From Hirschia maritima DSM 19733 (lineage in GTDB: Bacteria; Pseudomonadota; Alphaproteobacteria; Caulobacterales; Hyphomonadaceae), in the NCBI RefSeq assembly GCF_000378345.1, contig NZ_KB899544.1, positions 682,001-746,000 on the forward strand: a DNA stretch of 64,000 nucleotides. Direction: 5' to 3'. Every line of letters starts with the position of its first letter. Position 1 is the first letter of the stretch. Below are positions 1 through 64,000 of this stretch, one piece after another. Made by a program: the position numbers and the translations under genes. The notes beneath the pieces were generated by a model. That model was not told the DNA's origin. It saw nothing but the letters and a program-made list of their open reading frames with translations, and ran no database searches.

Positions 1-580
1 AAGGCTCGAACGGTGTTGTTGTTATGCCTTTTAAGTTTAGTTGGTTAGTCCAATTTCCGTTTGAACCTAAGCGTTTCCAACTAGCTCCACCCAGCGCGAG
101 GATCGTTGCATCTGCTGACGTTGTGAATTGACCATCGGAAGTTTTGAAAACTAACTGATCTTTATCGTCCCAACCTTGCCAGTTGTGTTTTGTATAAAGT
201 GTAACGCCAGAACTGCCCAAGCGTTTTAGCCAAGCTCTTAAAAGAGGAGACGCCTTCATCATTTTCGGAAAAACGCGTCCTGTTGTGCCGGTGAAGGTTT
301 CTATACCAAGTTCGGACATCCACTGCGTAACTGCTTCGGCATCGAAATTGGAGACGATTGATTTTAGGAGCTCATTGTTTCCATACCGAGATAGGAATAG
401 TTCTTTTTCTTCCGAATGAGTGATATTGAGGCCGCTTTTTCCCGCCATCAAGAATTTGCGACCAACGCTTGGCATTGAATCGTACAAATCAATTTTTACA
501 TTATGCGCGACAAGTGTCTCAGCTGCCATCAATCCTGCAGGGCCAGCACCGATGATTGCTACACGAGGAGGTTGGGGCAT
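1..580 (-). CDS. HI0933/PP_4765-type flavoprotein, partial (3' end cut by window)
   Basis: The reverse strand from the ATG at 580 stays open to position 1, giving about 193 residues. It begins with a classic FAD-binding Rossmann motif, GAGPAG at residues 11-16, followed by an acidic residue at the end of the second strand (IDLYD). The segment GRKFLMAGKSGLNITHSE matches the conserved glycine-rich stretch of the HI0933-like NAD(P)/FAD-dependent oxidoreductases, and LGGASWKRLGS fits the later part of that domain. These are cytosolic flavoproteins, mostly of unknown substrate. The C-terminal half lies outside the window. No strong ribosome binding site is visible before the ATG. Family is confident; function is unknown. 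Confidence 0.8.
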   Translation of the reverse strand, partial: MPQPPRVAIIGAGPAGLMAAETLVAHNVKIDLYDSMPSVGRKFLMAGKSGLNITHSEEKELFLSRYGNNELLKSIVSNFDAEAVTQWMSELGIETFTGTTGRVFPKMMKASPLLRAWLKRLGSSGVTLYTKHNWQGWDDKDQLVFKTSDGQFTTSADATILALGGASWKRLGSNGNWTNQLNLKGITTTPFEP

Positions 581-645
581 TCTGAAAATACTCTAGTTAG
601 ATAAACTGAGTATCAGCTTTGCCACTCTCAAAAAGTTTAAGCAAC

Positions 646-676
646 GAAAAAGGCAGATTAAGATGACCTGCCTTAT
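646..676 (-). terminator. Rho-independent terminator of the CHMI-like gene
   Basis: AAGGCAG (650-656) pairs with CTGCCTT (668-674). Read on the minus strand the stem is followed by a short T-run, just downstream of the stop codon at 698. Confidence 0.6.
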
Positions 677-697
677 AGGTTGTCATTGCAATAAATG

Positions 698-1033
698 CTA
701 TAAAAGCTTGATGGAATAACCAGGGCTAAGATCATAGACATCTGCGCTTATCGCAACATTTGTCAAACCCAGAGCACATAGTTCATCGACTATGGACGTT
801 GAAAGGTGTTTCTTTTGGTCATCTGTGCGGCCTGCCAGAAAACGTATTGTGACGTGGATCACATCGCGATCATCACGAAGAATTTGATGTTCTACGGGGG
901 TGGCGCGTGTTTTCACTTTTGAGCCGTCAAACAGTTCGCTTTTGATCGCACCATTGTGTGCGGCCTCAACTATTTTTTTTGCGTCGATTTTGTCTGATAA
1001 TCGTTTGGAGTATTCAACGATGCAATCTGGCAT
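698..1033 (-). CDS. 5-carboxymethyl-2-hydroxymuconate isomerase-like tautomerase (copy 1)
   Basis: A protein of 111 residues that starts MPDCIVEYS, the hallmark of the CHMI (HpaF) branch of the tautomerase superfamily. In this family the second-position proline becomes the N-terminal catalytic base after methionine removal. The central H-V-T-I-R-F-L-A-G-R segment and the length also fit. HpaF acts in homoprotocatechuate breakdown, but none of the other hpa genes is nearby, so the real substrate is open. A paralogue at 2414-2752 has the same start and the same strand; a LysR gene and a DUF1330 gene lie between them. Superfamily membership is fairly sure, the specific reaction is not. Confidence 0.75.
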   Translation of the reverse strand: MPDCIVEYSKRLSDKIDAKKIVEAAHNGAIKSELFDGSKVKTRATPVEHQILRDDRDVIHVTIRFLAGRTDDQKKHLSTSIVDELCALGLTNVAISADVYDLSPGYSIKLL

Positions 1034-1150
1034 TTGTTTATCCGTTGTATTGGTATATGCATTTTGTATACCAATTGTGTAGTTCTTCTGCTGGATAAAT
1101 CAAGATAATTGTTGATCCAGCGAACTCAAATGGCAATTGCGTTCCTCGAA

Positions 1151-2032
1151 TTATGAGCCTGTGAAAATCGTTTTCATTTGTTTCATGTGTTTCAAAACGA
1201 TTTTCTTAAAAGCAGTGACCTTAGCAGACGGCCATATATCGGGATGAGCAACCAGCCAGACATCTGAATAAGGTTGAGGAGTTAAGTGTGGCAACCTTTT
1301 TAGTTCAGGCGTTTGGCTTCCTAAAAACAAAGGCATTCGTGCTGCGCCCAAACCTACCTTAGCAGCGCCGTGAATTGCGATCATATCGTCCATTGTATAG
1401 CTGATTTTTGCATTCGGAAATGTCTTTGCAAAACCCGCTGGAAGCGATGAGTAAGCTTTGTAAGTGATGACATGAAATGGGTATGTTGCATCCTTTTCAA
1501 GCTTTTCAACGAGTTCTTTGGAAGCAAACCATGTGTTTTTCTGTTCCGATATACGAAGTCCTTTTAAGGATTCGCCTGGTTTTTTGGACGGGCGAACAGC
1601 AACGTCTGCTTCGCGGCGTGTGAGATCGACAAAATCATTTGTTGCGCGAATATATAGGTCAATATCAGGATAGGCGGATTTGAATTCTTGCAGCACTGGA
1701 AGCAAGAAGTAGTTAATCACAAGCTGAGGGGAGGTTATTGTAAAAGGGCCAGATAGCTTTTTGTCCTTTAGTTGCAATTGACGAAACAAACTATCTTCTG
1801 CTTGTCGCATAGTCTCCGCTTGAGTAGCGACAAGGTGTGCATATTCAGTTGGTTGATAGCCATCTGCGAGCCGTTCAAATAACCGTTCTCCCAAATGTTC
1901 TTCTAGTCTTGCTATGCGGCGGGCTACTGTGGTGTAGGTGACATTTAGTTCGGCAGCAGCTTTCGCCAGCGTTCCATGTTTGATGAGAGCCAGTGTGGTT
2001 TTAAAATCATCCCAATTTGTTTCAGAATTCAT
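1151..2032 (-). CDS. LysR-family transcriptional regulator
   Basis: The N-terminal helix-turn-helix (residues about 10-60, with GTLAKAAAELNVTYTTVARRI) and a LysR-type substrate-binding domain (FTITSPQLVINYFLLPVL onward) identify a LysR regulator of about 293 residues. The frame is open further upstream, but the ATG at 2032 puts the HTH at the usual distance from the N terminus, so I chose it. It is divergent from the DUF1330 gene at 2127, which is the usual geometry for a LysR regulator and its target; an inverted repeat lies between them. The CHMI-like genes on either side are also candidate targets. The effector is unknown. Confidence 0.85.
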   Translation of the reverse strand: MNSETNWDDFKTTLALIKHGTLAKAAAELNVTYTTVARRIARLEEHLGERLFERLADGYQPTEYAHLVATQAETMRQAEDSLFRQLQLKDKKLSGPFTITSPQLVINYFLLPVLQEFKSAYPDIDLYIRATNDFVDLTRREADVAVRPSKKPGESLKGLRISEQKNTWFASKELVEKLEKDATYPFHVITYKAYSSLPAGFAKTFPNAKISYTMDDMIAIHGAAKVGLGAARMPLFLGSQTPELKRLPHLTPQPYSDVWLVAHPDIWPSAKVTAFKKIVLKHMKQMKTIFTGS

Positions 2033-2041
2033 ATGTGCATT

Positions 2042-2062
2042 TTTGCATGTTAAATGTGCAAA
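2042..2062. promoter_or_regulatory. Candidate LysR operator
   Basis: TTTGCA (2042-2047), nine bases, then TGCAAA (2057-2062) form a 21-bp interrupted palindrome 10 bases upstream of the LysR start, in the divergent region with the DUF1330 gene. Its size and symmetry suit a LysR site; the assignment is inference. Confidence 0.35.
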
Positions 2063-2126
2063 GTCACTCATTTTTGTGTGTGGAGCTTGAAAGTAGATTG
2101 TTTGCATAGATTTTGAGGAGGATTAG

Positions 2127-2408
2127 ATGATCTATGCGACTGTAAAACTCACAATCAAAGATGCAGATATGTTTTCTGCGTATGCGGAACGCGCTGGTGA
2201 GGCTTTAAAGAAATATGGAGGTGCGCCCGTTGCGCAATCAAGATCGCCAATGGTGATTGAAGGAAGTGCAGAGGCACCAACTCGCGCGGTTGTTTTAACA
2301 TTCCCAGACAAAGAGAGTGCGTTGGGATGGATTAATGATCCAGAATTTGCGGAAGTTCATGCGTTGCGTGCAGGTTCCGGGCAATCTGAAATTATCTTAC
2401 TTGCCTAG
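2127..2408 (+). CDS. DUF1330/YciI-like small dimeric alpha-beta barrel protein
   Basis: A 93-residue protein that begins MIYATVKLTIKD and ends with a conserved region around PDKESALGWINDPEF. This is the pattern of DUF1330-type ferredoxin-like proteins, small cytosolic dimers of mostly unknown function. A strong GAGGAG ribosome binding site precedes the ATG. It is divergent from the LysR gene and convergent with the second CHMI-like gene (only five bases between stops), and may be regulated by that LysR protein. Confident as a gene; function unknown. Confidence 0.75.
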   Translation: MIYATVKLTIKDADMFSAYAERAGEALKKYGGAPVAQSRSPMVIEGSAEAPTRAVVLTFPDKESALGWINDPEFAEVHALRAGSGQSEIILLA

Positions 2409-2413
2409 AATAT

Positions 2414-2752
2414 TTAGCAAATAGCTTTTGTATAGGATTGAGACAATTCTTGCACATCTACTGTGAACGTAACTTGCTTGAGAGCCAGTTTTTGCAATCC
2501 AGAAATGATTGTTTCGGCAAGCTGTTTCTTTTGCTTATCGGTCCTGCCGGGAAGAATTGATGCAGTGATGTGAATGAAATGTGGGTTGCCATCATGTGCG
2601 GTGTGGTAATTGTAGGCAATTGCACGTGTTTTGACTGTTTCTGGACTAAATAATCCAGAAGCGATGGTGTGCTCTTGAACGTTCTCAACTAGCTGGTTGG
2701 GATCTAACTTGTTTTCTAATGAGGCAGAGTATTCAATCGTACAATTTGGCAT
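2414..2752 (-). CDS. 5-carboxymethyl-2-hydroxymuconate isomerase-like tautomerase (copy 2)
   Basis: The start is set at the ATG at 2752, giving a protein that begins MPNCTIEYS with the catalytic Pro in second position; a frame extending 11 codons further upstream would bury this proline and run into the icd terminator. The product is about 112 residues and parallels the copy at 698-1033 throughout (shared VKTRA and PGRTDKQKK-type segments). The two copies differ clearly, so this is an old duplication and not a recent repeat. Substrate unknown. Confidence 0.75.
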   Translation of the reverse strand: MPNCTIEYSASLENKLDPNQLVENVQEHTIASGLFSPETVKTRAIAYNYHTAHDGNPHFIHITASILPGRTDKQKKQLAETIISGLQKLALKQVTFTVDVQELSQSYTKAIC

Positions 2753-2771
2753 ATCTAGTTTCGTAATAGTT

Positions 2772-2808
2772 GAAAAAAACGGCAACCTATTAAGGCTGCC
2801 GTTTTCTT
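2772..2808 (-). terminator. Terminator of icd
   Basis: AAAACGGCAACCT pairs with AAGGCTGCCGTTTT with one mismatch, forming a long stem. On the minus strand it is followed by a run of T, 23 bases after the icd stop. Confidence 0.75.
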
Positions 2809-2830
2809 TTTACATCAGTATAGCTAGGGC

Positions 2831-4057
2831 TTAGAAGCCAGCTTTAGACATTGCTTCTTGGAAGTTTGTTGCAACTTTGTCGATAAAGCCTTCAGTTGTC
2901 AGCCATGATTGGTCTGCGCCAACTAGAAGTGCCAAGTCTTTTGTCATGTGACCTGATTCAACAGTTGAAATAACTGTGTCTTCAAGAAGTTGAGCAAAAT
3001 CCATAACTTTCTGGTTGCCGTCCATGCGGCCACGGTGACCTAGACCACGTGTCCATGCAAAGATTGAAGCGATTGAGTTTGTAGAAGTTGCTTCACCGCG
3101 TTGGTGTGCACGGTAGTGACGTGTCACTGTACCGTGAGCTGCTTCAGCTTCAACAGTTTTCCCATCTGGAGTCATAAGAACAGAAGTCATAAGACCTAGT
3201 GAACCGTAACCTTGTGCAACTGTATCTGACTGCACGTCACCATCATAGTTTTTACAAGCCCAAACATATCCACCAGACCACTTCATAGCTGCAGCAACCA
3301 TGTCATCGATCAAGCGGTGCTCGTATGTTCCGCCAAATTCTGCGAATTTGTCAGCAAACTCGTTGTCGAATACTTCTTGGAAGATGTCTTTAAAACGACC
3401 ATCATACTTTTTCATGATTGTGTTTTTAGTAGACAAGTAAACAGGCCATTTGCGTTGTAGGCCGTAATTCATTGAAGCGCGTGCAAAGTCACGGATAGAA
3501 TCGTCAAGGTTGTACATACCCATGGCGATACCAGCTTCTGGGAAGTCGTAGATTTCTTTTTCGATTGTTTCGCCGCCTTCTGAAGCTTCCCACTTCATTG
3601 TCAGCTTACCTTTACCAGGTACCAGGAAATCTGTTGCGCGGTATTGGTCACCAAATGCATGACGACCGATAACAACAGGTTTCGTCCAACCTGGAACAAG
3701 GCGAGGAACATTTTGGATTACGATTGGTTCACGGAAAACAACACCACCAAGAATGTTACGGATAGTTCCGTTTGGTGAACGCCACATTTGTTTAAGACCA
3801 AATTCTTCAACACGGCCTTCATCTGGAGTGATCGTCGCACATTTAACAGCAACACCGTATTTCTTTGTTGCTTCAGCAGCATCAACAGTGATCTGGTCGT
3901 CTGTTTCGTCACGTTTTTCAACAGATAGGTCGAAGTATTTAAGATCAACATCAAGGTATGGAAGGATAAGACGATCTTTGATCATCGCCCAGATGATGCG
4001 TGTCATCTCATCACCATCCATTTCGACGATTGGGTTATCTACCTTAATCACGGCCAT
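2831..4057 (-). CDS. icd: NADP-dependent isocitrate dehydrogenase
   Basis: 408 residues of the homodimeric, eukaryotic-like NADP-IDH type, typical in length for alphaproteobacteria. It oxidatively decarboxylates isocitrate to 2-oxoglutarate with NADPH production in the TCA cycle. Substrate-binding SPNGTIRN lies at residues 94-101, and [14 protein letters not shown] (about 131-144) carries further substrate-binding arginines. The later [13 protein letters not shown] region is also characteristic of this type. It is transcribed alone, with its own terminator at 2772-2808. Codon use is strongly biased (for example CGT for Arg), consistent with high expression. Confidence 0.97.
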
Positions 4058-4308
4058 GTTAATATCCTTCTGTAGTTTATCCGTGTGAAAGGAATGGGTT
4101 TCCCTTCACGAGCTGTAATTTGCGACTTGCTATAGCAGAGGGAGCACACCCGTCAAAGGAGAAGTGCCAAACTTGTGCAAAAGTGCGACCTTTAGCGGTG
4201 GATTTTTACGGTTTTCGGGTGTGGAGATATCGAAGTGGTGTTGACATTTATCGAAAAACGATAAATGTTGAGTGCGTCAGTTCACAACTCGTCTTTGGAG
4301 AATGCCTC

Positions 4309-5316
4309 ATGTCTCGCAAAATTGCACCTCTTTTTTTATCAGTTGCCAGTCTCGCCTTAGTTGCAGCATGCTCCGCCGATGCAGAGCCACCTGTAAGGTC
4401 CTCTTCTGTTGATGAGGAAATTAAGTCTTCTGGTTTAGTCGAAGTAAAAGATTTCACGGGTCTGGTAATTGTAAAAACCGGCCCAGGCATGAAATTCGAT
4501 GCCAAACTAACTGATGGTGAGTTGGTGAAATCTGGTAAGATCGATAAACCAACAATTGATTTGAAATCCAACTACATCTTGGTTTCAGGCGATGAAGACT
4601 TGAAGATCAAGCAATGTAAATCGAACAATGGAAAATATCAGCTGAAGCTTAAAGGTGATAAACTTCGTTCATTAGATGCTTTCCCTCGTCTAGAAATTAC
4701 GATGCCTTCAGATGCCAATATAGATCTAAACCTTGATTCAGGGTTAGCTAAAGTTGGGGATGTTCATTCCACCGCAGTCACAATAAATGGATGTGGAGAT
4801 GTACATTTACAAAACGTCTCGGGACACTTTATGACAACAATAAATGGAAGTGGTGATGTTGAGGCCAAAGATGTCGGTAATTTTTCAGCTGAAATCCGAG
4901 GGTCTGGAGATGTAATTGTTGGTGACGTTTCTGGAAAAGCTGTTTCGGATGTAAAAGGTTCCGGTGATATTGAGATGGGCCATGTAGATGGCGAATTCTA
5001 TGCTTCGATCAAAGGATCTGGAGACATTCTCTCCAAAAGCGCTCATTCAAAAGCCATCATTGAAATAAAAGGTTCCGGTGATGTTGAGATTGGCCAAGGC
5101 AGTTTTAGCCTGGCCGATGTAAACATAGCTGGTTCTGGAGACGTGTTAATTGATGCGACCGTAACAGATCTAAATGTGAATATCCGAGGATCAGGAGATG
5201 TCGAAGTGGATTCATTGTCCGGTGACATCACAGGTAGTTTGCGTGGTTCAGGTGATTTGGTCGTTGATGGCGAAAGAGTGATCTACAAGGATGGTAGCTG
5301 GTATTTCAGACACTAG
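4309..5316 (+). CDS. Lipoprotein with nine GSGD solenoid repeats (DUF2807-like)
   Basis: The start at 4309 follows GGAG and gives a 335-residue protein with a lipoprotein signal (lipobox LVAAC, Cys at residue 21); a longer frame from 4120 would bury this signal. After a non-repetitive region, nine consecutive units begin at about residue 161, each opening with G-[SC]-G-D-[VIL] and 18-20 residues long. This matches the putative auto-transporter adhesin/GIN (DUF2807) family, which folds as a right-handed parallel beta solenoid. It would be anchored in the outer membrane or at its periplasmic face. It stands alone between icd and a methyltransferase. Function unknown; an envelope or surface role is inferred. 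Confidence 0.8.
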   Translation: MSRKIAPLFLSVASLALVAACSADAEPPVRSSSVDEEIKSSGLVEVKDFTGLVIVKTGPGMKFDAKLTDGELVKSGKIDKPTIDLKSNYILVSGDEDLKIKQCKSNNGKYQLKLKGDKLRSLDAFPRLEITMPSDANIDLNLDSGLAKVGDVHSTAVTINGCGDVHLQNVSGHFMTTINGSGDVEAKDVGNFSAEIRGSGDVIVGDVSGKAVSDVKGSGDIEMGHVDGEFYASIKGSGDILSKSAHSKAIIEIKGSGDVEIGQGSFSLADVNIAGSGDVLIDATVTDLNVNIRGSGDVEVDSLSGDITGSLRGSGDLVVDGERVIYKDGSWYFRH

Positions 5317-5361
5317 TAAATTTCATTTCAAACTTCCTCCCCATTTGAAAGATCCTCTGTG

Positions 5362-5988
5362 ATGAGTACATCGCCTAAATTTTGGAATAAGGCTGCCGCA
5401 GGTTATGCCAAACGACCAATCGATAACATTGAATCCTATGAGCACACCTTATCGAGAACTAGATCATATCTTAATTCGGGGCAGCGGGTTCTGGAGATTG
5501 GGTGCGGTACCGGTTCAACAGCTTTATTGCTAGCGCATGAAGTAGAACACTTTACTGCCGCCGATTATTCCAGTGAGATGATCAACATCGGAATTGAAAA
5601 AGCTCAAAACCAAGGTGTAACAAACTTGGAGTTTTTGAATGCGGATGTGTTTGATGATCGCCTTGTAACTGGAGGTTATGATGTTGTCATGGCGCATAAC
5701 CTATTACACCTTTTGGAAAATATTCCACAAACAATTGCTCGTGTGAGTGAGCTTCTAAAACCGGAAGGTGTTTTCATCAGTAAAACGCCATGCATCGCAG
5801 ATCGAATGGCATATATGATGCCATTGATCGCAGTGATGCGATGGATTGGAAAAGCTCCTTACGTGGATTCTCTAAAATCAGCTCACTTGGAGAGCATGAT
5901 AGAGGATGAGAATTTCGAAATTGTTGAGGCGAGTTCTTTTTCCCAAAAAGCCATTAGCCGCTATATAGTTGCTAAGAAGAAGCACTAA
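5362..5988 (+). CDS. Class I SAM-dependent methyltransferase
   Basis: About 208 residues with SAM-binding motif I (VLEIGCGTG near residue 45), an acidic motif II region (FTAADYSSEMI) and the GYDVVMAHNLLHLL segment of post-motif I. This is the UbiE/Methyltransf_11 kind of fold. The start could be GTG at 5359 or ATG at 5362. It sits 42 bases after the GSGD lipoprotein and could be co-transcribed with it. Substrate cannot be told from the sequence. Confidence 0.8.
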   Translation: MSTSPKFWNKAAAGYAKRPIDNIESYEHTLSRTRSYLNSGQRVLEIGCGTGSTALLLAHEVEHFTAADYSSEMINIGIEKAQNQGVTNLEFLNADVFDDRLVTGGYDVVMAHNLLHLLENIPQTIARVSELLKPEGVFISKTPCIADRMAYMMPLIAVMRWIGKAPYVDSLKSAHLESMIEDENFEIVEASSFSQKAISRYIVAKKKH

Positions 5989-6060
5989 CGATCAAAACTG
6001 TTACATGGATTGAATGCTATTCAAGAAGCTTGGAGTAGCAGAAACCAATTAAGTCTTGAC

Positions 6061-6090
6061 GAGGGCAGCCAGAAAATGGTTGCCCTTTTT
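6061..6090 (+). terminator. Hairpin with T-run immediately ahead of trmJ
   Basis: AGGGCAGCC (6062-6070) pairs with GGTTGCCCT (one G-T pair), loop AGAAAAT, followed by T-rich sequence. It would end the methyltransferase transcript, but it stops within about three bases of the trmJ start codon, so it could also act as an attenuator. Confidence 0.65.
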
Positions 6091-6092
6091 GT

Positions 6093-6854
6093 ATGAGTGA
6101 AATGAATTTGCAAAACCATCCCGCAATAATTCTTGTTTGTCCCCAAATGGGAGAAAACATAGGTGCCGCCGCGCGCGTCATGGCCAATTTTGGTCTCAAG
6201 GATCTTCGTGTCATCAATCCTCGTGATGGGTGGCCGAATGAGAAAGCTAGAACAATGAGTGCTGGAGCCTTTGATTGGGGCGTAAATGCTCAAGTGTTTG
6301 AGACATTAGAGGCGGGGCTGTCAGATTTATCATATGTGCTAGCAACAACTGCGAGACCCCGTGGAATGGAAAAGCCGGTTTTCAATGCTGAAGAGGGCAT
6401 TGGTGCACTTAAATCTCGTTCTGATGTAAAAGTGGGGGTAATGTTTGGGGCAGAAAAAGCCGGGCTTTTGAATGAAGATGTAGCCTTAGCAGATGGTATT
6501 TTGACTTATCCTGTCGATCGTAGTTTTTCGTCATTAAATCTGGCTCAGGCTGTTGGGGTGTTTGCGCATGCGTGGGCAGCTTCGACGATTGAAGGAGAAG
6601 CAAGAGAAGAGTTTGCTGGTGTTGGTGAGGTCGCTGACCGCGATCAGCTTGTTCGCATGTTCGAACATTTTGAAGATGAGTTGGATCGAGCTGGATTTTT
6701 CTTTCCTGAAGAAAAACGTACAGTCATGACGCAGAATTTGAGAAACGCCTTTGTCCGAGCGGAATGGACTCAGCAAGAAGTACAAACTTTTCGAGGCGCT
6801 ATTAAAGCATTGGCTTTAGGTCGGGGAAAAGCGCGGATTGAACGCAAAGGCTAA
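6093..6854 (+). CDS. trmJ: tRNA (cytidine/uridine-2'-O-)-methyltransferase, TrmJ/TrmH type
   Basis: 253 residues of the SPOUT (TrmH) superfamily. The N-terminal N-I-G-A-A-A-R-V-M-A-N-F-G motif, central GVMFGAEKAGL and the C-terminal knot motif FSSLNLAQAVGVFAHAW are the three diagnostic blocks. TrmJ 2'-O-methylates position 32 of the tRNA anticodon loop using SAM. The C-terminal extension (about residues 165-253) is typical of the bacterial TrmJ subgroup. No Shine-Dalgarno sequence precedes the ATG; an intrinsic-terminator-like hairpin does. Its 3' end overlaps the convergent ICMT-like gene by four bases. Confidence 0.88.
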   Translation: MSEMNLQNHPAIILVCPQMGENIGAAARVMANFGLKDLRVINPRDGWPNEKARTMSAGAFDWGVNAQVFETLEAGLSDLSYVLATTARPRGMEKPVFNAEEGIGALKSRSDVKVGVMFGAEKAGLLNEDVALADGILTYPVDRSFSSLNLAQAVGVFAHAWAASTIEGEAREEFAGVGEVADRDQLVRMFEHFEDELDRAGFFFPEEKRTVMTQNLRNAFVRAEWTQQEVQTFRGAIKALALGRGKARIERKG

Positions 6855-7303
6855 ATCCAGCGTCGAACACGAGATTTGTATTTTTGAAATTCACTACCAA
6901 ATATGCGTTCAGCATCACGTTCTTCGTGCGGAATGTACCAGTTGTTGGCCAGGATGAAAAACACAATTACGCATGCAAAACAACTCGCTTGATTAAAATA
7001 AAACACTGCCCCTAGAAGAGCGATTAGAAATCCCAAATATATGGGATTGCGTGTAATTCTGTAGATCCCGATTGTGATTAGATTATTGGGTTCTTTAAAG
7101 GCTTCGATGTTGGTTTGGTGGTGTCTGAATTGAAAAGCTGAAATCAACATAATAAACAGGCTGAACACTGAAAGTGCGACCCAAATAATCGTGCTTACCT
7201 GCATTGAAACAAGTGGTTGAGACGGAATCAATTGTTTTAGGAATTTCATTGCCAGAATACACATAACAAAGTGCAGAGGTGGTAATTTCAATATGTGAAG
7301 CAT
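6851..7303 (-). CDS. Isoprenylcysteine carboxyl methyltransferase (ICMT/PEMT)-family membrane protein
   Basis: 150 residues with about four hydrophobic segments and the family signature near the C terminus: GIYRITRNPIYLG, then NWYIPHEERDAERIFG and F-x-x-Y-x-x-x-V-R-R-W. This is the SAM-dependent integral membrane methyltransferase fold shared by ICMT and phospholipid methyltransferases; bacterial members have varied or unknown substrates. It is divergent from sdaA and overlaps the trmJ stop by four bases. Confidence 0.8.
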   Translation of the reverse strand: MLHILKLPPLHFVMCILAMKFLKQLIPSQPLVSMQVSTIIWVALSVFSLFIMLISAFQFRHHQTNIEAFKEPNNLITIGIYRITRNPIYLGFLIALLGAVFYFNQASCFACVIVFFILANNWYIPHEERDAERIFGSEFQKYKSRVRRWI

Positions 7304-7342
7304 TGTCGACCCAGTGCGAATTTGTAAAATAATATTTGGTGT

Positions 7343-7374
7343 CTCACCTTAGGTGAGCGTATAAAAATTTTATA
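7343..7374. promoter_or_regulatory. Two adjacent perfect palindromes upstream of sdaA
   Basis: CTCACCT-T-AGGTGAG (7343-7357) is a perfect 7+1+7 palindrome. It is followed two bases later by TATAAAA-A-TTTTATA (7360-7374), also a perfect 7+1+7 palindrome that may contain a -10 element. They lie 37-68 bases ahead of the sdaA start, between it and the divergent ICMT-like gene. An operator role is inference. Confidence 0.4.
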
Positions 7375-7410
7375 AAAAGACAAAATATAAAAAATCGGGA
7401 CACAACAATA

Positions 7411-8817
7411 ATGCTAAGCGTTTTTGATATTTTTAAAATTGGAATTGGGCCATCTTCTTCTCACACTGTGGGGCCGATGCGTATCACTAGTCGCATCATG
7501 CAAGAAGTTCAAGAGCTTGGTTTAATGGATGCAGTGTCTCGCTGTATTGTTGAGCTTCAGGGGTCATTGGCGTTGACCGGTGTGGGGCACGGTTCAGATA
7601 AGGCGGCAATATTGGGGCTGATGGGGGCTGAACCTGATACCGTCGATCCGGATTGGGCTGAAGAGGCATTTGCTGAAGTTAAAAAGACTGACCGTCTAAC
7701 TTTACCGAATGGAAAAAGCATTAAATTCATCCCAAAGCGAGATGTTGATATGCGCGGTGATATTGTCCCGTTATTGCATCCAAATGGAATGAAAGTGACG
7801 ATTTTGAATGCAATGGGTGAATATATACTAACTCGGACATTTTATTCGGTTGGCGGTGGCTTTATCGCCAGCGAGGCGCAATTAAATTCTCCCGCCAAAG
7901 ACGATTTGATCCTAGGCTCATCGACAGGTGAATATTCTTTTCATTCCGGTGCGGAATTGGTCGAGAAGTGCAATGCTCTTGGTAAATCCATAGCTGAATT
8001 GCTTTTGGCAAATGAAGATCAAAAACGTCCACGCGAAGAAACAGATCAGAGATTATTCAAAATCTGGGAAGCGATGAGTGGCTGTATTGATCGAGGCTTA
8101 TCTCAAGAAGGGATTTTACCGGGTGGTTTGAAGGTGCAAAGACGCGCTGCCAAATTACATCGTAATTTGGTTGAAAATCCGGGATCAAACGAAAGGGAGC
8201 TTTTGTTTGACTGGTTAAATGTATTTGCCATGGCGGTGAACGAAGAAAATGCCGCTGGTGGTCGTGTTGTGACATCACCGACCAATGGTGCTGCAGGGAT
8301 TATACCGGCAGTCATCAAGCTTTATTGCTGTGAAGAGGGATGGGAAGAAAAAGACTGTTATTCCTCAGGGCGTATTGGGCGGTTTTTGCTTACTGCCGCA
8401 GCTATAGGTATTTTATATAAGCAGCGCGCTTCTATTTCTGGAGCTGAAATGGGATGCCAGGGCGAAGTGGGCGTAGCGTGTTCTATGGCTGCAGCAGGGC
8501 TGGCAGCTGTTTGGGAAGCTACTCCCGATCAAGTGTGTGAGGCTGCTGAAATAGGCATGGAGCACAACCTAGGTTTAACTTGCGACCCTGTTGGTGGGCT
8601 CGTGCAAATTCCATGTATTGAACGAAACGCGATGGGGGCTGTGAAAGCTGCAAATGCAGCGCGAATTGCTCTTCGGGCAACTGATGCTCCCAAAGTTTCG
8701 CTTGATCAAGTTATTGAAACTATGCGTCAAACTGGTCTGGATATGTCGTCAAAATACAAGGAAACTAGTTTGGGTGGCTTAGCGGTTACTGTTCCAGTGA
8801 ATGTGATTGAATGTTGA
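7411..8817 (+). CDS. sdaA: L-serine ammonia-lyase (L-serine dehydratase), iron-sulfur, single chain
   Basis: 468 residues, the usual length of the single-polypeptide (type II) enzyme, with the beta domain first (FKIGIGPSSSHTVGPMRI at residues 8-25) and the catalytic alpha domain after. TSPTNGAAGIIPAV and the Cys-rich GCQGEVGVACSMAAAGL, TCDPVGGLVQIPC segments supply the 4Fe-4S ligands. It converts L-serine to pyruvate and ammonia in the cytosol. Two palindromes lie upstream. Its last 32 bases overlap the convergent WYL regulator. Confidence 0.96.
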   Translation: MLSVFDIFKIGIGPSSSHTVGPMRITSRIMQEVQELGLMDAVSRCIVELQGSLALTGVGHGSDKAAILGLMGAEPDTVDPDWAEEAFAEVKKTDRLTLPNGKSIKFIPKRDVDMRGDIVPLLHPNGMKVTILNAMGEYILTRTFYSVGGGFIASEAQLNSPAKDDLILGSSTGEYSFHSGAELVEKCNALGKSIAELLLANEDQKRPREETDQRLFKIWEAMSGCIDRGLSQEGILPGGLKVQRRAAKLHRNLVENPGSNERELLFDWLNVFAMAVNEENAAGGRVVTSPTNGAAGIIPAVIKLYCCEEGWEEKDCYSSGRIGRFLLTAAAIGILYKQRASISGAEMGCQGEVGVACSMAAAGLAAVWEATPDQVCEAAEIGMEHNLGLTCDPVGGLVQIPCIERNAMGAVKAANAARIALRATDAPKVSLDQVIETMRQTGLDMSSKYKETSLGGLAVTVPVNVIEC

Positions 8818-9535
8818 TTGTGGGGCGAACTATGCTTTTCTCGCATTCTTCCCATCTTCTGCGTTGCTGCTCTTTCCAACGTTTACGTAAAACCGGAACA
8901 CGTTCGGGAAATTTGTCATTAGACAAAGTAAGCGAGTCGACACGGTCTGTGCGGAAAGTTCTAAAGTCTTCCCTTACTTCACACCAAGCACATATGAAGC
9001 GGGCGGTTTCTGAATAAGAAACAAGAAATGGCCAGATTACACGGTCAACGGTTTCGTCTTTCTCATTTGTGTATCTCATAATCAGTTTCCGACGTTCACG
9101 TATTGCTTGCCGAATGATAGAAACATCGCATGAGTCTTCTTTCAGATTCACAAATTGAACTGGCTCTACACCACTTTCGAATATAAGCGGTTTGAGTTTT
9201 TCCGGCATTACCGAGCTAATTTTGGCGAGAAGGTCTTCAGCTCCTCGTTTAAGGTCCGGGTCCGATCGCATTGCCACCCAACGTGCGCCAAGAACAGCTG
9301 CTTCCAATTCGTCTGCCGTTAGCATTAGCGGTGGCATGTCATATTCACCAGATAAGACATAGCCTATGCCTGCTTCGCCTTCGATTGGAACTTTCTGAGC
9401 CTGAAGTTCCACAATATCCCTGTAAACGGTGCGTAGAGATATGTTCAATTCTTCAGCAATATCTCGACCTTTTACGGGGTGTCGATGACGTCTCAATATT
9501 TGAATGATTTGAAGTAATCGTTCGGTGCGGCGCAT
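8786..9535 (-). CDS. YafY-type HTH and WYL-domain transcriptional regulator
   Basis: The ATG at 9535 gives a protein beginning MRRTERLLQIIQILRR, the canonical start of the HTH_11/DeoR-like N terminus of YafY regulators, so I chose it over a longer frame from 9595. The HTH includes GRDIAEELNISLRTVYRDI; the WYL domain covers roughly residues 120-200 (RRKLIMRYTNE, then RFICAWCEVREDFRTFRTDR). WYL domains sense ligands, often nucleic-acid or metabolite signals. It is divergent from the GST-like gene, its most likely target, and overlaps the 3' end of sdaA by 32 bases. Confidence 0.88.
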   Translation of the reverse strand: MRRTERLLQIIQILRRHRHPVKGRDIAEELNISLRTVYRDIVELQAQKVPIEGEAGIGYVLSGEYDMPPLMLTADELEAAVLGARWVAMRSDPDLKRGAEDLLAKISSVMPEKLKPLIFESGVEPVQFVNLKEDSCDVSIIRQAIRERRKLIMRYTNEKDETVDRVIWPFLVSYSETARFICAWCEVREDFRTFRTDRVDSLTLSNDKFPERVPVLRKRWKEQQRRRWEECEKSIVRPTINIQSHSLEQ

Positions 9536-9559
9536 TTGACGACCTAAGTGATATGCTGC

Positions 9560-9575
9560 TGACAAGTTAGTGTCA
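9560..9575. promoter_or_regulatory. Candidate operator for the WYL regulator
   Basis: TGACA (9560-9564), six bases, TGTCA (9571-9575) make a perfect interrupted palindrome between the divergent WYL and GST-like genes, 25 bases from the regulator's start codon. The role is inferred from position. Confidence 0.35.
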
Positions 9576-9648
9576 TTAAGTGTGCTTTTTAGCAAAATAA
9601 ATCAAGTAGGCGGACACTTTTTGTTCTGCGGTGAAAGGGAGATTTGGA

Positions 9649-10365
9649 ATGACTGTATTGTTTGGTTGGGGCCCTATGTGGAATTGCCATTCCCCAAGCC
9701 CGTATGTTGTTAAAAGTATGATCCAATTAGATATGTTGGAAGTTGATTACAGCATGCAAGTCGCAGATTTGGAAGAAGCTCCTTACAGGAAGGCTCCCTA
9801 TATTAAAGATGACGGCAACTTAGTTGCTGATTCTGCATTTATTCGAAAATACTTTGAGGAAAAGACAGGCAAAGATTTGAACGCAGGGCTATCCTCTCAA
9901 CAAAGAGCTATGGCGTGGGCGCTGGAACGAATGATTGAGGGAGAAATTTCTCTCATGATGCTGCATGAAAGATGGCTCAAAGACGAGAATTTCGAAAAAG
10001 GCCCAGCTCAGTTCTTTATGGGTATTCCTGAAGAAGTTCGTGATGAAGTTATTGAAAGTGCGCGAGGTCCTATCAGGCAACGGGTGGATTCGCAGGGCTT
10101 GTCGCGATTTGATGAGGGCAAGCGCATAGTGCTGTTCGATGATTCTGTATGTGCGCTGTCAGATCAGCTCTCAGATAGTGAATTTATGTTTGGCACTGAT
10201 CCAACTGCATTGGATGCTGTTGTGGCAGCGTTTACTCAAGCGTGTGCAACGGACTATTTCGATACGCCGATGAGAGAAGTTTATGCTAAATACCCAAATT
10301 TGAAAGCGCATGCTGATCGAATTGATGAGCGTTTTTTCAAAACGGAAAAATGGGAAACCTCTTAA
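9649..10365 (+). CDS. Glutathione S-transferase-like protein
   Basis: Starting at the ATG at 9649, preceded by GGGAG, this is a protein of about 238 residues. The thioredoxin-like N-terminal domain (MTVLFGWGPMWNCHSPSPYVVKS, split here as catalytic-type loop plus helix, then KAPYIKDDGNLVADSAFIRKY) and an all-helical C-terminal domain resemble Faxc/metaxin-like GSTs. The pattern DPTALDAVVAAF matches the conserved C-terminal N-capping motif. It is divergent from a WYL regulator. Whether it conjugates glutathione is unknown. Confidence 0.75.
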   Translation: MTVLFGWGPMWNCHSPSPYVVKSMIQLDMLEVDYSMQVADLEEAPYRKAPYIKDDGNLVADSAFIRKYFEEKTGKDLNAGLSSQQRAMAWALERMIEGEISLMMLHERWLKDENFEKGPAQFFMGIPEEVRDEVIESARGPIRQRVDSQGLSRFDEGKRIVLFDDSVCALSDQLSDSEFMFGTDPTALDAVVAAFTQACATDYFDTPMREVYAKYPNLKAHADRIDERFFKTEKWETS

Positions 10366-10388
10366 GTTTTCCGAACAAGCAAAACGGG

Positions 10389-10424
10389 ATGACGACCATC
10401 ACATTGGGTCGTCATTTGTGTTTT
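10389..10424 (+). terminator. Intrinsic terminator of the GST-like gene
   Basis: ATGACGACC (10389-10397) pairs perfectly with GGTCGTCAT (10407-10415), followed by TTGTGTTTT. It may work in both directions, since the opposing gene ends right at its edge. Confidence 0.75.
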
Positions 10425-11094
10425 AGCTAAAGGGTTGGAAACTACATTTTCCGGCCTTGAAATCATTAATCTGACGGACGCTTTCGGATTCAACTTTTGC
10501 TTCAAACTCACGCAATTTGATTAGATCATACCGAATTGTGAGAGGTTGCCAGTGGTCGTCTCCTGAAAAAGAATAATCGATGTAATCTTCTTTATTGAGT
10601 ACTTCTCTTTGCGCATCTTGCAACATGAGGTGGCAGTGATTTGTGTAGTCACCTTCGATTTGTTGATTTTCGAATAGCATGTAATTTTTCGTCTCAATTG
10701 TACAATTCTTGTGGTACCAGGTGTTGGCTGAAATACGTGGGAGAGTCATGGTCATTTGTAGCTCATCCCACTTACCAGCTTTGAGTATTTCTCCAGCTTG
10801 AATGCTGTTTTTCTTTTCAAGATTAATAGACGCAACAACAGGACCGGAATGAGTTTTGATCGATTTTTCCTCAAGCGGAACAATTTCAGGAGTTCCTTTA
10901 ATCGAGATCGTTTGTCTATGTAATTCGCTTCCTGGGTAAAATTCTTTTATTTGAAATGAAGCTGAATAGGCACCTTCGATAATTTCTTGCGCGCAAATAT
11001 TCTCATCTTCTGCATTAGCTTGCAGAGTGGCTGACGCTATAAAAGCTGATGATAGCAAGCATGTAGCTAAAGGTGAAATTTTAGAATTTGCCAT
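10423..11094 (-). CDS. Secreted protein of unknown function
   Basis: I place the start at the ATG at 11094. It gives a 223-residue protein with a clear Sec signal peptide (MANSKISPLATCLLSSAFIA then LQANAED cleavage region); a longer frame to 11172 would put another hydrophobic stretch in front. The mature part has several cysteines (CAQE, NCTIE, NHCHLM, GKCSF) that could form disulfides in the periplasm. I recognise no domain. It lies alone between the GST-like gene and rpsD. Confidence 0.65.
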   Translation of the reverse strand: MANSKISPLATCLLSSAFIASATLQANAEDENICAQEIIEGAYSASFQIKEFYPGSELHRQTISIKGTPEIVPLEEKSIKTHSGPVVASINLEKKNSIQAGEILKAGKWDELQMTMTLPRISANTWYHKNCTIETKNYMLFENQQIEGDYTNHCHLMLQDAQREVLNKEDYIDYSFSGDDHWQPLTIRYDLIKLREFEAKVESESVRQINDFKAGKCSFQPFS

Positions 11095-11211
11095 GAGTGC
11101 CTCGAAATAATTGAATTGCAATATTAGAAGTATAAGATTTGTTATAGACAGAAGTACGGCAATAAAAAGCACAATTATGGGCTTTCTTGGGTTGCCGAAG
11201 TTTGTTCAATA

Positions 11212-11240
11212 TTGACAAAAGCGAGATTTAGCTGTCTATA
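11212..11240 (+). promoter_or_regulatory. Likely sigma-70 promoter of rpsD
   Basis: A perfect -35 TTGACA (11212-11217), a 17-base spacer and a weaker -10 TCTATA (11235-11240) lie about 110 bases ahead of the rpsD start. The long leader leaves room for S4-type translational autoregulation, but I could not fold it. Confidence 0.5.
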
Positions 11241-11349
11241 GCGCGCTTCTCTCTTTGAGGGATTTATCACGGGATGATGTGAAGCCGCCGTTGTGATCGC
11301 ATATTTTGAAGTGAAATATGCCGGCCCACGTCTAAAATTGAGGTATATT

Positions 11350-11967
11350 ATGTCACGTCGTAGTTCTGCGAAGTACAAACTCGATCGCCGCGTAGGCGAA
11401 AACGTCTGGGGACGCGCTAAGTCTCCAATCAACAAACGTCAATCACGTCCAGGTCAACACGGTGCTGCTCGTAAGGGTAAGCCTTCTGACTTTGGTCTGC
11501 AATTGATGGCAAAGCAAAAGCTTAAAGGTCACTACGGTGATGTTACTGAGAAACAGTTCCGTCGTACATATGACGAAGCTGCTCGCCGTAAAGGTAACAC
11601 AGCTGAGAACCTTATCGGTCTACTAGAGTCTCGTTTGGATGCTCTTGTTTATCGTTCAAAGTTCGTACCAACAATTTTTGCTGCACGTCAGTTCGTGAAC
11701 CACGGTCACGTTACTGTAAACGGCAAAAAAGCTAACGTTCCTTCATACCGTCTTCGTCCAGGTGATGTTGTTCAGGTTAAAGAAAAATCACGTTCAATGG
11801 CTCTAGTGCTTGAAGCTCTAGGTTCTGGTGAGCGCGATATTCCTGACTATATCGAAGTTGACCCTAAAGACATGACTGCAACATTCATTCGCCTGCCAGA
11901 TTTATCTGACGTGCCGTATGCTTGTCGCATGGAACCAAACTTGGTTGTTGAGTTCTACTCATCTTAA
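11350..11967 (+). CDS. rpsD: 30S ribosomal protein S4
   Basis: The ATG at 11350 follows GAGG and gives the canonical start [14 protein letters not shown] and a length of 205 residues; an upstream frame extension to 11293 is not part of the protein. The S4 RNA-binding domain lies at about residues 95-160 ([12 protein letters not shown] ... [17 protein letters not shown]). S4 nucleates 30S assembly on 16S rRNA. Strong codon bias marks high expression. It is monocistronic with its own promoter and terminator. Confidence 0.97.
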
Positions 11968-12020
11968 TAAGTTTATTCTGATGGACCTGTTGGTCAGTTC
12001 AGAAATTTTATGCTTTGATG

Positions 12021-12056
12021 GAACCCCTGCATTTTATGCGGGGGTTTTGTTGTTTT
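12021..12056 (+). terminator. Terminator of rpsD
   Basis: AACCCC-T-GCAT pairs with ATGC-G-GGGGTT across a short T-rich loop, and is followed by TTGTTGTTTT, 55 bases after the rpsD stop. Confidence 0.8.
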
Positions 12057-12084
12057 AGACCAAAGTATTGAGAAGGGGGAAGGT

Positions 12085-12915
12085 ATGTTTGACCGTCCAA
12101 GCATTGAAGACATCCACAGGGCTACATTCGCGGAGCCGGGTAAGAAAGTTTCCCTTAAAGATTACACGACAGACGGCACGGAGCTATTTGCTGACAAAGA
12201 TGAAGCAAAGCGTTCTTTAAAGGATGATGCTTTGGCAATCGATGAAATGCAGGATCGATTGTATGCTGAGAAAAAGCAAAGCTTGCTCGTAGTTTTTCAA
12301 GGTATTGATACATCGGGAAAAGATGGAACAACAAAAGCTGTCTTTTCTCAAACATCGCCATTGGGGCTGCGTGTTCATGCGTTTGGAAAACCATCTTCAA
12401 ATGAATTAGCGCGAGACTATCTTTGGAGAATTCACAATAAAATTCCATCAAAGGGTGAGATCGCGATATTCAACCGCTCTCACTATGAAGATGTGTTGAT
12501 TGGTCGGGTGCGTGGTTTGGCTCCCATGGCGCAAATTGAACAACGTTATGAGCAGATCAATAACTTTGAAAAACACCTTGTTGAAAACAACATAAAAGTC
12601 ATCAAGCTTATGCTTCATATTTCCAAACGCACTCAAGGAGAAAGATTGCTGGAACGACTGGAGAATCCAAATAAGCGTTGGAAATTTAATCCTGGCGACC
12701 TGGAAGACCGTAAATTATGGGATGATTATCAGGACGCGTATGAATTGGCAGTAGAGCGTTGTTCTACAAAGGAAGCACCTTGGTATGTGGTGCCGAGTGA
12801 TAGTCGTTCACGCCGTAAGGCAATTGCTGCACGTATCGTACGAGGTGCGCTTGAGGAGATGGATCCAAAAATTCCAGATCCTGGGTATCGGCCTGACCAA
12901 TTTGTAATTGATTGA
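12085..12915 (+). CDS. ppk2: PPK2-family polyphosphate:nucleotide phosphotransferase
   Basis: 276 residues with the PPK2 core: Walker A-type GIDTSGKDGTTK (about residues 74-85), the Walker B/DRSHYEDVL-like segment NRSHYEDVLIGRVRG, and the lid region with R-x-x-W-K-F-N-P-G-D-L-E-D-R. PPK2 enzymes use polyphosphate to phosphorylate nucleotides (AMP, ADP or GDP depending on class) in the cytosol. The length and the single PPK2 domain fit class I or class III; I cannot fix which. GGGGGAAGG precedes the ATG. It follows the rpsD terminator and is probably its own unit. Confidence 0.92.
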   Translation: MFDRPSIEDIHRATFAEPGKKVSLKDYTTDGTELFADKDEAKRSLKDDALAIDEMQDRLYAEKKQSLLVVFQGIDTSGKDGTTKAVFSQTSPLGLRVHAFGKPSSNELARDYLWRIHNKIPSKGEIAIFNRSHYEDVLIGRVRGLAPMAQIEQRYEQINNFEKHLVENNIKVIKLMLHISKRTQGERLLERLENPNKRWKFNPGDLEDRKLWDDYQDAYELAVERCSTKEAPWYVVPSDSRSRRKAIAARIVRGALEEMDPKIPDPGYRPDQFVID

Positions 12916-13042
12916 TTTGTTGTAGTTTTATTGTCTTGTGCGCACTAATTCCTTTGCTTTCAATGTAACAATAGACCTTTCACGATTCTGAATATACCCT
13001 TCCTAGAAACACGGAGAAAAGATCCGTAGGGAGGTTTGATTG

Positions 13043-13963
13043 GTGCCGGAATTCTTTACTCCTACCGTTTACGCGATTCCGTTTTTTATAGTCACACTCG
13101 TGTTAGAGTGGTGGGGTGTTAAAACGGGGCGTGCCCATGGGGATTACGAGAACAAGGATGCAGCAGCATCTCTAACGCTAGGGATAGGCAACTTAGCCGT
13201 TGATACTTTAACGGGCGGCATCGCGCTCGCCGGCTTAATTTTGGTATGGGATTTTCGTTTACTAGAGCTACCGATCACATGGTGGAGTTTCATCATCGTG
13301 TTCATAGCGACTGACTTTCTCTATTATTGGAAGCATAGGCTCGCGCATACCATGCGTTGGTTTTGGTTGGCGCATGTCACCCATCATTCCTCAAAGCACT
13401 ACAATCTCACAACAGCACTGCGTCAGCCTTGGTTAGGGCCATTTACAGGGGCATTTATATTGGGAGCTCCCTTAGTATTCCTTGGGGCGCATCCTGCATT
13501 TATCGCTTTTGCGATGAGTTTTAATCTTGTCTACCAATATTGGATTCATACAGAGGCAATTGACAAAATGCCCAAATGGTTCGAGGCGATTATGAATACG
13601 CCGAGTCATCACCGCGTTCATCATGCAACGAATCCTCGTTACTTGGATAGGAACTATGCGGGTGTATTTATAATATGGGACAAAATGTTTGGTAGTTTTA
13701 CGCAGGAGCGGAAAGATGATCCGTGCGTATTTGGCTTAGTGAAGAATGTAGAGTCTTATAATCCATTCTATCTAGCATATCATGGCGTGTTAGAACTTTT
13801 TTCTGATTTTTGGAAAGATGGATTTAGACCAGCTGTTTGGTTGAAACGTATGATATCTCCACCTGGTTGGACGCCCGATGGCAAGGGGAAAACGAGCGAA
13901 GTCATCCGTCAAGAATGGCAAGCAACACTTACCATAAACGCTGAAGACACAAACAAGCTTTGA
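13043..13963 (+). CDS. Sterol desaturase/fatty acid hydroxylase-family membrane enzyme
   Basis: About 306 residues with several membrane segments and the di-iron histidine clusters of the family: HRLAH and HVTHHS near residues 100-120, and HHRVHH near 200. The enzymes hydroxylate or desaturate lipids at the membrane. There is no ATG at the start: a strong AGGGAGG precedes TTG (13040) and GTG (13043); the GTG has better spacing (8 bases). The substrate (sterol, hopanoid, carotenoid or fatty acid) cannot be told from sequence. Confidence 0.88.
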   Translation: MPEFFTPTVYAIPFFIVTLVLEWWGVKTGRAHGDYENKDAAASLTLGIGNLAVDTLTGGIALAGLILVWDFRLLELPITWWSFIIVFIATDFLYYWKHRLAHTMRWFWLAHVTHHSSKHYNLTTALRQPWLGPFTGAFILGAPLVFLGAHPAFIAFAMSFNLVYQYWIHTEAIDKMPKWFEAIMNTPSHHRVHHATNPRYLDRNYAGVFIIWDKMFGSFTQERKDDPCVFGLVKNVESYNPFYLAYHGVLELFSDFWKDGFRPAVWLKRMISPPGWTPDGKGKTSEVIRQEWQATLTINAEDTNKL

Positions 13964-13972
13964 TCGACAAAA

Positions 13973-14944
13973 CTATTCTTCAGTTGAACCTTGTTCAAGT
14001 GTAGTTTCATCGGTGCTATATGCATCAACTTCATCAAGAGCGTATTGATTCAGGTCATCTGTAGTTAGACCACGCAATTCATTGAAAGCGATGCGTGTAC
14101 GCATGCTAGGTTTGTCGTTTTCGCCAGTTTCGATTACTTCAAATGCGGCTTCTAGAAGGTCTGTTACATGTGAATTGCGCGATTTAGAGCTGGCACCGCC
14201 TAGCATAACTGCAATTACACGATGCCCATCACGTTCAGCTGACGCAAGTAGATTGAAGCCCGAAGCGCGGGTGTATCCAGTTTTAATGCCATCTACACCG
14301 CGAACGTCTTTCAAAAGCTTATTGTGGTTTTTGTATTTTGCTTTTCCAAACTGGAATTCAGTGCGTGAAAAATAATCATAATATTCGGTGTGATCTACCA
14401 ACATAGCTTCACCCAGCTTTGCCAAGTCTTTAGCTGTTGAAATTTGAGCTTTGTTTGGGAGGCCTGAAGCATTTTTAAAACGCGTTTTTTTTAAGCCGAG
14501 TTGGCGTGCTTTTGCTGTCATAAGTGCTGCAAAACGCGTTTCAGAACCGCCCAATCGTTCGGCAATAACAACAGCAACGTCATTTGCGGATTTAGTTACA
14601 AGAGCATTGATTGCTGTTTCCACTGTGATTGTTTCACCGGCTTTCAAATAAAGCTTTGAAGGTGGCTGTTTGGCGGCGTTTCGTGATATATCAAGCTCAT
14701 CAGTAAGCATGAGTTCACCGTCTTTGAGCGCATCAAAAACCATGTATAGCGTCATGACTTTGGTGATTGAGGCCGGAAAGCGTGGATCTTCAGCATTGCG
14801 AGCATGAAGAATTTTGTTTGTATCAATATCGATGACGTAAGACGCATATTTTTCAGCGCTGGCAGGAGCAATAAGCAACAATGAAAAAGCAAATGTCGCA
14901 AATGTTTTGCGAGCGATATCGAAAATGTTCGATGCTTTTGCCAT
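13973..14944 (-). CDS. D-alanyl-D-alanine carboxypeptidase (S11 family, PBP5-like)
   Basis: The ATG at 14944 gives a 323-residue precursor with a signal peptide ending APASA. The three penicillin-binding motifs are present in order: SITK (SxxK, nucleophile Ser), SAN (SxN), and KTG in GVDGIKTGYT. Such enzymes trim the terminal D-Ala from peptidoglycan pentapeptides in the periplasm. It is shorter than E. coli PBP5 and carries an acidic C-terminal tail instead of a clear amphipathic anchor, so it may be periplasmic. Convergent with the desaturase-family gene. Confidence 0.92.
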   Translation of the reverse strand: MAKASNIFDIARKTFATFAFSLLLIAPASAEKYASYVIDIDTNKILHARNAEDPRFPASITKVMTLYMVFDALKDGELMLTDELDISRNAAKQPPSKLYLKAGETITVETAINALVTKSANDVAVVIAERLGGSETRFAALMTAKARQLGLKKTRFKNASGLPNKAQISTAKDLAKLGEAMLVDHTEYYDYFSRTEFQFGKAKYKNHNKLLKDVRGVDGIKTGYTRASGFNLLASAERDGHRVIAVMLGGASSKSRNSHVTDLLEAAFEVIETGENDKPSMRTRIAFNELRGLTTDDLNQYALDEVDAYSTDETTLEQGSTEE

Positions 14945-15067
14945 GTCGTTTGGTTCCTGTTCCAAAAATAGTGCGTAATTCAAGATTGATGTTATGCTTC
15001 AAACGTTGAAGTGTGGTTAATCATGCGTCAGTGGAACAGTAAGGATGATCAAAGAATTGTTATTTGA

Positions 15068-15454
15068 ATGTTAACTATAAAAACTTTAGAGCGGCCCAAG
15101 ACGCCCAACACTTTTCTAATAGCGCCGGACGGGTATTGCGAACACGAAACCCCAGATGAGCTGGCTCCGGTTTTTAAAGATCTGAATGCTTCGGCGTTAA
15201 AAACGGCATTTATACGCGCTATCGAAGAAGAACCTAGATTGGTTACTCTGGAAGACAATGAGCTTTCGATGGAATTTCGTCAGAGAACACCAATAATTGG
15301 ATGGCCAGATTTTATCACAGTATATTTTATTGAATTACAAAGTGGAGGGTCTACAGTCGCTATATACTCTAGATCAAAGTATGGCCGAAGTGATTTTGGC
15401 GTAAATCGTAAGCGAATTCAGCGTTGGCTGACTTTACTTGGTAATAAGTCTTAA
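15068..15454 (+). CDS. DUF1499-family protein
   Basis: 128 residues, without signal peptide, matching the DUF1499 pattern: NTFLIAPDGYC near the N terminus, central RTPIIGWPDFITVYFIE, and the C-terminal S-R-S-[KR]-Y-G-x-S-D-[FL]-G-V-N-[RK]-x-R-[IV] motif, seen here as SRSKYGRSDFGVNRKRI. Function unknown. It is divergent from the carboxypeptidase and lies 137 bases upstream of clpS. Confidence 0.8.
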   Translation: MLTIKTLERPKTPNTFLIAPDGYCEHETPDELAPVFKDLNASALKTAFIRAIEEEPRLVTLEDNELSMEFRQRTPIIGWPDFITVYFIELQSGGSTVAIYSRSKYGRSDFGVNRKRIQRWLTLLGNKS

Positions 15455-15590
15455 ATAATAGAAATCATAATATTGCCGTATACCCCCTTACATTACTAAA
15501 CTGTGTTCATATCTATGTATTTCAGAGCACATGCTCAAAATTGTTAAAGAATTTGGAGCAGAGTGATGTTGGAAAGATTTTGTTAGGTTC

Positions 15591-15920
15591 ATGTCAGACG
15601 ATAATTTCCCAACAGGCCCGGAAGATGAAACGGGTGTAGCCACGCGAACAGAGACGAAAACTAAACGTCCGTCATTGTACCGTGTGTTAATTTTGAATGA
15701 TGACTTCACTCCGATGGAGTTCGTGGTTCTTATTCTTGAGCACTTCTTCAGTAAGACGCGTGAAGAAGCGACGAAGGTCATGCTCCATGTTCATAATACG
15801 GGCGTGGGTGTGTGCGGAGTGTTCACATATGAGGTTGCTGAAACAAAAGTGGCGCAAGTTATGGACCTTGCCCGCAGAAGTGAGCATCCTTTGCAGTGTA
15901 CGATGGAACGTGAGGATTAG
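15591..15920 (+). CDS. clpS: ClpS, adaptor of the ClpAP protease
   Basis: 109 residues. After a flexible N-terminal tail of about 25 residues comes the ClpS core: [18 protein letters not shown] with the N-degron pocket residues (N-D-D), [24 protein letters not shown], and a C-terminal PLQCTMERE. ClpS delivers N-end-rule substrates to ClpA. It is 10 bases upstream of clpA, the standard operon. Confidence 0.97.
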
Positions 15921-15930
15921 AGGTTAGTAT

Positions 15931-18243
15931 ATGCCTTCAATGACCCCCAGCTTAGAACGTGCGCTTGAAAAAGCGCTACACTTAGCTTCAGATCGAAAGC
16001 ATGAGTATGCGACGCTAGAGCACTTGCTGTTTGCGTTGACTGAAGATGAAGACGCTTCGGATGTCATGAATGCGTGTAAATTGGATATCGGCAAGCTTCG
16101 CAGTGATCTAAATGATTATATGGACGAGGAATTAAATTCCATCGTTGTAGATGATGGTGAGCATCCACACCCGACAGCTGCTTTTCAACGTGTTGTACAA
16201 CGTGCTGTGTTGCACGTTGAAAGTTCAGGCCGTGATGAAGTAACAGGTGCAAATGTGCTTGTGTCGATATTTGCTGAGCGAGAAAGCCACGCTGCTTATT
16301 TTCTGCAAGCGCAGGACATGACGCGATATGACGCTGTGAATTACATTTCTCACGGTGTTGCCAAAAAGCCGGGCATGTCGCGCACTCGCTCTGTAGAAGG
16401 TGCATCAGAAGATAAAGACGAAACTGTAAAATCAGGTGGTGAGGCTCTGCAAGCCTATTGTGTTGACCTGAATGAAAAAGCGCGTTCCGGAAAAACTGAT
16501 CCTCTTATTGGGCGTCAGCTAGAGGTAGATCGTTGTATTCAAGTATTGTGTCGTCGCCGCAAAAATAACCCACTGCTTGTTGGTGACCCCGGTGTCGGTA
16601 AAACGGCTATCGCTGAGGGCTTGGCCAAGCGTATTGTAGATGGTGAAGCGCCTAAAATTCTTGAAGAGAGCATTATTTATTCTCTCGACATGGGATCTTT
16701 GTTGGCAGGAACACGCTATCGTGGTGACTTTGAAGAGCGCTTGAAGCAAGTTGTAAAAGAGCTTGAAGAGCAGCCGCGTTCGGTTCTGTTTATTGATGAA
16801 ATTCACACTGTGATAGGTGCGGGCGCGACTTCTGGTGGAGCTATGGATGCTTCGAACCTTTTAAAACCAGCTCTTCAATCTGGTGAGTTGCGCTGCATGG
16901 GATCAACAACTTACAAAGAGTATCGTCAGCACATTGAGAAAGATCGTGCATTAGCGCGTCGATTCCAAAAAATCGATGTCGTTGAGCCAACAGTGCCAGA
17001 TTCCATTAAAATTCTTCAGGGATTAAAGCCTAAATTTGAAGAGTTTCATGGCCTGAAATACACAAATGATGCGATCAAGACTGCTGTTGAGCTTGCCGCG
17101 CGTCATATCACCGATCGAAAGCTTCCAGACAAAGCAATCGATGTGATTGATGAAGCGGGGGCGAGCCAGTGGTTATTGCCCGATTCCAAGCGCCGTAAGC
17201 AGATTGGTACGAAAGAGATTGAGCAAGTGATTGCAAAGATGGCACGAATTCCATCTAAGCAGGTCAATAAGTCTGACGAACAAGCTCTTAAATCTATATC
17301 TGCTGATCTCAAACGTGTTGTGTATGGACAAGACCCAGCGATTACGGCTGTGTCAGACGCTATAAAACTAGCGCGCGCCGGTTTGCGTGAAGCTAATAAA
17401 CCTATCGGATCTTATTTATTCTCAGGTCCAACAGGTGTTGGTAAGACAGAAGTTGCGCGTCAATTGGCATCCATTCTTGGTGTTGAAATGTTGCGTTTCG
17501 ACATGTCGGAATACATGGAACGTCACACGGTTTCTCGCCTGATTGGTGCACCTCCTGGATATGTTGGATATGATCAAGGTGGTCTTTTGACCGATGGCGT
17601 TGATCAACATCCTCATTGTGTCTTATTGCTCGATGAGATTGAAAAAGCACACCCGGAATTGTTCAATATCCTATTGCAGGTGATGGATAATGGTACGCTT
17701 ACAGACGCGAATGGTAAGAAGATTGATTTCCGCAATGTGATTTTGATCATGACAACTAATGCGGGTGCGGCGGATGCTGCTAAAGAAGCTATTGGTTTTG
17801 GGCGCGGAAAACGTGAAGGTGAAGATGAGGAGGCGATTAAAAAGCTCTTCACACCTGAATTCCGCAATCGTTTGGATGCAATTGTGCCATTTGCACCATT
17901 AGGTGAAGAAGTTATCTCGCGTGTCGTCGATAAATTCATTCTTCAACTGGAAGGCCAATTGTCAGACCGTAACGTTGATATCGTTCTTACAGCTAAAGCA
18001 CGTGCTTGGTTGGCGGAGCGTGGGTATGACAAAGACTATGGTGCACGTCCGCTATCTCGTGTGATCCAAGAGCATGTGAAAAAGCCAATGGCTGAAGAGT
18101 TGCTCTTTGGTAAGCTGAAAAAAGGTGGTGTGGTTACTATCGATGTTGATATCAAAGACACGAAAAAACTCGCCTTCATATATGATGACGATGGTAATTC
18201 TTCGTCCTCTAAGAAATCAGAAGAACCGGAATTGACTGATTAA
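15931..18243 (+). CDS. clpA: ClpA, ATPase subunit of the ClpAP protease
   Basis: 770 residues with the Clp N-terminal double repeat (residues 1-150), two AAA+ modules with Walker A motifs GDPGVGKT (about 215) and GPTGVGKT (about 498), and Walker B VLFIDEIH and VLLLDEIE. It unfolds substrates and threads them into ClpP. The IGL/F loop region (EAIGFGRGK) for ClpP docking is present. It follows clpS and ends at a terminator. Confidence 0.98.
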
Positions 18244-18321
18244 CTCTTGTTGCAATTACCATGTGACAATTAAGGGTATTCCAGTTTTCTAGATTTTACG
18301 TTAGATAAACGCTAAGAAGTT

Positions 18322-18359
18322 TGGGCGGGAGCATTGTTGTTCTCGCCCAGATTGTTTTT
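18322..18359 (+). terminator. Terminator of clpS-clpA
   Basis: An 11-pair stem with two G-T pairs (18322-18332 with 18339-18349) and a 6-base loop is followed by GATTGTTTTTA. It is about 80 bases after the clpA stop and upstream of trhO. Confidence 0.65.
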
Positions 18360-18391
18360 ATGTCCCAAATTAAAGTATCGAACAGTATATA

Positions 18392-19387
18392 ATGAGCCAA
18401 ATTGTCGTTGCCGCCCTGTATCACTTTGCCAAGCTTCCTCACTATGAAGAGTTACAAAAGCCTTTGCTTGAGGTGTGTGAAAAGGCTGGCACAAAAGGGA
18501 CACTATTATTGGCCTCTGAAGGAATAAACGGAACCATTGCAGGACCGCGTGAGGGAATTGACACGGTTCTAGCGCATATCCGTTCTATTCCAGAACTTGC
18601 TAAGACAGATCATAAAGAAAGCCACGCGGAAGAAATGCCATTCCTTCGCATGAAAGTGCGTCTGAAAAAAGAAATCGTGACGATGGGGGTGCCTGGCACT
18701 GACCCTAATAATATTGTCGGGACATATGTTGATCCCAAAGACTGGAATGATCTTATCGAACGAGACGACGTCATTCTTATTGATACGCGCAATGACTACG
18801 AAGTTCAGATAGGAACTTTCAAAGGGGCCGTGAACCCAAAGACGGAGACTTTTCGCGAATTTCCTGAATGGTTTGAGAAATTCCAGCGTACGCACAATAA
18901 ACCAAAAGTCGCCATGTTCTGCACTGGTGGAATTCGGTGTGAAAAGTCGACCGCATTGGCAAAAGATATGGGCTTTGAAGAAGTCTTTCACCTAAAAGGT
19001 GGGATTTTAAAATACCTTGAAAATGTACCTGAAGAAGAAAGCACTTGGGAAGGTGATTGTTTCGTCTTTGACCAACGCGTATCCGTAAAGCATGGGCTTG
19101 AATTGGGAGACTATGACCAGTGTTTTGCATGTCGCCGGCCAATAACGGAAGAAGATAAGGCGCGACCTGAATACACAAAAGGTGTGTCCTGTCATCAGTG
19201 TTATGATGAGTATACACCTGCGAAGAAAGCTGCATTTGAAGAGCGTCAAAAACAAATCGAATTGGCAAAAAAACGTGGTAAATCTCACGTGGGGCAGAAT
19301 TTGAAGGAGGAACGCGAAGCAGCGCGCGCCGCCGCTGAAGAAGCCAGATTGCGTTCAATTGCGGGTAAGCAATCGCTTGAAGAATGA
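18392..19387 (+). CDS. trhO: tRNA uridine(34) hydroxylase, rhodanese-like (UPF0176)
   Basis: 331 residues with an N-terminal acylphosphatase-like domain, then a rhodanese domain with the catalytic loop [10 protein letters not shown] (about residues 177-186), and a C-terminal Cys-rich segment (CFACRRPI ... [13 protein letters not shown]) that fits a small zinc-binding domain. TrhO performs the oxygen-dependent hydroxylation of U34 in the wobble position of tRNAs. It lies alone after the clpA terminator. Confidence 0.93.
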
Positions 19388-19488
19388 CCAATTTGGAAAA
19401 TTTGAACGTTAATAGACTGTTAACACTATTGGCAGGTACGAATGTATGAAATAGGGTGGCGGAAAAATTCCCTGCAAGAGAGTTGACC

Positions 19489-20646
19489 ATGACCCGCCTA
19501 ATGCACACAAAATTACTTACCGCTTTGTCTTTCCTTGTAATTTCATGTTGTGCAAACGCGCAACAAGGCGATGAATTTGAAGTCAGAGGGACTGATGGTT
19601 TCTCACTAGCAGTGCAAGTTATTGGTCAATTTGAAGAGCCTTGGGCGATGACATTCTTGCCAGATGGCCGTCTCTTGGTCACCGAAAAAGAAGGTCGTAT
19701 CAAACTCGTTGCGCCTGAAGGGAATGTTCTGGGCGAAATCTCTGGTGTGCCTGCCAGTGAAGTTATCGGGCAAGGAGGGTTTGCAGATATTACACTGCAC
19801 CCTGATTTCGAAAACAATGGCCGTATCTACATGTCCTTCCTTGAGACAGAGGGTGAGTTATCAGGATCAGTTGTAGAATATGCTACCCTTGCGTTGAACG
19901 ACGCAGGTGGAGAAATTACTGATCGTAAACGTATCTGGACACAATTGCCGAAAATCGATGGTGGTCGTCATTACAGTCAACGTCTTTTATTTGATCAGGA
20001 AGGTTATCTTTTCATCACATCAGGTGACCGTGGCGAACAAAAACCAGCCCAAGATATGGATGGGAATTTGGGGAAAATCATTCGTCTGCATGATGATGGT
20101 CGTATACCCGCAGATAACCCATTTGTGGGTGAAGGTGGGGTGCAGGAACAATTTTGGTCAATCGGCCACCGCAACCCTCTGGGATTGACATTAGATGCCG
20201 AAGGGCAGATCTGGGAACACGAAATGGGGCCTCGTGGTGGTGATGAATTAAACCGCATTGTAAAGGGTGAGAACTATGGTTGGCCCATTGTTTCAGATGG
20301 ACGTAATTACTCTATGTTGGATATTCCTGACCATGATACGCGCCCTGATTTTAAAGCCCCAGCGATATCTTGGGTACCTTCAGTTTCACCATCAAGCATT
20401 GTGATTTATGATGGGGATTTGTTCAAAGGATGGAACGGAAACGCAGTTATTTCAACGCTAAGTGGAACGGCAATCGTGCGTGTATCTATGGATGGAGAAA
20501 TTGCAACTGAAGAAGCTCAATATTACACGCCTGAGCGTTTAAGAGAGATTGAGCAAGCTCCAGATGGAAGTCTTTACGTTTTGGAAGATGGCTATGAAGG
20601 GCGCTTATTACGCGTTACGCCAGCGCCGCCAAAGCAGGAAAAATAG
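19489..20646 (+). CDS. Periplasmic PQQ-type aldose sugar dehydrogenase (YliI/Asd-like)
   Basis: The ATG at 19489 gives a 385-residue precursor whose first 25 residues form a signal peptide ending ANA. The following six-bladed beta-propeller has the hallmarks of soluble glucose dehydrogenase-like proteins: PWAMTFLPDGRLLVTEKEG, GGFADITLHPDF, YSQRLLFDQEGYLFITSGDR and WSIGHRNPLGLTLD. Such enzymes oxidise aldoses in the periplasm with PQQ. Whether this strain makes PQQ is not visible here. Confidence 0.88.
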   Translation: MTRLMHTKLLTALSFLVISCCANAQQGDEFEVRGTDGFSLAVQVIGQFEEPWAMTFLPDGRLLVTEKEGRIKLVAPEGNVLGEISGVPASEVIGQGGFADITLHPDFENNGRIYMSFLETEGELSGSVVEYATLALNDAGGEITDRKRIWTQLPKIDGGRHYSQRLLFDQEGYLFITSGDRGEQKPAQDMDGNLGKIIRLHDDGRIPADNPFVGEGGVQEQFWSIGHRNPLGLTLDAEGQIWEHEMGPRGGDELNRIVKGENYGWPIVSDGRNYSMLDIPDHDTRPDFKAPAISWVPSVSPSSIVIYDGDLFKGWNGNAVISTLSGTAIVRVSMDGEIATEEAQYYTPERLREIEQAPDGSLYVLEDGYEGRLLRVTPAPPKQEK

Positions 20647-20647
20647 G

Positions 20648-20678
20648 CGAACGAGCAGATTTGGCATCCGCTCGTTCG
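20648..20678 (-). terminator. Hairpin between convergent genes
   Basis: CGAACGAGC (20648-20656) pairs perfectly with GCTCGTTCG (20670-20678). Read on the minus strand it is followed by CCTATTTTT, so it is best as terminator of the amidohydrolase gene, and may also act on the sugar dehydrogenase transcript. Confidence 0.5.
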
Positions 20679-20691
20679 GAAGTTGTGACTT

Positions 20692-21987
20692 TTAGGTTTC
20701 TGGTGATTTGTGCACCTTGCCGGATTTCATTACGAAATCGACGTCTAGCATTTCATCGATATTCTTGAGGGGATCGCCATCTACTGCGATGATGTCAGCA
20801 TATTTTCCTTTGCTCAGAGTGCCGATATCATCAAAGAGATTTAAGTTTTTGGCTGAATTTACGGTTGCGGCTTGCAATGCTTCAGCAGGTGAGAATCCAG
20901 CTTCAACCATATAGCCAAGTTCACGCGCATTCTCACCATGTCGAGACACTCCTGAATCGGTTCCAAATGCGACGTTTACACCGCCTTCTTTGGCGCGTTT
21001 AAGCATATCAAGCATAAGAGGCCCAACAATCTTAGCTTTTGCTTTTGTCGCGGGCGTCATCCAATCTTCTTTTGACCATTCCACGACAGTCATACCGGCC
21101 AAAACGGTTGGAACTAACGTAGCATCATTTTCTTTGAACAGCTTGATGGTCTCTTCATCTAGATATGTTCCGTGTTCGATAGAATTTACACCAGCGCGTA
21201 GGGCTGCCTCAACTCCGCCTTTACCGTGAGCGTGGGCTGTGACACGGCGGCCCATTGTGGCAGCAGTGTCCATTATCGCTTTTAACTCGTCATCGAAGAA
21301 TTGTTGTTCCAATCCAGCGGAAGTATTAGAGAGAACACCGCCTGTGGCAGTGATTTTAATTACATCTGCACCGCGTTTGACTTGCTCTCGTACCGCTCTA
21401 CGACAATCATCTGCACCATCACAAAGTGCACGTGTCTCAAAAAGGCGAGATACTTTGGGAGCTAATCCACCTACATCGCCATGTCCGCCTGTAGCTGAAA
21501 TGATCTGGCCTGCTGCAAGGATACGTGGGCCAGCTACTGTTCCAGCGTTGATAGCATCACGAAGAGAAAAAATAGCTTCATTTGTGCCACCTAGATCTTG
21601 GACTGTTGTAAATCCGGCATCCAGAGTGCGTTTAGACCTTTCTACACCTAAAAGGGCTTGGTCTACTTCGCTGTCATAAAGTCTACGGCTAGCGAAACCA
21701 GGGCCTCTTTCATCAAGCATATGAACGTGGCAGTCGATCAAGCCAGGCAATACGGTATGGTCTTTCAGGTCAATAACCTTCGTCCCTTTGGAAGCTTTGA
21801 TATAGCCCTTTTGCACTGCTGTGATTTTGTCGTCTTCTACTATAATTGAGTATTCCAGAAGAGGTTCTTTTGCAGGTTCCACTAATAGAGTGCCTGCGTG
21901 AATAATCACTTTTTCAGCGAATGCTGAAGGGGCGGTAATAGTGGCTAATGCGGTTGCGCAGCACAACGACTTCAGTTTGTTGCCCAT
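20692..21987 (-). CDS. Exported amidohydrolase (imidazolonepropionase/prolidase-like)
   Basis: Starting at the ATG at 21987 after GAGGAAAC, 431 residues with a signal peptide (cleaved after APSAFA). Metal-site motifs of the amidohydrolase superfamily are in order: HVHM in GLIDCHVHML, a lysine region (VIKITATGG), HAHG, IEHGT, and FGTDSGV. Members of this group hydrolyse dipeptides, beta-lactams or cyclic amides; many are exported in Hyphomonadaceae and related bacteria. Transcribed alone. Substrate unknown. Confidence 0.9.
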   Translation of the reverse strand: MGNKLKSLCCATALATITAPSAFAEKVIIHAGTLLVEPAKEPLLEYSIIVEDDKITAVQKGYIKASKGTKVIDLKDHTVLPGLIDCHVHMLDERGPGFASRRLYDSEVDQALLGVERSKRTLDAGFTTVQDLGGTNEAIFSLRDAINAGTVAGPRILAAGQIISATGGHGDVGGLAPKVSRLFETRALCDGADDCRRAVREQVKRGADVIKITATGGVLSNTSAGLEQQFFDDELKAIMDTAATMGRRVTAHAHGKGGVEAALRAGVNSIEHGTYLDEETIKLFKENDATLVPTVLAGMTVVEWSKEDWMTPATKAKAKIVGPLMLDMLKRAKEGGVNVAFGTDSGVSRHGENARELGYMVEAGFSPAEALQAATVNSAKNLNLFDDIGTLSKGKYADIIAVDGDPLKNIDEMLDVDFVMKSGKVHKSPET

Positions 21988-22221
21988 CAAAGTTTCCTCG
22001 ATTATCTATTGGATCGATTATTGTTGTATGATTTTTATATATTGTAGTAATTTAATATATTTGCGGCTGAAATTTAAAGCAAGCCTTGCTTTGTTTCTTG
22101 TCTTTTGGGGGAATAATATTTCAAAAGTGTGGGTGCGTTTAAAGGGATCTGTAAGCCTTGTTCGGTGTGGAGGTATCAGATATTCAAAATATAAGATTAT
22201 CACTTAGTTGGGGCGACCAAA

Positions 22222-22749
22222 ATGACAGACAAATTGCGTATCGCTATAGATATGGACGAAGTCATAGTGGATGCGTATGCGGCTCAACTTCATTGGTTGA
22301 AATCAAATTTTGGGAATATTGAAGAACCAAAAGTTGGTCAAAAATTTAGAGATGTATTGCCAGCCAAGAACCAAGATGCTCTTCAAGAAGAGTTAAATCA
22401 TGGAGCAATTTTCGGAAGAATGGAGCCCATGAAAAATGCCGTTGAAGTGCTGAAACAATTATACATCAAGTATGATGCATTCATATGTACAGCGGCCATG
22501 GAATACCCAAATTCTATGCCATACAAGTTTAGATGGATTCAGGAGCATTTGCCATTTTGGGATCCTTTGAATGTCGTATTTTGCGGTCAAAAATACATTA
22601 TGCAAACAGACTATCTTATTGATGACAGTCCCCGTCATTTTGAACATTTTGGTGGTAAAGGTCTTGTGTTTTCAGCGCTCCATAATTTGGATGAAGATAG
22701 ATATGAACGAGTAGAAAATTGGGGTGCAGTTGCTGAAAAATTGTTGTAA
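22222..22749 (+). CDS. 5'(3')-deoxyribonucleotidase-like HAD protein
   Basis: 175 residues with HAD motif I IDMDEVIVD (DxDEV, residues 8-16), motif II in FICTAAMEYP, and motif IV YLIDDSPRHF. This is the NT5C family, which dephosphorylates deoxynucleoside monophosphates; the D-M-D-E-V motif is its signature. It lies nine bases ahead of the GST gene and is probably co-transcribed with it. Confidence 0.85.
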   Translation: MTDKLRIAIDMDEVIVDAYAAQLHWLKSNFGNIEEPKVGQKFRDVLPAKNQDALQEELNHGAIFGRMEPMKNAVEVLKQLYIKYDAFICTAAMEYPNSMPYKFRWIQEHLPFWDPLNVVFCGQKYIMQTDYLIDDSPRHFEHFGGKGLVFSALHNLDEDRYERVENWGAVAEKLL

Positions 22750-22758
22750 CAATTGGAT

Positions 22759-23418
22759 ATGACTACAAATTCCTTACCCGTATTATATACTTTCCGTCGT
22801 TGCCCCTATGCAATGAGGGGACGAATGGCGCTTTCGATTTCTGGCGTTCAATTCGAATGGCGAGAAATATTACTTCGCGATAAGCCTGATCAAATGTTGG
22901 AAGCGAGTGCAAAGGGAACAGTACCGACATTCGTGTTTCCGGATGGAAAGGTGATTGACGAAAGTTTGGATCTGATGTTGTGGGCATTGAGCCAAAATGA
23001 TCCCGAAGAATGGTTGCCAATCAATGCAATGGATCGGGCGGTCACCTATGAAATGATTGAGCGGAATGATGGTCCATTCAAAGGGCATTTAGATCGATAC
23101 AAATATGCCACGCGTTATGAAAATGTAGATGAGATCGAGCATCGCACGGCGGGGTTCGACACTATTTTGGATTTGGAAAACCGGCTTTCAAATCAGCCAT
23201 ATCTGTCGGGAGAGAAAATGGGGTTGGTAGATTATGCTATCTTCCCATTTATTCGTCAGTTTAGAGTGGCGGACCGCAATTGGTTCGACGAGCAGAATAT
23301 CCCGCACGTCCATAAATGGCTGAATGCAGCGATGACATCAGAGATTTTTGAAAAGATAATGGTTAAGCGCCATCCGTGGAAGGAAGGCGATCAACCAATT
23401 TTGTATCCTGAAATCTAG
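22759..23418 (+). CDS. Glutathione S-transferase
   Basis: About 219 residues. The thioredoxin-like domain starts LPVLYTFRRCPYAMRGRMAL, with a CPYAMR motif like that of stringent-starvation/omega-type GSTs, and continues to GTVPTFVFPDGKVIDES, the glutathione-binding cis-Pro and acidic motif. The C-terminal helical domain contains GLVDYAIFPF. A TTG six bases earlier is an alternative start. Convergent with the HIT gene (stops one base apart). Confidence 0.88.
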   Translation: MTTNSLPVLYTFRRCPYAMRGRMALSISGVQFEWREILLRDKPDQMLEASAKGTVPTFVFPDGKVIDESLDLMLWALSQNDPEEWLPINAMDRAVTYEMIERNDGPFKGHLDRYKYATRYENVDEIEHRTAGFDTILDLENRLSNQPYLSGEKMGLVDYAIFPFIRQFRVADRNWFDEQNIPHVHKWLNAAMTSEIFEKIMVKRHPWKEGDQPILYPEI

Positions 23419-23419
23419 T

Positions 23420-23854
23420 CTACAGTTCGGCTTGGATTTCTGCTGCAATTGCTTGTAATTCTTCCATGTCCGCCATTTGTCCGTTTGCGTGATCACCCAG
23501 TTGTTTATCTGTCCAGCGAGGAATAATGTGGAAGTGGAGGTGAAAGACAGTTTGTCCCGCTGCTTCACCGTTAAATTGGGTAATAACAATGCCATCTGGC
23601 CCTAGAGCGCGCTCCACAGCTAGAGCAACTTTCTGCACGCTTTCCATATAGTGGCTTATTTGCTTAGTTGGCATTTCCAGAAAGTTACGTGCCTCGACGC
23701 CTTTGGGGATGACAAGTGTGTGCCCATGAGATTGTGGAAAAACATCCATAAAGGCGAGTGTGGCTGCGTCCTCATAAACCTTCACACAAGGGATTTCGCC
23801 ACGTAGAATTTTTGCGAAAATGTTTTCACTATCGTAGTTTCCGTGAAGGCTCAT
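23420..23854 (-). CDS. HIT-family (histidine triad) hydrolase
   Basis: 144 residues with an early FAKILRGEIPC motif, DVFPQSHGHTLVIPK, and the catalytic histidine triad FHLHFHIIPRW (HxHxH) at about residue 105. This is the HinT/HIT branch acting on nucleotide phosphoramidates or dinucleotides. AGAGGAAA precedes the ATG. It is 12 bases downstream of the FemAB-like gene and likely shares its transcript. Confidence 0.92.
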   Translation of the reverse strand: MSLHGNYDSENIFAKILRGEIPCVKVYEDAATLAFMDVFPQSHGHTLVIPKGVEARNFLEMPTKQISHYMESVQKVALAVERALGPDGIVITQFNGEAAGQTVFHLHFHIIPRWTDKQLGDHANGQMADMEELQAIAAEIQAEL

Positions 23855-23865
23855 GGTGGTTTCCT

Positions 23866-25041
23866 CTAATCATTGCCTTTTCGGAAAGGCGTTCTTTGAC
23901 CAAGATATTCAATGTCAGCTTCAACTTGTTCGCGTTCATGCGTCAAGTATTGAGCAATGGCATCTGAGAAGCTTTCATTGGTAATGAAGTGGGCAGAATA
24001 AGTTGGATTGGGCGCATAACCACGCGCTAGTTTGTGGCCACCTTGGGCACCGGCTTCGACGCGCTTGAGGCCGTTGGCAATTGCGTAGTCTATTGCTTGG
24101 TAATAGCAGGTTTCAAAGTGAAGACATGGCCGTTGTTCATTGCATCCCCAATAGCGACCATAAAGAGTGTCTGAACCAATCATATTTAGTGCGCCGGCTA
24201 TTGCGCGATCATCACGCTGATCGTGTGCAAATACCAACAAAACTTTGTCGCTCATACGTTGGCCAAGGAGCTCAAAAAAGTTCCTATTGAGATAGGGAGA
24301 GCCCCATTTTCTTGCACCTGTATCGAGGTAGAAGTTATAGAATAAATCCCAATGTTCTGATGTAATTTCATCGCCCATAAGGTGTTCGTATCGAATCCCA
24401 TCTTGGGCTTGAGCGCGTTCTTTGCGAAGGTTCTTACGTTTGCGGGAAGTTAAAACGTCCAGAAAATCATTGAAACTGGAATAGTTGTCGTTTTCCCAAT
24501 GGAATTGTTGGTCAGTGCGTTGTAGAAATCCATGACCACCCAAGCTCTCGTAATCCAACGCATCTACAAAGTTGATGTGCAGTGAAGAAAGGTTGTTATC
24601 CGAGGTCATCTTTACCGCGGTCTGCACTATTGCATCCTCGATTAAAGATGAATTGTCGGTTTGAGTTAAAAGACGGCGGCCCGTGACTGGAGTAAATGGC
24701 ACTCCAATTAAAAGTTTGGGATAATAGCGTCCACCAGCGCGTTCATATGCATCCGCCCAGGAATGATCAAAAACAAACTCACCTTGTGAATGTGATTTGA
24801 GATACATGGGGCAAGCGCCCACTAATTGTTCGCCTTCATCCCTTACGAGAATGTGATGGGGAGCCCAACCCGTTTCAGGAGTCGCGCATCCAGCTTGCTC
24901 TAGCGCTTGAAGGAAATCCCAATCTAGAAATGGATCATAAACCTCGTTTTCAAGATTGGCGATTTTGTTCCAAGATTCTCGATTAACTTCAGATAAGTCG
25001 TTTGAAATTGAAATAGAAAGCGCGAATTCATCATTACTCAT
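23866..25041 (-). CDS. FemAB/PF04339-like GNAT acyltransferase
   Basis: From the ATG at 25041, 391 residues of the FemAB-like family: early WNKIANLENEVYDPFLDWDFLQAL, a large middle part with RKRKNLRKER, and GALNMIGSDTLYGRYWGC with ACC-like CYYQAIDYAI and EAGAQGGHKLARGY. Proteins of this family are found widely in alphaproteobacteria, are annotated as peptidoglycan-biosynthesis-like or GNAT, and have little functional work. Upstream neighbour is RidA, downstream is HIT; all three run on the minus strand. Confidence 0.8.
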   Translation of the reverse strand: MSNDEFALSISISNDLSEVNRESWNKIANLENEVYDPFLDWDFLQALEQAGCATPETGWAPHHILVRDEGEQLVGACPMYLKSHSQGEFVFDHSWADAYERAGGRYYPKLLIGVPFTPVTGRRLLTQTDNSSLIEDAIVQTAVKMTSDNNLSSLHINFVDALDYESLGGHGFLQRTDQQFHWENDNYSSFNDFLDVLTSRKRKNLRKERAQAQDGIRYEHLMGDEITSEHWDLFYNFYLDTGARKWGSPYLNRNFFELLGQRMSDKVLLVFAHDQRDDRAIAGALNMIGSDTLYGRYWGCNEQRPCLHFETCYYQAIDYAIANGLKRVEAGAQGGHKLARGYAPNPTYSAHFITNESFSDAIAQYLTHEREQVEADIEYLGQRTPFRKGND

Positions 25042-25087
25042 GCATGTGTATGTGGAGATGAACCCACGCCTTTTCAATTTGTATTTT

Positions 25088-25552
25088 CTAGAATTTTTCG
25101 AATTCTACAATGGCATCTATTTCAACTGCAACGCCTAAAGGAAGGACTGGGCAGGCCACTGCAGATCGAGCATGACGACCACGATCTCCAAAGGCTTCTA
25201 CCATTAAGTCTGAACAACCATTGATGACTTGAGGGATATCCGTGAAATCTGAACTAGCGTTCACGAACCCGCCTAGTTTCACTATTCGTTCAACATTGCT
25301 CAACGAATGAAGGGCGGCTTTCATTTGGGTTATAAGGTTTATCCCGCAGAGGCGAGCTGCAGCCTGACCGGCTGTAAGATCCATATCTTCGCCAAGTCGG
25401 CCTTTCACAAGTCCATCGGAATTCATAGATATCTGTCCAGAAATATAGAGAAGATTTCCAGACATAACGTATGGGACGTAGTTGGCGACGGCAGCGTTTG
25501 GTTCGCCGAGCGTTATCCCAAGTTTTTCAAGGCGAGCTTCAGGCGTAGGCAT
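25088..25552 (-). CDS. RidA/YjgF-family protein
   Basis: From the ATG at 25552, 154 residues. The pattern matches the slightly longer RidA subfamily: MPTPEARLEKLGITL at the start, YISGQISMNSDG, GQAAARLCGINLITQMKAAL, and the C-terminal ARSAVACPVLPLGVAVEIDA with the conserved arginine. RidA enzymes hydrolyse reactive 2-aminoacrylate and similar enamines/imines made by PLP enzymes. It is divergent from divK. Confidence 0.88.
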   Translation of the reverse strand: MPTPEARLEKLGITLGEPNAAVANYVPYVMSGNLLYISGQISMNSDGLVKGRLGEDMDLTAGQAAARLCGINLITQMKAALHSLSNVERIVKLGGFVNASSDFTDIPQVINGCSDLMVEAFGDRGRHARSAVACPVLPLGVAVEIDAIVEFEKF

Positions 25553-25913
25553 ATTTTTCTCCAAACTAGATGTTTCATCACTTAGAACACGCATGCCAGA
25601 ATGCGGATTTTTTGCAAGATCGACGCTGGAAATAGTCTAGGTTAATGTCTCGTTAGGCTAGGTATCAATACAGTACAGGGCAAAGAACTTGAAGAATCAG
25701 ACATTCAAATTGACAGGTTAAATGTGGTCTAAAACTTAATGTGTATCTGAACGTTTGTTAATCGTCTGAATAAATTGGAGTTTTAGGCGGTATTTTCTTT
25801 GAAAAAAGTTTGATTTATTTTTGTTTGTAAAAGGGTGTTTAACTCTCTTGCATCAATATGCCGACTGAGAGTGGGGATTCGCATAGGTGAATTCACGAGG
25901 AGTAGCGACTGAT
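25553..25913. promoter_or_regulatory. divK upstream region with two near-CtrA boxes
   Basis: This 361-base gap holds no gene that I can see. It contains TTAA-N7-TTAG (25642-25656) and TTAA-N7-CTAA (25718-25732), each a seven-of-eight match to the CtrA consensus TTAA-N7-TTAA. In Caulobacter CtrA acts in the same circuit as DivK. Whether these are bound is untested. Confidence 0.4.
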
Positions 25914-26309
25914 ATGGCTGAAGGCACATCAAAAAAAGTCCTCGTTGTTGAGGATAATGAGCTGAACATGAAATTGTTCTGTGATTTGCTCGATGCTTTT
26001 GGCTTTGAAGCTATAAAGTCAGTTGATGGTTTGCGTGCTGTAGAACTTGCTAAGGAAGTCCATCCGGATTTGATTATTATGGATATTCAATTGCCAGAAG
26101 TTTCTGGATTGGATTTGGCGCGTTGGATCAAAGATGATGATGTGGTGGGAGATATTCCAATTCTAGCGGTAACGGCTTTTGCCATGCGTCAAGACGAACA
26201 GGACGTGAAAGATGCTGGGTGTGAGGCTTATATGACAAAGCCCATCCAGATGGCACCTTTCATTAAAACAGTGGAAGAGCTTGTTGCGCCGAGGAGACAG
26301 ACCCATTGA
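25914..26309 (+). CDS. divK: DivK, single-domain response regulator
   Basis: 131 residues, one receiver domain: VVEDNELNM (acidic pocket), phospho-acceptor Asp57 in LIIMDIQLPE, TAFAM with the conserved Thr, and KPI with the conserved Lys. It resembles Caulobacter DivK closely (VVEDNELNMKLF, ISGL/VSGL, TAFAM). DivK works with PleC and DivJ to control CtrA and cell fate. I chose the ATG at 25914, after CGAGGAG, over an upstream GTG at 25887. pleD starts inside its stop codon. Confidence 0.95.
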   Translation: MAEGTSKKVLVVEDNELNMKLFCDLLDAFGFEAIKSVDGLRAVELAKEVHPDLIIMDIQLPEVSGLDLARWIKDDDVVGDIPILAVTAFAMRQDEQDVKDAGCEAYMTKPIQMAPFIKTVEELVAPRRQTH

Positions 26310-27685
26310 GCGCGCGTGTCCTCGTAGTTGATGATATTGAAGCAAACCGAAAATTACTCTGCGCCAAACTAGCTCATGAGTATTTTCAGGTAACGACTGC
26401 TGTCGATGGTATGGATGCGATCGATAAAGCAATTGCGACTGAACCAGACATTATATTGCTTGATGTTATGATGCCCCGAATGGATGGATTTGAGGCATGT
26501 CGTGAATTGAAGTTTGACCCACGTACAGAGCACATTCCTATTGTTATGGTGACTGCGCTGAACGAACGTGAAGATAGATTGAAAGGGTTGAGAGCAGGGG
26601 CAGATGATTTCCTGACCAAACCAATCAATGATTTGCAATTATTGTCACGCGTTCGTGCTCTATCAAAGTACAAATTAGTTGCGGATGAGCTTAGAAAACG
26701 CGAAGCGTCTGGGCGACGAATTGGTGTAATTGATGTGACACCTTCTGGGCGCGGAGGTAATCCTGCCCGAGTATTGGTAGTCGATGACAATGAGCGTCAG
26801 GCTGCTCGTATTTGTCGTTATTTGGAAACTGACCACAAGCCTATGACATTGGCCAATGCCAGTTCTCAACCTGGTGGATTGGGAGCGGGAGCAGCTACAG
26901 TTGATATTATGGTTTTATCGCTGGGCGGTGAAAAATACGATGGCTTGAAACTGTGCGCCTACTTGCGAAACTTAGAAGCAACACGTGATCTTCCAATTCT
27001 CGCAATTGTTGATGCAGAAGATGAAGCTTTGGCTGTTAAAGCGCTTGATCTTGGTGCTTCAGATATACTCGTGCGTCCTATTGATCCAGAAGAATTGCTT
27101 GCGCGTGTAAAAACGCAGGTGAATAAGAAGAGATATATTGATTCCCTGCGTGCCAGATTAGATCAATCGATGGAATTGGCCGTTACAGATCAGCTTACCG
27201 GACTGCACAATCGACGTTTCATGGAGAAGCGTTTGGATCAATTCGTGAAGCGCTCCAATATGGGTGGCGGACCCGTTTCTATTCTTTTATGTGACTTGGA
27301 TCACTTTAAACGTGTGAATGATGGTCATGGGCATGATGTAGGGGATGAAGTTCTTCGTGAGTTTTCTGGTCGTTTGATGAAAAATATCAGACCGACTGAC
27401 ATAGCCTGTCGTTATGGCGGTGAAGAATTTATGGTTATAATGCCAGATACAACTATACAAATGGCTCAGATTACAGCTGAACGTATTCGGGACAGCGTTG
27501 ATACTATGCCTTTTGCGATAAATGGTGGCCTTGGACAGCTGGATATAACTATGTCAGGGGGGGCATCAGTAATCTTCCCGCCAGACGATACCGTAAATCA
27601 ACTGATCAAACGTGCCGATGAAGCGCTTTACAATGCAAAAGAAAGCGGCCGAAATAAAATCATCTGTAATTTTGATGGGTTTTAG
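26306..27685 (+). CDS. pleD: PleD, response-regulator diguanylate cyclase
   Basis: 459 residues with REC1 (phospho-acceptor Asp53 in ILLDVMMP), a second adaptor REC lacking the acceptor Asp (VLSLGG in its place), and a GGDEF domain. The active site is GGEEF (about 371-375), and the inhibitory I-site RPTD lies five residues before it, so product inhibition by c-di-GMP is expected. The start codon is TTG (26306-26308), overlapping the divK stop TGA, with GAGGAG about 10 bases upstream. In Caulobacter PleD controls stalk, flagellum and holdfast development. Confidence 0.96.
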   Translation: MSARVLVVDDIEANRKLLCAKLAHEYFQVTTAVDGMDAIDKAIATEPDIILLDVMMPRMDGFEACRELKFDPRTEHIPIVMVTALNEREDRLKGLRAGADDFLTKPINDLQLLSRVRALSKYKLVADELRKREASGRRIGVIDVTPSGRGGNPARVLVVDDNERQAARICRYLETDHKPMTLANASSQPGGLGAGAATVDIMVLSLGGEKYDGLKLCAYLRNLEATRDLPILAIVDAEDEALAVKALDLGASDILVRPIDPEELLARVKTQVNKKRYIDSLRARLDQSMELAVTDQLTGLHNRRFMEKRLDQFVKRSNMGGGPVSILLCDLDHFKRVNDGHGHDVGDEVLREFSGRLMKNIRPTDIACRYGGEEFMVIMPDTTIQMAQITAERIRDSVDTMPFAINGGLGQLDITMSGGASVIFPPDDTVNQLIKRADEALYNAKESGRNKIICNFDGF

Positions 27686-27720
27686 CTTTTGGAAAATCGA
27701 TCGGTTCGTACTTGTAATAA

Positions 27721-27754
27721 AAAAGGGCTTGGTAAATTACCAAGCCCTTTTTTA
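27721..27754. terminator. Bidirectional terminator between pleD and rpmG
   Basis: AAAAGGGCTTGGTAA pairs with TTACCAAGCCCTTTT almost as one continuous palindrome, with A-run and T-run on both sides. It would end both the divK-pleD transcript and the convergent rpmG transcript. Confidence 0.9.
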
Positions 27755-27774
27755 TTATTCGAGAGGGAGTGATC

Positions 27775-27942
27775 TTACTTGATCTTACCTTCTTTGAATT
27801 CAACGTGTTTACGGATGACTGGGTCGTACTTTTTAAGTACAAGTTTTTCAGTCAAGTTACGCGGGTTTTTCTTCGTGACGTAGAAATAACCTGTGTCCGC
27901 AGTCGAATTCAGGCGAATTTTCACAGTGGTTGGTTTAGCCAT
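27775..27942 (-). CDS. rpmG: 50S ribosomal protein L33
   Basis: A 55-codon gene read on the minus strand. The translation starts [19 protein letters not shown] and continues [26 protein letters not shown], which is bacterial L33 of the cysteine-free type. Length and sequence are canonical. It ends at the shared terminator with pleD. L33 sits near the E site of the 50S subunit. The lack of the CxxC zinc pairs indicates the zinc-independent form. Confidence 0.97.
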
Positions 27943-28234
27943 TGATCTCTTGCTCTTTATTCGAGGCGCGGTAACTCGCGCGTGAAACGGAAACGCGCTT
28001 AAAACAGTAAACTACCTATGCCGTCAAGTGTTGATTTTGAATTGTTTGGTATTTGCTCATAATATTTTTGAAAACGTCGTTTTGTCGCAAATGGTGCTGC
28101 TTCTAAAATACAACAGTATACAATGGCAGAATTCTTGCTAGACTATAGGTTGAGCAGGGAATGGGTGTGTAGATTACGTTTGTTTCCAAGACTCAAATAA
28201 AAAATAAGCTCAAACTATAAAGAGTGTACGGGAC
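27943..28234. other. Divergent intergenic region rpmG-pckA
   Basis: 292 bases without a gene. It must hold the divergent promoters for rpmG and pckA. I could not pick convincing -35/-10 pairs or a recognisable regulator site by eye. Confidence 0.5.
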
Positions 28235-29833
28235 ATGACAAAAGCAAATATTCTGGCTGACCTTGGGGTCAAGCCAAAAGAAACCTATGTTAATTTGAAA
28301 GAAGCAGCGCTTTACGAAGCAGCGATTCGTCGTGGCGAAGGTGAAGTTGCTAAAGGCGGTGCCTTAGTTGTTAAAACTGGTGAGCACACAGGACGTTCAG
28401 CAAAAGATAAATTTACTGTTCGCAACGACTTCACTGAAAAGACAGTTTGGTGGGATAATAACGAATCAATCTCATCCGAACAATTTGATCTTCTCTGGGA
28501 AGACTTCCAAACACACATGAATGACAATGAGCTGTATGTTCAGCAATTGTTTGGTGGTGCTGACCTAGATCACCGTGTGAGCGTACGTATTGTCAATGAG
28601 TTGGCATGGCACAATTTGTTTATCCGTCACTTGCTGCGTCGTCCCACCGATGCAGAGCTTAAAGGTTTTACTAACGACTTCACAATTGTGAACCTTCCTT
28701 CTTTCCGCGCTGATCCTAAGCGTCACGGTACACGTTCTGAAACAGTGATTGCTGTGAACTTTGAAAAGAAGATGATTCTTATCGGTGGTACATCATACGC
28801 TGGTGAAACGAAGAAATCAGTGTTCACAATTTTGAACTACTTGCTTCCAGAATCTAATGTAATGCCGATGCACTGTTCAGTGAACACATCTGACAAAGAT
28901 GATGCTGCAATCTTCTTTGGTCTTTCTGGTACAGGTAAGACTACGCTTTCTGCTGACCAATCCCGTATCTTGGTTGGTGATGATGAGCACGGTTGGTCTG
29001 AGAATGGTCTCTTCAATTTTGAAGGTGGCTGTTATGCTAAAATGATCAATCTGTCTGAAGAGGCAGAACCTGAAATTTTCGCAACAACTAAGCAATGGGG
29101 TACAGTGCTTGAAAACACTGTAATGGACCCTGTTACACGTGAGTTAGACCTGTTCGACAACTCATTGGCTGAAAATTCTCGCGGTGCATACCCGATTTCA
29201 GCAATTCCAAACGCTTCCGACACAGGGCGTTGTGGGCAGCCTAAAAACTTGATCATGCTAACAGCTGATGCTTTTGGTGTTTTGCCTCCAATTGCAAAGC
29301 TAACGCCTGAGCAAGCCATGTATCATTTCCTATCTGGATACACTGCGAAAGTGGCCGGTACAGAAAAAGGTATTACAGAGCCAACAGCGGCATTCTCTAC
29401 ATGTTTTGGTGCGCCATTCATGCCGCGTCACCCATCTGAGTATGGTGACCTTCTAGGTAAGCTTATTGAGACATATCAAACAGATTGTTGGTTGGTGTCT
29501 ACGGGGTGGACAGGTGGCCCATACGGAACTGGTAACCGTATGCCAATCAAAGCCACACGTGCGCTTCTAAACGCTGCTCTGGAAGGCTCCTTGGCTAAGG
29601 GTGACTTCCGTAAGGATGAGACATTTGGCTTTATGGTGCCCACTAAGCTTGAAGGTGTGGACGACAAAATTCTGACACCACGTGAAACATGGGCTGACAA
29701 AACAGCTTATGACGCGCAGGCCGCGAAACTAGCAGGCATGTTCGTCAACAACTTTAAAATCTTCGAAGATTATGTTTCTGAAGGCGTAAGAGCCGCTGCT
29801 CCTACAGCACAGCAAGCTGTGCCAGCTGAATAA
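28235..29833 (+). CDS. pckA: Phosphoenolpyruvate carboxykinase (ATP)
   Basis: 532 residues, typical of the ATP-dependent enzyme. Key sites: [11 protein letters not shown]-like region ([14 protein letters not shown]), MHCSVN, kinase loop [11 protein letters not shown] (about residues 229-239), and the adenine-binding [10 protein letters not shown] region. It converts oxaloacetate to PEP in gluconeogenesis. Strong codon bias suggests high expression. Monocistronic, with a terminator after it. Confidence 0.97.
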
Positions 29834-29854
29834 TCGCAGAGCTATTTTGAAACT

Positions 29855-29888
29855 AAAGCGGTCCTTTTGTCGGGGCCGCTTTTTTTGT
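29855..29888 (+). terminator. Terminator of pckA
   Basis: AAAGCGGTCC pairs with GGGCCGCTTT (one G-T pair), followed by a seven-base T-run, 22 bases after the pckA stop. Confidence 0.85.
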
Positions 29889-29895
29889 TACGAGC

Positions 29896-30267
29896 TCAGC
29901 TAAGCATTCCTAGTGAAATCAAGACACCGATCGCTGTAATGGGCGGCCAACCTATGTGTTTTCCTTTGGTTATTAGCGCATCGAACAGGCCTGCTGCGAT
30001 ATGCACCAGCCCAATTGCCCAAAGTAATAAAGGCGAAGCCATCTTTTCATCGAAAGTCACGAGTCCGAGATAAGCTGCGATCAAGAACCACAATGCGCTG
30101 GTCCAATGCCAAGCAAAGCGTATGACTTCCTTTGCCAGTGGGTTCGTCATCACGCCGTGATTGGATTTTATCAGCGGTGATATGAGCCGTTTCTCGCCGA
30201 CAAAGGAGTGTATCAAAGCGGTGATGATACAAAGTGCAGCGGCTAAAAGTAGAAGTATCGAATTCAT
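29896..30267 (-). CDS. Small membrane protein with four transmembrane segments
   Basis: From the ATG at 30267, 123 residues with about four hydrophobic helices: SILLLLAAALCIITALIHSF, then WTSALWFLIAAYLGL, LLLWAIGLVHIAAGL and PPITAIGVLISLGML. The HSFVGEKRLISPL motif after the first helix and HW between segments recall small uncharacterised membrane proteins of proteobacteria. I recognise no family. The gene is convergent with pckA. Confidence 0.65.
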   Translation of the reverse strand: MNSILLLLAAALCIITALIHSFVGEKRLISPLIKSNHGVMTNPLAKEVIRFAWHWTSALWFLIAAYLGLVTFDEKMASPLLLWAIGLVHIAAGLFDALITKGKHIGWPPITAIGVLISLGMLS

Positions 30268-30352
30268 GACGTTCTTTTTGCTCTCTAGTAAGGGACCATG
30301 GAGAATGGTCACTTAGTATAGAGATAACGCCTATGAGGCATGATGACGCTCG

Positions 30353-31099
30353 CTATGTGTTGGTTAATCGCTCCAAATAGCTCTCATTATCTTGCCAGTA
30401 AGTCAGGAATGGAGCGTGATCTTCATTGGGTGATTGGATACGGTTTTGAGCTTCGCCAATTACAAATCTGGTAATGCTAGGCAGATCCAACTCGGCGATT
30501 TCTTCGAAAGTGAACCATCTCAAGTCTAGTAATTCATGGCTATCCATCGGGCGCTTTAATTGTGCTAAAACAGTTTCTGATCTGGCTAGAAAGAAGCGAG
30601 CATCAAATCTTTTGGGCCGATAGGGAGGTGTTATCGCACGACCAATGAATTGAAGGTGATTTAAGCTGGGTTTTACGTTTTGAGAGAGAAAGGTTTTCCA
30701 GCTTTCATCTTCAACATCAGATGATGCAATTGTAGATGTGCTGTTTTCGCCGATAAGTAGCCCAGTTTCTTCAAATGTTTCTCTAATCGCCGAGAGGGCT
30801 AGTCCTTCCGGCGAAACGTTACTTTTTTTCAGCAAAAGAGAACGACAAGATGAAGCTAGCTGTCCGATTGGTCGGATGATCTGATCCGCTGGGTCCATGC
30901 GCCCACCAGGAAACACATACTTATTGGGCATGAAGTCATGTCCCCCAGCGCGCTGCCCCATAAGGATACGCGGTTGAGGGCCATCGCTGCGCACCAATAT
31001 CATTGTTGCGGCATCTCTAGGTGTAACTGGATTGTCAGCAAAGCTCTTATCAGGAGGGGAATCATCAAATTGACCCGGATTAAATGATCTGTCTGTCAT
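30353..31099 (-). CDS. NUDIX hydrolase
   Basis: 248 residues. The Nudix box is present: FPGGRMDPADQ, a longer-than-usual insertion, then AIRETFEETGLLIGE (the R-E-x-x-E-E-x-G-L core near residue 110). Proteins of this length resemble the NUDT19/ADP-ribose or CoA pyrophosphatase-like groups. The insertion between the two halves of the box is unusual for small MutT proteins but known in this subgroup. It lies 21 bases after rnr on the same strand and is probably co-transcribed. Confidence 0.87.
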   Translation of the reverse strand: MTDRSFNPGQFDDSPPDKSFADNPVTPRDAATMILVRSDGPQPRILMGQRAGGHDFMPNKYVFPGGRMDPADQIIRPIGQLASSCRSLLLKKSNVSPEGLALSAIRETFEETGLLIGENSTSTIASSDVEDESWKTFLSQNVKPSLNHLQFIGRAITPPYRPKRFDARFFLARSETVLAQLKRPMDSHELLDLRWFTFEEIAELDLPSITRFVIGEAQNRIQSPNEDHAPFLTYWQDNESYLERLTNT

Positions 31100-31120
31100 T
31101 GTTCAAATTCCCCTGTTTTT

Positions 31121-33409
31121 TTATTTTCTTTTTCCCATCCGGATGTTTGCAGGTCTACCTTTTTTACCAGCCATGCGCTTTTTGCCGCGCCCCTTCTTTC
31201 CACGAGGTTGATCATTGCGGCGGTGTCTATCACCGCGTTCTCGTTTCGGTTTCATCAGATCTTCACGAGCTTCTCTCGGCTCTGTTAGCATTTCAAACAA
31301 CAAGCCACCCGTTACTGGTGTTGCTTCCAGAAGCTTTACTAAAACAGGCATTCCCATTTCATATCGCATTTCTGATCTGTCTGCGACAAGAGCAGCATTG
31401 TGTTCATCGTAAAGCCAAAATTCATCAGATAATCGAGCTGCAGGAATAAATCCGTCTGCACCGCTTTCATCAAGTCGGATGAACATTCCAGCTTTGGTCA
31501 CGCCAGCAATACGTCCTTGGAATTCAGCACCAACTTTTTCAGACATAAAGGCCACGAGATAACGGTCTGTGGCATCGCGTTCCGCGGCCATAGATCGACG
31601 TTCAGTCGTGGTTAGGTGCTCTGCAATTTCCTCTAAACGTTTGGATTCCACATCTGACAATCCGTCAGGACCAAGGCCAAGAGCTCTGATCAACGCTCGG
31701 TGAACAATTAGATCAGAATAACGACGGATAGGCGAAGTGAAGTGAGCGTATTTAAGCAGGTTAAGTCCGAAATGACCGTGGTTTTCGGGGGCGTATCGTG
31801 CTTGAGATTGAGATCTCAATACCATTTCCGAAACTAAATGTTCGTGTTCACTTAACGCCGCTTTTTTCAACAAATCATTGAAACGTTCAGCTGTGACTTT
31901 AGCGCCTTTGGTCCATTTCATTCCGATAGTTGGAAGTAAGGCACCAAGCGCAAGCAATTTCTCATCTGACGGTTCTTCATGGATTCGGTAGATAAGCGGA
32001 GAGTTTGCTTTTTCTAGGCTTTCTGCGGCACACACATTGGCCTGGATCATAAACTCTTCAATGAGTTTATGCGCATCAAATCTGTCCTTAGTATACACTC
32101 CAAGGACATTTCCTTCCTTATCGAGTGATACGCGGCGCTCAGGAATGTCTAAGTCAAGAGGCTGCCGCTTTGAACGAGCTTGGTTGACGCAATCATATGC
32201 AGCCCACAAAGGTTTCAAAACCGTCTCTAAAAGAGGTTGTGCCTTCTCGTCCGGCTTGCCATCGATCGCGTTTTGAGCTTGCTCATAAGAGAGCTTTGCA
32301 GCGGAACGCATCGTGCCGCGAATGAATCTGTGGCCGATTTTGTTGCCATTTGCTGCAAAACGCATTTCAACAGCAAACGTTTCCCTCAACTCGTTTTCTC
32401 GGAGTGAACACTGATCGGCTGACAACGCTTCAGGAAGCATAGGGGCTACGCGATCTGGAAAATATGTAGAGTTTCCGCGCTTGTATGCTTCGTCATCCAA
32501 TGATGTTCCATGGCACACATAGGCTGCCACATCGGCAATAGCGACATAAACAATCCAGCCATTTGGGTTGCCTTCATCGTCATCGAGTTTGGCAAATACC
32601 GCATCATCATGATCACGCGCGTCTGCTGGATCGATTGTAATGAGGGGAACGTTAGTTAGGTCCTCCCGATCTGCTGTCTGCGCGACTGCGTTTTCAGCTT
32701 CGGCGATAACTTCGACAGGAAATTCATCGGGCACATCGTGAGTGTGTAAAGCAATGAGAGAAGCTGATTTTGGATTATCCATCTGTCCGATAATCTCAAC
32801 AACCTTAGCCATTTGAGGGCCGTAAGGTTTGGATTTTTTGATGGCAATTCTGACTATGTCGCCATCCTCAGCTTCCATGGAAAGAGATTTTTCGACGATA
32901 TATTCGCCTTTATCTTTTCGGCTGGTGGGTTTTACACGACCACCATGTTTATTGGCTTCAAACAATCCAATGACTGTGAGCTGAGTGGTTTCTTCAATCT
33001 TTTTGATGACTTTTGCATACCACAAGCCATCATTGGCTTTGCCAACTTTACAAAGAGCTTTGTCGCCGACACCAAGTACTTCGCCTTTTTTGCGTCCGCC
33101 AGTTGCGACGCAAGTAATGTCAGGGCCAAATAGGCCTTCTTTTCCTTCGCATCTACCTACAAGGTCACCATGCTCATCAATTTTTTCAAATTTGATGATA
33201 GATTTTGGGGGCGGGGCATCGACGCTTGAAAACTGACGTTTTCCGGTACGTGCTATTGCACCTTCAGTCTCAAGTTTCTTTAAAATTTGGCGCAGCGCGA
33301 CACGGTCGCTGCCTTGAACTCCAAGGCCTCGTGCAATCTCGCGTTTGTTCGATTTATCTGGGTTGCGTTCTAAAAATTCGAGAACGACTTGTTCTGTTAA
33401 TTGACTCAT
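31121..33409 (-). CDS. rnr: Ribonuclease R
   Basis: 762 residues. In order: an N-terminal winged-helix (NKREIARGLGVQGSDRVALRQILKKLE), cold-shock-like domains, the RNB catalytic domain with the metal-binding TIDPADARDHDDAVFA (about residue 255), an S1 domain (FQGRIAGVTKAGMFIRLDESGADGF is its core region), and a basic tail rich in Lys/Arg/Gly. RNase R is a 3'-5' exoribonuclease acting on structured RNA. It lies between the M23 peptidase and NUDIX genes. Confidence 0.96.
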   Translation of the reverse strand: MSQLTEQVVLEFLERNPDKSNKREIARGLGVQGSDRVALRQILKKLETEGAIARTGKRQFSSVDAPPPKSIIKFEKIDEHGDLVGRCEGKEGLFGPDITCVATGGRKKGEVLGVGDKALCKVGKANDGLWYAKVIKKIEETTQLTVIGLFEANKHGGRVKPTSRKDKGEYIVEKSLSMEAEDGDIVRIAIKKSKPYGPQMAKVVEIIGQMDNPKSASLIALHTHDVPDEFPVEVIAEAENAVAQTADREDLTNVPLITIDPADARDHDDAVFAKLDDDEGNPNGWIVYVAIADVAAYVCHGTSLDDEAYKRGNSTYFPDRVAPMLPEALSADQCSLRENELRETFAVEMRFAANGNKIGHRFIRGTMRSAAKLSYEQAQNAIDGKPDEKAQPLLETVLKPLWAAYDCVNQARSKRQPLDLDIPERRVSLDKEGNVLGVYTKDRFDAHKLIEEFMIQANVCAAESLEKANSPLIYRIHEEPSDEKLLALGALLPTIGMKWTKGAKVTAERFNDLLKKAALSEHEHLVSEMVLRSQSQARYAPENHGHFGLNLLKYAHFTSPIRRYSDLIVHRALIRALGLGPDGLSDVESKRLEEIAEHLTTTERRSMAAERDATDRYLVAFMSEKVGAEFQGRIAGVTKAGMFIRLDESGADGFIPAARLSDEFWLYDEHNAALVADRSEMRYEMGMPVLVKLLEATPVTGGLLFEMLTEPREAREDLMKPKRERGDRHRRNDQPRGKKGRGKKRMAGKKGRPANIRMGKRK

Positions 33410-33437
33410 GGGGAGCCGTATAACCTAAAATCAGGAA

Positions 33438-34256
33438 TTATGCGCGTTTTTTGTTTGGTTTCACCGTGAAGAAAAAACGTACTGGCTCTGATTTGGTTTT
33501 TCTTAGGTGGTTTTCCGGTTGTGAATGAATGGTTTCAGGGGAGGCTATATTCACAGGACGCAGACCAAACGAACCCCATTGTTCGTTGTATTTACCGGTG
33601 AGGATTTCATAATGCAGATGACGACCGACTGGCACATCTGCGGTGGTTCCCATTGTACCGATAATTTGACCAGCCAACACAATAGCGCCTTCGGTAAGTC
33701 CCTCGGGAATTGAATCAAGGTGCGCATATCGTGTGTAAACACCATACCCATGGTCGATAAGGATCATCTTCCCATATTGATAATGGTATTCAGATTCTTT
33801 GATTTTTCCTGCACCAGCAGCGTAAATATCGACAGGGTTGTAATGCGCGATATCCCAGCCTTTGTGTAAACGAACGCGTTCATTGCGGGTGCGCATTCCA
33901 AAACCTGAAAATAGGCAACCTTCTGCAACGGGGGCAGTAGCCAATGATAAATTCTCATTGATTTCAATCATTGGTTTGAAATTCTTGATGGTATGCAATT
34001 TATCGTAAGCGGGTATGTTTTGGTGAGCGCCGTGATAGCAGACTTTCAACTCCTGTAAGAATATACCTGCCAAACGCTTTTCTTCGGCTTCAGCTTTTTC
34101 CTGCTTATCGATTGCTTTGGTGATCAGGTGTTCTGAGTGAATATGCTCAATTAAGCTAATTGTTGGATCAACAACATTACGATCAACACTCAGGGTATCT
34201 GCTCCAGATACGGAGAGAATTGCGGCGACAATATTTGGTATAAAACTAGAAAACAT
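33438..34256 (-). CDS. M23-family (LytM-type) peptidase, exported
   Basis: 272 residues with a hydrophobic N terminus that looks like a signal peptide, a spacer, then an M23 domain. Zinc ligands: HKGWD (HxxxD) at about residue 131 and HLHYE (HxH) at about 217; HAHL-like YAHLDS is the third region. All ligands are present, so this may be an active peptidoglycan endopeptidase in the periplasm. It sits 28 bases upstream of rnr, which is unusual company. Basic C-terminal tail. Confidence 0.88.
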   Translation of the reverse strand: MFSSFIPNIVAAILSVSGADTLSVDRNVVDPTISLIEHIHSEHLITKAIDKQEKAEAEEKRLAGIFLQELKVCYHGAHQNIPAYDKLHTIKNFKPMIEINENLSLATAPVAEGCLFSGFGMRTRNERVRLHKGWDIAHYNPVDIYAAGAGKIKESEYHYQYGKMILIDHGYGVYTRYAHLDSIPEGLTEGAIVLAGQIIGTMGTTADVPVGRHLHYEILTGKYNEQWGSFGLRPVNIASPETIHSQPENHLRKTKSEPVRFFFTVKPNKKRA

Positions 34257-34314
34257 TTAAGCGCTACAAGTGAGTGTTTCAATCAAAAACAATTCACCTG
34301 TAGCTTGCTTAATT

Positions 34315-34364
34315 CATGCCAGATTGGAGATTTTCACATCCAATGGTTGTGCATAGCTGGCATG
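34315..34364. repeat. Nested inverted repeat between topA and the M23 gene
   Basis: Outer arms CATGCCAG (34315-34322) and CTGGCATG (34357-34364) match perfectly; inside, ATTGGA (34323-34328) and TCCAAT (34339-34344) also pair. It begins 10 bases downstream of the topA stop. There is no T-run, so an ordinary intrinsic terminator is doubtful; it may be an mRNA 3' structure or a binding site. Confidence 0.45.
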
Positions 34365-34374
34365 CGCGTTTAGT

Positions 34375-36954
34375 TTAAGTTGTAGCCTTTTTGGCAGCGG
34401 GCTTTTTCTTGGCGGCCGTTTTTTTCTTCGCAGGAGCTTTTTTCTTTTTAGCACCTTCTTTTGCGTTGATCAGCTCAATGGCTTTTTCCAGTGTAATTGT
34501 TTCTGGTGTAAAGTCCTTGGGCAGAGTCGCGTTTGTTTTTTGGTGTTTAACATAGGGGCCATAGCGACCATCAAATACGTTGATAGGTTCATCAGTATCA
34601 GGGTGCTTGCCCAACTCTTTAATTGGTTTGGCTGCACTTCCGCGACCGCCACCTTTCGCATTTTTCTCAGCAATCAAAGCAACAGCGCGGTTTAATCCAA
34701 CCTCAAACACTTCCATTGGATCCGGCAGGTTTGCATATGTTTTTAGGTGCTGAACATAAGGCCCATAGCGCCCGAAATTAGCGTACATCATTTCGCCATC
34801 TTCAGGATGTGGCCCGATCTCACGCGGTAGATTGATCAGCTTGATTGCCTGTTCCAATGTAAGTGTTTCAGCACTCCAGCCTTTCGGAATAGAGCCGCGC
34901 TTGGGTTTTTCTTTTCCTACTGGCTCTCCCAATTGAACATATGGACCAAAGCGACCTGTTCTTAAGCTGATGTCTTTTCCTGTCTCCGGGTCTTGCCCTA
35001 GGAGTTTTCCATCAGGAGAAACAGCGTCTTCTGCTTCGGTGCCATCCGTTGTGAAGGGGCGTGTATGACGACATTCTGGGTAGTTCGAGCATCCAATGAA
35101 AGCGCCGTTGCGGCCCAGCTTCATAGAAAGCTGACCTTCCTTACAAAGCGGACACAAACGCGGGTCTTCACCCGTTGGCTCGCCAGTTTTTTCGTCAATT
35201 TTGGGTGGGAAGATTTTCGGACCAAGCACATCGTTTAGAAGGTCGAGAACATTTGTAACTCTTAGTTCTGAAACTTCTTCGATTTTAGCTTTGAATTGCT
35301 TCCAAAACTCATCAAGGAAAGTCTTCCATGCAAGTTTGCCATCGGAAACAAGGTCGAGTTTTTCTTCTAATTCCGCCGTGAAATCATATTCCACATACTG
35401 ACGGAAATAGTTTTCAAGAAAGATCGTTACCAAGCGGCCTTTATCATCAGGAACGAAACGGTTTTTCTCCATAACCACGTAGTTGCGATCGCGCAGAGTG
35501 GATAGGGTGGACGCATAAGTTGATGGTCGACCAATGCCCAACTCTTCCATCTTTTTCACAAGTGATGCTTCTGTGAAACGTGGTGGTGGTTGTGTGAAGC
35601 TCTGGTTCGCATCAGCTTTTTTCAAATTGATCGCATCGCCAACATTCATCGCAGGAAGGCGTTTGTTATCATCTTCTGATTTGGCGTCATCTTTGCCTTC
35701 CTGATAAAGGGTAAGATAACCATCAAATTTAACAACCTGACCTGTTGCTCGGAGAACGGCATTACCGTCTTTAGATTTTAGATCAGCAGTTGTGCGTTCC
35801 AACTGAGCTGTTGCCATCTGTGAGGCGACAGCACGTTTCCAAACCAATTCGTAAAGTTTTTGAAGATCAGTATCTAATCTTAGATCAGAAGGGTGCTTCA
35901 TAAAGTCAGTCGGACGAACGGCCTCGTGCGCTTCTTGAGCATTTTTGGCTTTAGAAGAATAAACACGAGGTTTTTCCGGTACATATGGCGCGCCATGACG
36001 TTCTTTAATGGCGTCTCTAGCTGCATAGATAGCTTCTTGGGCCATTTCTACACCATCAGTACGCATATAAGTAATGAGACCCGCTTCATATAGTTTTTGC
36101 GCTGCTCCCATCGTGCGTGAAGCATTAAAACCAAGCTTACGAGAAGCTTCTTGCTGAAGCGTAGATGTCGTGAATGGTGGAGGTGGGTTTGATTTAACTG
36201 GCTTAGCTTCTACGGATTTAACCGTGTAGCCTCCCACGCGGACAACTTCCAAAGCTTTGTCTGCTTCTTCCTTGTTTGGAAGGGAGAATTTCTGAACCTT
36301 TTTGCCGTTCAATTCATAAAGGCGAGATTCAAATTCAGCATTTGAAACCGAGTCCATTAGACCTTTTACTGTCCAATATTCTTCAGGCTTAAATGCTTCA
36401 ATCTCCATTTCGCGTTCGCAAATCAAACGCAATGCAACAGATTGCACGCGGCCAGCAGAACGAGAACCGGGGAGCTTGCGCCACAAGACCGGTGAGAGGT
36501 TGAACCCTACAAGGTAGTCGAGTGCACGGCGTGCGAGATATGCATCGACTAGCTCTTGGTCCAGAGCACGAGGTTGATCCATCGCTTCGAGGATAGATTT
36601 TTTTGTGATCGCATTGAACACTACGCGTTCAACGGATTTGTCTTTCATCAAGCCGCGTTTACGCGAAAGTACATCCAGAACGTGCCATGAAATTGCTTCT
36701 CCCTCTCTATCAGGGTCGGTGGCGAGTATCAGGCCATCGGCTCCTTTTAGAGCGTCAGCAATATCTTTGACGCGTTTGTTTGATTTAGTGTCGCCTTCCC
36801 ATTTCATCGCAAATTCATTGTCGGGATCGACTGAACCATCCTTAGAAGGTAAATCTCGAATATGCCCGTATGAGGCGAGAACGATGTAGTCCTTACCCAG
36901 ATATTTGTTGATGGTTTTGGCTTTGGCCGGGGACTCGACGACGACGACTTGCAT
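34375..36954 (-). CDS. topA: DNA topoisomerase I
   Basis: Starting at the ATG at 36954 (MQVVVVESPAKAKTINKYLG), 859 residues. Toprim domain with DPDREGEAISWH, the catalytic tyrosine in GLITYMRTDG (about residue 296), a C4 zinc finger (CPLCKEG ... GCSNYPEC), C-terminal repeats of the alphaproteobacterial type (GRFGPYVQLG, GRYGPYVQH, GRYGPYVKH), and a Lys/Ala-rich tail. The enzyme relaxes negative supercoils. It follows dprA in the same direction. Confidence 0.97.
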   Translation of the reverse strand: MQVVVVESPAKAKTINKYLGKDYIVLASYGHIRDLPSKDGSVDPDNEFAMKWEGDTKSNKRVKDIADALKGADGLILATDPDREGEAISWHVLDVLSRKRGLMKDKSVERVVFNAITKKSILEAMDQPRALDQELVDAYLARRALDYLVGFNLSPVLWRKLPGSRSAGRVQSVALRLICEREMEIEAFKPEEYWTVKGLMDSVSNAEFESRLYELNGKKVQKFSLPNKEEADKALEVVRVGGYTVKSVEAKPVKSNPPPPFTTSTLQQEASRKLGFNASRTMGAAQKLYEAGLITYMRTDGVEMAQEAIYAARDAIKERHGAPYVPEKPRVYSSKAKNAQEAHEAVRPTDFMKHPSDLRLDTDLQKLYELVWKRAVASQMATAQLERTTADLKSKDGNAVLRATGQVVKFDGYLTLYQEGKDDAKSEDDNKRLPAMNVGDAINLKKADANQSFTQPPPRFTEASLVKKMEELGIGRPSTYASTLSTLRDRNYVVMEKNRFVPDDKGRLVTIFLENYFRQYVEYDFTAELEEKLDLVSDGKLAWKTFLDEFWKQFKAKIEEVSELRVTNVLDLLNDVLGPKIFPPKIDEKTGEPTGEDPRLCPLCKEGQLSMKLGRNGAFIGCSNYPECRHTRPFTTDGTEAEDAVSPDGKLLGQDPETGKDISLRTGRFGPYVQLGEPVGKEKPKRGSIPKGWSAETLTLEQAIKLINLPREIGPHPEDGEMMYANFGRYGPYVQHLKTYANLPDPMEVFEVGLNRAVALIAEKNAKGGGRGSAAKPIKELGKHPDTDEPINVFDGRYGPYVKHQKTNATLPKDFTPETITLEKAIELINAKEGAKKKKAPAKKKTAAKKKPAAKKATT

Positions 36955-37137
36955 AAAATAATTTCTCCCGGCGAAAAGCAGATAGGGGGTGATATATATG
37001 AAATCCACCCCGAAGTATTGAGGGCGGGAAATTGGTGGAGTGTAGCAAGAAAGTCAATTAATCAATTAGTGACATTTTGCAGCAAACCGCAAAAAAATCG
37101 CTTGGAACGCGAATTTTGGAATGTTTTTTATTGTGGA

Positions 37138-38259
37138 TTAGTCAATTATTCTGCTTGCAAACCCGCCAGCATGTGTTTCTGCAAAACCATCTAGTTCCAA
37201 TTCAGTAAGCGCTGCTTGAACTTCTCTAAGTGGTGCACCAACAATACGCATTATCTCTTCTATATGGGTCGGTGTCGGTGAAAGTGCAATTTTTAGCGAT
37301 TCGATTAGATTAGAGGAGATTTCAGGAATTTCTTGAGCTGAATAGGGCTCTGTAGATGGTTCTAATAGCATGGGTGGCGAGGAGTTTTCTAATGCAGCAA
37401 TGACATCATCTGCATTTTCAACAAGCCATGCACCTTGTCTGATGAGATTATTTGATCCGCGAGTGCGTTCATCAAGTGGGGAGCCTGGGATGGCCAAGAC
37501 TTCTCTACCTTGTTCAAGGGCAACTCTTGCTGAAATCAGAGAACCAGACCGAGTTGCTGCTTCGGCAACTAGGACCGCCATAGAGAGACCTGTAATGATG
37601 CGATTTCTTTTGGGGAAGTCTCTTGCTGTTGCGGTGTAGCCAATTGGCATTTCGCTGACAATTGCGCCGCGGTCCAATACTGCGTTGTATAATTTAGCGT
37701 GTTCTGGTGGATATATTGCGTCAACGCCGCCAGCTAAAACACCAATAGTATATCCATGCTGGAGAGCTGCTGCATGAGCTTCGCCATCAATGCCACGCGC
37801 CATACCCGAAACGATAGTGTATCCAGCATTTGATAAATCACTTGAAATATCGCGTGTGAGTTTTCTACCCGCGGCAGATGCGTTTCTTGAGCCCACAATT
37901 GCAATGCCGGGTTTTAGAAAAGCTTCGTGTTTTCCGCGAACGCAAATCATAGGTGGCGGTGGATTTAATGCGCTTAATGGGAGGGGGTAGTCCTCTTCAT
38001 CGTGTGCGATGAAACGGGCTCCCATTTTCTCTCCCTTTTCCATTTCTTTGTGAATGGAAGATATAGGTGGGACTTTGAAATTCCGGCTTTTCCCAGCTTT
38101 TGTTGCGAGATTTGGTAGTGCTTCCAAAATTGCATCAATATCGCCTTTAAAACGCGCCATAAGCTGGGCGTATGTCATCGGTCCGATATTAGATGTACGA
38201 AGTAGTTGAAGGCGTTTTGCGCGCGCTTCATTATTAAGTTGCGTATATTGTTTTTCCAT
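37138..38259 (-). CDS. dprA: DNA-processing protein DprA
   Basis: 373 residues. The Rossmann-like fold has GSRNASAAG and the nucleotide-type motif SGMARGIDGEAH; the C terminus (about residues 305-370) is a winged helix of the DprA_WH type (TPTHIEEIMRIVGAPLREVQAAL). DprA loads RecA on incoming single-stranded DNA during transformation. It lies between plsY and topA, as in many alphaproteobacteria. Confidence 0.95.
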   Translation of the reverse strand: MEKQYTQLNNEARAKRLQLLRTSNIGPMTYAQLMARFKGDIDAILEALPNLATKAGKSRNFKVPPISSIHKEMEKGEKMGARFIAHDEEDYPLPLSALNPPPPMICVRGKHEAFLKPGIAIVGSRNASAAGRKLTRDISSDLSNAGYTIVSGMARGIDGEAHAAALQHGYTIGVLAGGVDAIYPPEHAKLYNAVLDRGAIVSEMPIGYTATARDFPKRNRIITGLSMAVLVAEAATRSGSLISARVALEQGREVLAIPGSPLDERTRGSNNLIRQGAWLVENADDVIAALENSSPPMLLEPSTEPYSAQEIPEISSNLIESLKIALSPTPTHIEEIMRIVGAPLREVQAALTELELDGFAETHAGGFASRIID

Positions 38260-38280
38260 CAGTCCCCCAACTGAATTGAA

Positions 38281-38907
38281 TTATTCGGCAGATTTCTTTT
38301 TCTGGCCGATCTTCTCTTCTGTTCCAGCTATTAGGCGTTTGATGTTTTCACGGTGCCTGTAGAATAAAAGTATTGATAAAGCGGCTGTCACACAAACAGC
38401 AAAAATATCTCCAATCAACCACCAAGTGAATACTGGTAATAGTGCAGCTGTAACCAATGCAGCCAAAGAAGAATAACGAAATGCAACTGCAATGGATAGC
38501 CAGCTAATGGCAAAAGCAATTCCTACTTGCCACATAATCCCGAACAACATTCCGATGAAGGTCGCAACTCCTTTACCGCCTTTGAATTTTAGCCATACAG
38601 GGTAGCAATGCCCCACAAAAGCTGCAGCTCCGGCCAAGAGGCCCGAATGAAAATTGAAGACAAGGCTAAAGATTGCAGCGGCTATTCCTGCTTTCCCAGC
38701 ATCTAGCAATAAAGTGGCCAATGCGAGATCTTTGCGACCTGTCCGCAAGACGTTGGTCGCACCAATATTCCCTGAACCAATGCTGCGAATGTCACCCAAA
38801 CCTGCCGCTCTTGTGATTACCAACCCAAATGGAATGGAACCAAATAAATAGCCACCTAATATTGCTAGGGCATAAGTTAAGGCAATGGGCAGTTCTAGCA
38901 TATTCAT
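38281..38907 (-). CDS. plsY: Acyl-phosphate:glycerol-3-phosphate acyltransferase PlsY
   Basis: 208 residues with about five membrane segments and the three PlsY motifs: GSIPFG, IGSGNIGATNVLR, and KGGKGVATF. PlsY makes lysophosphatidate from acyl-phosphate at the inner membrane. It is 21 bases upstream of dprA on the same strand. Confidence 0.96.
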   Translation of the reverse strand: MNMLELPIALTYALAILGGYLFGSIPFGLVITRAAGLGDIRSIGSGNIGATNVLRTGRKDLALATLLLDAGKAGIAAAIFSLVFNFHSGLLAGAAAFVGHCYPVWLKFKGGKGVATFIGMLFGIMWQVGIAFAISWLSIAVAFRYSSLAALVTAALLPVFTWWLIGDIFAVCVTAALSILLFYRHRENIKRLIAGTEEKIGQKKKSAE

Positions 38908-39009
38908 TCCAACTTGTTGCGTTGATATTTAAATCAACAAAATAGCTTTACCTACTCACTTCATCGGATGCAATAGAATGAAATTTACAGAGTTTCCACA
39001 ACGGGATAA

Positions 39010-39819
39010 TTATTGAGGGGGGCCTTGCTGATTATTACGCGTGGGTTTGTTTTTATCGCCGATACATGAGATCAACATCTCAATAAACTCATCAGGGCGT
39101 TCTCGGTATATGGTGTGGTGGCCAGGAAGAGTGCGTATGGTCCAGCCACGTTGTTCAGCGCGGTGCCACGATGCGTCTGCTGCTCGCGCCTCTTTGGTCA
39201 TGCCTTCTGGAATGAAGGCAACAAAAGAAACACTCAATTTCTTAGCATTAGGGTTTTTGTAAGAAACTGGCGAAGTATAAGTTTTGTGTGGGTGGGGTAC
39301 GTCTTTGGGATAGTGGCCTTCTGGATTTAACCAGTTGAATAAGATCTGATGATCTCTAATTTCCAAACTCTGCATCCAGTCAAAATTCAAGTCCAGTACA
39401 CTCATGCCATCTTCAAGAACCATCGCGTCCAGGAAAATGACATGTTTGATACGTTCGGGAATACGATCCATGACTCCAGTGATGACAGCGCCGCCATAGC
39501 TGTGCCCCGCTAAGATTACATTGTCCAATTCTTCAAAGATGATTGTGTTTACAATATCTTCCACGTGAGTGTTTAGATCTATGTATTCAGCGGGCAAGTG
39601 CATGCGTTCTCCTAATCCACTGAGAGTAGGCCGATAGACCGTGTGACCTTTGGCTTCCAGTTTACCAGCAACAGTTTTCCAATCCCATCCGCCACCAGTG
39701 GAACCGTGAACTATGACAAATGTTTCCGATTTGCCCGTCTGAGTAGGCTCTTCACTGTGCATAGAAAGGGGGAATAGCATGCCAAGGCTGCATAGAAGAC
39801 TTGCTATCAAATGTTTCAA
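39010..39819 (-). CDS. Exported alpha/beta hydrolase
   Basis: 269 residues with a signal peptide. The start codon is TTG at 39819, just after the strong AAGGAGGAAAG; no ATG fits. The alpha/beta-hydrolase core has oxyanion-type VIVHGSTGGGWDW, the nucleophile elbow GHSYGGAV (Ser at about residue 108), and a C-terminal H in PGHHTIYRERPDEF. It resembles the salicylate-esterase/MenH-like group. Substrate unknown. In Caulobacter relatives this position is usually held by pyrBC. Confidence 0.82.
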   Translation of the reverse strand: MKHLIASLLCSLGMLFPLSMHSEEPTQTGKSETFVIVHGSTGGGWDWKTVAGKLEAKGHTVYRPTLSGLGERMHLPAEYIDLNTHVEDIVNTIIFEELDNVILAGHSYGGAVITGVMDRIPERIKHVIFLDAMVLEDGMSVLDLNFDWMQSLEIRDHQILFNWLNPEGHYPKDVPHPHKTYTSPVSYKNPNAKKLSVSFVAFIPEGMTKEARAADASWHRAEQRGWTIRTLPGHHTIYRERPDEFIEMLISCIGDKNKPTRNNQQGPPQ

Positions 39820-39892
39820 TTCTTTCCTCCTTAATTTGTGATTGGAGGAAAGTTACGAGGTTACTTCGATTTAGTACAGACCATTAGAAAAA

Positions 39893-40348
39893 CTAACCAG
39901 CCGCCAGTCGATCAATTGCACCTTGCAAAATGTATGACGCAGCCATTTTATCAACGACTTCAGCTCTTTTAGCGCGACTAGTGTCAGCTTCCAATAGAGT
40001 TCGTTCTACGGCGGCGGTTGATAGTCGTTCATCCCAAAAAGCGATTGGGACATCTCTTTTTTCAAGAATGTTCCGCGATAAGGCTTTTACGGCTTGCACG
40101 CGCGGTCCGTGGCTTCCATCCATATTGACCGGTAATCCCATGACCAAGCCAACACAGGATCGCTCATCATAAAGTTCAAACAGACGGACTAGAGAAGGCG
40201 CAAGTTTTTTGCCTCTCTTTATCGTTTCAAGCGGGCTAGCAATGGTGCGTGTCGTATCTGCGGCAGCTACACCTATTGTTTTTGTGCCAGGGTCCAGCCC
40301 CAATAGGGGGCCAAATGGTGGAAGTTCATTTAGTTCAACAATTGCCAT
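39893..40348 (-). CDS. ruvX: RuvX/YqgF, pre-16S rRNA nuclease (Holliday-junction resolvase fold)
   Basis: 151 residues with the RNase H-like signature LGLDPGTKTIGVAAAD at the N terminus, VMGLPVNMDGSHGP, and WDERLSTAAVERTLLE with the acidic catalytic residues. YqgF processes the 5' end of 16S rRNA. Transcribed on the minus strand, downstream of a small lipoprotein gene. Confidence 0.95.
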   Translation of the reverse strand: MAIVELNELPPFGPLLGLDPGTKTIGVAAADTTRTIASPLETIKRGKKLAPSLVRLFELYDERSCVGLVMGLPVNMDGSHGPRVQAVKALSRNILEKRDVPIAFWDERLSTAAVERTLLEADTSRAKRAEVVDKMAASYILQGAIDRLAAG

Positions 40349-40393
40349 CTGGTAGGTGTAAATGCTGAATGTTGAAATTCAAAGAGAAAACTC

Positions 40394-40852
40394 TTACTGG
40401 GTTTGCTCTTTTTCTGAGCTTTCTAATTCAGCTGATGTCAGCGCGTCTATGTCATATTCATATATGTTGGTAATAAAGCACTTCATTGGAACTCTATCAC
40501 TCGTGGATGGTCCAAACACGCTTTCAAATGCAACGAGTTTATCACCGCGTGCAATACAGCTAGAATGTTGATCAAAGGCGATAGACTGAGCATGTTTAAG
40601 GTTGAAACATCCACCAGATACTTTGAGTAAATGGCGTTTATTCACTCCTGTACTAACAACTACTGTATTGCGCGTTGTCTCTCCAAAGCCGTTGATGCCG
40701 TTGCCACGACATACACGTTTAACTTCTTCCCCAATTCGCGGGTCTTCCAGACTAAATTCGGTGAACTTTGTCGTACTGTCATCGTTCGTCGCACAAGCGA
40801 CTAGGGCAGCAGAAGCCAGAAATACTGGAATCAGTTTTGAGTATTTTTTCAT
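40394..40852 (-). CDS. DUF6491-like lipoprotein
   Basis: The ATG at 40852 gives 152 residues with a lipoprotein signal (lipobox LVAC). The region around residue 75-100 (LKVSGGCFNLKHAQSIAFD, with a later SSCIARGDKLVAF) resembles DUF6491 proteins, which share a C...C pattern that may be disulfide-bonded. It would sit in the periplasmic face of a membrane. Function unknown; family call is moderate. Confidence 0.6.
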   Translation of the reverse strand: MKKYSKLIPVFLASAALVACATNDDSTTKFTEFSLEDPRIGEEVKRVCRGNGINGFGETTRNTVVVSTGVNKRHLLKVSGGCFNLKHAQSIAFDQHSSCIARGDKLVAFESVFGPSTSDRVPMKCFITNIYEYDIDALTSAELESSEKEQTQ

Positions 40853-41037
40853 GGCTCTAATCTCCTTGGGCTTTTGAATAAAAAGCATGAAGTCGTTGTA
40901 CAAATAACGTCTCATTTTGCCCATTGGGTGTCAAATCAACAATGAATCGGAAGAAGAATGAACTATATACTTGATCCGAGCCTCTTCTGGTCGTACCTCT
41001 CGCAACTGGTAATCAAAGTTAAAGAGGCAAGATTGGG

Positions 41038-41325
41038 ATGAGCGTCACCCCGGATGATGTGCGTAAAGTTGCACGTCTTTCTCGTATCAAGATTTCAGAT
41101 GAGCGTGTTGAGCCTATGGCCCAAGAGCTAAATGGCATCCTGAATTGGATCGAACAGCTCAATGAAGTAGATGTAGAAGGCGTAGAGCCAATGACATCTG
41201 TTGTTGAAATGAGCTTACCAATGAGAAAAGATGAAATCACGGACGGAAATCGGTCCGATGAAGTTTTGGCTAACGCGCCCAATTCTGCTGATGGTTTCTT
41301 TGTCGTTCCGAAGGTTGTGGAATAG
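41038..41325 (+). CDS. gatC: Asp-tRNA(Asn)/Glu-tRNA(Gln) amidotransferase subunit GatC
   Basis: 95 residues, MSVTPDDVRKVARLSRI at the start and a C-terminal LANAPNSADGFFVVPKVVE, the canonical GatC ends. GatC stabilises GatA-GatB. It is five bases upstream of a GNAT gene and then gatA. Confidence 0.97.
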   Translation: MSVTPDDVRKVARLSRIKISDERVEPMAQELNGILNWIEQLNEVDVEGVEPMTSVVEMSLPMRKDEITDGNRSDEVLANAPNSADGFFVVPKVVE

Positions 41326-41330
41326 GCAAA

Positions 41331-41825
41331 ATGCGTGAAGAAATCGTCCTATACGAAGCAGATCCGACATCAAAAGATGGACGGGAGCTGATAGCTGAGT
41401 TGGATGATTATCTTCTAACAATATATCCTGAGAGTGTTTGCTATCGTACGCCACCTGAAGACATCAAAAAAGACGGTGTGTTTTATATAGCGAAACTAGA
41501 TAATGAAGCAGTGGGATGCGGAGGATTGAAAGAAAACGATACTGGTGGGATTGAACTCAAACGAATGTTTGTTAGGCCTGGATTCCGCGGAAAAGGTATT
41601 GCTTCTAAGCTTCTCAACAGACTTGAGCATCTTTCAATTGAGCAGGGATATAAATCGATATTTTTAGAGACAGGACCTCCGCAAATTGAAGCAGTAAGAC
41701 TCTATTTAAAGTCTGGATATTTCAAACGCGGCCCTTTTGGGGGATATAAAGATCATCCCCTGAGTATTTTTATGGAAAAACGGTTCGATAACGAGCCGTA
41801 TCAATCTAACGGGAGCGCTTCGTGA
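41331..41825 (+). CDS. GNAT-family N-acetyltransferase inserted between gatC and gatA
   Basis: 164 residues with the GNAT acetyl-CoA motif [25 protein letters not shown] (R-G-x-G-I-A at about residues 87-92) and GCGGLKE before it. The segment [21 protein letters not shown] is motif B. The stop codon overlaps the gatA GTG start, so it is translationally coupled to the amidotransferase genes. Its substrate is unknown. Confidence 0.88.
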
Positions 41826-43300
41826 GCGATCTTACTAAACTAACACTGACTGATGCTGTTAAAGGTCTTAAAGCCAAAGAGTTTTCTTCTCGGGAAATAA
41901 CTCAAGCGCATTTGGATGTGATTGAAAAAGCCAATCCAGCTTTGAACGCTTTTACTGAGGTGACTTCTGAGCATGCATTGGGAATGGCTGATGCGGCAGA
42001 TACAAAATTGGCAAAAGGTGAAGGTGGTTTGTTAGCGGGAGCGCCATTGGGCGTGAAGGAGCTTTTCTGTACAAAAGGTGTTCGTACGACCGCTTGTTCT
42101 GACATTCTATCGAACTTTGTACCGACCTATGAATCAACAGTGACGCAAAATCTCTGGAATGAGGATGCTGTTATGTTGGGAAAACTCAACATGGATCAGT
42201 TTGCCATGGGGTCTTCCAATGAAACATCTTGTTTTGGGAATGTAATTAATCCGTGGCGTCGTGAAGGTGAAGATACTCAACTAGCGCCTGGTGGATCGTC
42301 TGGTGGATCCGCAGCTTCTGTCGCGGCAGATTTGTGTTTGGCAGCAACAGCTTCCGATACTGGTGGGTCCATTCGTCAGCCAGCTGCTTTTACTGGAACT
42401 GTCGGCATTAAGCCAACATATGGACGCGCCAGCCGCTATGGTATGGTGGCGTTCGCAAGTTCACTTGATCAAGCAGGGCCTATTACAAAATCTGTTGAAG
42501 ATGCCGCTTTGATGTTGGAAATTATGTGTTCAGCTGATGAGAAAGATTCAACTTCGCTCAAAATTGAAACACCCAAATGGACAGATTCACTTTCAAATGG
42601 TGTGAAAGGGATGAAGATCGGTATTCCAAAAGAATATCGCGTAGATGGAATGTCCGATGAGATCGAAGGTTTGTGGCAACAGGGTATTGAGTGGTTAAAA
42701 GCTGCTGGTGCTGAGATTGTTGATGTTTCATTACCCCACACAAAATATGCATTGCCAGCTTATTACATCGTTGCGCCAGCAGAAGCGTCTTCCAACTTAG
42801 CGCGTTATGATGGCATGCGTTATGGGGTTCGACAGGAAGGCGACAGTCTGGACGATGTGTATTCAACCACTCGTGCTGAAGGATTTGGTGACGAAGTTAA
42901 GCGTCGTCTGATGATTGGTGCATATGTGCTGTCCGCGGGTTACTATGATGCATATTACTTAAAGGCTCAGAAAGTTCGCCAACGTATTCTTATGGATTTT
43001 GAAGAAGCATATAAAGAGTGTGACGCGCTTCTAACACCGACCTGTCCATCAGCTGCATTTGGTTTGGGTGAAAAGTCTGCTGATCCAGTAGAGATGTATT
43101 TGAATGACATTTTTACCGTGACAGCGAACCTTGCTGGTCTGCCAGCAATGAGTTTACCAGTAAGCTTGGATAAGCAGGGGCTTCCTCTTTCTCTGCAGGT
43201 AATCGGTAAAGCGCTTGATGAAGATACGTGTTTCCGCGTGTCTAAGGTGATTGAAGACGCAGCTGAGTTTGATGCCAAAGCATCAAACTGGTGGAGCTAA
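41822..43300 (+). CDS. gatA: Asp-tRNA(Asn)/Glu-tRNA(Gln) amidotransferase subunit GatA
   Basis: 492 residues of the amidase signature family. The Ser-cis-Ser-Lys triad is visible: Lys in [11 protein letters not shown] (about 79), Ser in [11 protein letters not shown] (about 158) and Ser in [12 protein letters not shown] (about 182). It releases ammonia from glutamine for misacylated tRNA. The start is GTG at 41822, overlapping the preceding GNAT stop. A terminator follows, so gatB, some 2 kb away, must have its own promoter. Confidence 0.97.
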
Positions 43301-43356
43301 CAAATGTTAGTCTTTTGACTTAGATCAAAAGAACCAAATTTATAGAATTATCTTTT

Positions 43357-43388
43357 AGGCAGTGCATTACATATGCGCTGCCTTTTTG
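43357..43388 (+). terminator. Terminator of the gatC-GNAT-gatA operon
   Basis: AGGCAG-T-GCA pairs with TGC-G-CTGCCT (inner T-G pair) and is followed by a T-run, 57 bases after the gatA stop. Confidence 0.75.
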
Positions 43389-43666
43389 GTTTGACGCCCA
43401 ATTAAAAAAAACAACTGGTTTCAATGAAATTGAAGGTGGATGCATCTGCCCAGAACTCGTCAGTGTATTTTTTTGTTAAAAATTAGTAATTTTGTGTTGA
43501 GCTTTTGCAAATAACCTGTTCATCTAGGCGTGAAGACTCTTTTGGGGAATTGTCTTTCAAACTGAAAATGAACTGAAAGAAACTATGTCATTTTCTGTAC
43601 TTAAGGTTAATCTGTGAATTCCACAGGTTATTCGTGTGGCGTAAGTAGAGTTTGGGAGAGTACAAA
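43389..43666. other. AT-rich intergenic stretch
   Basis: Nearly 280 bases with no gene I can support, rich in A and T. It should hold the promoter of the small protein gene at 43667. Confidence 0.5.
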
Positions 43667-43987
43667 GTGTTGTTTGCCTCTATATCGGCATTGTCGCTTA
43701 CTTTGGGCGTATTGGTAAGTGATCTTGAACAAGGCGGAAATCAACGTGCGAATGCACTTCAGCTAGTGAACACAGAGATTTCGGGAATGATGGATCCGGC
43801 TCAGGCAGGTCCGAAAAATGCCCCTCCAGTTTGGTATGATTGTGTCGCGCAAGTGTATGAGAGCGGGGTGCTAGAGCGTAAATTAAAGCGCATGGCTCGC
43901 GATGATGCGTTGGTGGACATTGAAGTTGGCGGCATTGTTCGTCGTACAATCAACGATCTCTGCGCTGACGAATTGTTCGAAAATTAA
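43667..43987 (+). CDS. Small exported protein of unknown function
   Basis: I place the start at GTG 43667, seven bases after GGGAGAG; a TTG at 43652 is the alternative. The product is about 106 residues with a hydrophobic N terminus (LFASISALSLTLGVLV) that could be a signal peptide or anchor. The rest is hydrophilic, with the conserved-looking VWYDCVAQVYESGVLERKLKRMARDDALVD segment split between helix-forming residues, and two Cys that might form a disulfide. I recognise no family. A good terminator follows. Confidence 0.55.
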   Translation: MLFASISALSLTLGVLVSDLEQGGNQRANALQLVNTEISGMMDPAQAGPKNAPPVWYDCVAQVYESGVLERKLKRMARDDALVDIEVGGIVRRTINDLCADELFEN

Positions 43988-44019
43988 TTTATCAGATAAT
44001 TATGTGCTCCATTCTGTAA

Positions 44020-44052
44020 GTCGCTCAATTAGTTGAGCGACTAAAGGTTTTT
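44020..44052 (+). terminator. Terminator of the small exported protein gene
   Basis: GTCGCTCAA (44020-44028) pairs perfectly with TTGAGCGAC (44033-44041) across a TTAG loop, then a T-rich tail, 33 bases after the stop. Confidence 0.8.
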
Positions 44053-44281
44053 GCACCTGAATTTTCAAATTGTATATTCGTGGTATATACAAATGTTGCG
44101 TTTGAGTGGATTTGTGACTACACTGAATGTATATTGTTCTGATTGTAGGGCTTTTCAGCCAAACAATATCAGGCTTTAAAAGAGGCAATGTTCGCTGCGG
44201 CATTGGGATTGGTTCGTCGTAAGTTGTGAAATTGATCGCGGCTTATTGAGAAGCAAAACAAAAATTGAGGAGTGAGTATAA

Positions 44282-45121
44282 ATGACACTCACCACAACTC
44301 ACTTTGGTGTTGATTTGCCGCGTATTGGTCTTGGGACGCGTGGCCTGACTGGAATTACTTGTCATTCAGAAGTCAGCAAGGCTCTAAAGCTTGGTTATCG
44401 CTACATTGAGACAGCGCAAATCTATAATAATGAAAGACAAATTGGTGCAGCAATTAAAGATTCAGGCGTTGATCGAGACGAGTTGATCGTGTCGACCAAA
44501 GTATGGATCGATGATTATAGATTGTATGACCTGTTATGGTCCGTTCGCGAGAGCCTAGATCGGCTGCGCTTGCAAAATGTAGATTTTCTGATTCTTCATT
44601 GGCCGAATGAAAAATACTCATTGCACCGGACAATGGATGCAATGAATGAGGCAAAAGAATTAGGGCTAACAAAACATATTGCTGTCGCTAATTTTACAGC
44701 GCCTCAGTTCAAATCGGTTTCTGAATACTCTGAGAACCCAATTTTGTTCAATGAGATTGAATATCACCCCCTGATCAATCAAAATCGGCTTATTGAAGCA
44801 ACGCAAAGTACCGGTGCCGCAGTGGTGGCATATGGGCCGACTGCTGATGGCGAGGCACTCAATCATTATGAGATTTCGCGCATTGCTTTAAATAAGAAGA
44901 AGACCAAATCTCAAATTATTATGAGATGGTTTGTGCAGCAAGATGGCATTGTTGCGCTGCCAAGATTGACGAGACGTTCAACGCTTGCCGAATGTATGGA
45001 TGTGTTCGATTTTGAGCTTAGCGACGAAGAAATGCATAGCATTGATAAGTTACGTGCTAACAATCGACGATTGTTTGATCCAGACTTCGCGCCCGATTGG
45101 GATGCAGTTGTAGGCGGATAA
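44282..45121 (+). CDS. Aldo/keto reductase, DkgB-like, with a Glu in place of the catalytic Asp
   Basis: 279 residues with the AKR TIM-barrel order. The usual GYRxIDTAxxYxNE reads GYRYIETAQIYNNE here, so the catalytic Asp is Glu; the catalytic Tyr, the Lys (STKVWID) and His (LILHWPN) are present. C-terminal IALNKKKTKSQIIMRW and FAPDWD resemble E. coli DkgB. It would be a cytosolic NADPH-dependent oxidoreductase; activity is uncertain with the substitution. GGAG precedes the ATG. It lies between gatA and gatB. Confidence 0.85.
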   Translation: MTLTTTHFGVDLPRIGLGTRGLTGITCHSEVSKALKLGYRYIETAQIYNNERQIGAAIKDSGVDRDELIVSTKVWIDDYRLYDLLWSVRESLDRLRLQNVDFLILHWPNEKYSLHRTMDAMNEAKELGLTKHIAVANFTAPQFKSVSEYSENPILFNEIEYHPLINQNRLIEATQSTGAAVVAYGPTADGEALNHYEISRIALNKKKTKSQIIMRWFVQQDGIVALPRLTRRSTLAECMDVFDFELSDEEMHSIDKLRANNRRLFDPDFAPDWDAVVGG

Positions 45122-45263
45122 GCACTTTTTCACTGATTAAGCTGGTAGATTCTCAAGAAATCGCATGTGAATGGATTGAAAAATCTTTCGTCATCGGGTC
45201 AAACAGATGAATGGATAAGCTGCTTATCTTTATGATTCAATTTCAACTATACTGGCGAAACGC

Positions 45264-46784
45264 ATGTCGGACCGTAAACCACTAATCATTTCTGGAGTAA
45301 CTGACGATTGGGAGGTGGTCATGGGCCTTGAGGTTCATGCCCAGATCACATCGAATTCGAAACTGTTCTCAGGTTCTTCTACTCACTTTGGTGCGGACCC
45401 TAATAGTAATGTTTCTTTAGTGGATACTGCTTTGCCGGGTATGCTGCCCGTTATTAATGAGCATTGTGTTGAGCAAGCTGTAAGGACAGGTCTAGGACTA
45501 AATGCCAAGATCAACCTCTTCTCTCGGTTTGACCGCAAAAATTATTTCTATCCAGACTTGCCTCAGGGCTACCAAATTTCTCAATTCCAATATCCAATTG
45601 TGGGTGAGGGAGAGATTGAAGTTGAACTAGAAGACGGTCCTACAATTACCGTAGGTATTGAGCGTCTTCACATGGAACAGGATGCTGGTAAATCCATCCA
45701 CGACCTAGATCCAAACGCGACATATGTTGATCTCAATCGGTCAGGCGTCGCGCTGATGGAGATTGTTTCAAAGCCTGATATTCGCTCACCTAAAGAAGCG
45801 TCAGCTTATGTGAAGAAATTGCGTTCTATCGTTGTGGCGCTTGGCACGTGTAATGGTGTGATGGCTGAAGGTAATCTGCGTGCAGATGTGAATGTGTCTG
45901 TTTGTAAAGTTGGTGGTTATGATAAATTCCGAGAGACAGGAGATTTCTCACACCTTGGAACGCGTTGTGAGATTAAAAACGTCAACTCATTCCGCTTCAT
46001 TGAGCAAGCAGCTGAATTTGAGGCACGCCGTCAGGTTAACTTGATAGAAGACGGTGGTGTCGTTGATCAGGAAACGCGTTTGTTTGACGCTGAAACAGGT
46101 GTCACACGGTCTATGCGTTCCAAAGAAGATGCTCATGACTATCGTTATTTCCCAGATCCCGACTTATTGCCGTTGAAGCTGACGCAGGAATATGTGGATA
46201 ATATCAAAGCCAATCTTCCAGAGCTGCCTGATCAAAAGAAAGAGCGCTTTGTCAGTGAGTATGGTTTGAAGGCTTACGATGCTGGTGTACTTGCCGCAGA
46301 AGCGGATAAAGCTGCTTTCTTCGAAGAGGTTGCTAAAGGCCGTGATGCAAAAATGGCGGCAAATTGGGTAACTCAGGAATTGTTTGGATATCTGAACAAA
46401 TTTGACCTTGAGCTTGCTGATAGCCCTGTATCTTCTAAGCAATTAGGTGGATTGATCGATCTGATCGCGAATAAAACCATTTCTGGTAAAATTGCTAAAG
46501 ATGTGTTCCAAAAATTGATCGAAGAAGATGATGCAGATCCGGCGGTAATCGTTGAAAGAGATGGCCTTAAACAGGTTACTGATACTGGAGCGATTGAAAA
46601 AGTTGTAGACGAAATCATGGCCGCTAATCCTGACCAAGTTGAGCAGGTAAAAGCTCAGTTTGCTGAAGGGCATAAAAAGCCTAAAGCGTTGGGCTGGTTT
46701 GTAGGGCAAGCGATGAAAGCTTCAGGTGGTAAAGCCAACCCGCAAGCTGTAAATGAGATTTTGAAACAAAAACTCGGTATTTAA
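45264..46784 (+). CDS. gatB: Asp-tRNA(Asn)/Glu-tRNA(Gln) amidotransferase subunit GatB
   Basis: 506 residues. N-terminal kinase-like domain starts GLEVHAQI and includes [13 protein letters not shown] and [14 protein letters not shown]; the C-terminal GatB/YqeY domain (about residues 355-505) ends LKQKLGI. GatB binds the tRNA and activates the misacylated residue. It is separated from gatA by two unrelated genes. Confidence 0.97.
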
Positions 46785-46804
46785 TTTTTTTATTAAAGAC
46801 ATTG

Positions 46805-46838
46805 AAAAGGATAAGGCTGAAAACGCCTTATCCTTTTA
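46805..46838 (+). terminator. Terminator of gatB
   Basis: AAAAGGATAAGGC (46805-46817) pairs perfectly with GCCTTATCCTTTT (46825-46837), with the T-run inside the stem. It could act in both directions. Confidence 0.8.
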
Positions 46839-46910
46839 CTTTGGGGAATCTACCTGCACCACTTTGAGAACAAATTTTAGTGTGAAGGGTTCAAGTGGAA
46901 AGATGTTTAA

Positions 46911-47333
46911 ATGATGAGTTACGAAGCATTTCTTTTTGATATCCCCAAGATAAAAGAAGGGCTCGAGAAATACAAATCGAGACTACCTTCTAATGTTGAT
47001 GAGATGTATGAAGAATTTGAGGTGTTAATACATCATATTTTGAGGTGTCACCCTAGAATGGACGAATTAATTCACCTGTTCTCAAACAATGAAGGTGAAA
47101 GAATAGACGATGGTGGGTTTTGGGGTGATTTTCACATGTATGTAACACTTTATTATGACGGTAAAGGTTACTCAGCACCGATTTATACTGCGAAAATACC
47201 GTCCGCTGTTTTTGGAGTTATACGCGGAGAGGTGTCTTTAGAGGGGGGCGAACTTAAAAGGGTATATATGCCCTTTTTGCAGTATCAGCCCAATGAGCCG
47301 CATAAACCCAGAATGAAGTTCGGGGATTTATGA
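46911..47333 (+). CDS. Hypothetical protein, soluble
   Basis: 140 residues, starting at ATG 46911 (a second ATG follows directly). No signal peptide or membrane segment. It has an acidic helical N-terminal half and a C-terminal half rich in beta-strand-like, aromatic sequence (GGFWGDFHMYVTLYYDGKGY). I recognise no family. It is 44 bases upstream of the DUF1877 gene on the same strand and may be co-transcribed with it. Confidence 0.55.
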   Translation: MMSYEAFLFDIPKIKEGLEKYKSRLPSNVDEMYEEFEVLIHHILRCHPRMDELIHLFSNNEGERIDDGGFWGDFHMYVTLYYDGKGYSAPIYTAKIPSAVFGVIRGEVSLEGGELKRVYMPFLQYQPNEPHKPRMKFGDL

Positions 47334-47377
47334 ACTTGTTTTTGAAAGTGTAAGAAGTATCTTTTTGGGTGACTTTT

Positions 47378-47818
47378 ATGGGTATGACCGCAATTGCGTA
47401 CGAAGTTTCTATGGAAACTTATCGTGAAGTTTTAGATAATGGGCTTGAGCATTTAGATACCGAAAACGCTGCATCACATGATTTAGATAAAGCGTGGCAT
47501 GCTATTTCATTTCTCGCTTCTGGTCTCTCCGAGCAGGGTTTTAAACTTGGCGGGACGACTGTGGGTGAAGGAGAGGGACAATTTGTGCTTTTTACCACTG
47601 AAGAGGTGGCGGGTCTTTGTCAATCTCTTGAAGATTCTAAAATCGAATCCCTGTTATCAAAGTTTGATGCGGGTGAATTTAATGAGAAAGAAATCTATCC
47701 CGGCACATGGGATAGTTGGTCCAGAGATGGGTATTTGAAACCGGCTTTGATAGAGTTTTCTAAATTTGTTCACAGCGCTAATGATAGTGGAAATGTAATA
47801 ATAGTCGTCATCTGCTAA
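47378..47818 (+). CDS. DUF1877 (YfbM-like) protein
   Basis: 146 residues from the ATG at 47378 (MGMTAIAYEVS; a GTG at 47369 and an ATG at 47384 are alternatives). The pattern matches E. coli YfbM: MGM start, LDKAWHAISFL like YfbM DKRWDFLHF, then LLSKFDAGEFNEKEIYPG like the RLNEMEIYPG segment. Function unknown. A strong terminator overlaps the end. Confidence 0.75.
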   Translation: MGMTAIAYEVSMETYREVLDNGLEHLDTENAASHDLDKAWHAISFLASGLSEQGFKLGGTTVGEGEGQFVLFTTEEVAGLCQSLEDSKIESLLSKFDAGEFNEKEIYPGTWDSWSRDGYLKPALIEFSKFVHSANDSGNVIIVVIC

Positions 47819-47850
47819 AAAGGCATCCTGTGTTGAGGATGCCTTTGAAA
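47817..47850. terminator. Bidirectional terminator between DUF1877 and RcnB-like genes
   Basis: AAAGGCATCC (47819-47828) pairs perfectly with GGATGCCTTT (47837-47846), with A-runs and T-runs on both sides, right between two convergent stop codons. Confidence 0.85.
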
Positions 47851-47858
47851 ATTGAATA

Positions 47859-48656
47859 TTAGTAGCGATGCCGTCTGTCGTGGCGATAATGGCGGTGGTC
47901 ATTGTCGTCATCAGCGATAATGGCACCAACAACCAATCCAATTATTGCGCCGGTCGCCACTGATGCGAGTATCGCATCTCCCCGGTCATGGTCTCTCACC
48001 CAGTGGTGACCGCGTGGTGGTCTGTTTAATCCATATCGGTCATAATTGCTGATCACTACACTTGATCCAGATCGATTGTAATGGCCGCCAATGTGGTAAC
48101 GGGAACCTGAATGATCAGGGCAATATAAATGATCATAACCGCTATGGTGATGGCCGTGGTGACGTGAACCATAATAGCGTCTATTTCTTGGGTAGCTATT
48201 GTGGCTGTAGCTCCAATAAGGGCGGTTTACACGATGCCGGTTGTAGGAATGTCTGCGATATCCGTCATTGTATCGTCTATGTATTGAGCGGTTATCGGTG
48301 CGTCGATAATTTCTATCGCGATGAGCATTGTAGTTATGGTCAGCGTGTGCCCAATGCCTACTATAACTATCATTGCGATAGCGCCCATTATCGTGTCTGG
48401 TTTCTTCGCGATGGTGTCTTCGCGCACTTTGGTCGTGATCATTGTCGCGATGATGTCTCGTGTCACGGTCGCGATGTGAATTATGAAATGCCTTGATTGG
48501 AGATTTCTCAAAGCTTTCTTTGGAGCCCATTGAGGGAGCGCCAGCTAATTCGCTTTCGGAATAAGATTGGGCAAAAGAAGTCGGTATTATGAGAAGCGAC
48601 GCAGCTATGAAGCTGGTTGCGCCGACTTTGAGAAGAAATGTCTTTTTTGAAGCCAT
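47859..48656 (-). CDS. Exported RcnB-like protein with a long His/Arg/Tyr-rich region
   Basis: 265 residues with a signal peptide cleaved near SFAQS. Residues about 50-185 are extremely rich in His, Arg, Tyr, Asn and Asp (HHRDNDHDQ, RRHHREE, HHGHHHSGYDHLYCPDH). The last third carries the RcnB signature: YGLNRPPRGHHWVRDHDRGDAILASVATGAIIG, read in two halves around residues 205-240, then a glycine-alanine hydrophobic stretch. RcnB proteins affect nickel/cobalt homeostasis in the periplasm. Metal binding by the His-rich part is inferred. Confidence 0.8.
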   Translation of the reverse strand: MASKKTFLLKVGATSFIAASLLIIPTSFAQSYSESELAGAPSMGSKESFEKSPIKAFHNSHRDRDTRHHRDNDHDQSARRHHREETRHDNGRYRNDSYSRHWAHADHNYNAHRDRNYRRTDNRSIHRRYNDGYRRHSYNRHRVNRPYWSYSHNSYPRNRRYYGSRHHGHHHSGYDHLYCPDHSGSRYHIGGHYNRSGSSVVISNYDRYGLNRPPRGHHWVRDHDRGDAILASVATGAIIGLVVGAIIADDDNDHRHYRHDRRHRY

Positions 48657-48859
48657 GAACAGGTGCTCCTGTTATTTTGCTTTTAACTTGCTATTGAATG
48701 CGTCAAAAGCGATCGTGCACATTTAGTGCCTTAAAGTACAAAGACTGCGCTAAGAAGTATGAACTCAATATGAATGCGAGCCAAGTATACCATCACATAT
48801 GAGTGAAGTGAAATGTATGTTTTGGCTTGATTAAGCAGAATGAGATTGCATGTAATATT

Positions 48860-49276
48860 ATGACGAATATAGCTTTTTTAGATATTGAAGATTTTTTAGA
48901 CGAGAGCTTTATTCGTGCAAGTGGGCCGGGCGGGCAGAATGTAAATAAGGTGTCGACCGCGGTACAGTTGAGGTTCGACTTTGAGAAATGTGACACAATT
49001 TTAGAGTCGACCAAACGTCGAATGCGGATGAAGTTATCATCTAAATTGACCAAGGACGGGGCACTTATAGTAAAAGCGCAGCAATTTAGAACACAGCAGC
49101 AAAACCGAGAGAATGCACGCGAACGCTTATTGGAAATGCTCAACGAAGCTGCTCACAAACCTAAATATCGAGTAGCGTCTCGTCCTAGTTTATCTGCAAA
49201 AAGGAAGCGGGCGGATAGTAAGACGAAACGCGGCAAAGTGAAAAAACTTCGAGGTAAGGTCAATCCACACGATTGA
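48860..49276 (+). CDS. arfB: Alternative ribosome-rescue factor ArfB (YaeJ)
   Basis: From the ATG at 48860, 138 residues. RASGPGGQNVNK puts the catalytic GGQ at residues 24-26; the C-terminal tail (residues about 105-138) is rich in Lys and Arg (KRKRADSKTKRGKVKK), as needed to enter the empty mRNA channel. It hydrolyses peptidyl-tRNA on stalled ribosomes. A frame extending to TTG 48827 is an alternative with no better support. Confidence 0.93.
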   Translation: MTNIAFLDIEDFLDESFIRASGPGGQNVNKVSTAVQLRFDFEKCDTILESTKRRMRMKLSSKLTKDGALIVKAQQFRTQQQNRENARERLLEMLNEAAHKPKYRVASRPSLSAKRKRADSKTKRGKVKKLRGKVNPHD

Positions 49277-49288
49277 ACCCATACGAAG

Positions 49289-50242
49289 CTAGATTAGATT
49301 GATTTCCCTTAACCGCTGCAGCAAGAATTCATGCGCGGTAATGCTCTCTGGGTAACGGTCGGGATTGTCATCTGAAATACATGTTTCAAGTGTTTTGATT
49401 TCAAAGTCTGGCTTGAAGTGCGCAAAGAATGGCGTCGAATATCTCGCAAATTTTGAGCGTTCTGGTTTCGGATTCACAACACGGTGAAGAGTGGATGGCA
49501 GTATGTGGTTGGTTAGGCGTTCCAGCATGTCTCCAACATTGACTACTAAACATCCAGGAGGAGGCGTGATCGGTAGCCAGCGACCGTCACGATCTTTTAC
49601 TTCCAATCCACCTTCTTCAGCGCCTAGTAGCAGCGTGATAACATTGATGTCGCCATGTTCCGCCGCGCGAACTGAACCTTCAGGTGGAGGCGTGTCTTGA
49701 GCAGGATAATGAAGAAGGCGCAGCACTGAATTTCCATTTTCCATCGCGCTATCAAACCAGTTTTCCTCAAGATTTAAGTAACTTGCAATTGAGGACATGA
49801 TTTTGATGCCCAGCTCATCCATAGCATCAAACATTGCGTAAGTTTGGGTGTGCCAGTCTTCAATTTCGTCAACAGACACATTGGGAGGCATGATGTTGAG
49901 GAATTCGTGATTTTCTGGAAGGTCTCGGCCGATATGCCAAAATTCTTTTAAATCAATGTGTTCTGCATCTTTTGCTTTTTCTTGTCCAAAAGGAAAATAA
50001 CCGCGTTGGTTTTCTTTTGTGTGCGTATATTTTGCCTTGGCGTCTTCGTTCATGGCAAAGAAGGTTTTGGCCCTTTCCAGCGCAGTGTCTAGAACTGTTT
50101 GATCCAATCCGTGATCAGCCAGAACAGCAAACCCGTATCGTTTAAAACTGTCACCTAAAGCGGTCGAAAATGCATCTGGGGCATTATCTCGTTGTTTCAT
50201 GGAAACGGGTTCAATAGCTGAGACGATGGCGTCTAGGGACAT
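49289..50242 (-). CDS. Isopenicillin N synthase-like 2OG-Fe(II) dioxygenase
   Basis: Start at ATG 50242 after GGAGAT. 317 residues. DIOX_N domain (about 10-120, with RYGFAVLADHGLD), then the 2OG-Fe(II) core with the iron ligands HGD (AEHGDINVITLLL) and His in LPSTLHRVVNP, and the 2OG-binding R-x-S in ARYSTPFF. Substrate unknown; such proteins act in amino acid, nucleobase or small-molecule oxidation. Confidence 0.9.
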   Translation of the reverse strand: MSLDAIVSAIEPVSMKQRDNAPDAFSTALGDSFKRYGFAVLADHGLDQTVLDTALERAKTFFAMNEDAKAKYTHTKENQRGYFPFGQEKAKDAEHIDLKEFWHIGRDLPENHEFLNIMPPNVSVDEIEDWHTQTYAMFDAMDELGIKIMSSIASYLNLEENWFDSAMENGNSVLRLLHYPAQDTPPPEGSVRAAEHGDINVITLLLGAEEGGLEVKDRDGRWLPITPPPGCLVVNVGDMLERLTNHILPSTLHRVVNPKPERSKFARYSTPFFAHFKPDFEIKTLETCISDDNPDRYPESITAHEFLLQRLREINLI

Positions 50243-50360
50243 TTTAATCTCCGACTTTGGAAAACAGCGCATTCATAATGCGTTTGATCAAAAAAGGATA
50301 CCACAAAAGTGTTCAACGACGGAAAGGTGCAGATTGTCACAATCGTCAGGTCGATTGACG

Positions 50361-51719
50361 TTACCTTTTCCGCGTTGTTCGAGGAGGTTGGGCCCAATAT
50401 GGAGCGGATAGCTGAGGAGTTTCCGATTCTGGAGATACTCTTTTTGCAACTAGAATGTAGGAGATATAAAAGAAGAACAGTGCAGAGGCATGCGTGTTTT
50501 GCAACATTAACAAACTCTCGGATAATGAGAACATCACCATCTGAATGACAAAGAGAAACAAAAATGGTCCGTGCTTACCCGTTGCCAATACACCTGCCTT
50601 GAGAAGAGCAAATAAAGTCACGCATATGATCAATATCAGGCCGGGATATCCAAGGTCTAACCCAATTTCCAACCAACTATTATGCGCAGTTGGCACTTCC
50701 CATTGTAAGCGATCAACAATGTAGGAAACTGGCCCATTTTCGGTGACCCAGAACGCACCATATCCGAAACCACTAAGAGGGTTTTGGTTGATCAGTTCAA
50801 TTACAATTGCCCAAATATCTGTTCTTCCGGTGAAGGTTAGATCCTTCCCAATAAGAGCAACAACTGCTTCTGGAAAAAATGTTAGGATGGAAAAAGCTAT
50901 TCCAGTGAGGCTTATACCGGCCCAAAACGCGATGAGCCCGAGAACGGGAGTTCGAATTGCTATTTGGTAAAATAAAACCCCAATGTAGGGCAGTGTTGTT
51001 GCAATAAGTGCTGTTTTTGAAGTCGATCCCAATATTAGCAACCATGAAAGCCCCAGGCCTATCCACCATATATTTTTTCGTTTTCCCTTTTCTGTGCGTC
51101 CGTCTAGGAAGATCAGGGCAAGAAACAATAAATTTGCACGTGCCATCTCACCACCGAGGTGATTTTTTTCAATTAGGTATCCGCGCCAAGCCCCATGATG
51201 AAGTTCAGAGTGAATTCCTGCTTGAGGAACTCCAAAAATAATAAGAAGATTTAGAACACAAATTGTGGCCCACGCCCAGCCGACTATCTTTAAGGTGTCG
51301 AGAAGCGGCGCTCTAATGGCAAGATAGAACCCAAACATGAATGTAAAGCTGAGCGCAATAACACGCCTCTGCGTCATATCTGGGTCAATCGAGCCACTTA
51401 TAGAGGCTATAGTAAGCCCCCAAAGGATAAGCAGAGGCCAGAATTTTAAACAAGCCGATAAAAACTTCCTGATATTTAGAGCGATTAACCCCATCAGGGC
51501 GAGATATGTGGGAAACCATGAGGCTCTCGCCAGAGGTCCAATGTCTTGGACAATCATGGTGGGTTTCTCCGATGGAGGGCCCATCAATAAGGCAATCCAT
51601 AATCCCGAATAGGTAAGGACAATGATGAATAGAGCAATGCGCTCTAACGAAATCCAGTATTTTTTGGAGTTGGTAGGAGTGCTATGCCATTTAGAAATAT
51701 GCGTATCGTCGGTTAGCAA
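50361..51719 (-). CDS. O-antigen ligase/Wzy-type polymerase, candidate holdfast polymerase
   Basis: 452 residues with 10 or more predicted transmembrane segments and a large periplasmic loop in the C-terminal third, where FTGRTDIWAIVIELINQNPLSGFGYGAFW is the signature region of the Wzy_C (O-antigen polymerase) family, followed by HNSWLEIGLDLGYPG. It would polymerise repeat units in the periplasm. The only start in frame is TTG at 51719. Divergent from the GH5 gene, and near hfsD/hfsA/hfsB, so an HfsC/HfsI-like role is likely. The gene name is not certain. Confidence 0.85.
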   Translation of the reverse strand: MLTDDTHISKWHSTPTNSKKYWISLERIALFIIVLTYSGLWIALLMGPPSEKPTMIVQDIGPLARASWFPTYLALMGLIALNIRKFLSACLKFWPLLILWGLTIASISGSIDPDMTQRRVIALSFTFMFGFYLAIRAPLLDTLKIVGWAWATICVLNLLIIFGVPQAGIHSELHHGAWRGYLIEKNHLGGEMARANLLFLALIFLDGRTEKGKRKNIWWIGLGLSWLLILGSTSKTALIATTLPYIGVLFYQIAIRTPVLGLIAFWAGISLTGIAFSILTFFPEAVVALIGKDLTFTGRTDIWAIVIELINQNPLSGFGYGAFWVTENGPVSYIVDRLQWEVPTAHNSWLEIGLDLGYPGLILIICVTLFALLKAGVLATGKHGPFLFLFVIQMVMFSLSESLLMLQNTHASALFFFYISYILVAKRVSPESETPQLSAPYWAQPPRTTRKR

Positions 51720-51747
51720 TCCACAAGTGCTCCAGTTAAAGGTATTT

Positions 51748-51766
51748 TGAAGTTTCTATAACTTCA
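51748..51766. promoter_or_regulatory. Perfect palindrome between wzy and GH5 genes
   Basis: TGAAGTT (51748-51754), TCTAT, AACTTCA (51760-51766) is a perfect 7+5+7 inverted repeat 29 bases upstream of the polymerase start. It also sits about 145 bases ahead of the GH5 gene. A half-site TGAAGTT occurs at 55595-55601, just upstream of hfsA. Operator function is inferred. Confidence 0.4.
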
Positions 51767-51909
51767 TTGGTTTGCGAACAGTTGCAAGAGAGTAGATATA
51801 TATAAAAGTATGGAATACTGAGAAATTACAGATGCCAATTCTATGTTTTTCCTCAAGAGTGACATAAAGACATTATCAACAAGATGTTGGTGCCGAATGA
51901 GGGATTGTT

Positions 51910-52953
51910 GTGAAAAAGACTCCATCAAGAAAAAGTATTGCAGGACTGTTGCTAAGTGCAATCATGAGTTTTGGGTGTTCTGCGGAAGAGCAACACAATT
52001 CAACCTCTGAAAACGAAAGCCCAATTTATCAATTACCCCAATCCCCCATTTCAAAGTGCATTAATGTTGGGAATGCGCTGGATGCACCGAATGAAGGTGA
52101 TTGGACTTATCGAATTGAAGATTATCATTTGAAAGCAATCGCGGATGCTGGCTTTGATACTGTTCGGGTTCCAATACGTTGGTCGGCTCATGCGCTAGCC
52201 ACAGCTCCTTATACAATCGATCCGGTGTTTTTTGATCGCGTCGAGCACGTTGTTAATACCGGTTTGGATTATGGATTGCAGGTCATAGTCGACGTTCATC
52301 ACTATGATGGAATAATGCAATCTCCTGATGAACATTATGAACGTCTGGATCAAATGTGGAGACAAATTGCAAAGCGGTTCTCAGGTCGTGGCGATCGAAT
52401 TATTTTCGAAGTGCTCAATGAAGCACACACCGAACTTACAAATTCGAAGTTGGCGAAACTAAATTCCAAGGTTTTGACGACGATACGAAATAATGCAGGA
52501 TCTGAACCTTGGATTATTCTAGGCGGAGATGAGTGGGGGAATTTATCGGGCATTGAAGATGCTCGGTTTCCTGATGATCCGCGGACAATCCTCACCTTTC
52601 ATGATTACAGTCCATTTCCGTTTACCCACCAAGGCGCAACCTTTACGGTTGAAAAATATCCTTTGGGCAGGGAATGGGGAAGTGAAAAAGAAAAGAAAGA
52701 ACTCAAAGCGCTATTCGAAGATGCTCAAAAAATTGGGAAAAAGTGGAACAAACCCTTATTTATGGGGGAGTTTGGCGTAATCGATGGCGTGCCCAATTCC
52801 TGGCGCGCTGAATATATAGAACAATATCGGCGTAAAGCTGAAGAGGCGGGTATCGGTTGGTGTCTGTGGGATTTTGGAGCATCATTTGCCATTTACGATG
52901 TGAGTACTCGTGAATGGGAGCCAAAAATTTTGGATGCATTGATGTCCCAGTAG
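51910..52953 (+). CDS. GH5-family beta-glycanase, likely lipoprotein
   Basis: 347 residues. A signal with a Cys at residue 23 (SFGC) looks like a lipobox, though not a perfect one. The GH5 barrel: VRVPIRW near residue 78, VIVDVHHYDG, acid/base Glu in EVLNEAH (about 170), DYSPFPFTHQG, and nucleophile Glu in FMGEFGV (about 287). It would cleave beta-1,4-type glycans such as cellulose or related polymers. GTG start. Flanked on both sides by holdfast-type genes, so its substrate may be the strain's own exopolysaccharide. Confidence 0.9.
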   Translation: MKKTPSRKSIAGLLLSAIMSFGCSAEEQHNSTSENESPIYQLPQSPISKCINVGNALDAPNEGDWTYRIEDYHLKAIADAGFDTVRVPIRWSAHALATAPYTIDPVFFDRVEHVVNTGLDYGLQVIVDVHHYDGIMQSPDEHYERLDQMWRQIAKRFSGRGDRIIFEVLNEAHTELTNSKLAKLNSKVLTTIRNNAGSEPWIILGGDEWGNLSGIEDARFPDDPRTILTFHDYSPFPFTHQGATFTVEKYPLGREWGSEKEKKELKALFEDAQKIGKKWNKPLFMGEFGVIDGVPNSWRAEYIEQYRRKAEEAGIGWCLWDFGASFAIYDVSTREWEPKILDALMSQ

Positions 52954-52964
52954 AAATTGCAAGA

Positions 52965-54098
52965 TCAATTATCTAATGGAAAGGGGCGAAGGCAAAACGC
53001 ATAGTCTCCATCTAGTGGGGTTTGGAACCAAATGTTTCTTAGGTTCTCACTAGAATAGCCTGAATAAAATGTACCGTGAGCGTGATTGTAAGGGCCGTTT
53101 TTAATGTTGGCAGCACTTAATTCGGGGACCAACGCGTTTATTGTAACTTGTCTTACATGAGGTATTTGCAGTTTTTCCAAATTCAATTCTGTCGCAATGG
53201 ATTTGGCGGCCCGTATTAGGTCGGGGAATGTTTGTGCTTCTTTGCCGGGAAGTGAGATCAAATCAATTACACTTAAAATTGGCGCAGATATCTCCGTTTC
53301 TTTGGAGATGACAGCTAACAACCAGCCTTCAATCCCTTCCGATCCTTCAAATGTAATGAATATCGGTGGAATTTTGAAATCTGGGTTACTCAAAACCCAA
53401 TTGATGGTCTTGCTGCTTCGATTTGTGTACAAATTGTCTGAGTGACGAAGCTTTGCCCAGAAAGCATCAATTTCGTTGCTGCATTCCGTGTGATCTGCGA
53501 TCAGGTTTGTGTTGTTTGGAAGTTTAAATGCGCTAGCCGCCAAAGGGGGGACTTTACCAAATCTCTCCTTACCATTGCGAGAGTTCCTAAAATTACTCAT
53601 CATATGATATCGGCGGCGTAAGCCTGATGTAATATACAGACCTGGATTAGTAATCCATTGCAATACGATGTTTGCCGTTGGTTCGAATAATGAGATGTTG
53701 TTTTTTATTCGTGGATAAATTCGGGCCGCGATTTCATTATTGTTGAGAGTGTAAGAACCAAACCCGACATTCTGCTTAATAACTTCTCTAATGAGTTTTA
53801 TGCCGACATGCAGTTGGTTGGGATGGGCAATGTGCGAGTGTCCTGAAACAGCCTTTAAGGTTTCTCCCTTGTGTGAGAAGTCCTTCACGCAGCATCCAAT
53901 AAAGCCAACCACCTCTTCATTTTGGTTTTGCACGACAAATCCAGGGGAGTGTGCACCCTGAGCGGGATTTTCTTCAAATAACCATTTCCATCCCAGTTGC
54001 GAGCGCTCTGCGAACCAAGCAGACGCCAGCAAAGAGTTTATTGCGTTTGTGTCGTCCAGCTTCACAGGCCTAATTTTTTGGGAGGAATTCGTGATCAT
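52965..54098 (-). CDS. GNAT-family acyltransferase in the holdfast region
   Basis: 377 residues. The N-terminal half is GNAT-like (IRPVKLDDTNAINSLLA, then VVQNQNEEVVGFIGCCVKD). The rest contains TLNNNEIAARIYPRIKNN and a second half ending in a strand-rich region (ITINALVPELSAANIKNGPYN-like segments). No signal peptide. Convergent with the GH5 gene. It may N- or O-acylate sugar, as other GNATs such as HfsK do in Caulobacter holdfast work; that is inference from place only. Confidence 0.7.
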   Translation of the reverse strand: MITNSSQKIRPVKLDDTNAINSLLASAWFAERSQLGWKWLFEENPAQGAHSPGFVVQNQNEEVVGFIGCCVKDFSHKGETLKAVSGHSHIAHPNQLHVGIKLIREVIKQNVGFGSYTLNNNEIAARIYPRIKNNISLFEPTANIVLQWITNPGLYITSGLRRRYHMMSNFRNSRNGKERFGKVPPLAASAFKLPNNTNLIADHTECSNEIDAFWAKLRHSDNLYTNRSSKTINWVLSNPDFKIPPIFITFEGSEGIEGWLLAVISKETEISAPILSVIDLISLPGKEAQTFPDLIRAAKSIATELNLEKLQIPHVRQVTINALVPELSAANIKNGPYNHAHGTFYSGYSSENLRNIWFQTPLDGDYAFCLRPFPLDN

Positions 54099-54506
54099 GA
54101 AATGAGTGACGTGTTCGCGTATATAAAGCTGGCTAAAATCAAAAATGAAGTGACTTGTTATGGGGGCGAAATTTCAATTCTTCAACTAGTTTTATTTTCC
54201 AAGGTAAGATGTCACTGTTTCCGTAAACTATATTTTAAACTGACCTAACATGGTAAATACACAGCAGTGAAATTTTGAGTTATCAAGTAACAATTTGATA
54301 ATTAGGGTTTCTATTCAAATAATAACAAAAGAAAATTCTTCGACAACTAGGGATATCTAAGTATTTAACGTTGTAATTAACTATAGATCAATAGAGATTT
54401 TGTTCAATGCTTACATCGCCGGAGAAGGTGATGGTTTATGGTGGAACGGCTCTAAGTTCAGTGGATATATCCCGATGAAGAGCCAAATTGTCGAAGGAAG
54501 ACACAA
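54099..54506. other. AT-rich, gene-poor region upstream of the Sel1 gene
   Basis: About 400 bases with unusually low GC. The only open frame of note is a 23-codon one starting ATG at 54407, not in frame with the next gene; I cannot support it. TTAA-N8-TTAA at 54365-54380 misses the CtrA spacing by one. It probably holds the promoter of the Sel1 gene. Confidence 0.5.
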
Positions 54507-54779
54507 ATGGCTTATGCTGATGTATCATTGGAAGCTCCTGAAGCGGGCTTAACAAAAGACTCTGCTGGTGAAGAACTTTACCGGATTGGACTTATGTATT
54601 CTACAGGAATGGGAGTTGCAGTTGATTACGTTGCAGCACACAAATGGTTTAACCTTGCCGCTGTTAAAGGCGTTCGTGAAGCACGTGAACAGCGTCGCGA
54701 AATGGTTGACTACATGTCATCTATAGAACTACGCCAAGCACAACGCGCTGCTCGCGAGTGGATGCAAAAAGCACACTAG
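54507..54779 (+). CDS. Small Sel1-repeat protein
   Basis: 90 residues with a single Sel1-like repeat at about residues 23-60 (ELYRIGLMYSTGMGVAVDYVAAHKWF), flanked by an acidic N terminus and an Arg/Gln-rich helical C terminus. No signal peptide. GAAGGAAG precedes the ATG. Sel1 repeats mediate protein contacts. It converges on hfsD and may be a small cytoplasmic partner. Function unknown. Confidence 0.75.
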   Translation: MAYADVSLEAPEAGLTKDSAGEELYRIGLMYSTGMGVAVDYVAAHKWFNLAAVKGVREAREQRREMVDYMSSIELRQAQRAAREWMQKAH

Positions 54780-54814
54780 TGGGGCTCGTTGACTGCGTAT
54801 TGAGTAGTAGGGCG

Positions 54815-55528
54815 CTAGAAGCGATCCTCTCCTAAGTCGTAGAAGAATGAAAAGTTGATTGGCAATGCACCCAAAATGTATTGCTGAATGAATTGGTTTT
54901 CATTTGCGATACGACTGCGAGATACAAATACGACATCGAACCTTTTAAGTGGTCCAATATCGAGTTTTCTCGGATCACGAAGTGCGTTTTTCACATCGAC
55001 GACACGTGTCATGATTTGGCCGTCGCGATCGCGACGCAATATAATGACCTGTTCAGGTTTGGAGGTTTCTCTCCAGCCGCCAGCAAGAACGATTGCTTGA
55101 AGTGGGTCGATTTGACCTGGCAAAGGGAAAACGCCAGGGTTATTGACTTCACCTCCAACAAAAATTTGCTGTGAGGCAAATTCTGTGGGCGTAACAGTAA
55201 GAGAAGGATCCACCAATTCTCTTGCATAAATGCGTTCCAGAATTTGCTTTAGCTCTTGCGCAGATAAATTAGCTACAACCACAGGGTCCATTAAAGGTAG
55301 ACTTATGCGGCCATCTGGCGCTATTACCACCTCGCGATCAAGTTCTGGCGCGTGCCGGAAGGTGACGTTCAACCTATCTCCAGGGTAAAATCTGTAAGCG
55401 GTATCGTCTTGAGACCATTGGGAAAATTTGGTCGCAGGGAAGTTGGGCGCGCTTGCATCAGGCTGTGGTGTCGAACATCCCGAAGTGAGGACGAAGCTTG
55501 ATGCGAAGATGGGTAGGAGCTTTTTCAT
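54815..55528 (-). CDS. hfsD: HfsD-like outer-membrane polysaccharide export lipoprotein (Wza type)
   Basis: 237 residues with a lipoprotein signal (lipobox LTSGC, Cys at residue 18), a Poly_export domain (about 45-125, with YPGDRLNVTFRHAPELDREV) and one SLBB-like segment (IFVGGEVNNPGVFPLPG). The C terminus ends in a hydrophobic stretch, ILGALPINFSFFYDL. Much shorter than E. coli Wza, but typical of HfsD. It would form the outer-membrane pore for the holdfast. Divergent from hfsA. There is a second ATG three bases upstream. Confidence 0.9.
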   Translation of the reverse strand: MKKLLPIFASSFVLTSGCSTPQPDASAPNFPATKFSQWSQDDTAYRFYPGDRLNVTFRHAPELDREVVIAPDGRISLPLMDPVVVANLSAQELKQILERIYARELVDPSLTVTPTEFASQQIFVGGEVNNPGVFPLPGQIDPLQAIVLAGGWRETSKPEQVIILRRDRDGQIMTRVVDVKNALRDPRKLDIGPLKRFDVVFVSRSRIANENQFIQQYILGALPINFSFFYDLGEDRF

Positions 55529-55625
55529 CATGATGCTTTCTTATTGCATCTCTTTTGGATAATAAAATATTAAGGCAAATCAAGCCACAAACAGTGAAGT
55601 TTTATAAATACAGCAGAATTAGAAT

Positions 55626-57116
55626 ATGACGCAAGCCAATCAAACTGCACAAATGATAGATCGCCGCGAACAGCGTGGTGTAAATTTGCGCGTGCGCCCA
55701 CGTTTTGGACTTGGCGATGTATTGCTACAATTGTGGCGATCATTGTGGATTATGCTGCTTGTATTCATTCCACTATTTGTCCTTGGGATCCTGTTTGCAA
55801 CGACATTACCGAAGAACTACATCGCTGCTGGAACCATGCAGGTTACATTCGATAAGCAATACATTTACGATCCATTAGTTGGGGATGCTGGTCGCGGTGT
55901 CTCTATTGATGCTGAAGCCGTTGTGAGCGCTGAGGCAGAGAAAGCAAATTCTCCTATTTTAGTTCGCCGTGTATTGGGATCATTGGGAATTGAAAATGTT
56001 TATCCCAAAATTGCTGCGGAAATTTCTGAGACGGATAATGTTGAACGAATTAGAAAGCTAGAGACAGCAGCTTTTGAAGCAATGAATTCAAATTACTGGG
56101 CGTCTCACGGAACAAAGTCACCATTGCTTACTTTTGCATTTAAGCACGAAGATCCTAAAATTGCTGCAAATGTTGTGAACCACTTTCTTGAACAGTTTAT
56201 GGATTACCGTGAAATTGGAACGGATAAAGTTGATATTGAAGCTGTTGCGGGTCAGAGACGTCGAGTAGGAAGTTCTTTGGAAGATGCTGAAACGGCTTTA
56301 CGTGATTTTCTCGTGAAAAATAACATTGGTGAGTTTGAAGCAGAAAGAATTACTTTAGCTGAGACGTTAGCTAATTTGCGGACCGAATTCCTCAGTGCTG
56401 AAGCTCAAGCTAAAGAAAGTGAAGGGCGGTTAAATGCTCTGAGAGCTATGCTGCCTGAAACACCGGAAACGATTGCGTTGCATGTAGAAACCGATGCTGC
56501 TCAACGCCTTCTTGATCTCCAGTTAGAACGCGAACAATTGCTTTTAAGGTATTTGCCAGACAGCCGCGCTGTGCTGGAGCTGGATGCCCGTATAGCAAGT
56601 ATGAAAGCTCTGCTTGAAAGTGAAGATAGCGGTGTGCGTAGAACAGGACCAAACCCTGCCTATCAGGAGTTAGTTTCAACCATTACTTCCGTTCGCACTG
56701 ACATGGATGCCGCAAATTCAAGAGCAGCTGAATTAGAACGTCAAATTTCACAAGTTTCAGCGCGCCAGCGTGAATTCGTCAAAATTCAACCTCGCTACAA
56801 AGAATTGAGCAGAGATAGAGATGTGTTGGAAACAGCGATGGTTGAGCTTGCGACACGAGAAGAAACCAAGCGAGCCGAAATAGAAATTTCCAAAGGCTCA
56901 AGTGGAAGTGTCGTCATTCTTGATAGAGCGCTACCACCTACAAAAGGATCTAGCATGAAGCTTCCTGTTGCGCTGGCAACTTTGCTATTTTCTGGATTTA
57001 CAGCGTTGATCGCTGGATTATTGGTTGCATTTAGTCGTAAAGGGCTATCAACACGTCGTTCAACTGAGAAGACAATTGGTTTGCCAGTTGTTGGGGTGAC
57101 GTCAAAACAAAAATAA
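55626..57116 (+). CDS. hfsA: HfsA-like polysaccharide co-polymerase (Wzc N-terminal type)
   Basis: 496 residues. Two transmembrane segments (about residues 37-62, LWIMLLVFIPLFVLGIL, and about 455-480, LPVALATLLFSGFTALIAG), with a long periplasmic coiled-coil region between (about 200-420, rich in Glu, Ala, Leu and Arg). Wzz-type GTMQVTF region near residue 78. No C-terminal kinase domain, which is supplied by the next gene. Divergent from hfsD. Confidence 0.92.
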   Translation: MTQANQTAQMIDRREQRGVNLRVRPRFGLGDVLLQLWRSLWIMLLVFIPLFVLGILFATTLPKNYIAAGTMQVTFDKQYIYDPLVGDAGRGVSIDAEAVVSAEAEKANSPILVRRVLGSLGIENVYPKIAAEISETDNVERIRKLETAAFEAMNSNYWASHGTKSPLLTFAFKHEDPKIAANVVNHFLEQFMDYREIGTDKVDIEAVAGQRRRVGSSLEDAETALRDFLVKNNIGEFEAERITLAETLANLRTEFLSAEAQAKESEGRLNALRAMLPETPETIALHVETDAAQRLLDLQLEREQLLLRYLPDSRAVLELDARIASMKALLESEDSGVRRTGPNPAYQELVSTITSVRTDMDAANSRAAELERQISQVSARQREFVKIQPRYKELSRDRDVLETAMVELATREETKRAEIEISKGSSGSVVILDRALPPTKGSSMKLPVALATLLFSGFTALIAGLLVAFSRKGLSTRRSTEKTIGLPVVGVTSKQK

Positions 57117-57235
57117 TTGCCCAGTTAAAAAAATGCGGGTGAATAGGAATGAAGCGGCCTTTCCATATATTTAACATAGTCTCTATAGATTGAGCGTTAG
57201 ATTGGCTGCCAGAGTGGGTGTAGTATTTTAATACC

Positions 57236-57946
57236 ATGAAAGATTTACGCAAAGATCTAACGGAAACATGGCGCGTTGCCACGCGTGCACCTGTGGACAA
57301 TGGTGGCCGTATGATCATGTTCATGTCAGCTTTAGAAGGTGAAGGCACATCAAGTGTGGCCGCATCGTTTGCGATGTTGGCAGCACAACGGGCACGTAAA
57401 GGTGTTTGGCTTGTAGATTTGAATCTGATGGGAGGTCGCCTCTTTAAAGCATTTGATCGCGGTGGAGAATTTGTCGACACTTATGGTCAAGTTGGACCGG
57501 CTCATAATGCTGAAACTGCAGGCTCTTCTTTTTTCTCAATCTCGCCACCACCACCTCCACCACCTGCTGGTCAAAAGAAAGATGCGGGCTTATTCGTTAT
57601 GCATCGTGTTGGTGATACAAAATTGCTTGTTTCTCGTTTTCGGAAAGAGCGCTTAGAGGCTAGTGCGCAAGTTCGCATCAAAACGGGTGAAGATTATTGG
57701 AAAGCAGTTCGTGAAATTGCGGACTGGATAATTGTTGATGCGCCGGCTTTAGAAGCTTCCCCAGCAGGATTGGCGATATGCGCACAAATGGATGCAACTG
57801 CACTTGTTGTTCGTGCAGATAAAACGCCTGCAACCGAGGTTTCTAGGCTCGGTCAAGAAATTGAGGGCCATGGTGGTACATGCATGGGGGTCGTTCTCAA
57901 TGCGACTAAATTTGATGCTCGTATTGCGGATGAAATTTCGGGCTAA
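57236..57946 (+). CDS. hfsB: HfsB-like BY-kinase relative with degenerate Walker A
   Basis: 236 residues, all cytoplasmic. The fold resembles BY-kinases/CpsD: MFMSALEGEGTSSVAASF takes the Walker A place (residues 28-44), but the G-x-G-K-S/T lysine is Thr38 (GEGTSS). Walker A'-like VWLVDLNLMGG and Walker B-like WIIVDAPAL remain. There is no Tyr-rich C-terminal tail. A run of seven prolines interrupts the middle. It would partner HfsA, perhaps without kinase activity. No strong ribosome binding site is visible. Spacing to hfsA is about 120 bases. Confidence 0.85.
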   Translation: MKDLRKDLTETWRVATRAPVDNGGRMIMFMSALEGEGTSSVAASFAMLAAQRARKGVWLVDLNLMGGRLFKAFDRGGEFVDTYGQVGPAHNAETAGSSFFSISPPPPPPPAGQKKDAGLFVMHRVGDTKLLVSRFRKERLEASAQVRIKTGEDYWKAVREIADWIIVDAPALEASPAGLAICAQMDATALVVRADKTPATEVSRLGQEIEGHGGTCMGVVLNATKFDARIADEISG

Positions 57947-57998
57947 TCTTATAGCTGTTTTACTAAATTGAAGCGTTAAAGAGAGGCAGGAGGTTTCA

Positions 57999-58688
57999 AT
58001 GGATCTAGATATTGATGTCCTGCTAAAAAATGATACGTGGCTCGCCAATATTCCTACCAAAGTGCGCGCTGAGTTTGTGTCAAATATTCGTGTTAAAAAT
58101 GTTGCTCCGGAAACCATTATTTTCTCGGAAGGTGATGAGCCAACCGCTTTTCTGGGGTTGCTCTCGGGCGAAGTAGGAATACGAAAATACACTTTTGATG
58201 GCGATGAATCCTTACTTACAAAACTAACTCCAGTGCATTGGTTTGGGGAAATGTCATTTCTGGATGGTCAACCTCGAACTCATACCGCCATAGCACTTTC
58301 TGAAGTGACATTAGCGATGGTAAACAGAACTGACGTTCAGCGAATGTTGAAAGACCATTCATCGCTTTTTCAGGCATTTGTGATGCAGTTATGCCATCAC
58401 ACACGTCTTTTGTATTCAGCCGTCGACGATTTCATGTTGATGTCGCCAGAAAGGCTGCTTGCCAAGCGAATGTTGGAACTTCTTCAACAATCAAAACACG
58501 ATCAAAGTGTAGAGTGTAGTCAAGATGAATTAGCGCGACTGGTTGGCGTATCAAGGCAAAGTATAAACCGCACGCTATCGCGATGGGAAAGTCGTGGATT
58601 GATTGAGCGTGGTTATGGAAAGATCAACGTGTTGTCCAAACAAGCGATAGAACGCGTGCTGGCCGGGCAATTCGGCAAACGATCTTAA
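57999..58688 (+). CDS. Crp/Fnr-family transcriptional regulator
   Basis: 229 residues. Cyclic-nucleotide-binding-type jelly roll (about 25-130, with IFSEGDEPTAFLGLLSGEVGI and HWFGEMSFLDGQPRTHTA) and a C-terminal HTH_Crp (SQDELARLVGVSRQSINRTLSRW). No Fnr-type N-terminal cysteine cluster, so a redox role of that kind is unlikely. GGCAGGAGG precedes the ATG. Located between hfsB and the glycosyltransferase operon, it is a natural candidate regulator of the locus. Confidence 0.92.
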   Translation: MDLDIDVLLKNDTWLANIPTKVRAEFVSNIRVKNVAPETIIFSEGDEPTAFLGLLSGEVGIRKYTFDGDESLLTKLTPVHWFGEMSFLDGQPRTHTAIALSEVTLAMVNRTDVQRMLKDHSSLFQAFVMQLCHHTRLLYSAVDDFMLMSPERLLAKRMLELLQQSKHDQSVECSQDELARLVGVSRQSINRTLSRWESRGLIERGYGKINVLSKQAIERVLAGQFGKRS

Positions 58689-58705
58689 TTTGTCAAAGTG
58701 GTTAT

Positions 58706-59686
58706 CTAAGAAGGTGCGTGCTGGGTCGTTTTCTTCTTCTTGGATAAATCGCCGTAGAATTTAAATTCAAAAGGGGGAAACCATAATGGCTTACCCAAAC
58801 CGCGGATAGCTTTGTCTAGCATGAAAGCACGTTTAGGATAGCGCACAGCAAACATCACTAGTGCTATTACGCCGTAAACAATGAATTGGCCTGTTCCTAT
58901 AATCATCCACATTATCAGGCGAGGGAGGTCGACACCCTTTGAATTGCGCCAACAATTTGTTGATGGCCCCTGACCGTAGGCAAATGCACGTTTTAGAGTG
59001 TAGCCCAAATGAGCTCGGCTTGCTGGAACGTGTTCGTCAACAACAGCGTTGTGGGCCCAACCAAAAGTTTCTCCACCTTTTTCAACACGTGCAAAGAGAT
59101 AATCGTCTTCGCCGCCTGTCTCGTTTGCGATTTTTGCGAAGAAAGGTGCGTCCTTATCAAGGCATGGAGCAATGCGGTCGAGGTCTAAAAGTGCATTTCC
59201 GCAACCAAATGCTGTGTCTATAATTTGAGTTTGGTCTGGACCTTCGCGTGAGAAGAAGTCTTCTAAATATTCTTTATGAGCTTCTGGAGCTTCGGCCGGT
59301 AGAACAGTTTCCACAGGGCCAAATACAACTGCTGCATCAAGTGTCGTGTGAGCAGATAGAAGGGCATCTAGCCATCCATTTTGGGCAGTTTCATCGTCAT
59401 CAATAAAAGCGATAATACGCGAGTTCGCGCTCGCCAATCCAGCATTTCGAGCGTTCGAGACACCGGGGGTGGGCTCGCTTACATAAATAATTGGCACACG
59501 GCTATTTGGGGCAAGTTGTTTTACAATGCCTTCAGCACCTGCTTCAGGTGAGTTGTCAGCTATTACAATTTCCGCCGTTTCTAATGATGCGTCTGACATC
59601 GCCAAAATGCTTTCAACCGCATTCTTCAATCCGTCGTTTCGGCGGAATGTTGGGATGACAATGCTGACACTGACTGATTGGCTCAT
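58706..59686 (-). CDS. GT2-family glycosyltransferase with C-terminal membrane segment
   Basis: 326 residues. GT-A core starts VSIVIPTFRRNDGLKNAVESI; metal-binding DDD in IIAFIDDDETAQNGW; acceptor-side acid in NETGGEDDYLF. A membrane segment lies at about 265-290 (LIMWMIIGTGQFIVYGVIAL). It starts in the stop codon of hfsH (ATGA overlap), so it is translationally coupled. A role like HfsG or HfsL in repeat-unit synthesis is likely; which cannot be told. Confidence 0.9.
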   Translation of the reverse strand: MSQSVSVSIVIPTFRRNDGLKNAVESILAMSDASLETAEIVIADNSPEAGAEGIVKQLAPNSRVPIIYVSEPTPGVSNARNAGLASANSRIIAFIDDDETAQNGWLDALLSAHTTLDAAVVFGPVETVLPAEAPEAHKEYLEDFFSREGPDQTQIIDTAFGCGNALLDLDRIAPCLDKDAPFFAKIANETGGEDDYLFARVEKGGETFGWAHNAVVDEHVPASRAHLGYTLKRAFAYGQGPSTNCWRNSKGVDLPRLIMWMIIGTGQFIVYGVIALVMFAVRYPKRAFMLDKAIRGLGKPLWFPPFEFKFYGDLSKKKKTTQHAPS

Positions 59687-60450
59687 GCGATAACCCCGAA
59701 CTCTTTCGCTGCTTGCGTAGGCGTGGATAGAGTTGCGCCAAGGCTAACTGCTTGCTGCGCTAAATCAGTGAGTAGTTTCGAGGTTGTACCAAATCCTGTA
59801 GGCTCATCAGACACATCGTGAGTAAAGATGATCACCCATCCACCTGTTTTTCCAGCGGCCTCTATTGCATTTTTAGCGCGATTTTCGGTCATGGGGTTGC
59901 CGTTTAATTCATAGCACCGCAATTGAGCCAAATCGACTTTCCCAAGGTTTGTGCCCGGAAGGATACCGCGGCATAGATCGAATTGTTCAAAGACTTCCTT
60001 CTTTGTGTCGTACAGTGTTTCACCATACGGATAGGCCAAGCTAGTGGGACGATTCTTCAGCCCCGCTTCCGCTAAATGGCGCAAATTGGTTTTAATGTCC
60101 TCTAATACGGTGAGACGATCAGTGAGAGCGCAATCCATGTGGCTGTGGGTGTGCGCACCTATTTCATGGCCACGGTTTTCAAGGTCCAGCATGGTGGCGA
60201 TATCGTACATTTTGCCATAGGGCCCTGTTTCGCCGATCATTTTTGTACAGGCATAAAATGCTGCTTTTCCATCGTGCTTTTCAACAATGTCCGCACCGTT
60301 TACTGCTGAAAGGGGGAAGTCATCAAAAGTGAAAGACACATGAAATTTGTCACCAGAAATAATGGCTGGGGCAGCGTGTCTCCATTGCGTCATTCGGCGT
60401 TTTAATTTGGCCGGCAGTGTACGAGAAGGGTTGTGTTCCCAATCAATCAT
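59683..60450 (-). CDS. hfsH: HfsH-like polysaccharide deacetylase (NodB domain)
   Basis: 255 residues from ATG 60450 after GGAGG. All NodB motifs are present: TFDD (Asp43, Asp44), zinc-binding HTHSH (His100, His104), AYPYGE, and FTHDV near the C terminus. No signal peptide, so it would work in the cytoplasm, as HfsH is thought to do on GlcNAc-containing lipid-linked units. It overlaps the upstream GT2 gene by 8 bases and the downstream one by 4. Confidence 0.93.
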   Translation of the reverse strand: MIDWEHNPSRTLPAKLKRRMTQWRHAAPAIISGDKFHVSFTFDDFPLSAVNGADIVEKHDGKAAFYACTKMIGETGPYGKMYDIATMLDLENRGHEIGAHTHSHMDCALTDRLTVLEDIKTNLRHLAEAGLKNRPTSLAYPYGETLYDTKKEVFEQFDLCRGILPGTNLGKVDLAQLRCYELNGNPMTENRAKNAIEAAGKTGGWVIIFTHDVSDEPTGFGTTSKLLTDLAQQAVSLGATLSTPTQAAKEFGVIA

Positions 60451-61432
60451 GAAGTGCCTCCGCGTATACAAGTGCCCGCCATAGTTTTAGGGCGCGCCCC
60501 CTAAAACTAGTAGGCAGGAAAGTAGAAGAAATGATGAATTTACTTATGCCTTTAAAAGCAGGTTTTAAGGGCAGAGGTGATAGTGCAGTGGCTGCTTTGA
60601 ATAGGCTTGTTGATTGGAGCTCTTCCGGGTGTTTCCCGACGGCTTTTGTGAAGTTTGCGCCAGACCCACCATATTTGCGCATTAGGTCTTCGTCTGTATC
60701 CAATCCGAGGTGTGTCGCAGTATTGTCTAGGTGAATGATCGGGTAGGCCTTAGCAATACGCAACCCCCAGTCCACATCCTCCCAGCCCCAGCCTTGAAAA
60801 CTTTCATCAAAGGGAATTTCTTCAAACAAATCCTTGTGGGCCATGACGTTGCTTGTGAATACATAACGTCCTGGTTCCATGCTTCTTACATTTGCAGGAA
60901 CACATTCGGATTGTTCGGCTTGCCATCGATGTAGCGAAAACTCTTTTTCTAATGAAGCTTGCTTCAAAGAGAAACCGCCAACGACCAATTTGGGCGCGCT
61001 ATGGCGTTCGATTTCAGCTAGGTAATTTGAAAGAAATTCGGGATCATCTGGAAGCATATCAGCATCGAGCATCAATACCCACTCATTGCGCGCGTGATGC
61101 AAAAGTCGATTACGGGCACCAGATCTTCCTAGGTTTTTATGTGAACAAACTATTCGAATTGGAAAGTGTTGTTGTGCGGCTAACTCTCTCGCGGCTTTGA
61201 TCTTTTCAGGGACTTTGCCACCGTCATCAAACAAGATGAATTCAGTTCGTTCGATGTTCTCACATGATGCCAATGAACTGATGAGAGGGGTTGGATCATC
61301 CATATAAGTTGGAACGAGCACCGAAAGCGTTTGTTGGGCCGAGGTTTCCCATTGTGAATTGTCAAAAGTTGTTTCGTTGGAATTTGAGGCGCTTCCCTTT
61401 AAGGATACGTCTGAAACATTCTCTTCTGACAT
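60443..61432 (-). CDS. GT2-family glycosyltransferase, galactosyltransferase-type C terminus
   Basis: 329 residues. GT2 core TLSVLVPTYMDDP and metal-binding DAD in WVLMLDADMLPDD; galactosyltransferase-type WGWEDVDWGLRI (about residue 220) is the catalytic-base region. No membrane segment. It lies 12 bases after the hfsE-like gene and overlaps hfsH. Likely adds the second or later sugar of the holdfast repeat. Confidence 0.9.
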   Translation of the reverse strand: MSEENVSDVSLKGSASNSNETTFDNSQWETSAQQTLSVLVPTYMDDPTPLISSLASCENIERTEFILFDDGGKVPEKIKAARELAAQQHFPIRIVCSHKNLGRSGARNRLLHHARNEWVLMLDADMLPDDPEFLSNYLAEIERHSAPKLVVGGFSLKQASLEKEFSLHRWQAEQSECVPANVRSMEPGRYVFTSNVMAHKDLFEEIPFDESFQGWGWEDVDWGLRIAKAYPIIHLDNTATHLGLDTDEDLMRKYGGSGANFTKAVGKHPEELQSTSLFKAATALSPLPLKPAFKGISKFIISSTFLPTSFRGRALKLWRALVYAEALHD

Positions 61433-61444
61433 TTGATAGCTCGC

Positions 61445-62974
61445 TCAGCGTGGTGTTTTTGAATCGCCCAATAAACAAGGGGCGGTCATCAATATAACGT
61501 AAAGATCAAACCAAAAAGAGGCTTTTTCCATATACTCCATGTCCAACCGCACGCGCTCTTTTACAAGGTCAGCGGTGTGAACAGGACCACGAGATCCGTT
61601 TATTTGTGCCCATCCAGTTAGACCCGGCTTCATGCGATGACGGTGAGCATATTCTGCAACGATGTTGTGAACTTCTACTTCTTCAGTCGTCATACCAACA
61701 GCGTGTGGTCTTGGGCCGACTAGTGACATGTCGCCGAGCAGAATGTTGATAAGCTGTGGCAATTCATCAAGGCTAGTTCTACGCAATAATGCCCCGATTT
61801 TGGTGACACGTTTGTCGTCTGCTACTGTTTGAACTACACGTTTTCCGTCTTCGGCATCTCTGTCTGGTAGCATGGTTCTAAACTTCCAAACGCGAATGAT
61901 TTGGTTGTTGAAGCCATGTCTTTTCTGTCTAAAGAAGAGAGGGCCAGGACTGTCTAATTTGATCATCAGTGCAATGACCAGCATGAATGGGAAAAACAGA
62001 GTCAACATCGCGCCAGCAACAACAATATCTAAGGCACGTTTTATTGCAGCTCTGCGAATATCTTTCGGCGCGCCCGATACATATGCGGCCGGTGCGTCAA
62101 CAATGTTTGCAATAGAAGTGTTTTCAGGACTGAAGCCTTCGAGGTCCAGCATTAAGATCACTTCTTGTGGAAGCATGCGTAGACGATCAATAAGAGTGCG
62201 AACTCGCTTTTGTGCGGTGGACGTCACTGTTAGGACTATTCGGTCAACTTCGGGAAGTTTTTCCCAAGCTAAAAGGTCGTCAACTTTTCCTAGAACTGGA
62301 ACGCCAGAGATAGCACTTGGTGTTCGGTCTAATCGATCTTCGAACACACCTAAAATGTTCATGTCGCGCTTGCTACGGTTTCGTTCGATAAGGTCGTAGG
62401 CTGCAGGCGTAGCACCAATAATCACAACATTGTCCGCCAATGCTCCAGATCGCGTAAGTGAGCGAACCAAAGCTGCGTAATGAAGGTGAAGCGCAATATA
62501 GCCAATGAAGATGATGGCGCTGATCTGTAGTAAATGTTGAACGCCAGCGCCCAATGTTAGAATAAGGCTAGAAACGTTGATGAAAACTAATCCGCAAAAT
62601 ACACCCAGCGCGACCCGCCCAAGATGTGTAATTGGAGATTCTTCAAATGAAAAACGGTACGCACCACTCGTCTTCATACCTAAATAGGCTGCAATAGGGG
62701 CTATCACATAGGGAAGTGAAGTTCTGAAACTCTCGCCCAGAAGGTCAAAATTCAACAAATAACATGCAAGGGCGACGACACCGAATCCAGCAAAAAAATC
62801 AAACACCCTGATGGAAAATCTCAATCCGGCGCGATCTATTGGGAAACGTTTATTCGGTTTTGGAAACTCTGAGTTATCTGTGGTGGGCTTGGAGCTTTGG
62901 AACTGGCGCAAGTTCGCTAGACGAAAAGTCTCGCGGTTAGCTTCTTTGCCTTGTTCCGTTGTATCGAGGCTCAT
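61445..62974 (-). CDS. hfsE: HfsE-like polyprenyl-phosphate sugar-1-phosphate transferase
   Basis: 509 residues from the ATG at 62974; a TTG 15 bases earlier is possible. Four N-terminal membrane segments, a CoA-binding-like Rossmann region (NVVIIGATPAAYDLIERN), another membrane segment and a bacterial sugar transferase domain (KRALDIVVAG, FRQKRHGF, WKFRTML, SLDELPQLINILLGDMSLVGPRP). It starts the repeat by putting sugar-1-phosphate on undecaprenyl phosphate. It is the first gene of the minus-strand cluster. Confidence 0.94.
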   Translation of the reverse strand: MSLDTTEQGKEANRETFRLANLRQFQSSKPTTDNSEFPKPNKRFPIDRAGLRFSIRVFDFFAGFGVVALACYLLNFDLLGESFRTSLPYVIAPIAAYLGMKTSGAYRFSFEESPITHLGRVALGVFCGLVFINVSSLILTLGAGVQHLLQISAIIFIGYIALHLHYAALVRSLTRSGALADNVVIIGATPAAYDLIERNRSKRDMNILGVFEDRLDRTPSAISGVPVLGKVDDLLAWEKLPEVDRIVLTVTSTAQKRVRTLIDRLRMLPQEVILMLDLEGFSPENTSIANIVDAPAAYVSGAPKDIRRAAIKRALDIVVAGAMLTLFFPFMLVIALMIKLDSPGPLFFRQKRHGFNNQIIRVWKFRTMLPDRDAEDGKRVVQTVADDKRVTKIGALLRRTSLDELPQLINILLGDMSLVGPRPHAVGMTTEEVEVHNIVAEYAHRHRMKPGLTGWAQINGSRGPVHTADLVKERVRLDMEYMEKASFWFDLYVILMTAPCLLGDSKTPR

Positions 62975-63176
62975 GCCGGCGGATTCCAATAATCGATTAT
63001 CTAAGTTAGGTATTCTATGTTTTCATTTACATTAGCAAAGCCAACCTAAGATGAACACTTCAATCCACACCGAGATATGTTTTAACTTTAAGTCTTATAC
63101 AATAACTTGCTTAATTTTTATTTGTCCAATTCTCAAATAATGCAAGTAATGGTGACGGGTCACTTTAATACAATGT

Positions 63177-64000
63177 TTAGAAACCGCCGCCGGTTTTAAA
63201 ACCTCCGCCACGTCCACCAAGTCCTCCAGAAGAAGGAAATTTGATACCAGACGATGACCTTTTAGATGGAAAACGGCGTGTTGTAGGGCGGCCACCAAAA
63301 GGAGAGGGTGAACGCCGACGTCCGCGATAACCTGTACTTTGTCTTGCAGCTTCTTTAGCGATCTCTATGGCGATATCACCAAAAATTGAGGGCAAGCCCA
63401 AGGTGGAAGATCGACCACGGCCACCAAATTCAGGGTCTACACGTGGCGAGCGCCTTTTGATTGCTTTGTTGAGCAATCGGCGAGCACCTTGGATATCCGT
63501 GTGACCACGAAGAAGCGAAGTAATAACTGTTTCGAGGCTAGAGGCCTTAAAACTAGCATAAGGACTATCAAATTTAGCTGCTTTGAATTCTCGTCTGAGT
63601 CGCTCTAAAAGAGATAAGTCTTTGCGGCGCTCTTTAGGGCCGTCATTGAGGTCATCTGCAGTAACTTCGAACTCTAATTCTTCAGTACGCAGTTTGACTA
63701 AGCGGTCTACTAGACGATCATCTTCGGGTGTAACTGTCTCTGCAACCAATACACGCAGGTCAGGGAAACTGGCTCGTTTAAGAGCATTTTCCAAAACACG
63801 TCGTGCTTCCATTGCTGGTCCGGAATCTGAGTTGATAGCGGCTTCATGTGATTGCGCTAGAGCTTGGTGCCTTGCTTCTGCAGCATCTATTTGGGCATCC
63901 AAAGCATCTACTGATGATCTAAGTTGATCAGCGTTGGCTTTCAAGTTATTCGCGCCACCACTTTCTAGGGCGTCTGCTTCGGCTGTCTCTAAAGCTTTCC
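63177..64000 (-). CDS. Coiled-coil protein with Gly/Arg/Ser-rich tail, partial (5' end beyond window)
   Basis: The frame is open to the edge of the window at 64000, so the N terminus is missing; a TTG at 63944 is not a convincing start. Visible are about 274 residues: an Ala/Glu/Asp-rich coiled-coil (ALDAQIDAAEARHQAL), a middle part with helices and TSLLRGHTDIQGARRLLNKAIKRR, and a tail of low complexity rich in Gly, Arg, Ser and Pro that ends GGGFKTGGGF. I recognise no domain. It is upstream of hfsE on the same strand. Confidence 0.6.
   Translation of the reverse strand, partial: KALETAEADALESGGANNLKANADQLRSSVDALDAQIDAAEARHQALAQSHEAAINSDSGPAMEARRVLENALKRASFPDLRVLVAETVTPEDDRLVDRLVKLRTEELEFEVTADDLNDGPKERRKDLSLLERLRREFKAAKFDSPYASFKASSLETVITSLLRGHTDIQGARRLLNKAIKRRSPRVDPEFGGRGRSSTLGLPSIFGDIAIEIAKEAARQSTGYRGRRRSPSPFGGRPTTRRFPSKRSSSGIKFPSSGGLGGRGGGFKTGGGF

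Follow-up and report, generated by a model that had tools for sequence, protein, structure and literature searches.

The holdfast locus

The window, by which we mean the whole stretch of 64,000 nucleotides analysed here, comes from the 3.34 Mb genome of Hirschia maritima. From synteny with Hirschia baltica we infer that its block 50361-62989 is the holdfast (hfs) biosynthesis locus of Hirschia. The genes, with the conserved flank, are:

49289-50272, minus strand: 2OG-Fe(II) oxygenase, conserved flank outside the hfs locus (PF14226 and PF03171)
50361-51719, minus strand: Wzy-type polymerase (PF04932)
51910-52953, plus strand: GH5 endoglycanase, TmCel5A-like, envelope-anchored (PF00150, E 5e-47)
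52965-54098, minus strand: uncharacterised tandem-GNAT acyltransferase (by predicted structure; no Pfam or NCBIfam match)
54507-54779, plus strand: one-repeat Sel1 protein of 90 amino acids (PF08238, one repeat)
54815-55531, minus strand: Wza-type outer-membrane export protein, HfsD (PF02563 and SLBB)
55626-57116, plus strand: Wzc/chain-length protein, HfsA (TIGR03007, E 1e-29)
57236-57946, plus strand: HfsB, tyrosine-autokinase-like ATPase (TIGR03018/TIGR01007)
57999-58688, plus strand: Crp/Fnr regulator (PF00027 and PF13545, HTH_Crp_2)
58706-59686, minus strand: second GT2 glycosyltransferase (PF00535)
59683-60471, minus strand: HfsH polysaccharide deacetylase (PF01522; NF050820, E 6e-47)
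60443-61432, minus strand: HfsG glycosyltransferase (NF050819, E 2e-92, 309 bits versus a cut-off of 500)
61445-62989, minus strand: HfsE initiating sugar-phosphate transferase (NF050817, E 8e-155; PF02397)

Every gene named in the first-pass annotation was found at its place when open reading frames and domains were checked, and the core claim of a holdfast locus is supported by the domains and by synteny with H. baltica (genome G033, locus L033), whose locus is known to make holdfast. HfsE, HfsG and HfsH adjoin the export genes HfsA, HfsB and HfsD. The NCBIfam matches of the former three are strong, yet stay under the NCBI equivalog cut-offs, and their orthology therefore rests on the synteny with H. 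baltica. The identity to the H. baltica proteins amounts to 75% for HfsE, 62% for HfsG, 74% for HfsH, 73% for HfsA/Wzc, 81% for Wza and 87% for HfsB. The functions of all six are established in Caulobacter and in the homologous locus of H. baltica. Wzc/HfsA was found in 80 of the 105 genomes of the family, and HfsB adjoins it in nearly all of the 78 loci compared for gene order. A flippase gene (Wzx) is not found within the block, and scans for promoters and terminators gave the same counts as shuffled sequence.

Some further genes may be mentioned. Elsewhere in the genome there is a second Wza-type export gene (G000:C1:597779-598006, locus L001, E 1e-22), which makes a further polysaccharide export system likely. 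At 25887-27685 (plus strand) the window encodes a response regulator and, behind it, a PleD-like protein which, judged from the translation, has receiver domains and a GGDEF-like C-terminus; c-di-GMP enzymes of the PleD-like type control holdfast in Caulobacter. A 265-residue protein rich in His, Arg and Tyr, with a signal peptide-like start and an unusual composition, is encoded at 47859-48656 (minus strand).

Position of the accessory genes

GH5, GNAT, Sel1 and Crp are full-length, ordinary genes, not chance open reading frames, and all of them, Crp excepted, have orthologs in relatives. The first-pass annotation had proposed that they form a conserved module with hfsDAB. By position, this proposal fails in the 105 family genomes. 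In nearly all relatives that keep the hfs genes, GH5 and GNAT are encoded at some unrelated place: the dispersed GH5 copies inspected adjoin hemC/hemD/tsaD or thiolase genes, those of GNAT purL/alaS or transporter genes. Conserved neighbours for exopolysaccharide synthesis were not seen around the dispersed copies of either gene, which lie among housekeeping or transporter genes. GH5 occurs in 46 family genomes, of which only the three Hirschia congeners have it within the hfs locus. GNAT has this position in just two of them, the window genome and H. baltica; the third Hirschia genome (G034) carries it on a different contig from the hfs locus.

The locus itself has been rearranged in the genus. 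Elsewhere in the family (loci L036-L081) Wzy is enclosed by hfsB and the second GT2 gene. In each of the three Hirschia congeners it has been shifted to the far flank, with an order of Wzy, GH5 and GNAT that differs from one to the other, and the Crp gene of the window genome sits at the old place of Wzy. The gap between Sel1 and wza holds an XRE-like regulator and, from translation, a short acetyltransferase-like reading frame in G034 (L034 7166-8293), and other unrelated reading frames occupy the same spot in L038 and L105. This comparison of gene orders suggests that the gap is a tolerant insertion site.

The Sel1 protein was detected in 102 of the 105 family genomes, at strong scores even in 47 of the 52 that are HfsG-negative. 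Of the 105 genomes, 49 have it close to the oxygenase and 44 close to hfs; the oxygenase, present in 101, adjoins hfs in 60. Being nearly universal with or without hfs, and paired with the neighbouring oxygenase, Sel1 is not a module gene. Judged by gene content and order, it is a conserved neighbour that belongs to an old chromosomal block rather than to the hfs set.

Co-occurrence with the holdfast and export genes

For GNAT, distribution tells more than position. It is present in 27 of the 105 family genomes, and all 27 belong to the 53 that have HfsG (Fisher p 1.7e-10; permutation within genera p <= 5e-5). In the rest of the order, where genomes were counted as HfsG-positive at E <1e-30 in a profile search, 41 genomes contain GNAT and 41 out of 41 have HfsG, against 196 out of 304 overall (p 5e-9). 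Both sets summed, 68 of 68 GNAT genomes are HfsG-positive, and GNAT is present in 0 of 160 HfsG-negative ones; the tests handle phylogeny coarsely, by strata of genus or family. Within family f2 alone, which we take to be the Caulobacteraceae, the association has a chance probability of 6e-4. Family f4 is uninformative in this respect, because nearly all of its genomes have HfsG. Crp-like matches served as an internal control and showed no HfsG bias (12 of 29 versus 14.6 expected). Of course, GNAT is not essential, since 181 of the 249 HfsG-positive genomes lack it.

GNAT also turns up in an hfs locus of another family. In genome G353 (70% GC in the region) it starts directly behind wza, on the same strand. 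The order in L175/L176 is PF13480 HfsK-type acetyltransferase, Wzx flippase, HfsG, HfsH, Wzy, HfsB, Wzc, Wza, GNAT, Sel1 and oxygenase, with a GH5 gene about 7.5 kb before HfsG. In a midpoint-rooted tree the G353 copy falls into a different subclade from the Hirschia copies. Because of this, and because the G034 copy sits elsewhere, two independent moves of GNAT into the hfs locus are likelier than a single one; an ancestral position is less probable.

These observations bear on the simplest alternative: the accessory genes might be passengers, without any connection to the adhesin, in a tolerant site between the oxygenase/Sel1 pair and wza. The different genes at this spot in G034, L038 and L105 fit the idea, as do the varying order of Wzy, GH5 and GNAT among congeners, the restriction of Crp to one strain and the ubiquity of Sel1. 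A mere passenger, however, should hardly be nested within the HfsG-positive genomes even when it is distant from hfs, nor appear beside wza again in another family, as GNAT does. We therefore consider this explanation rather unlikely.

The GH5 protein matches the endoglucanase 3amc with an E value of 4e-69. Its designation as a lipoprotein is fair: the window protein has the sequence SFGC, and a clear lipobox is seen in many relatives; in the H. baltica protein the N-terminal anchor lacks the lipobox cysteine. Within the family, GH5 occurs in 46 of 80 Wzc-positive and in 0 of 25 Wzc-negative genomes. The GH5-containing genomes are HfsG-positive in 30 of 32 cases in family f3 (p 1e-9; 15 of 15 within genus g23, p 1e-5) and in 34 of 34 in f4. 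GH5 without HfsG was encountered in 13 genomes of the own family, 2 of f3 and 6 of f5. These counts leave out five weaker matches in f2 (31-36% identity), a family in which no close GH5 ortholog was found. The Wzc split and the HfsG-negative exceptions imply that GH5 is linked no less with the export machinery than with HfsG.

The tandem-GNAT protein

The name GNAT for the product of 52965-54098 is backed by the predicted structure; the domain libraries give it no support, with 0 Pfam families at E <= 5 and 0 NCBIfam families. An AlphaFold model built from 21 orthologs displays a tandem GNAT (mean pLDDT 84.8, pTM 0.87). Its closest fold is that of N-myristoyltransferase (NMT; Foldseek E 8e-14), and the alignment with NMT 1iyl covers 309 residues at an rmsd of 4.0 Å (VIA-align Z 19.9). 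NMTs fill the 50 best rows of the fold comparison, so that the absence of FemX there has no bearing on FemX. A profile sequence search of the PDB had no NMT among its matches. The protein is probably a cytoplasmic enzyme, because the predicted structure starts with a GNAT domain. The CoA-loop motif GRGxG is preserved in most orthologs. It is degenerate in both in-locus proteins of Hirschia, which calls for caution.

An obvious candidate identity was HfsK, proteins of this type being taken here as those with PF13480. It is ruled out by Pfam, by profile comparison and by co-existence: hhalign of GNAT against the PF13480 protein of its own genome (L152) yielded a Prob of 0.2, and an HfsK-type and a window-type GNAT share one hfs locus in G353, hence are distinct genes. 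A FemAB-like protein (PF04339, E 1e-157; its match to PF13480 is weaker), a member of the HfsK superfamily, is encoded at 23866-25077 (minus strand) of the window, 26 kb away from the hfs block. H. baltica has hfsK and two paralogs outside its hfs locus, the deletion of which was without effect on holdfast binding, and BLAST revealed no further HfsK paralogs (PMC8449245). Since hfsK and its paralogs are dispensable for holdfast binding and the in-locus GNAT is not among them, GNAT becomes a natural candidate for the missing modification.

The acceptor could also be another one. GNAT might act on a different envelope substrate (lipid, peptidoglycan or protein) of a stalked, surface-attached life style, in which case the correlation with hfsG would be indirect. 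Outside Hirschia and G353 the gene indeed adjoins housekeeping or transporter genes, and NMT, its best fold match, acylates proteins. Its presence inside hfs loci in two families argues against this view, as does the lack of an NMT-like sequence relative in the PDB search, and we regard it as unlikely.

The Crp/Fnr gene

No ortholog of the Crp gene was detected in the 104 other family genomes; the nearest match has 33% identity and is located elsewhere in its genome. In the two other Hirschia genomes hfsB and the GT2 gene are adjacent, without Crp between them, and a scan of the genome contigs retrieved just three distant relatives (~25-30%), two of them in Hydrogenophaga. With the gene confined to this one genome, the module idea is refuted for Crp. 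Its composition lends no support to foreign DNA (GC 0.443, window 0.443). Compared with shuffled sequence, the window is not enriched in E. coli-type CRP sites. The sole exact palindrome of this type in the window, TGTGACGTGGATCACA, lies at 848-863, far from the hfs block. A genuine role for Crp in regulating the hfs locus of this species is very unlikely: the gene runs in the same direction as hfsAB, 53 bp behind hfsB, but congeners keeping the hfs locus have no ortholog, CRP-type sites are not enriched, and none with fewer than 2 mismatches lies within the hfs block. As far as sequence tells, Crp is a species-specific gene behind hfsAB and probably a bystander to the holdfast.

Proposed roles

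The first-pass annotation had, from position, made all four genes servants of the adhesin. For GH5 and GNAT this gains support from phyletic co-occurrence; it does not hold for Sel1, which occurs irrespective of hfs, nor for the strain-specific Crp. The reading we favour, and hold to be fairly probable, is that of a known holdfast system complemented by a holdfast-modifying tandem-GNAT protein and an envelope GH5, with Sel1 as a neighbour and Crp as a species-specific gene.

By this reading, HfsE would start the lipid-linked oligosaccharide, which HfsG and the second GT2 would lengthen; HfsH would deacetylate it before Wzy polymerises the glycan, and HfsA, HfsB and HfsD would export the holdfast polymer. 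GNAT, a facultative component, would most likely act in the cytoplasm and acylate an amine or hydroxyl on a sugar of the lipid-linked holdfast unit, the amine freed by HfsH being one possibility. GH5 may be an endo-beta-glycanase that is tethered in the envelope and serves to trim the polymer after its export or to turn it over. Normally encoded elsewhere, both genes would have been drawn into the hfs locus in Hirschia.

Among biological glues, holdfast is a very strong one. A single in-locus gene with neither a Pfam match nor detectable profile similarity to the HfsK type is a candidate for the modification of its sugars. The locus as such is of a known kind. What is new is that an unnamed family of acyltransferases is assigned to holdfast-positive Caulobacterales, and that GNAT and GH5, as likely functional additions, are set apart from the likely bystanders Sel1 and Crp. 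We would give about an even chance to the more far-reaching view that GNAT represents a hitherto unrecognised family of acyltransferases acting on holdfast: NMT-like in fold, without sequence relationship to HfsK, encoded by about one in four of the sampled HfsG-positive Caulobacterales and responsible in Hirschia for the glycan acylation for which hfsK proved dispensable. Searches of the open-access literature on holdfast with endoglucanase or GNAT turned up no paper on the GNAT family; an earlier notice is possible.

Comparison with known systems

The closest relative is the hfs locus of H. baltica. It shares the core gene order at 62-87% identity, with Wzy (66%) placed differently, and likewise has GNAT, GH5, Sel1 and the oxygenase; unlike the window, it has no Crp between hfsB and GT2, and Wzy, GH5 and GNAT are reordered. 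On G033:C1, GNAT occupies about 2123344-2124462 and GH5 about 2126001-2126954. There, mutants in hfsA and hfsH lose biofilm, the former being holdfast-null, the latter biofilm-deficient (PMC8449245). The hfs locus of Caulobacter crescentus agrees in the functions of HfsA, B, D, E, G and H. It differs with respect to the GNAT family, which is found in just three genomes of g19, presumably Caulobacter.

With the Cel5A endoglucanases (3amc; FnCel5A, 3nco) the window GH5 shares PF00150, and the catalytic domain aligns across nearly the full length; in contrast to them it is membrane-anchored and co-occurs with polysaccharide export genes. The predicted GNAT model and the solved N-myristoyltransferases have a fold in common across ~300 residues, but the identity is just 10-13%, and a shared fold does not mean a shared function. 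HfsK (CC3689) of the GNAT family resembles the window protein in its two tandem GNAT domains, which in the window protein are known from the predicted structure, and in being linked to holdfast, as is proposed for GNAT (PMC5362036); what sets GNAT apart is that it has neither a Pfam match nor profile similarity to the PF13480 protein of its own genome.
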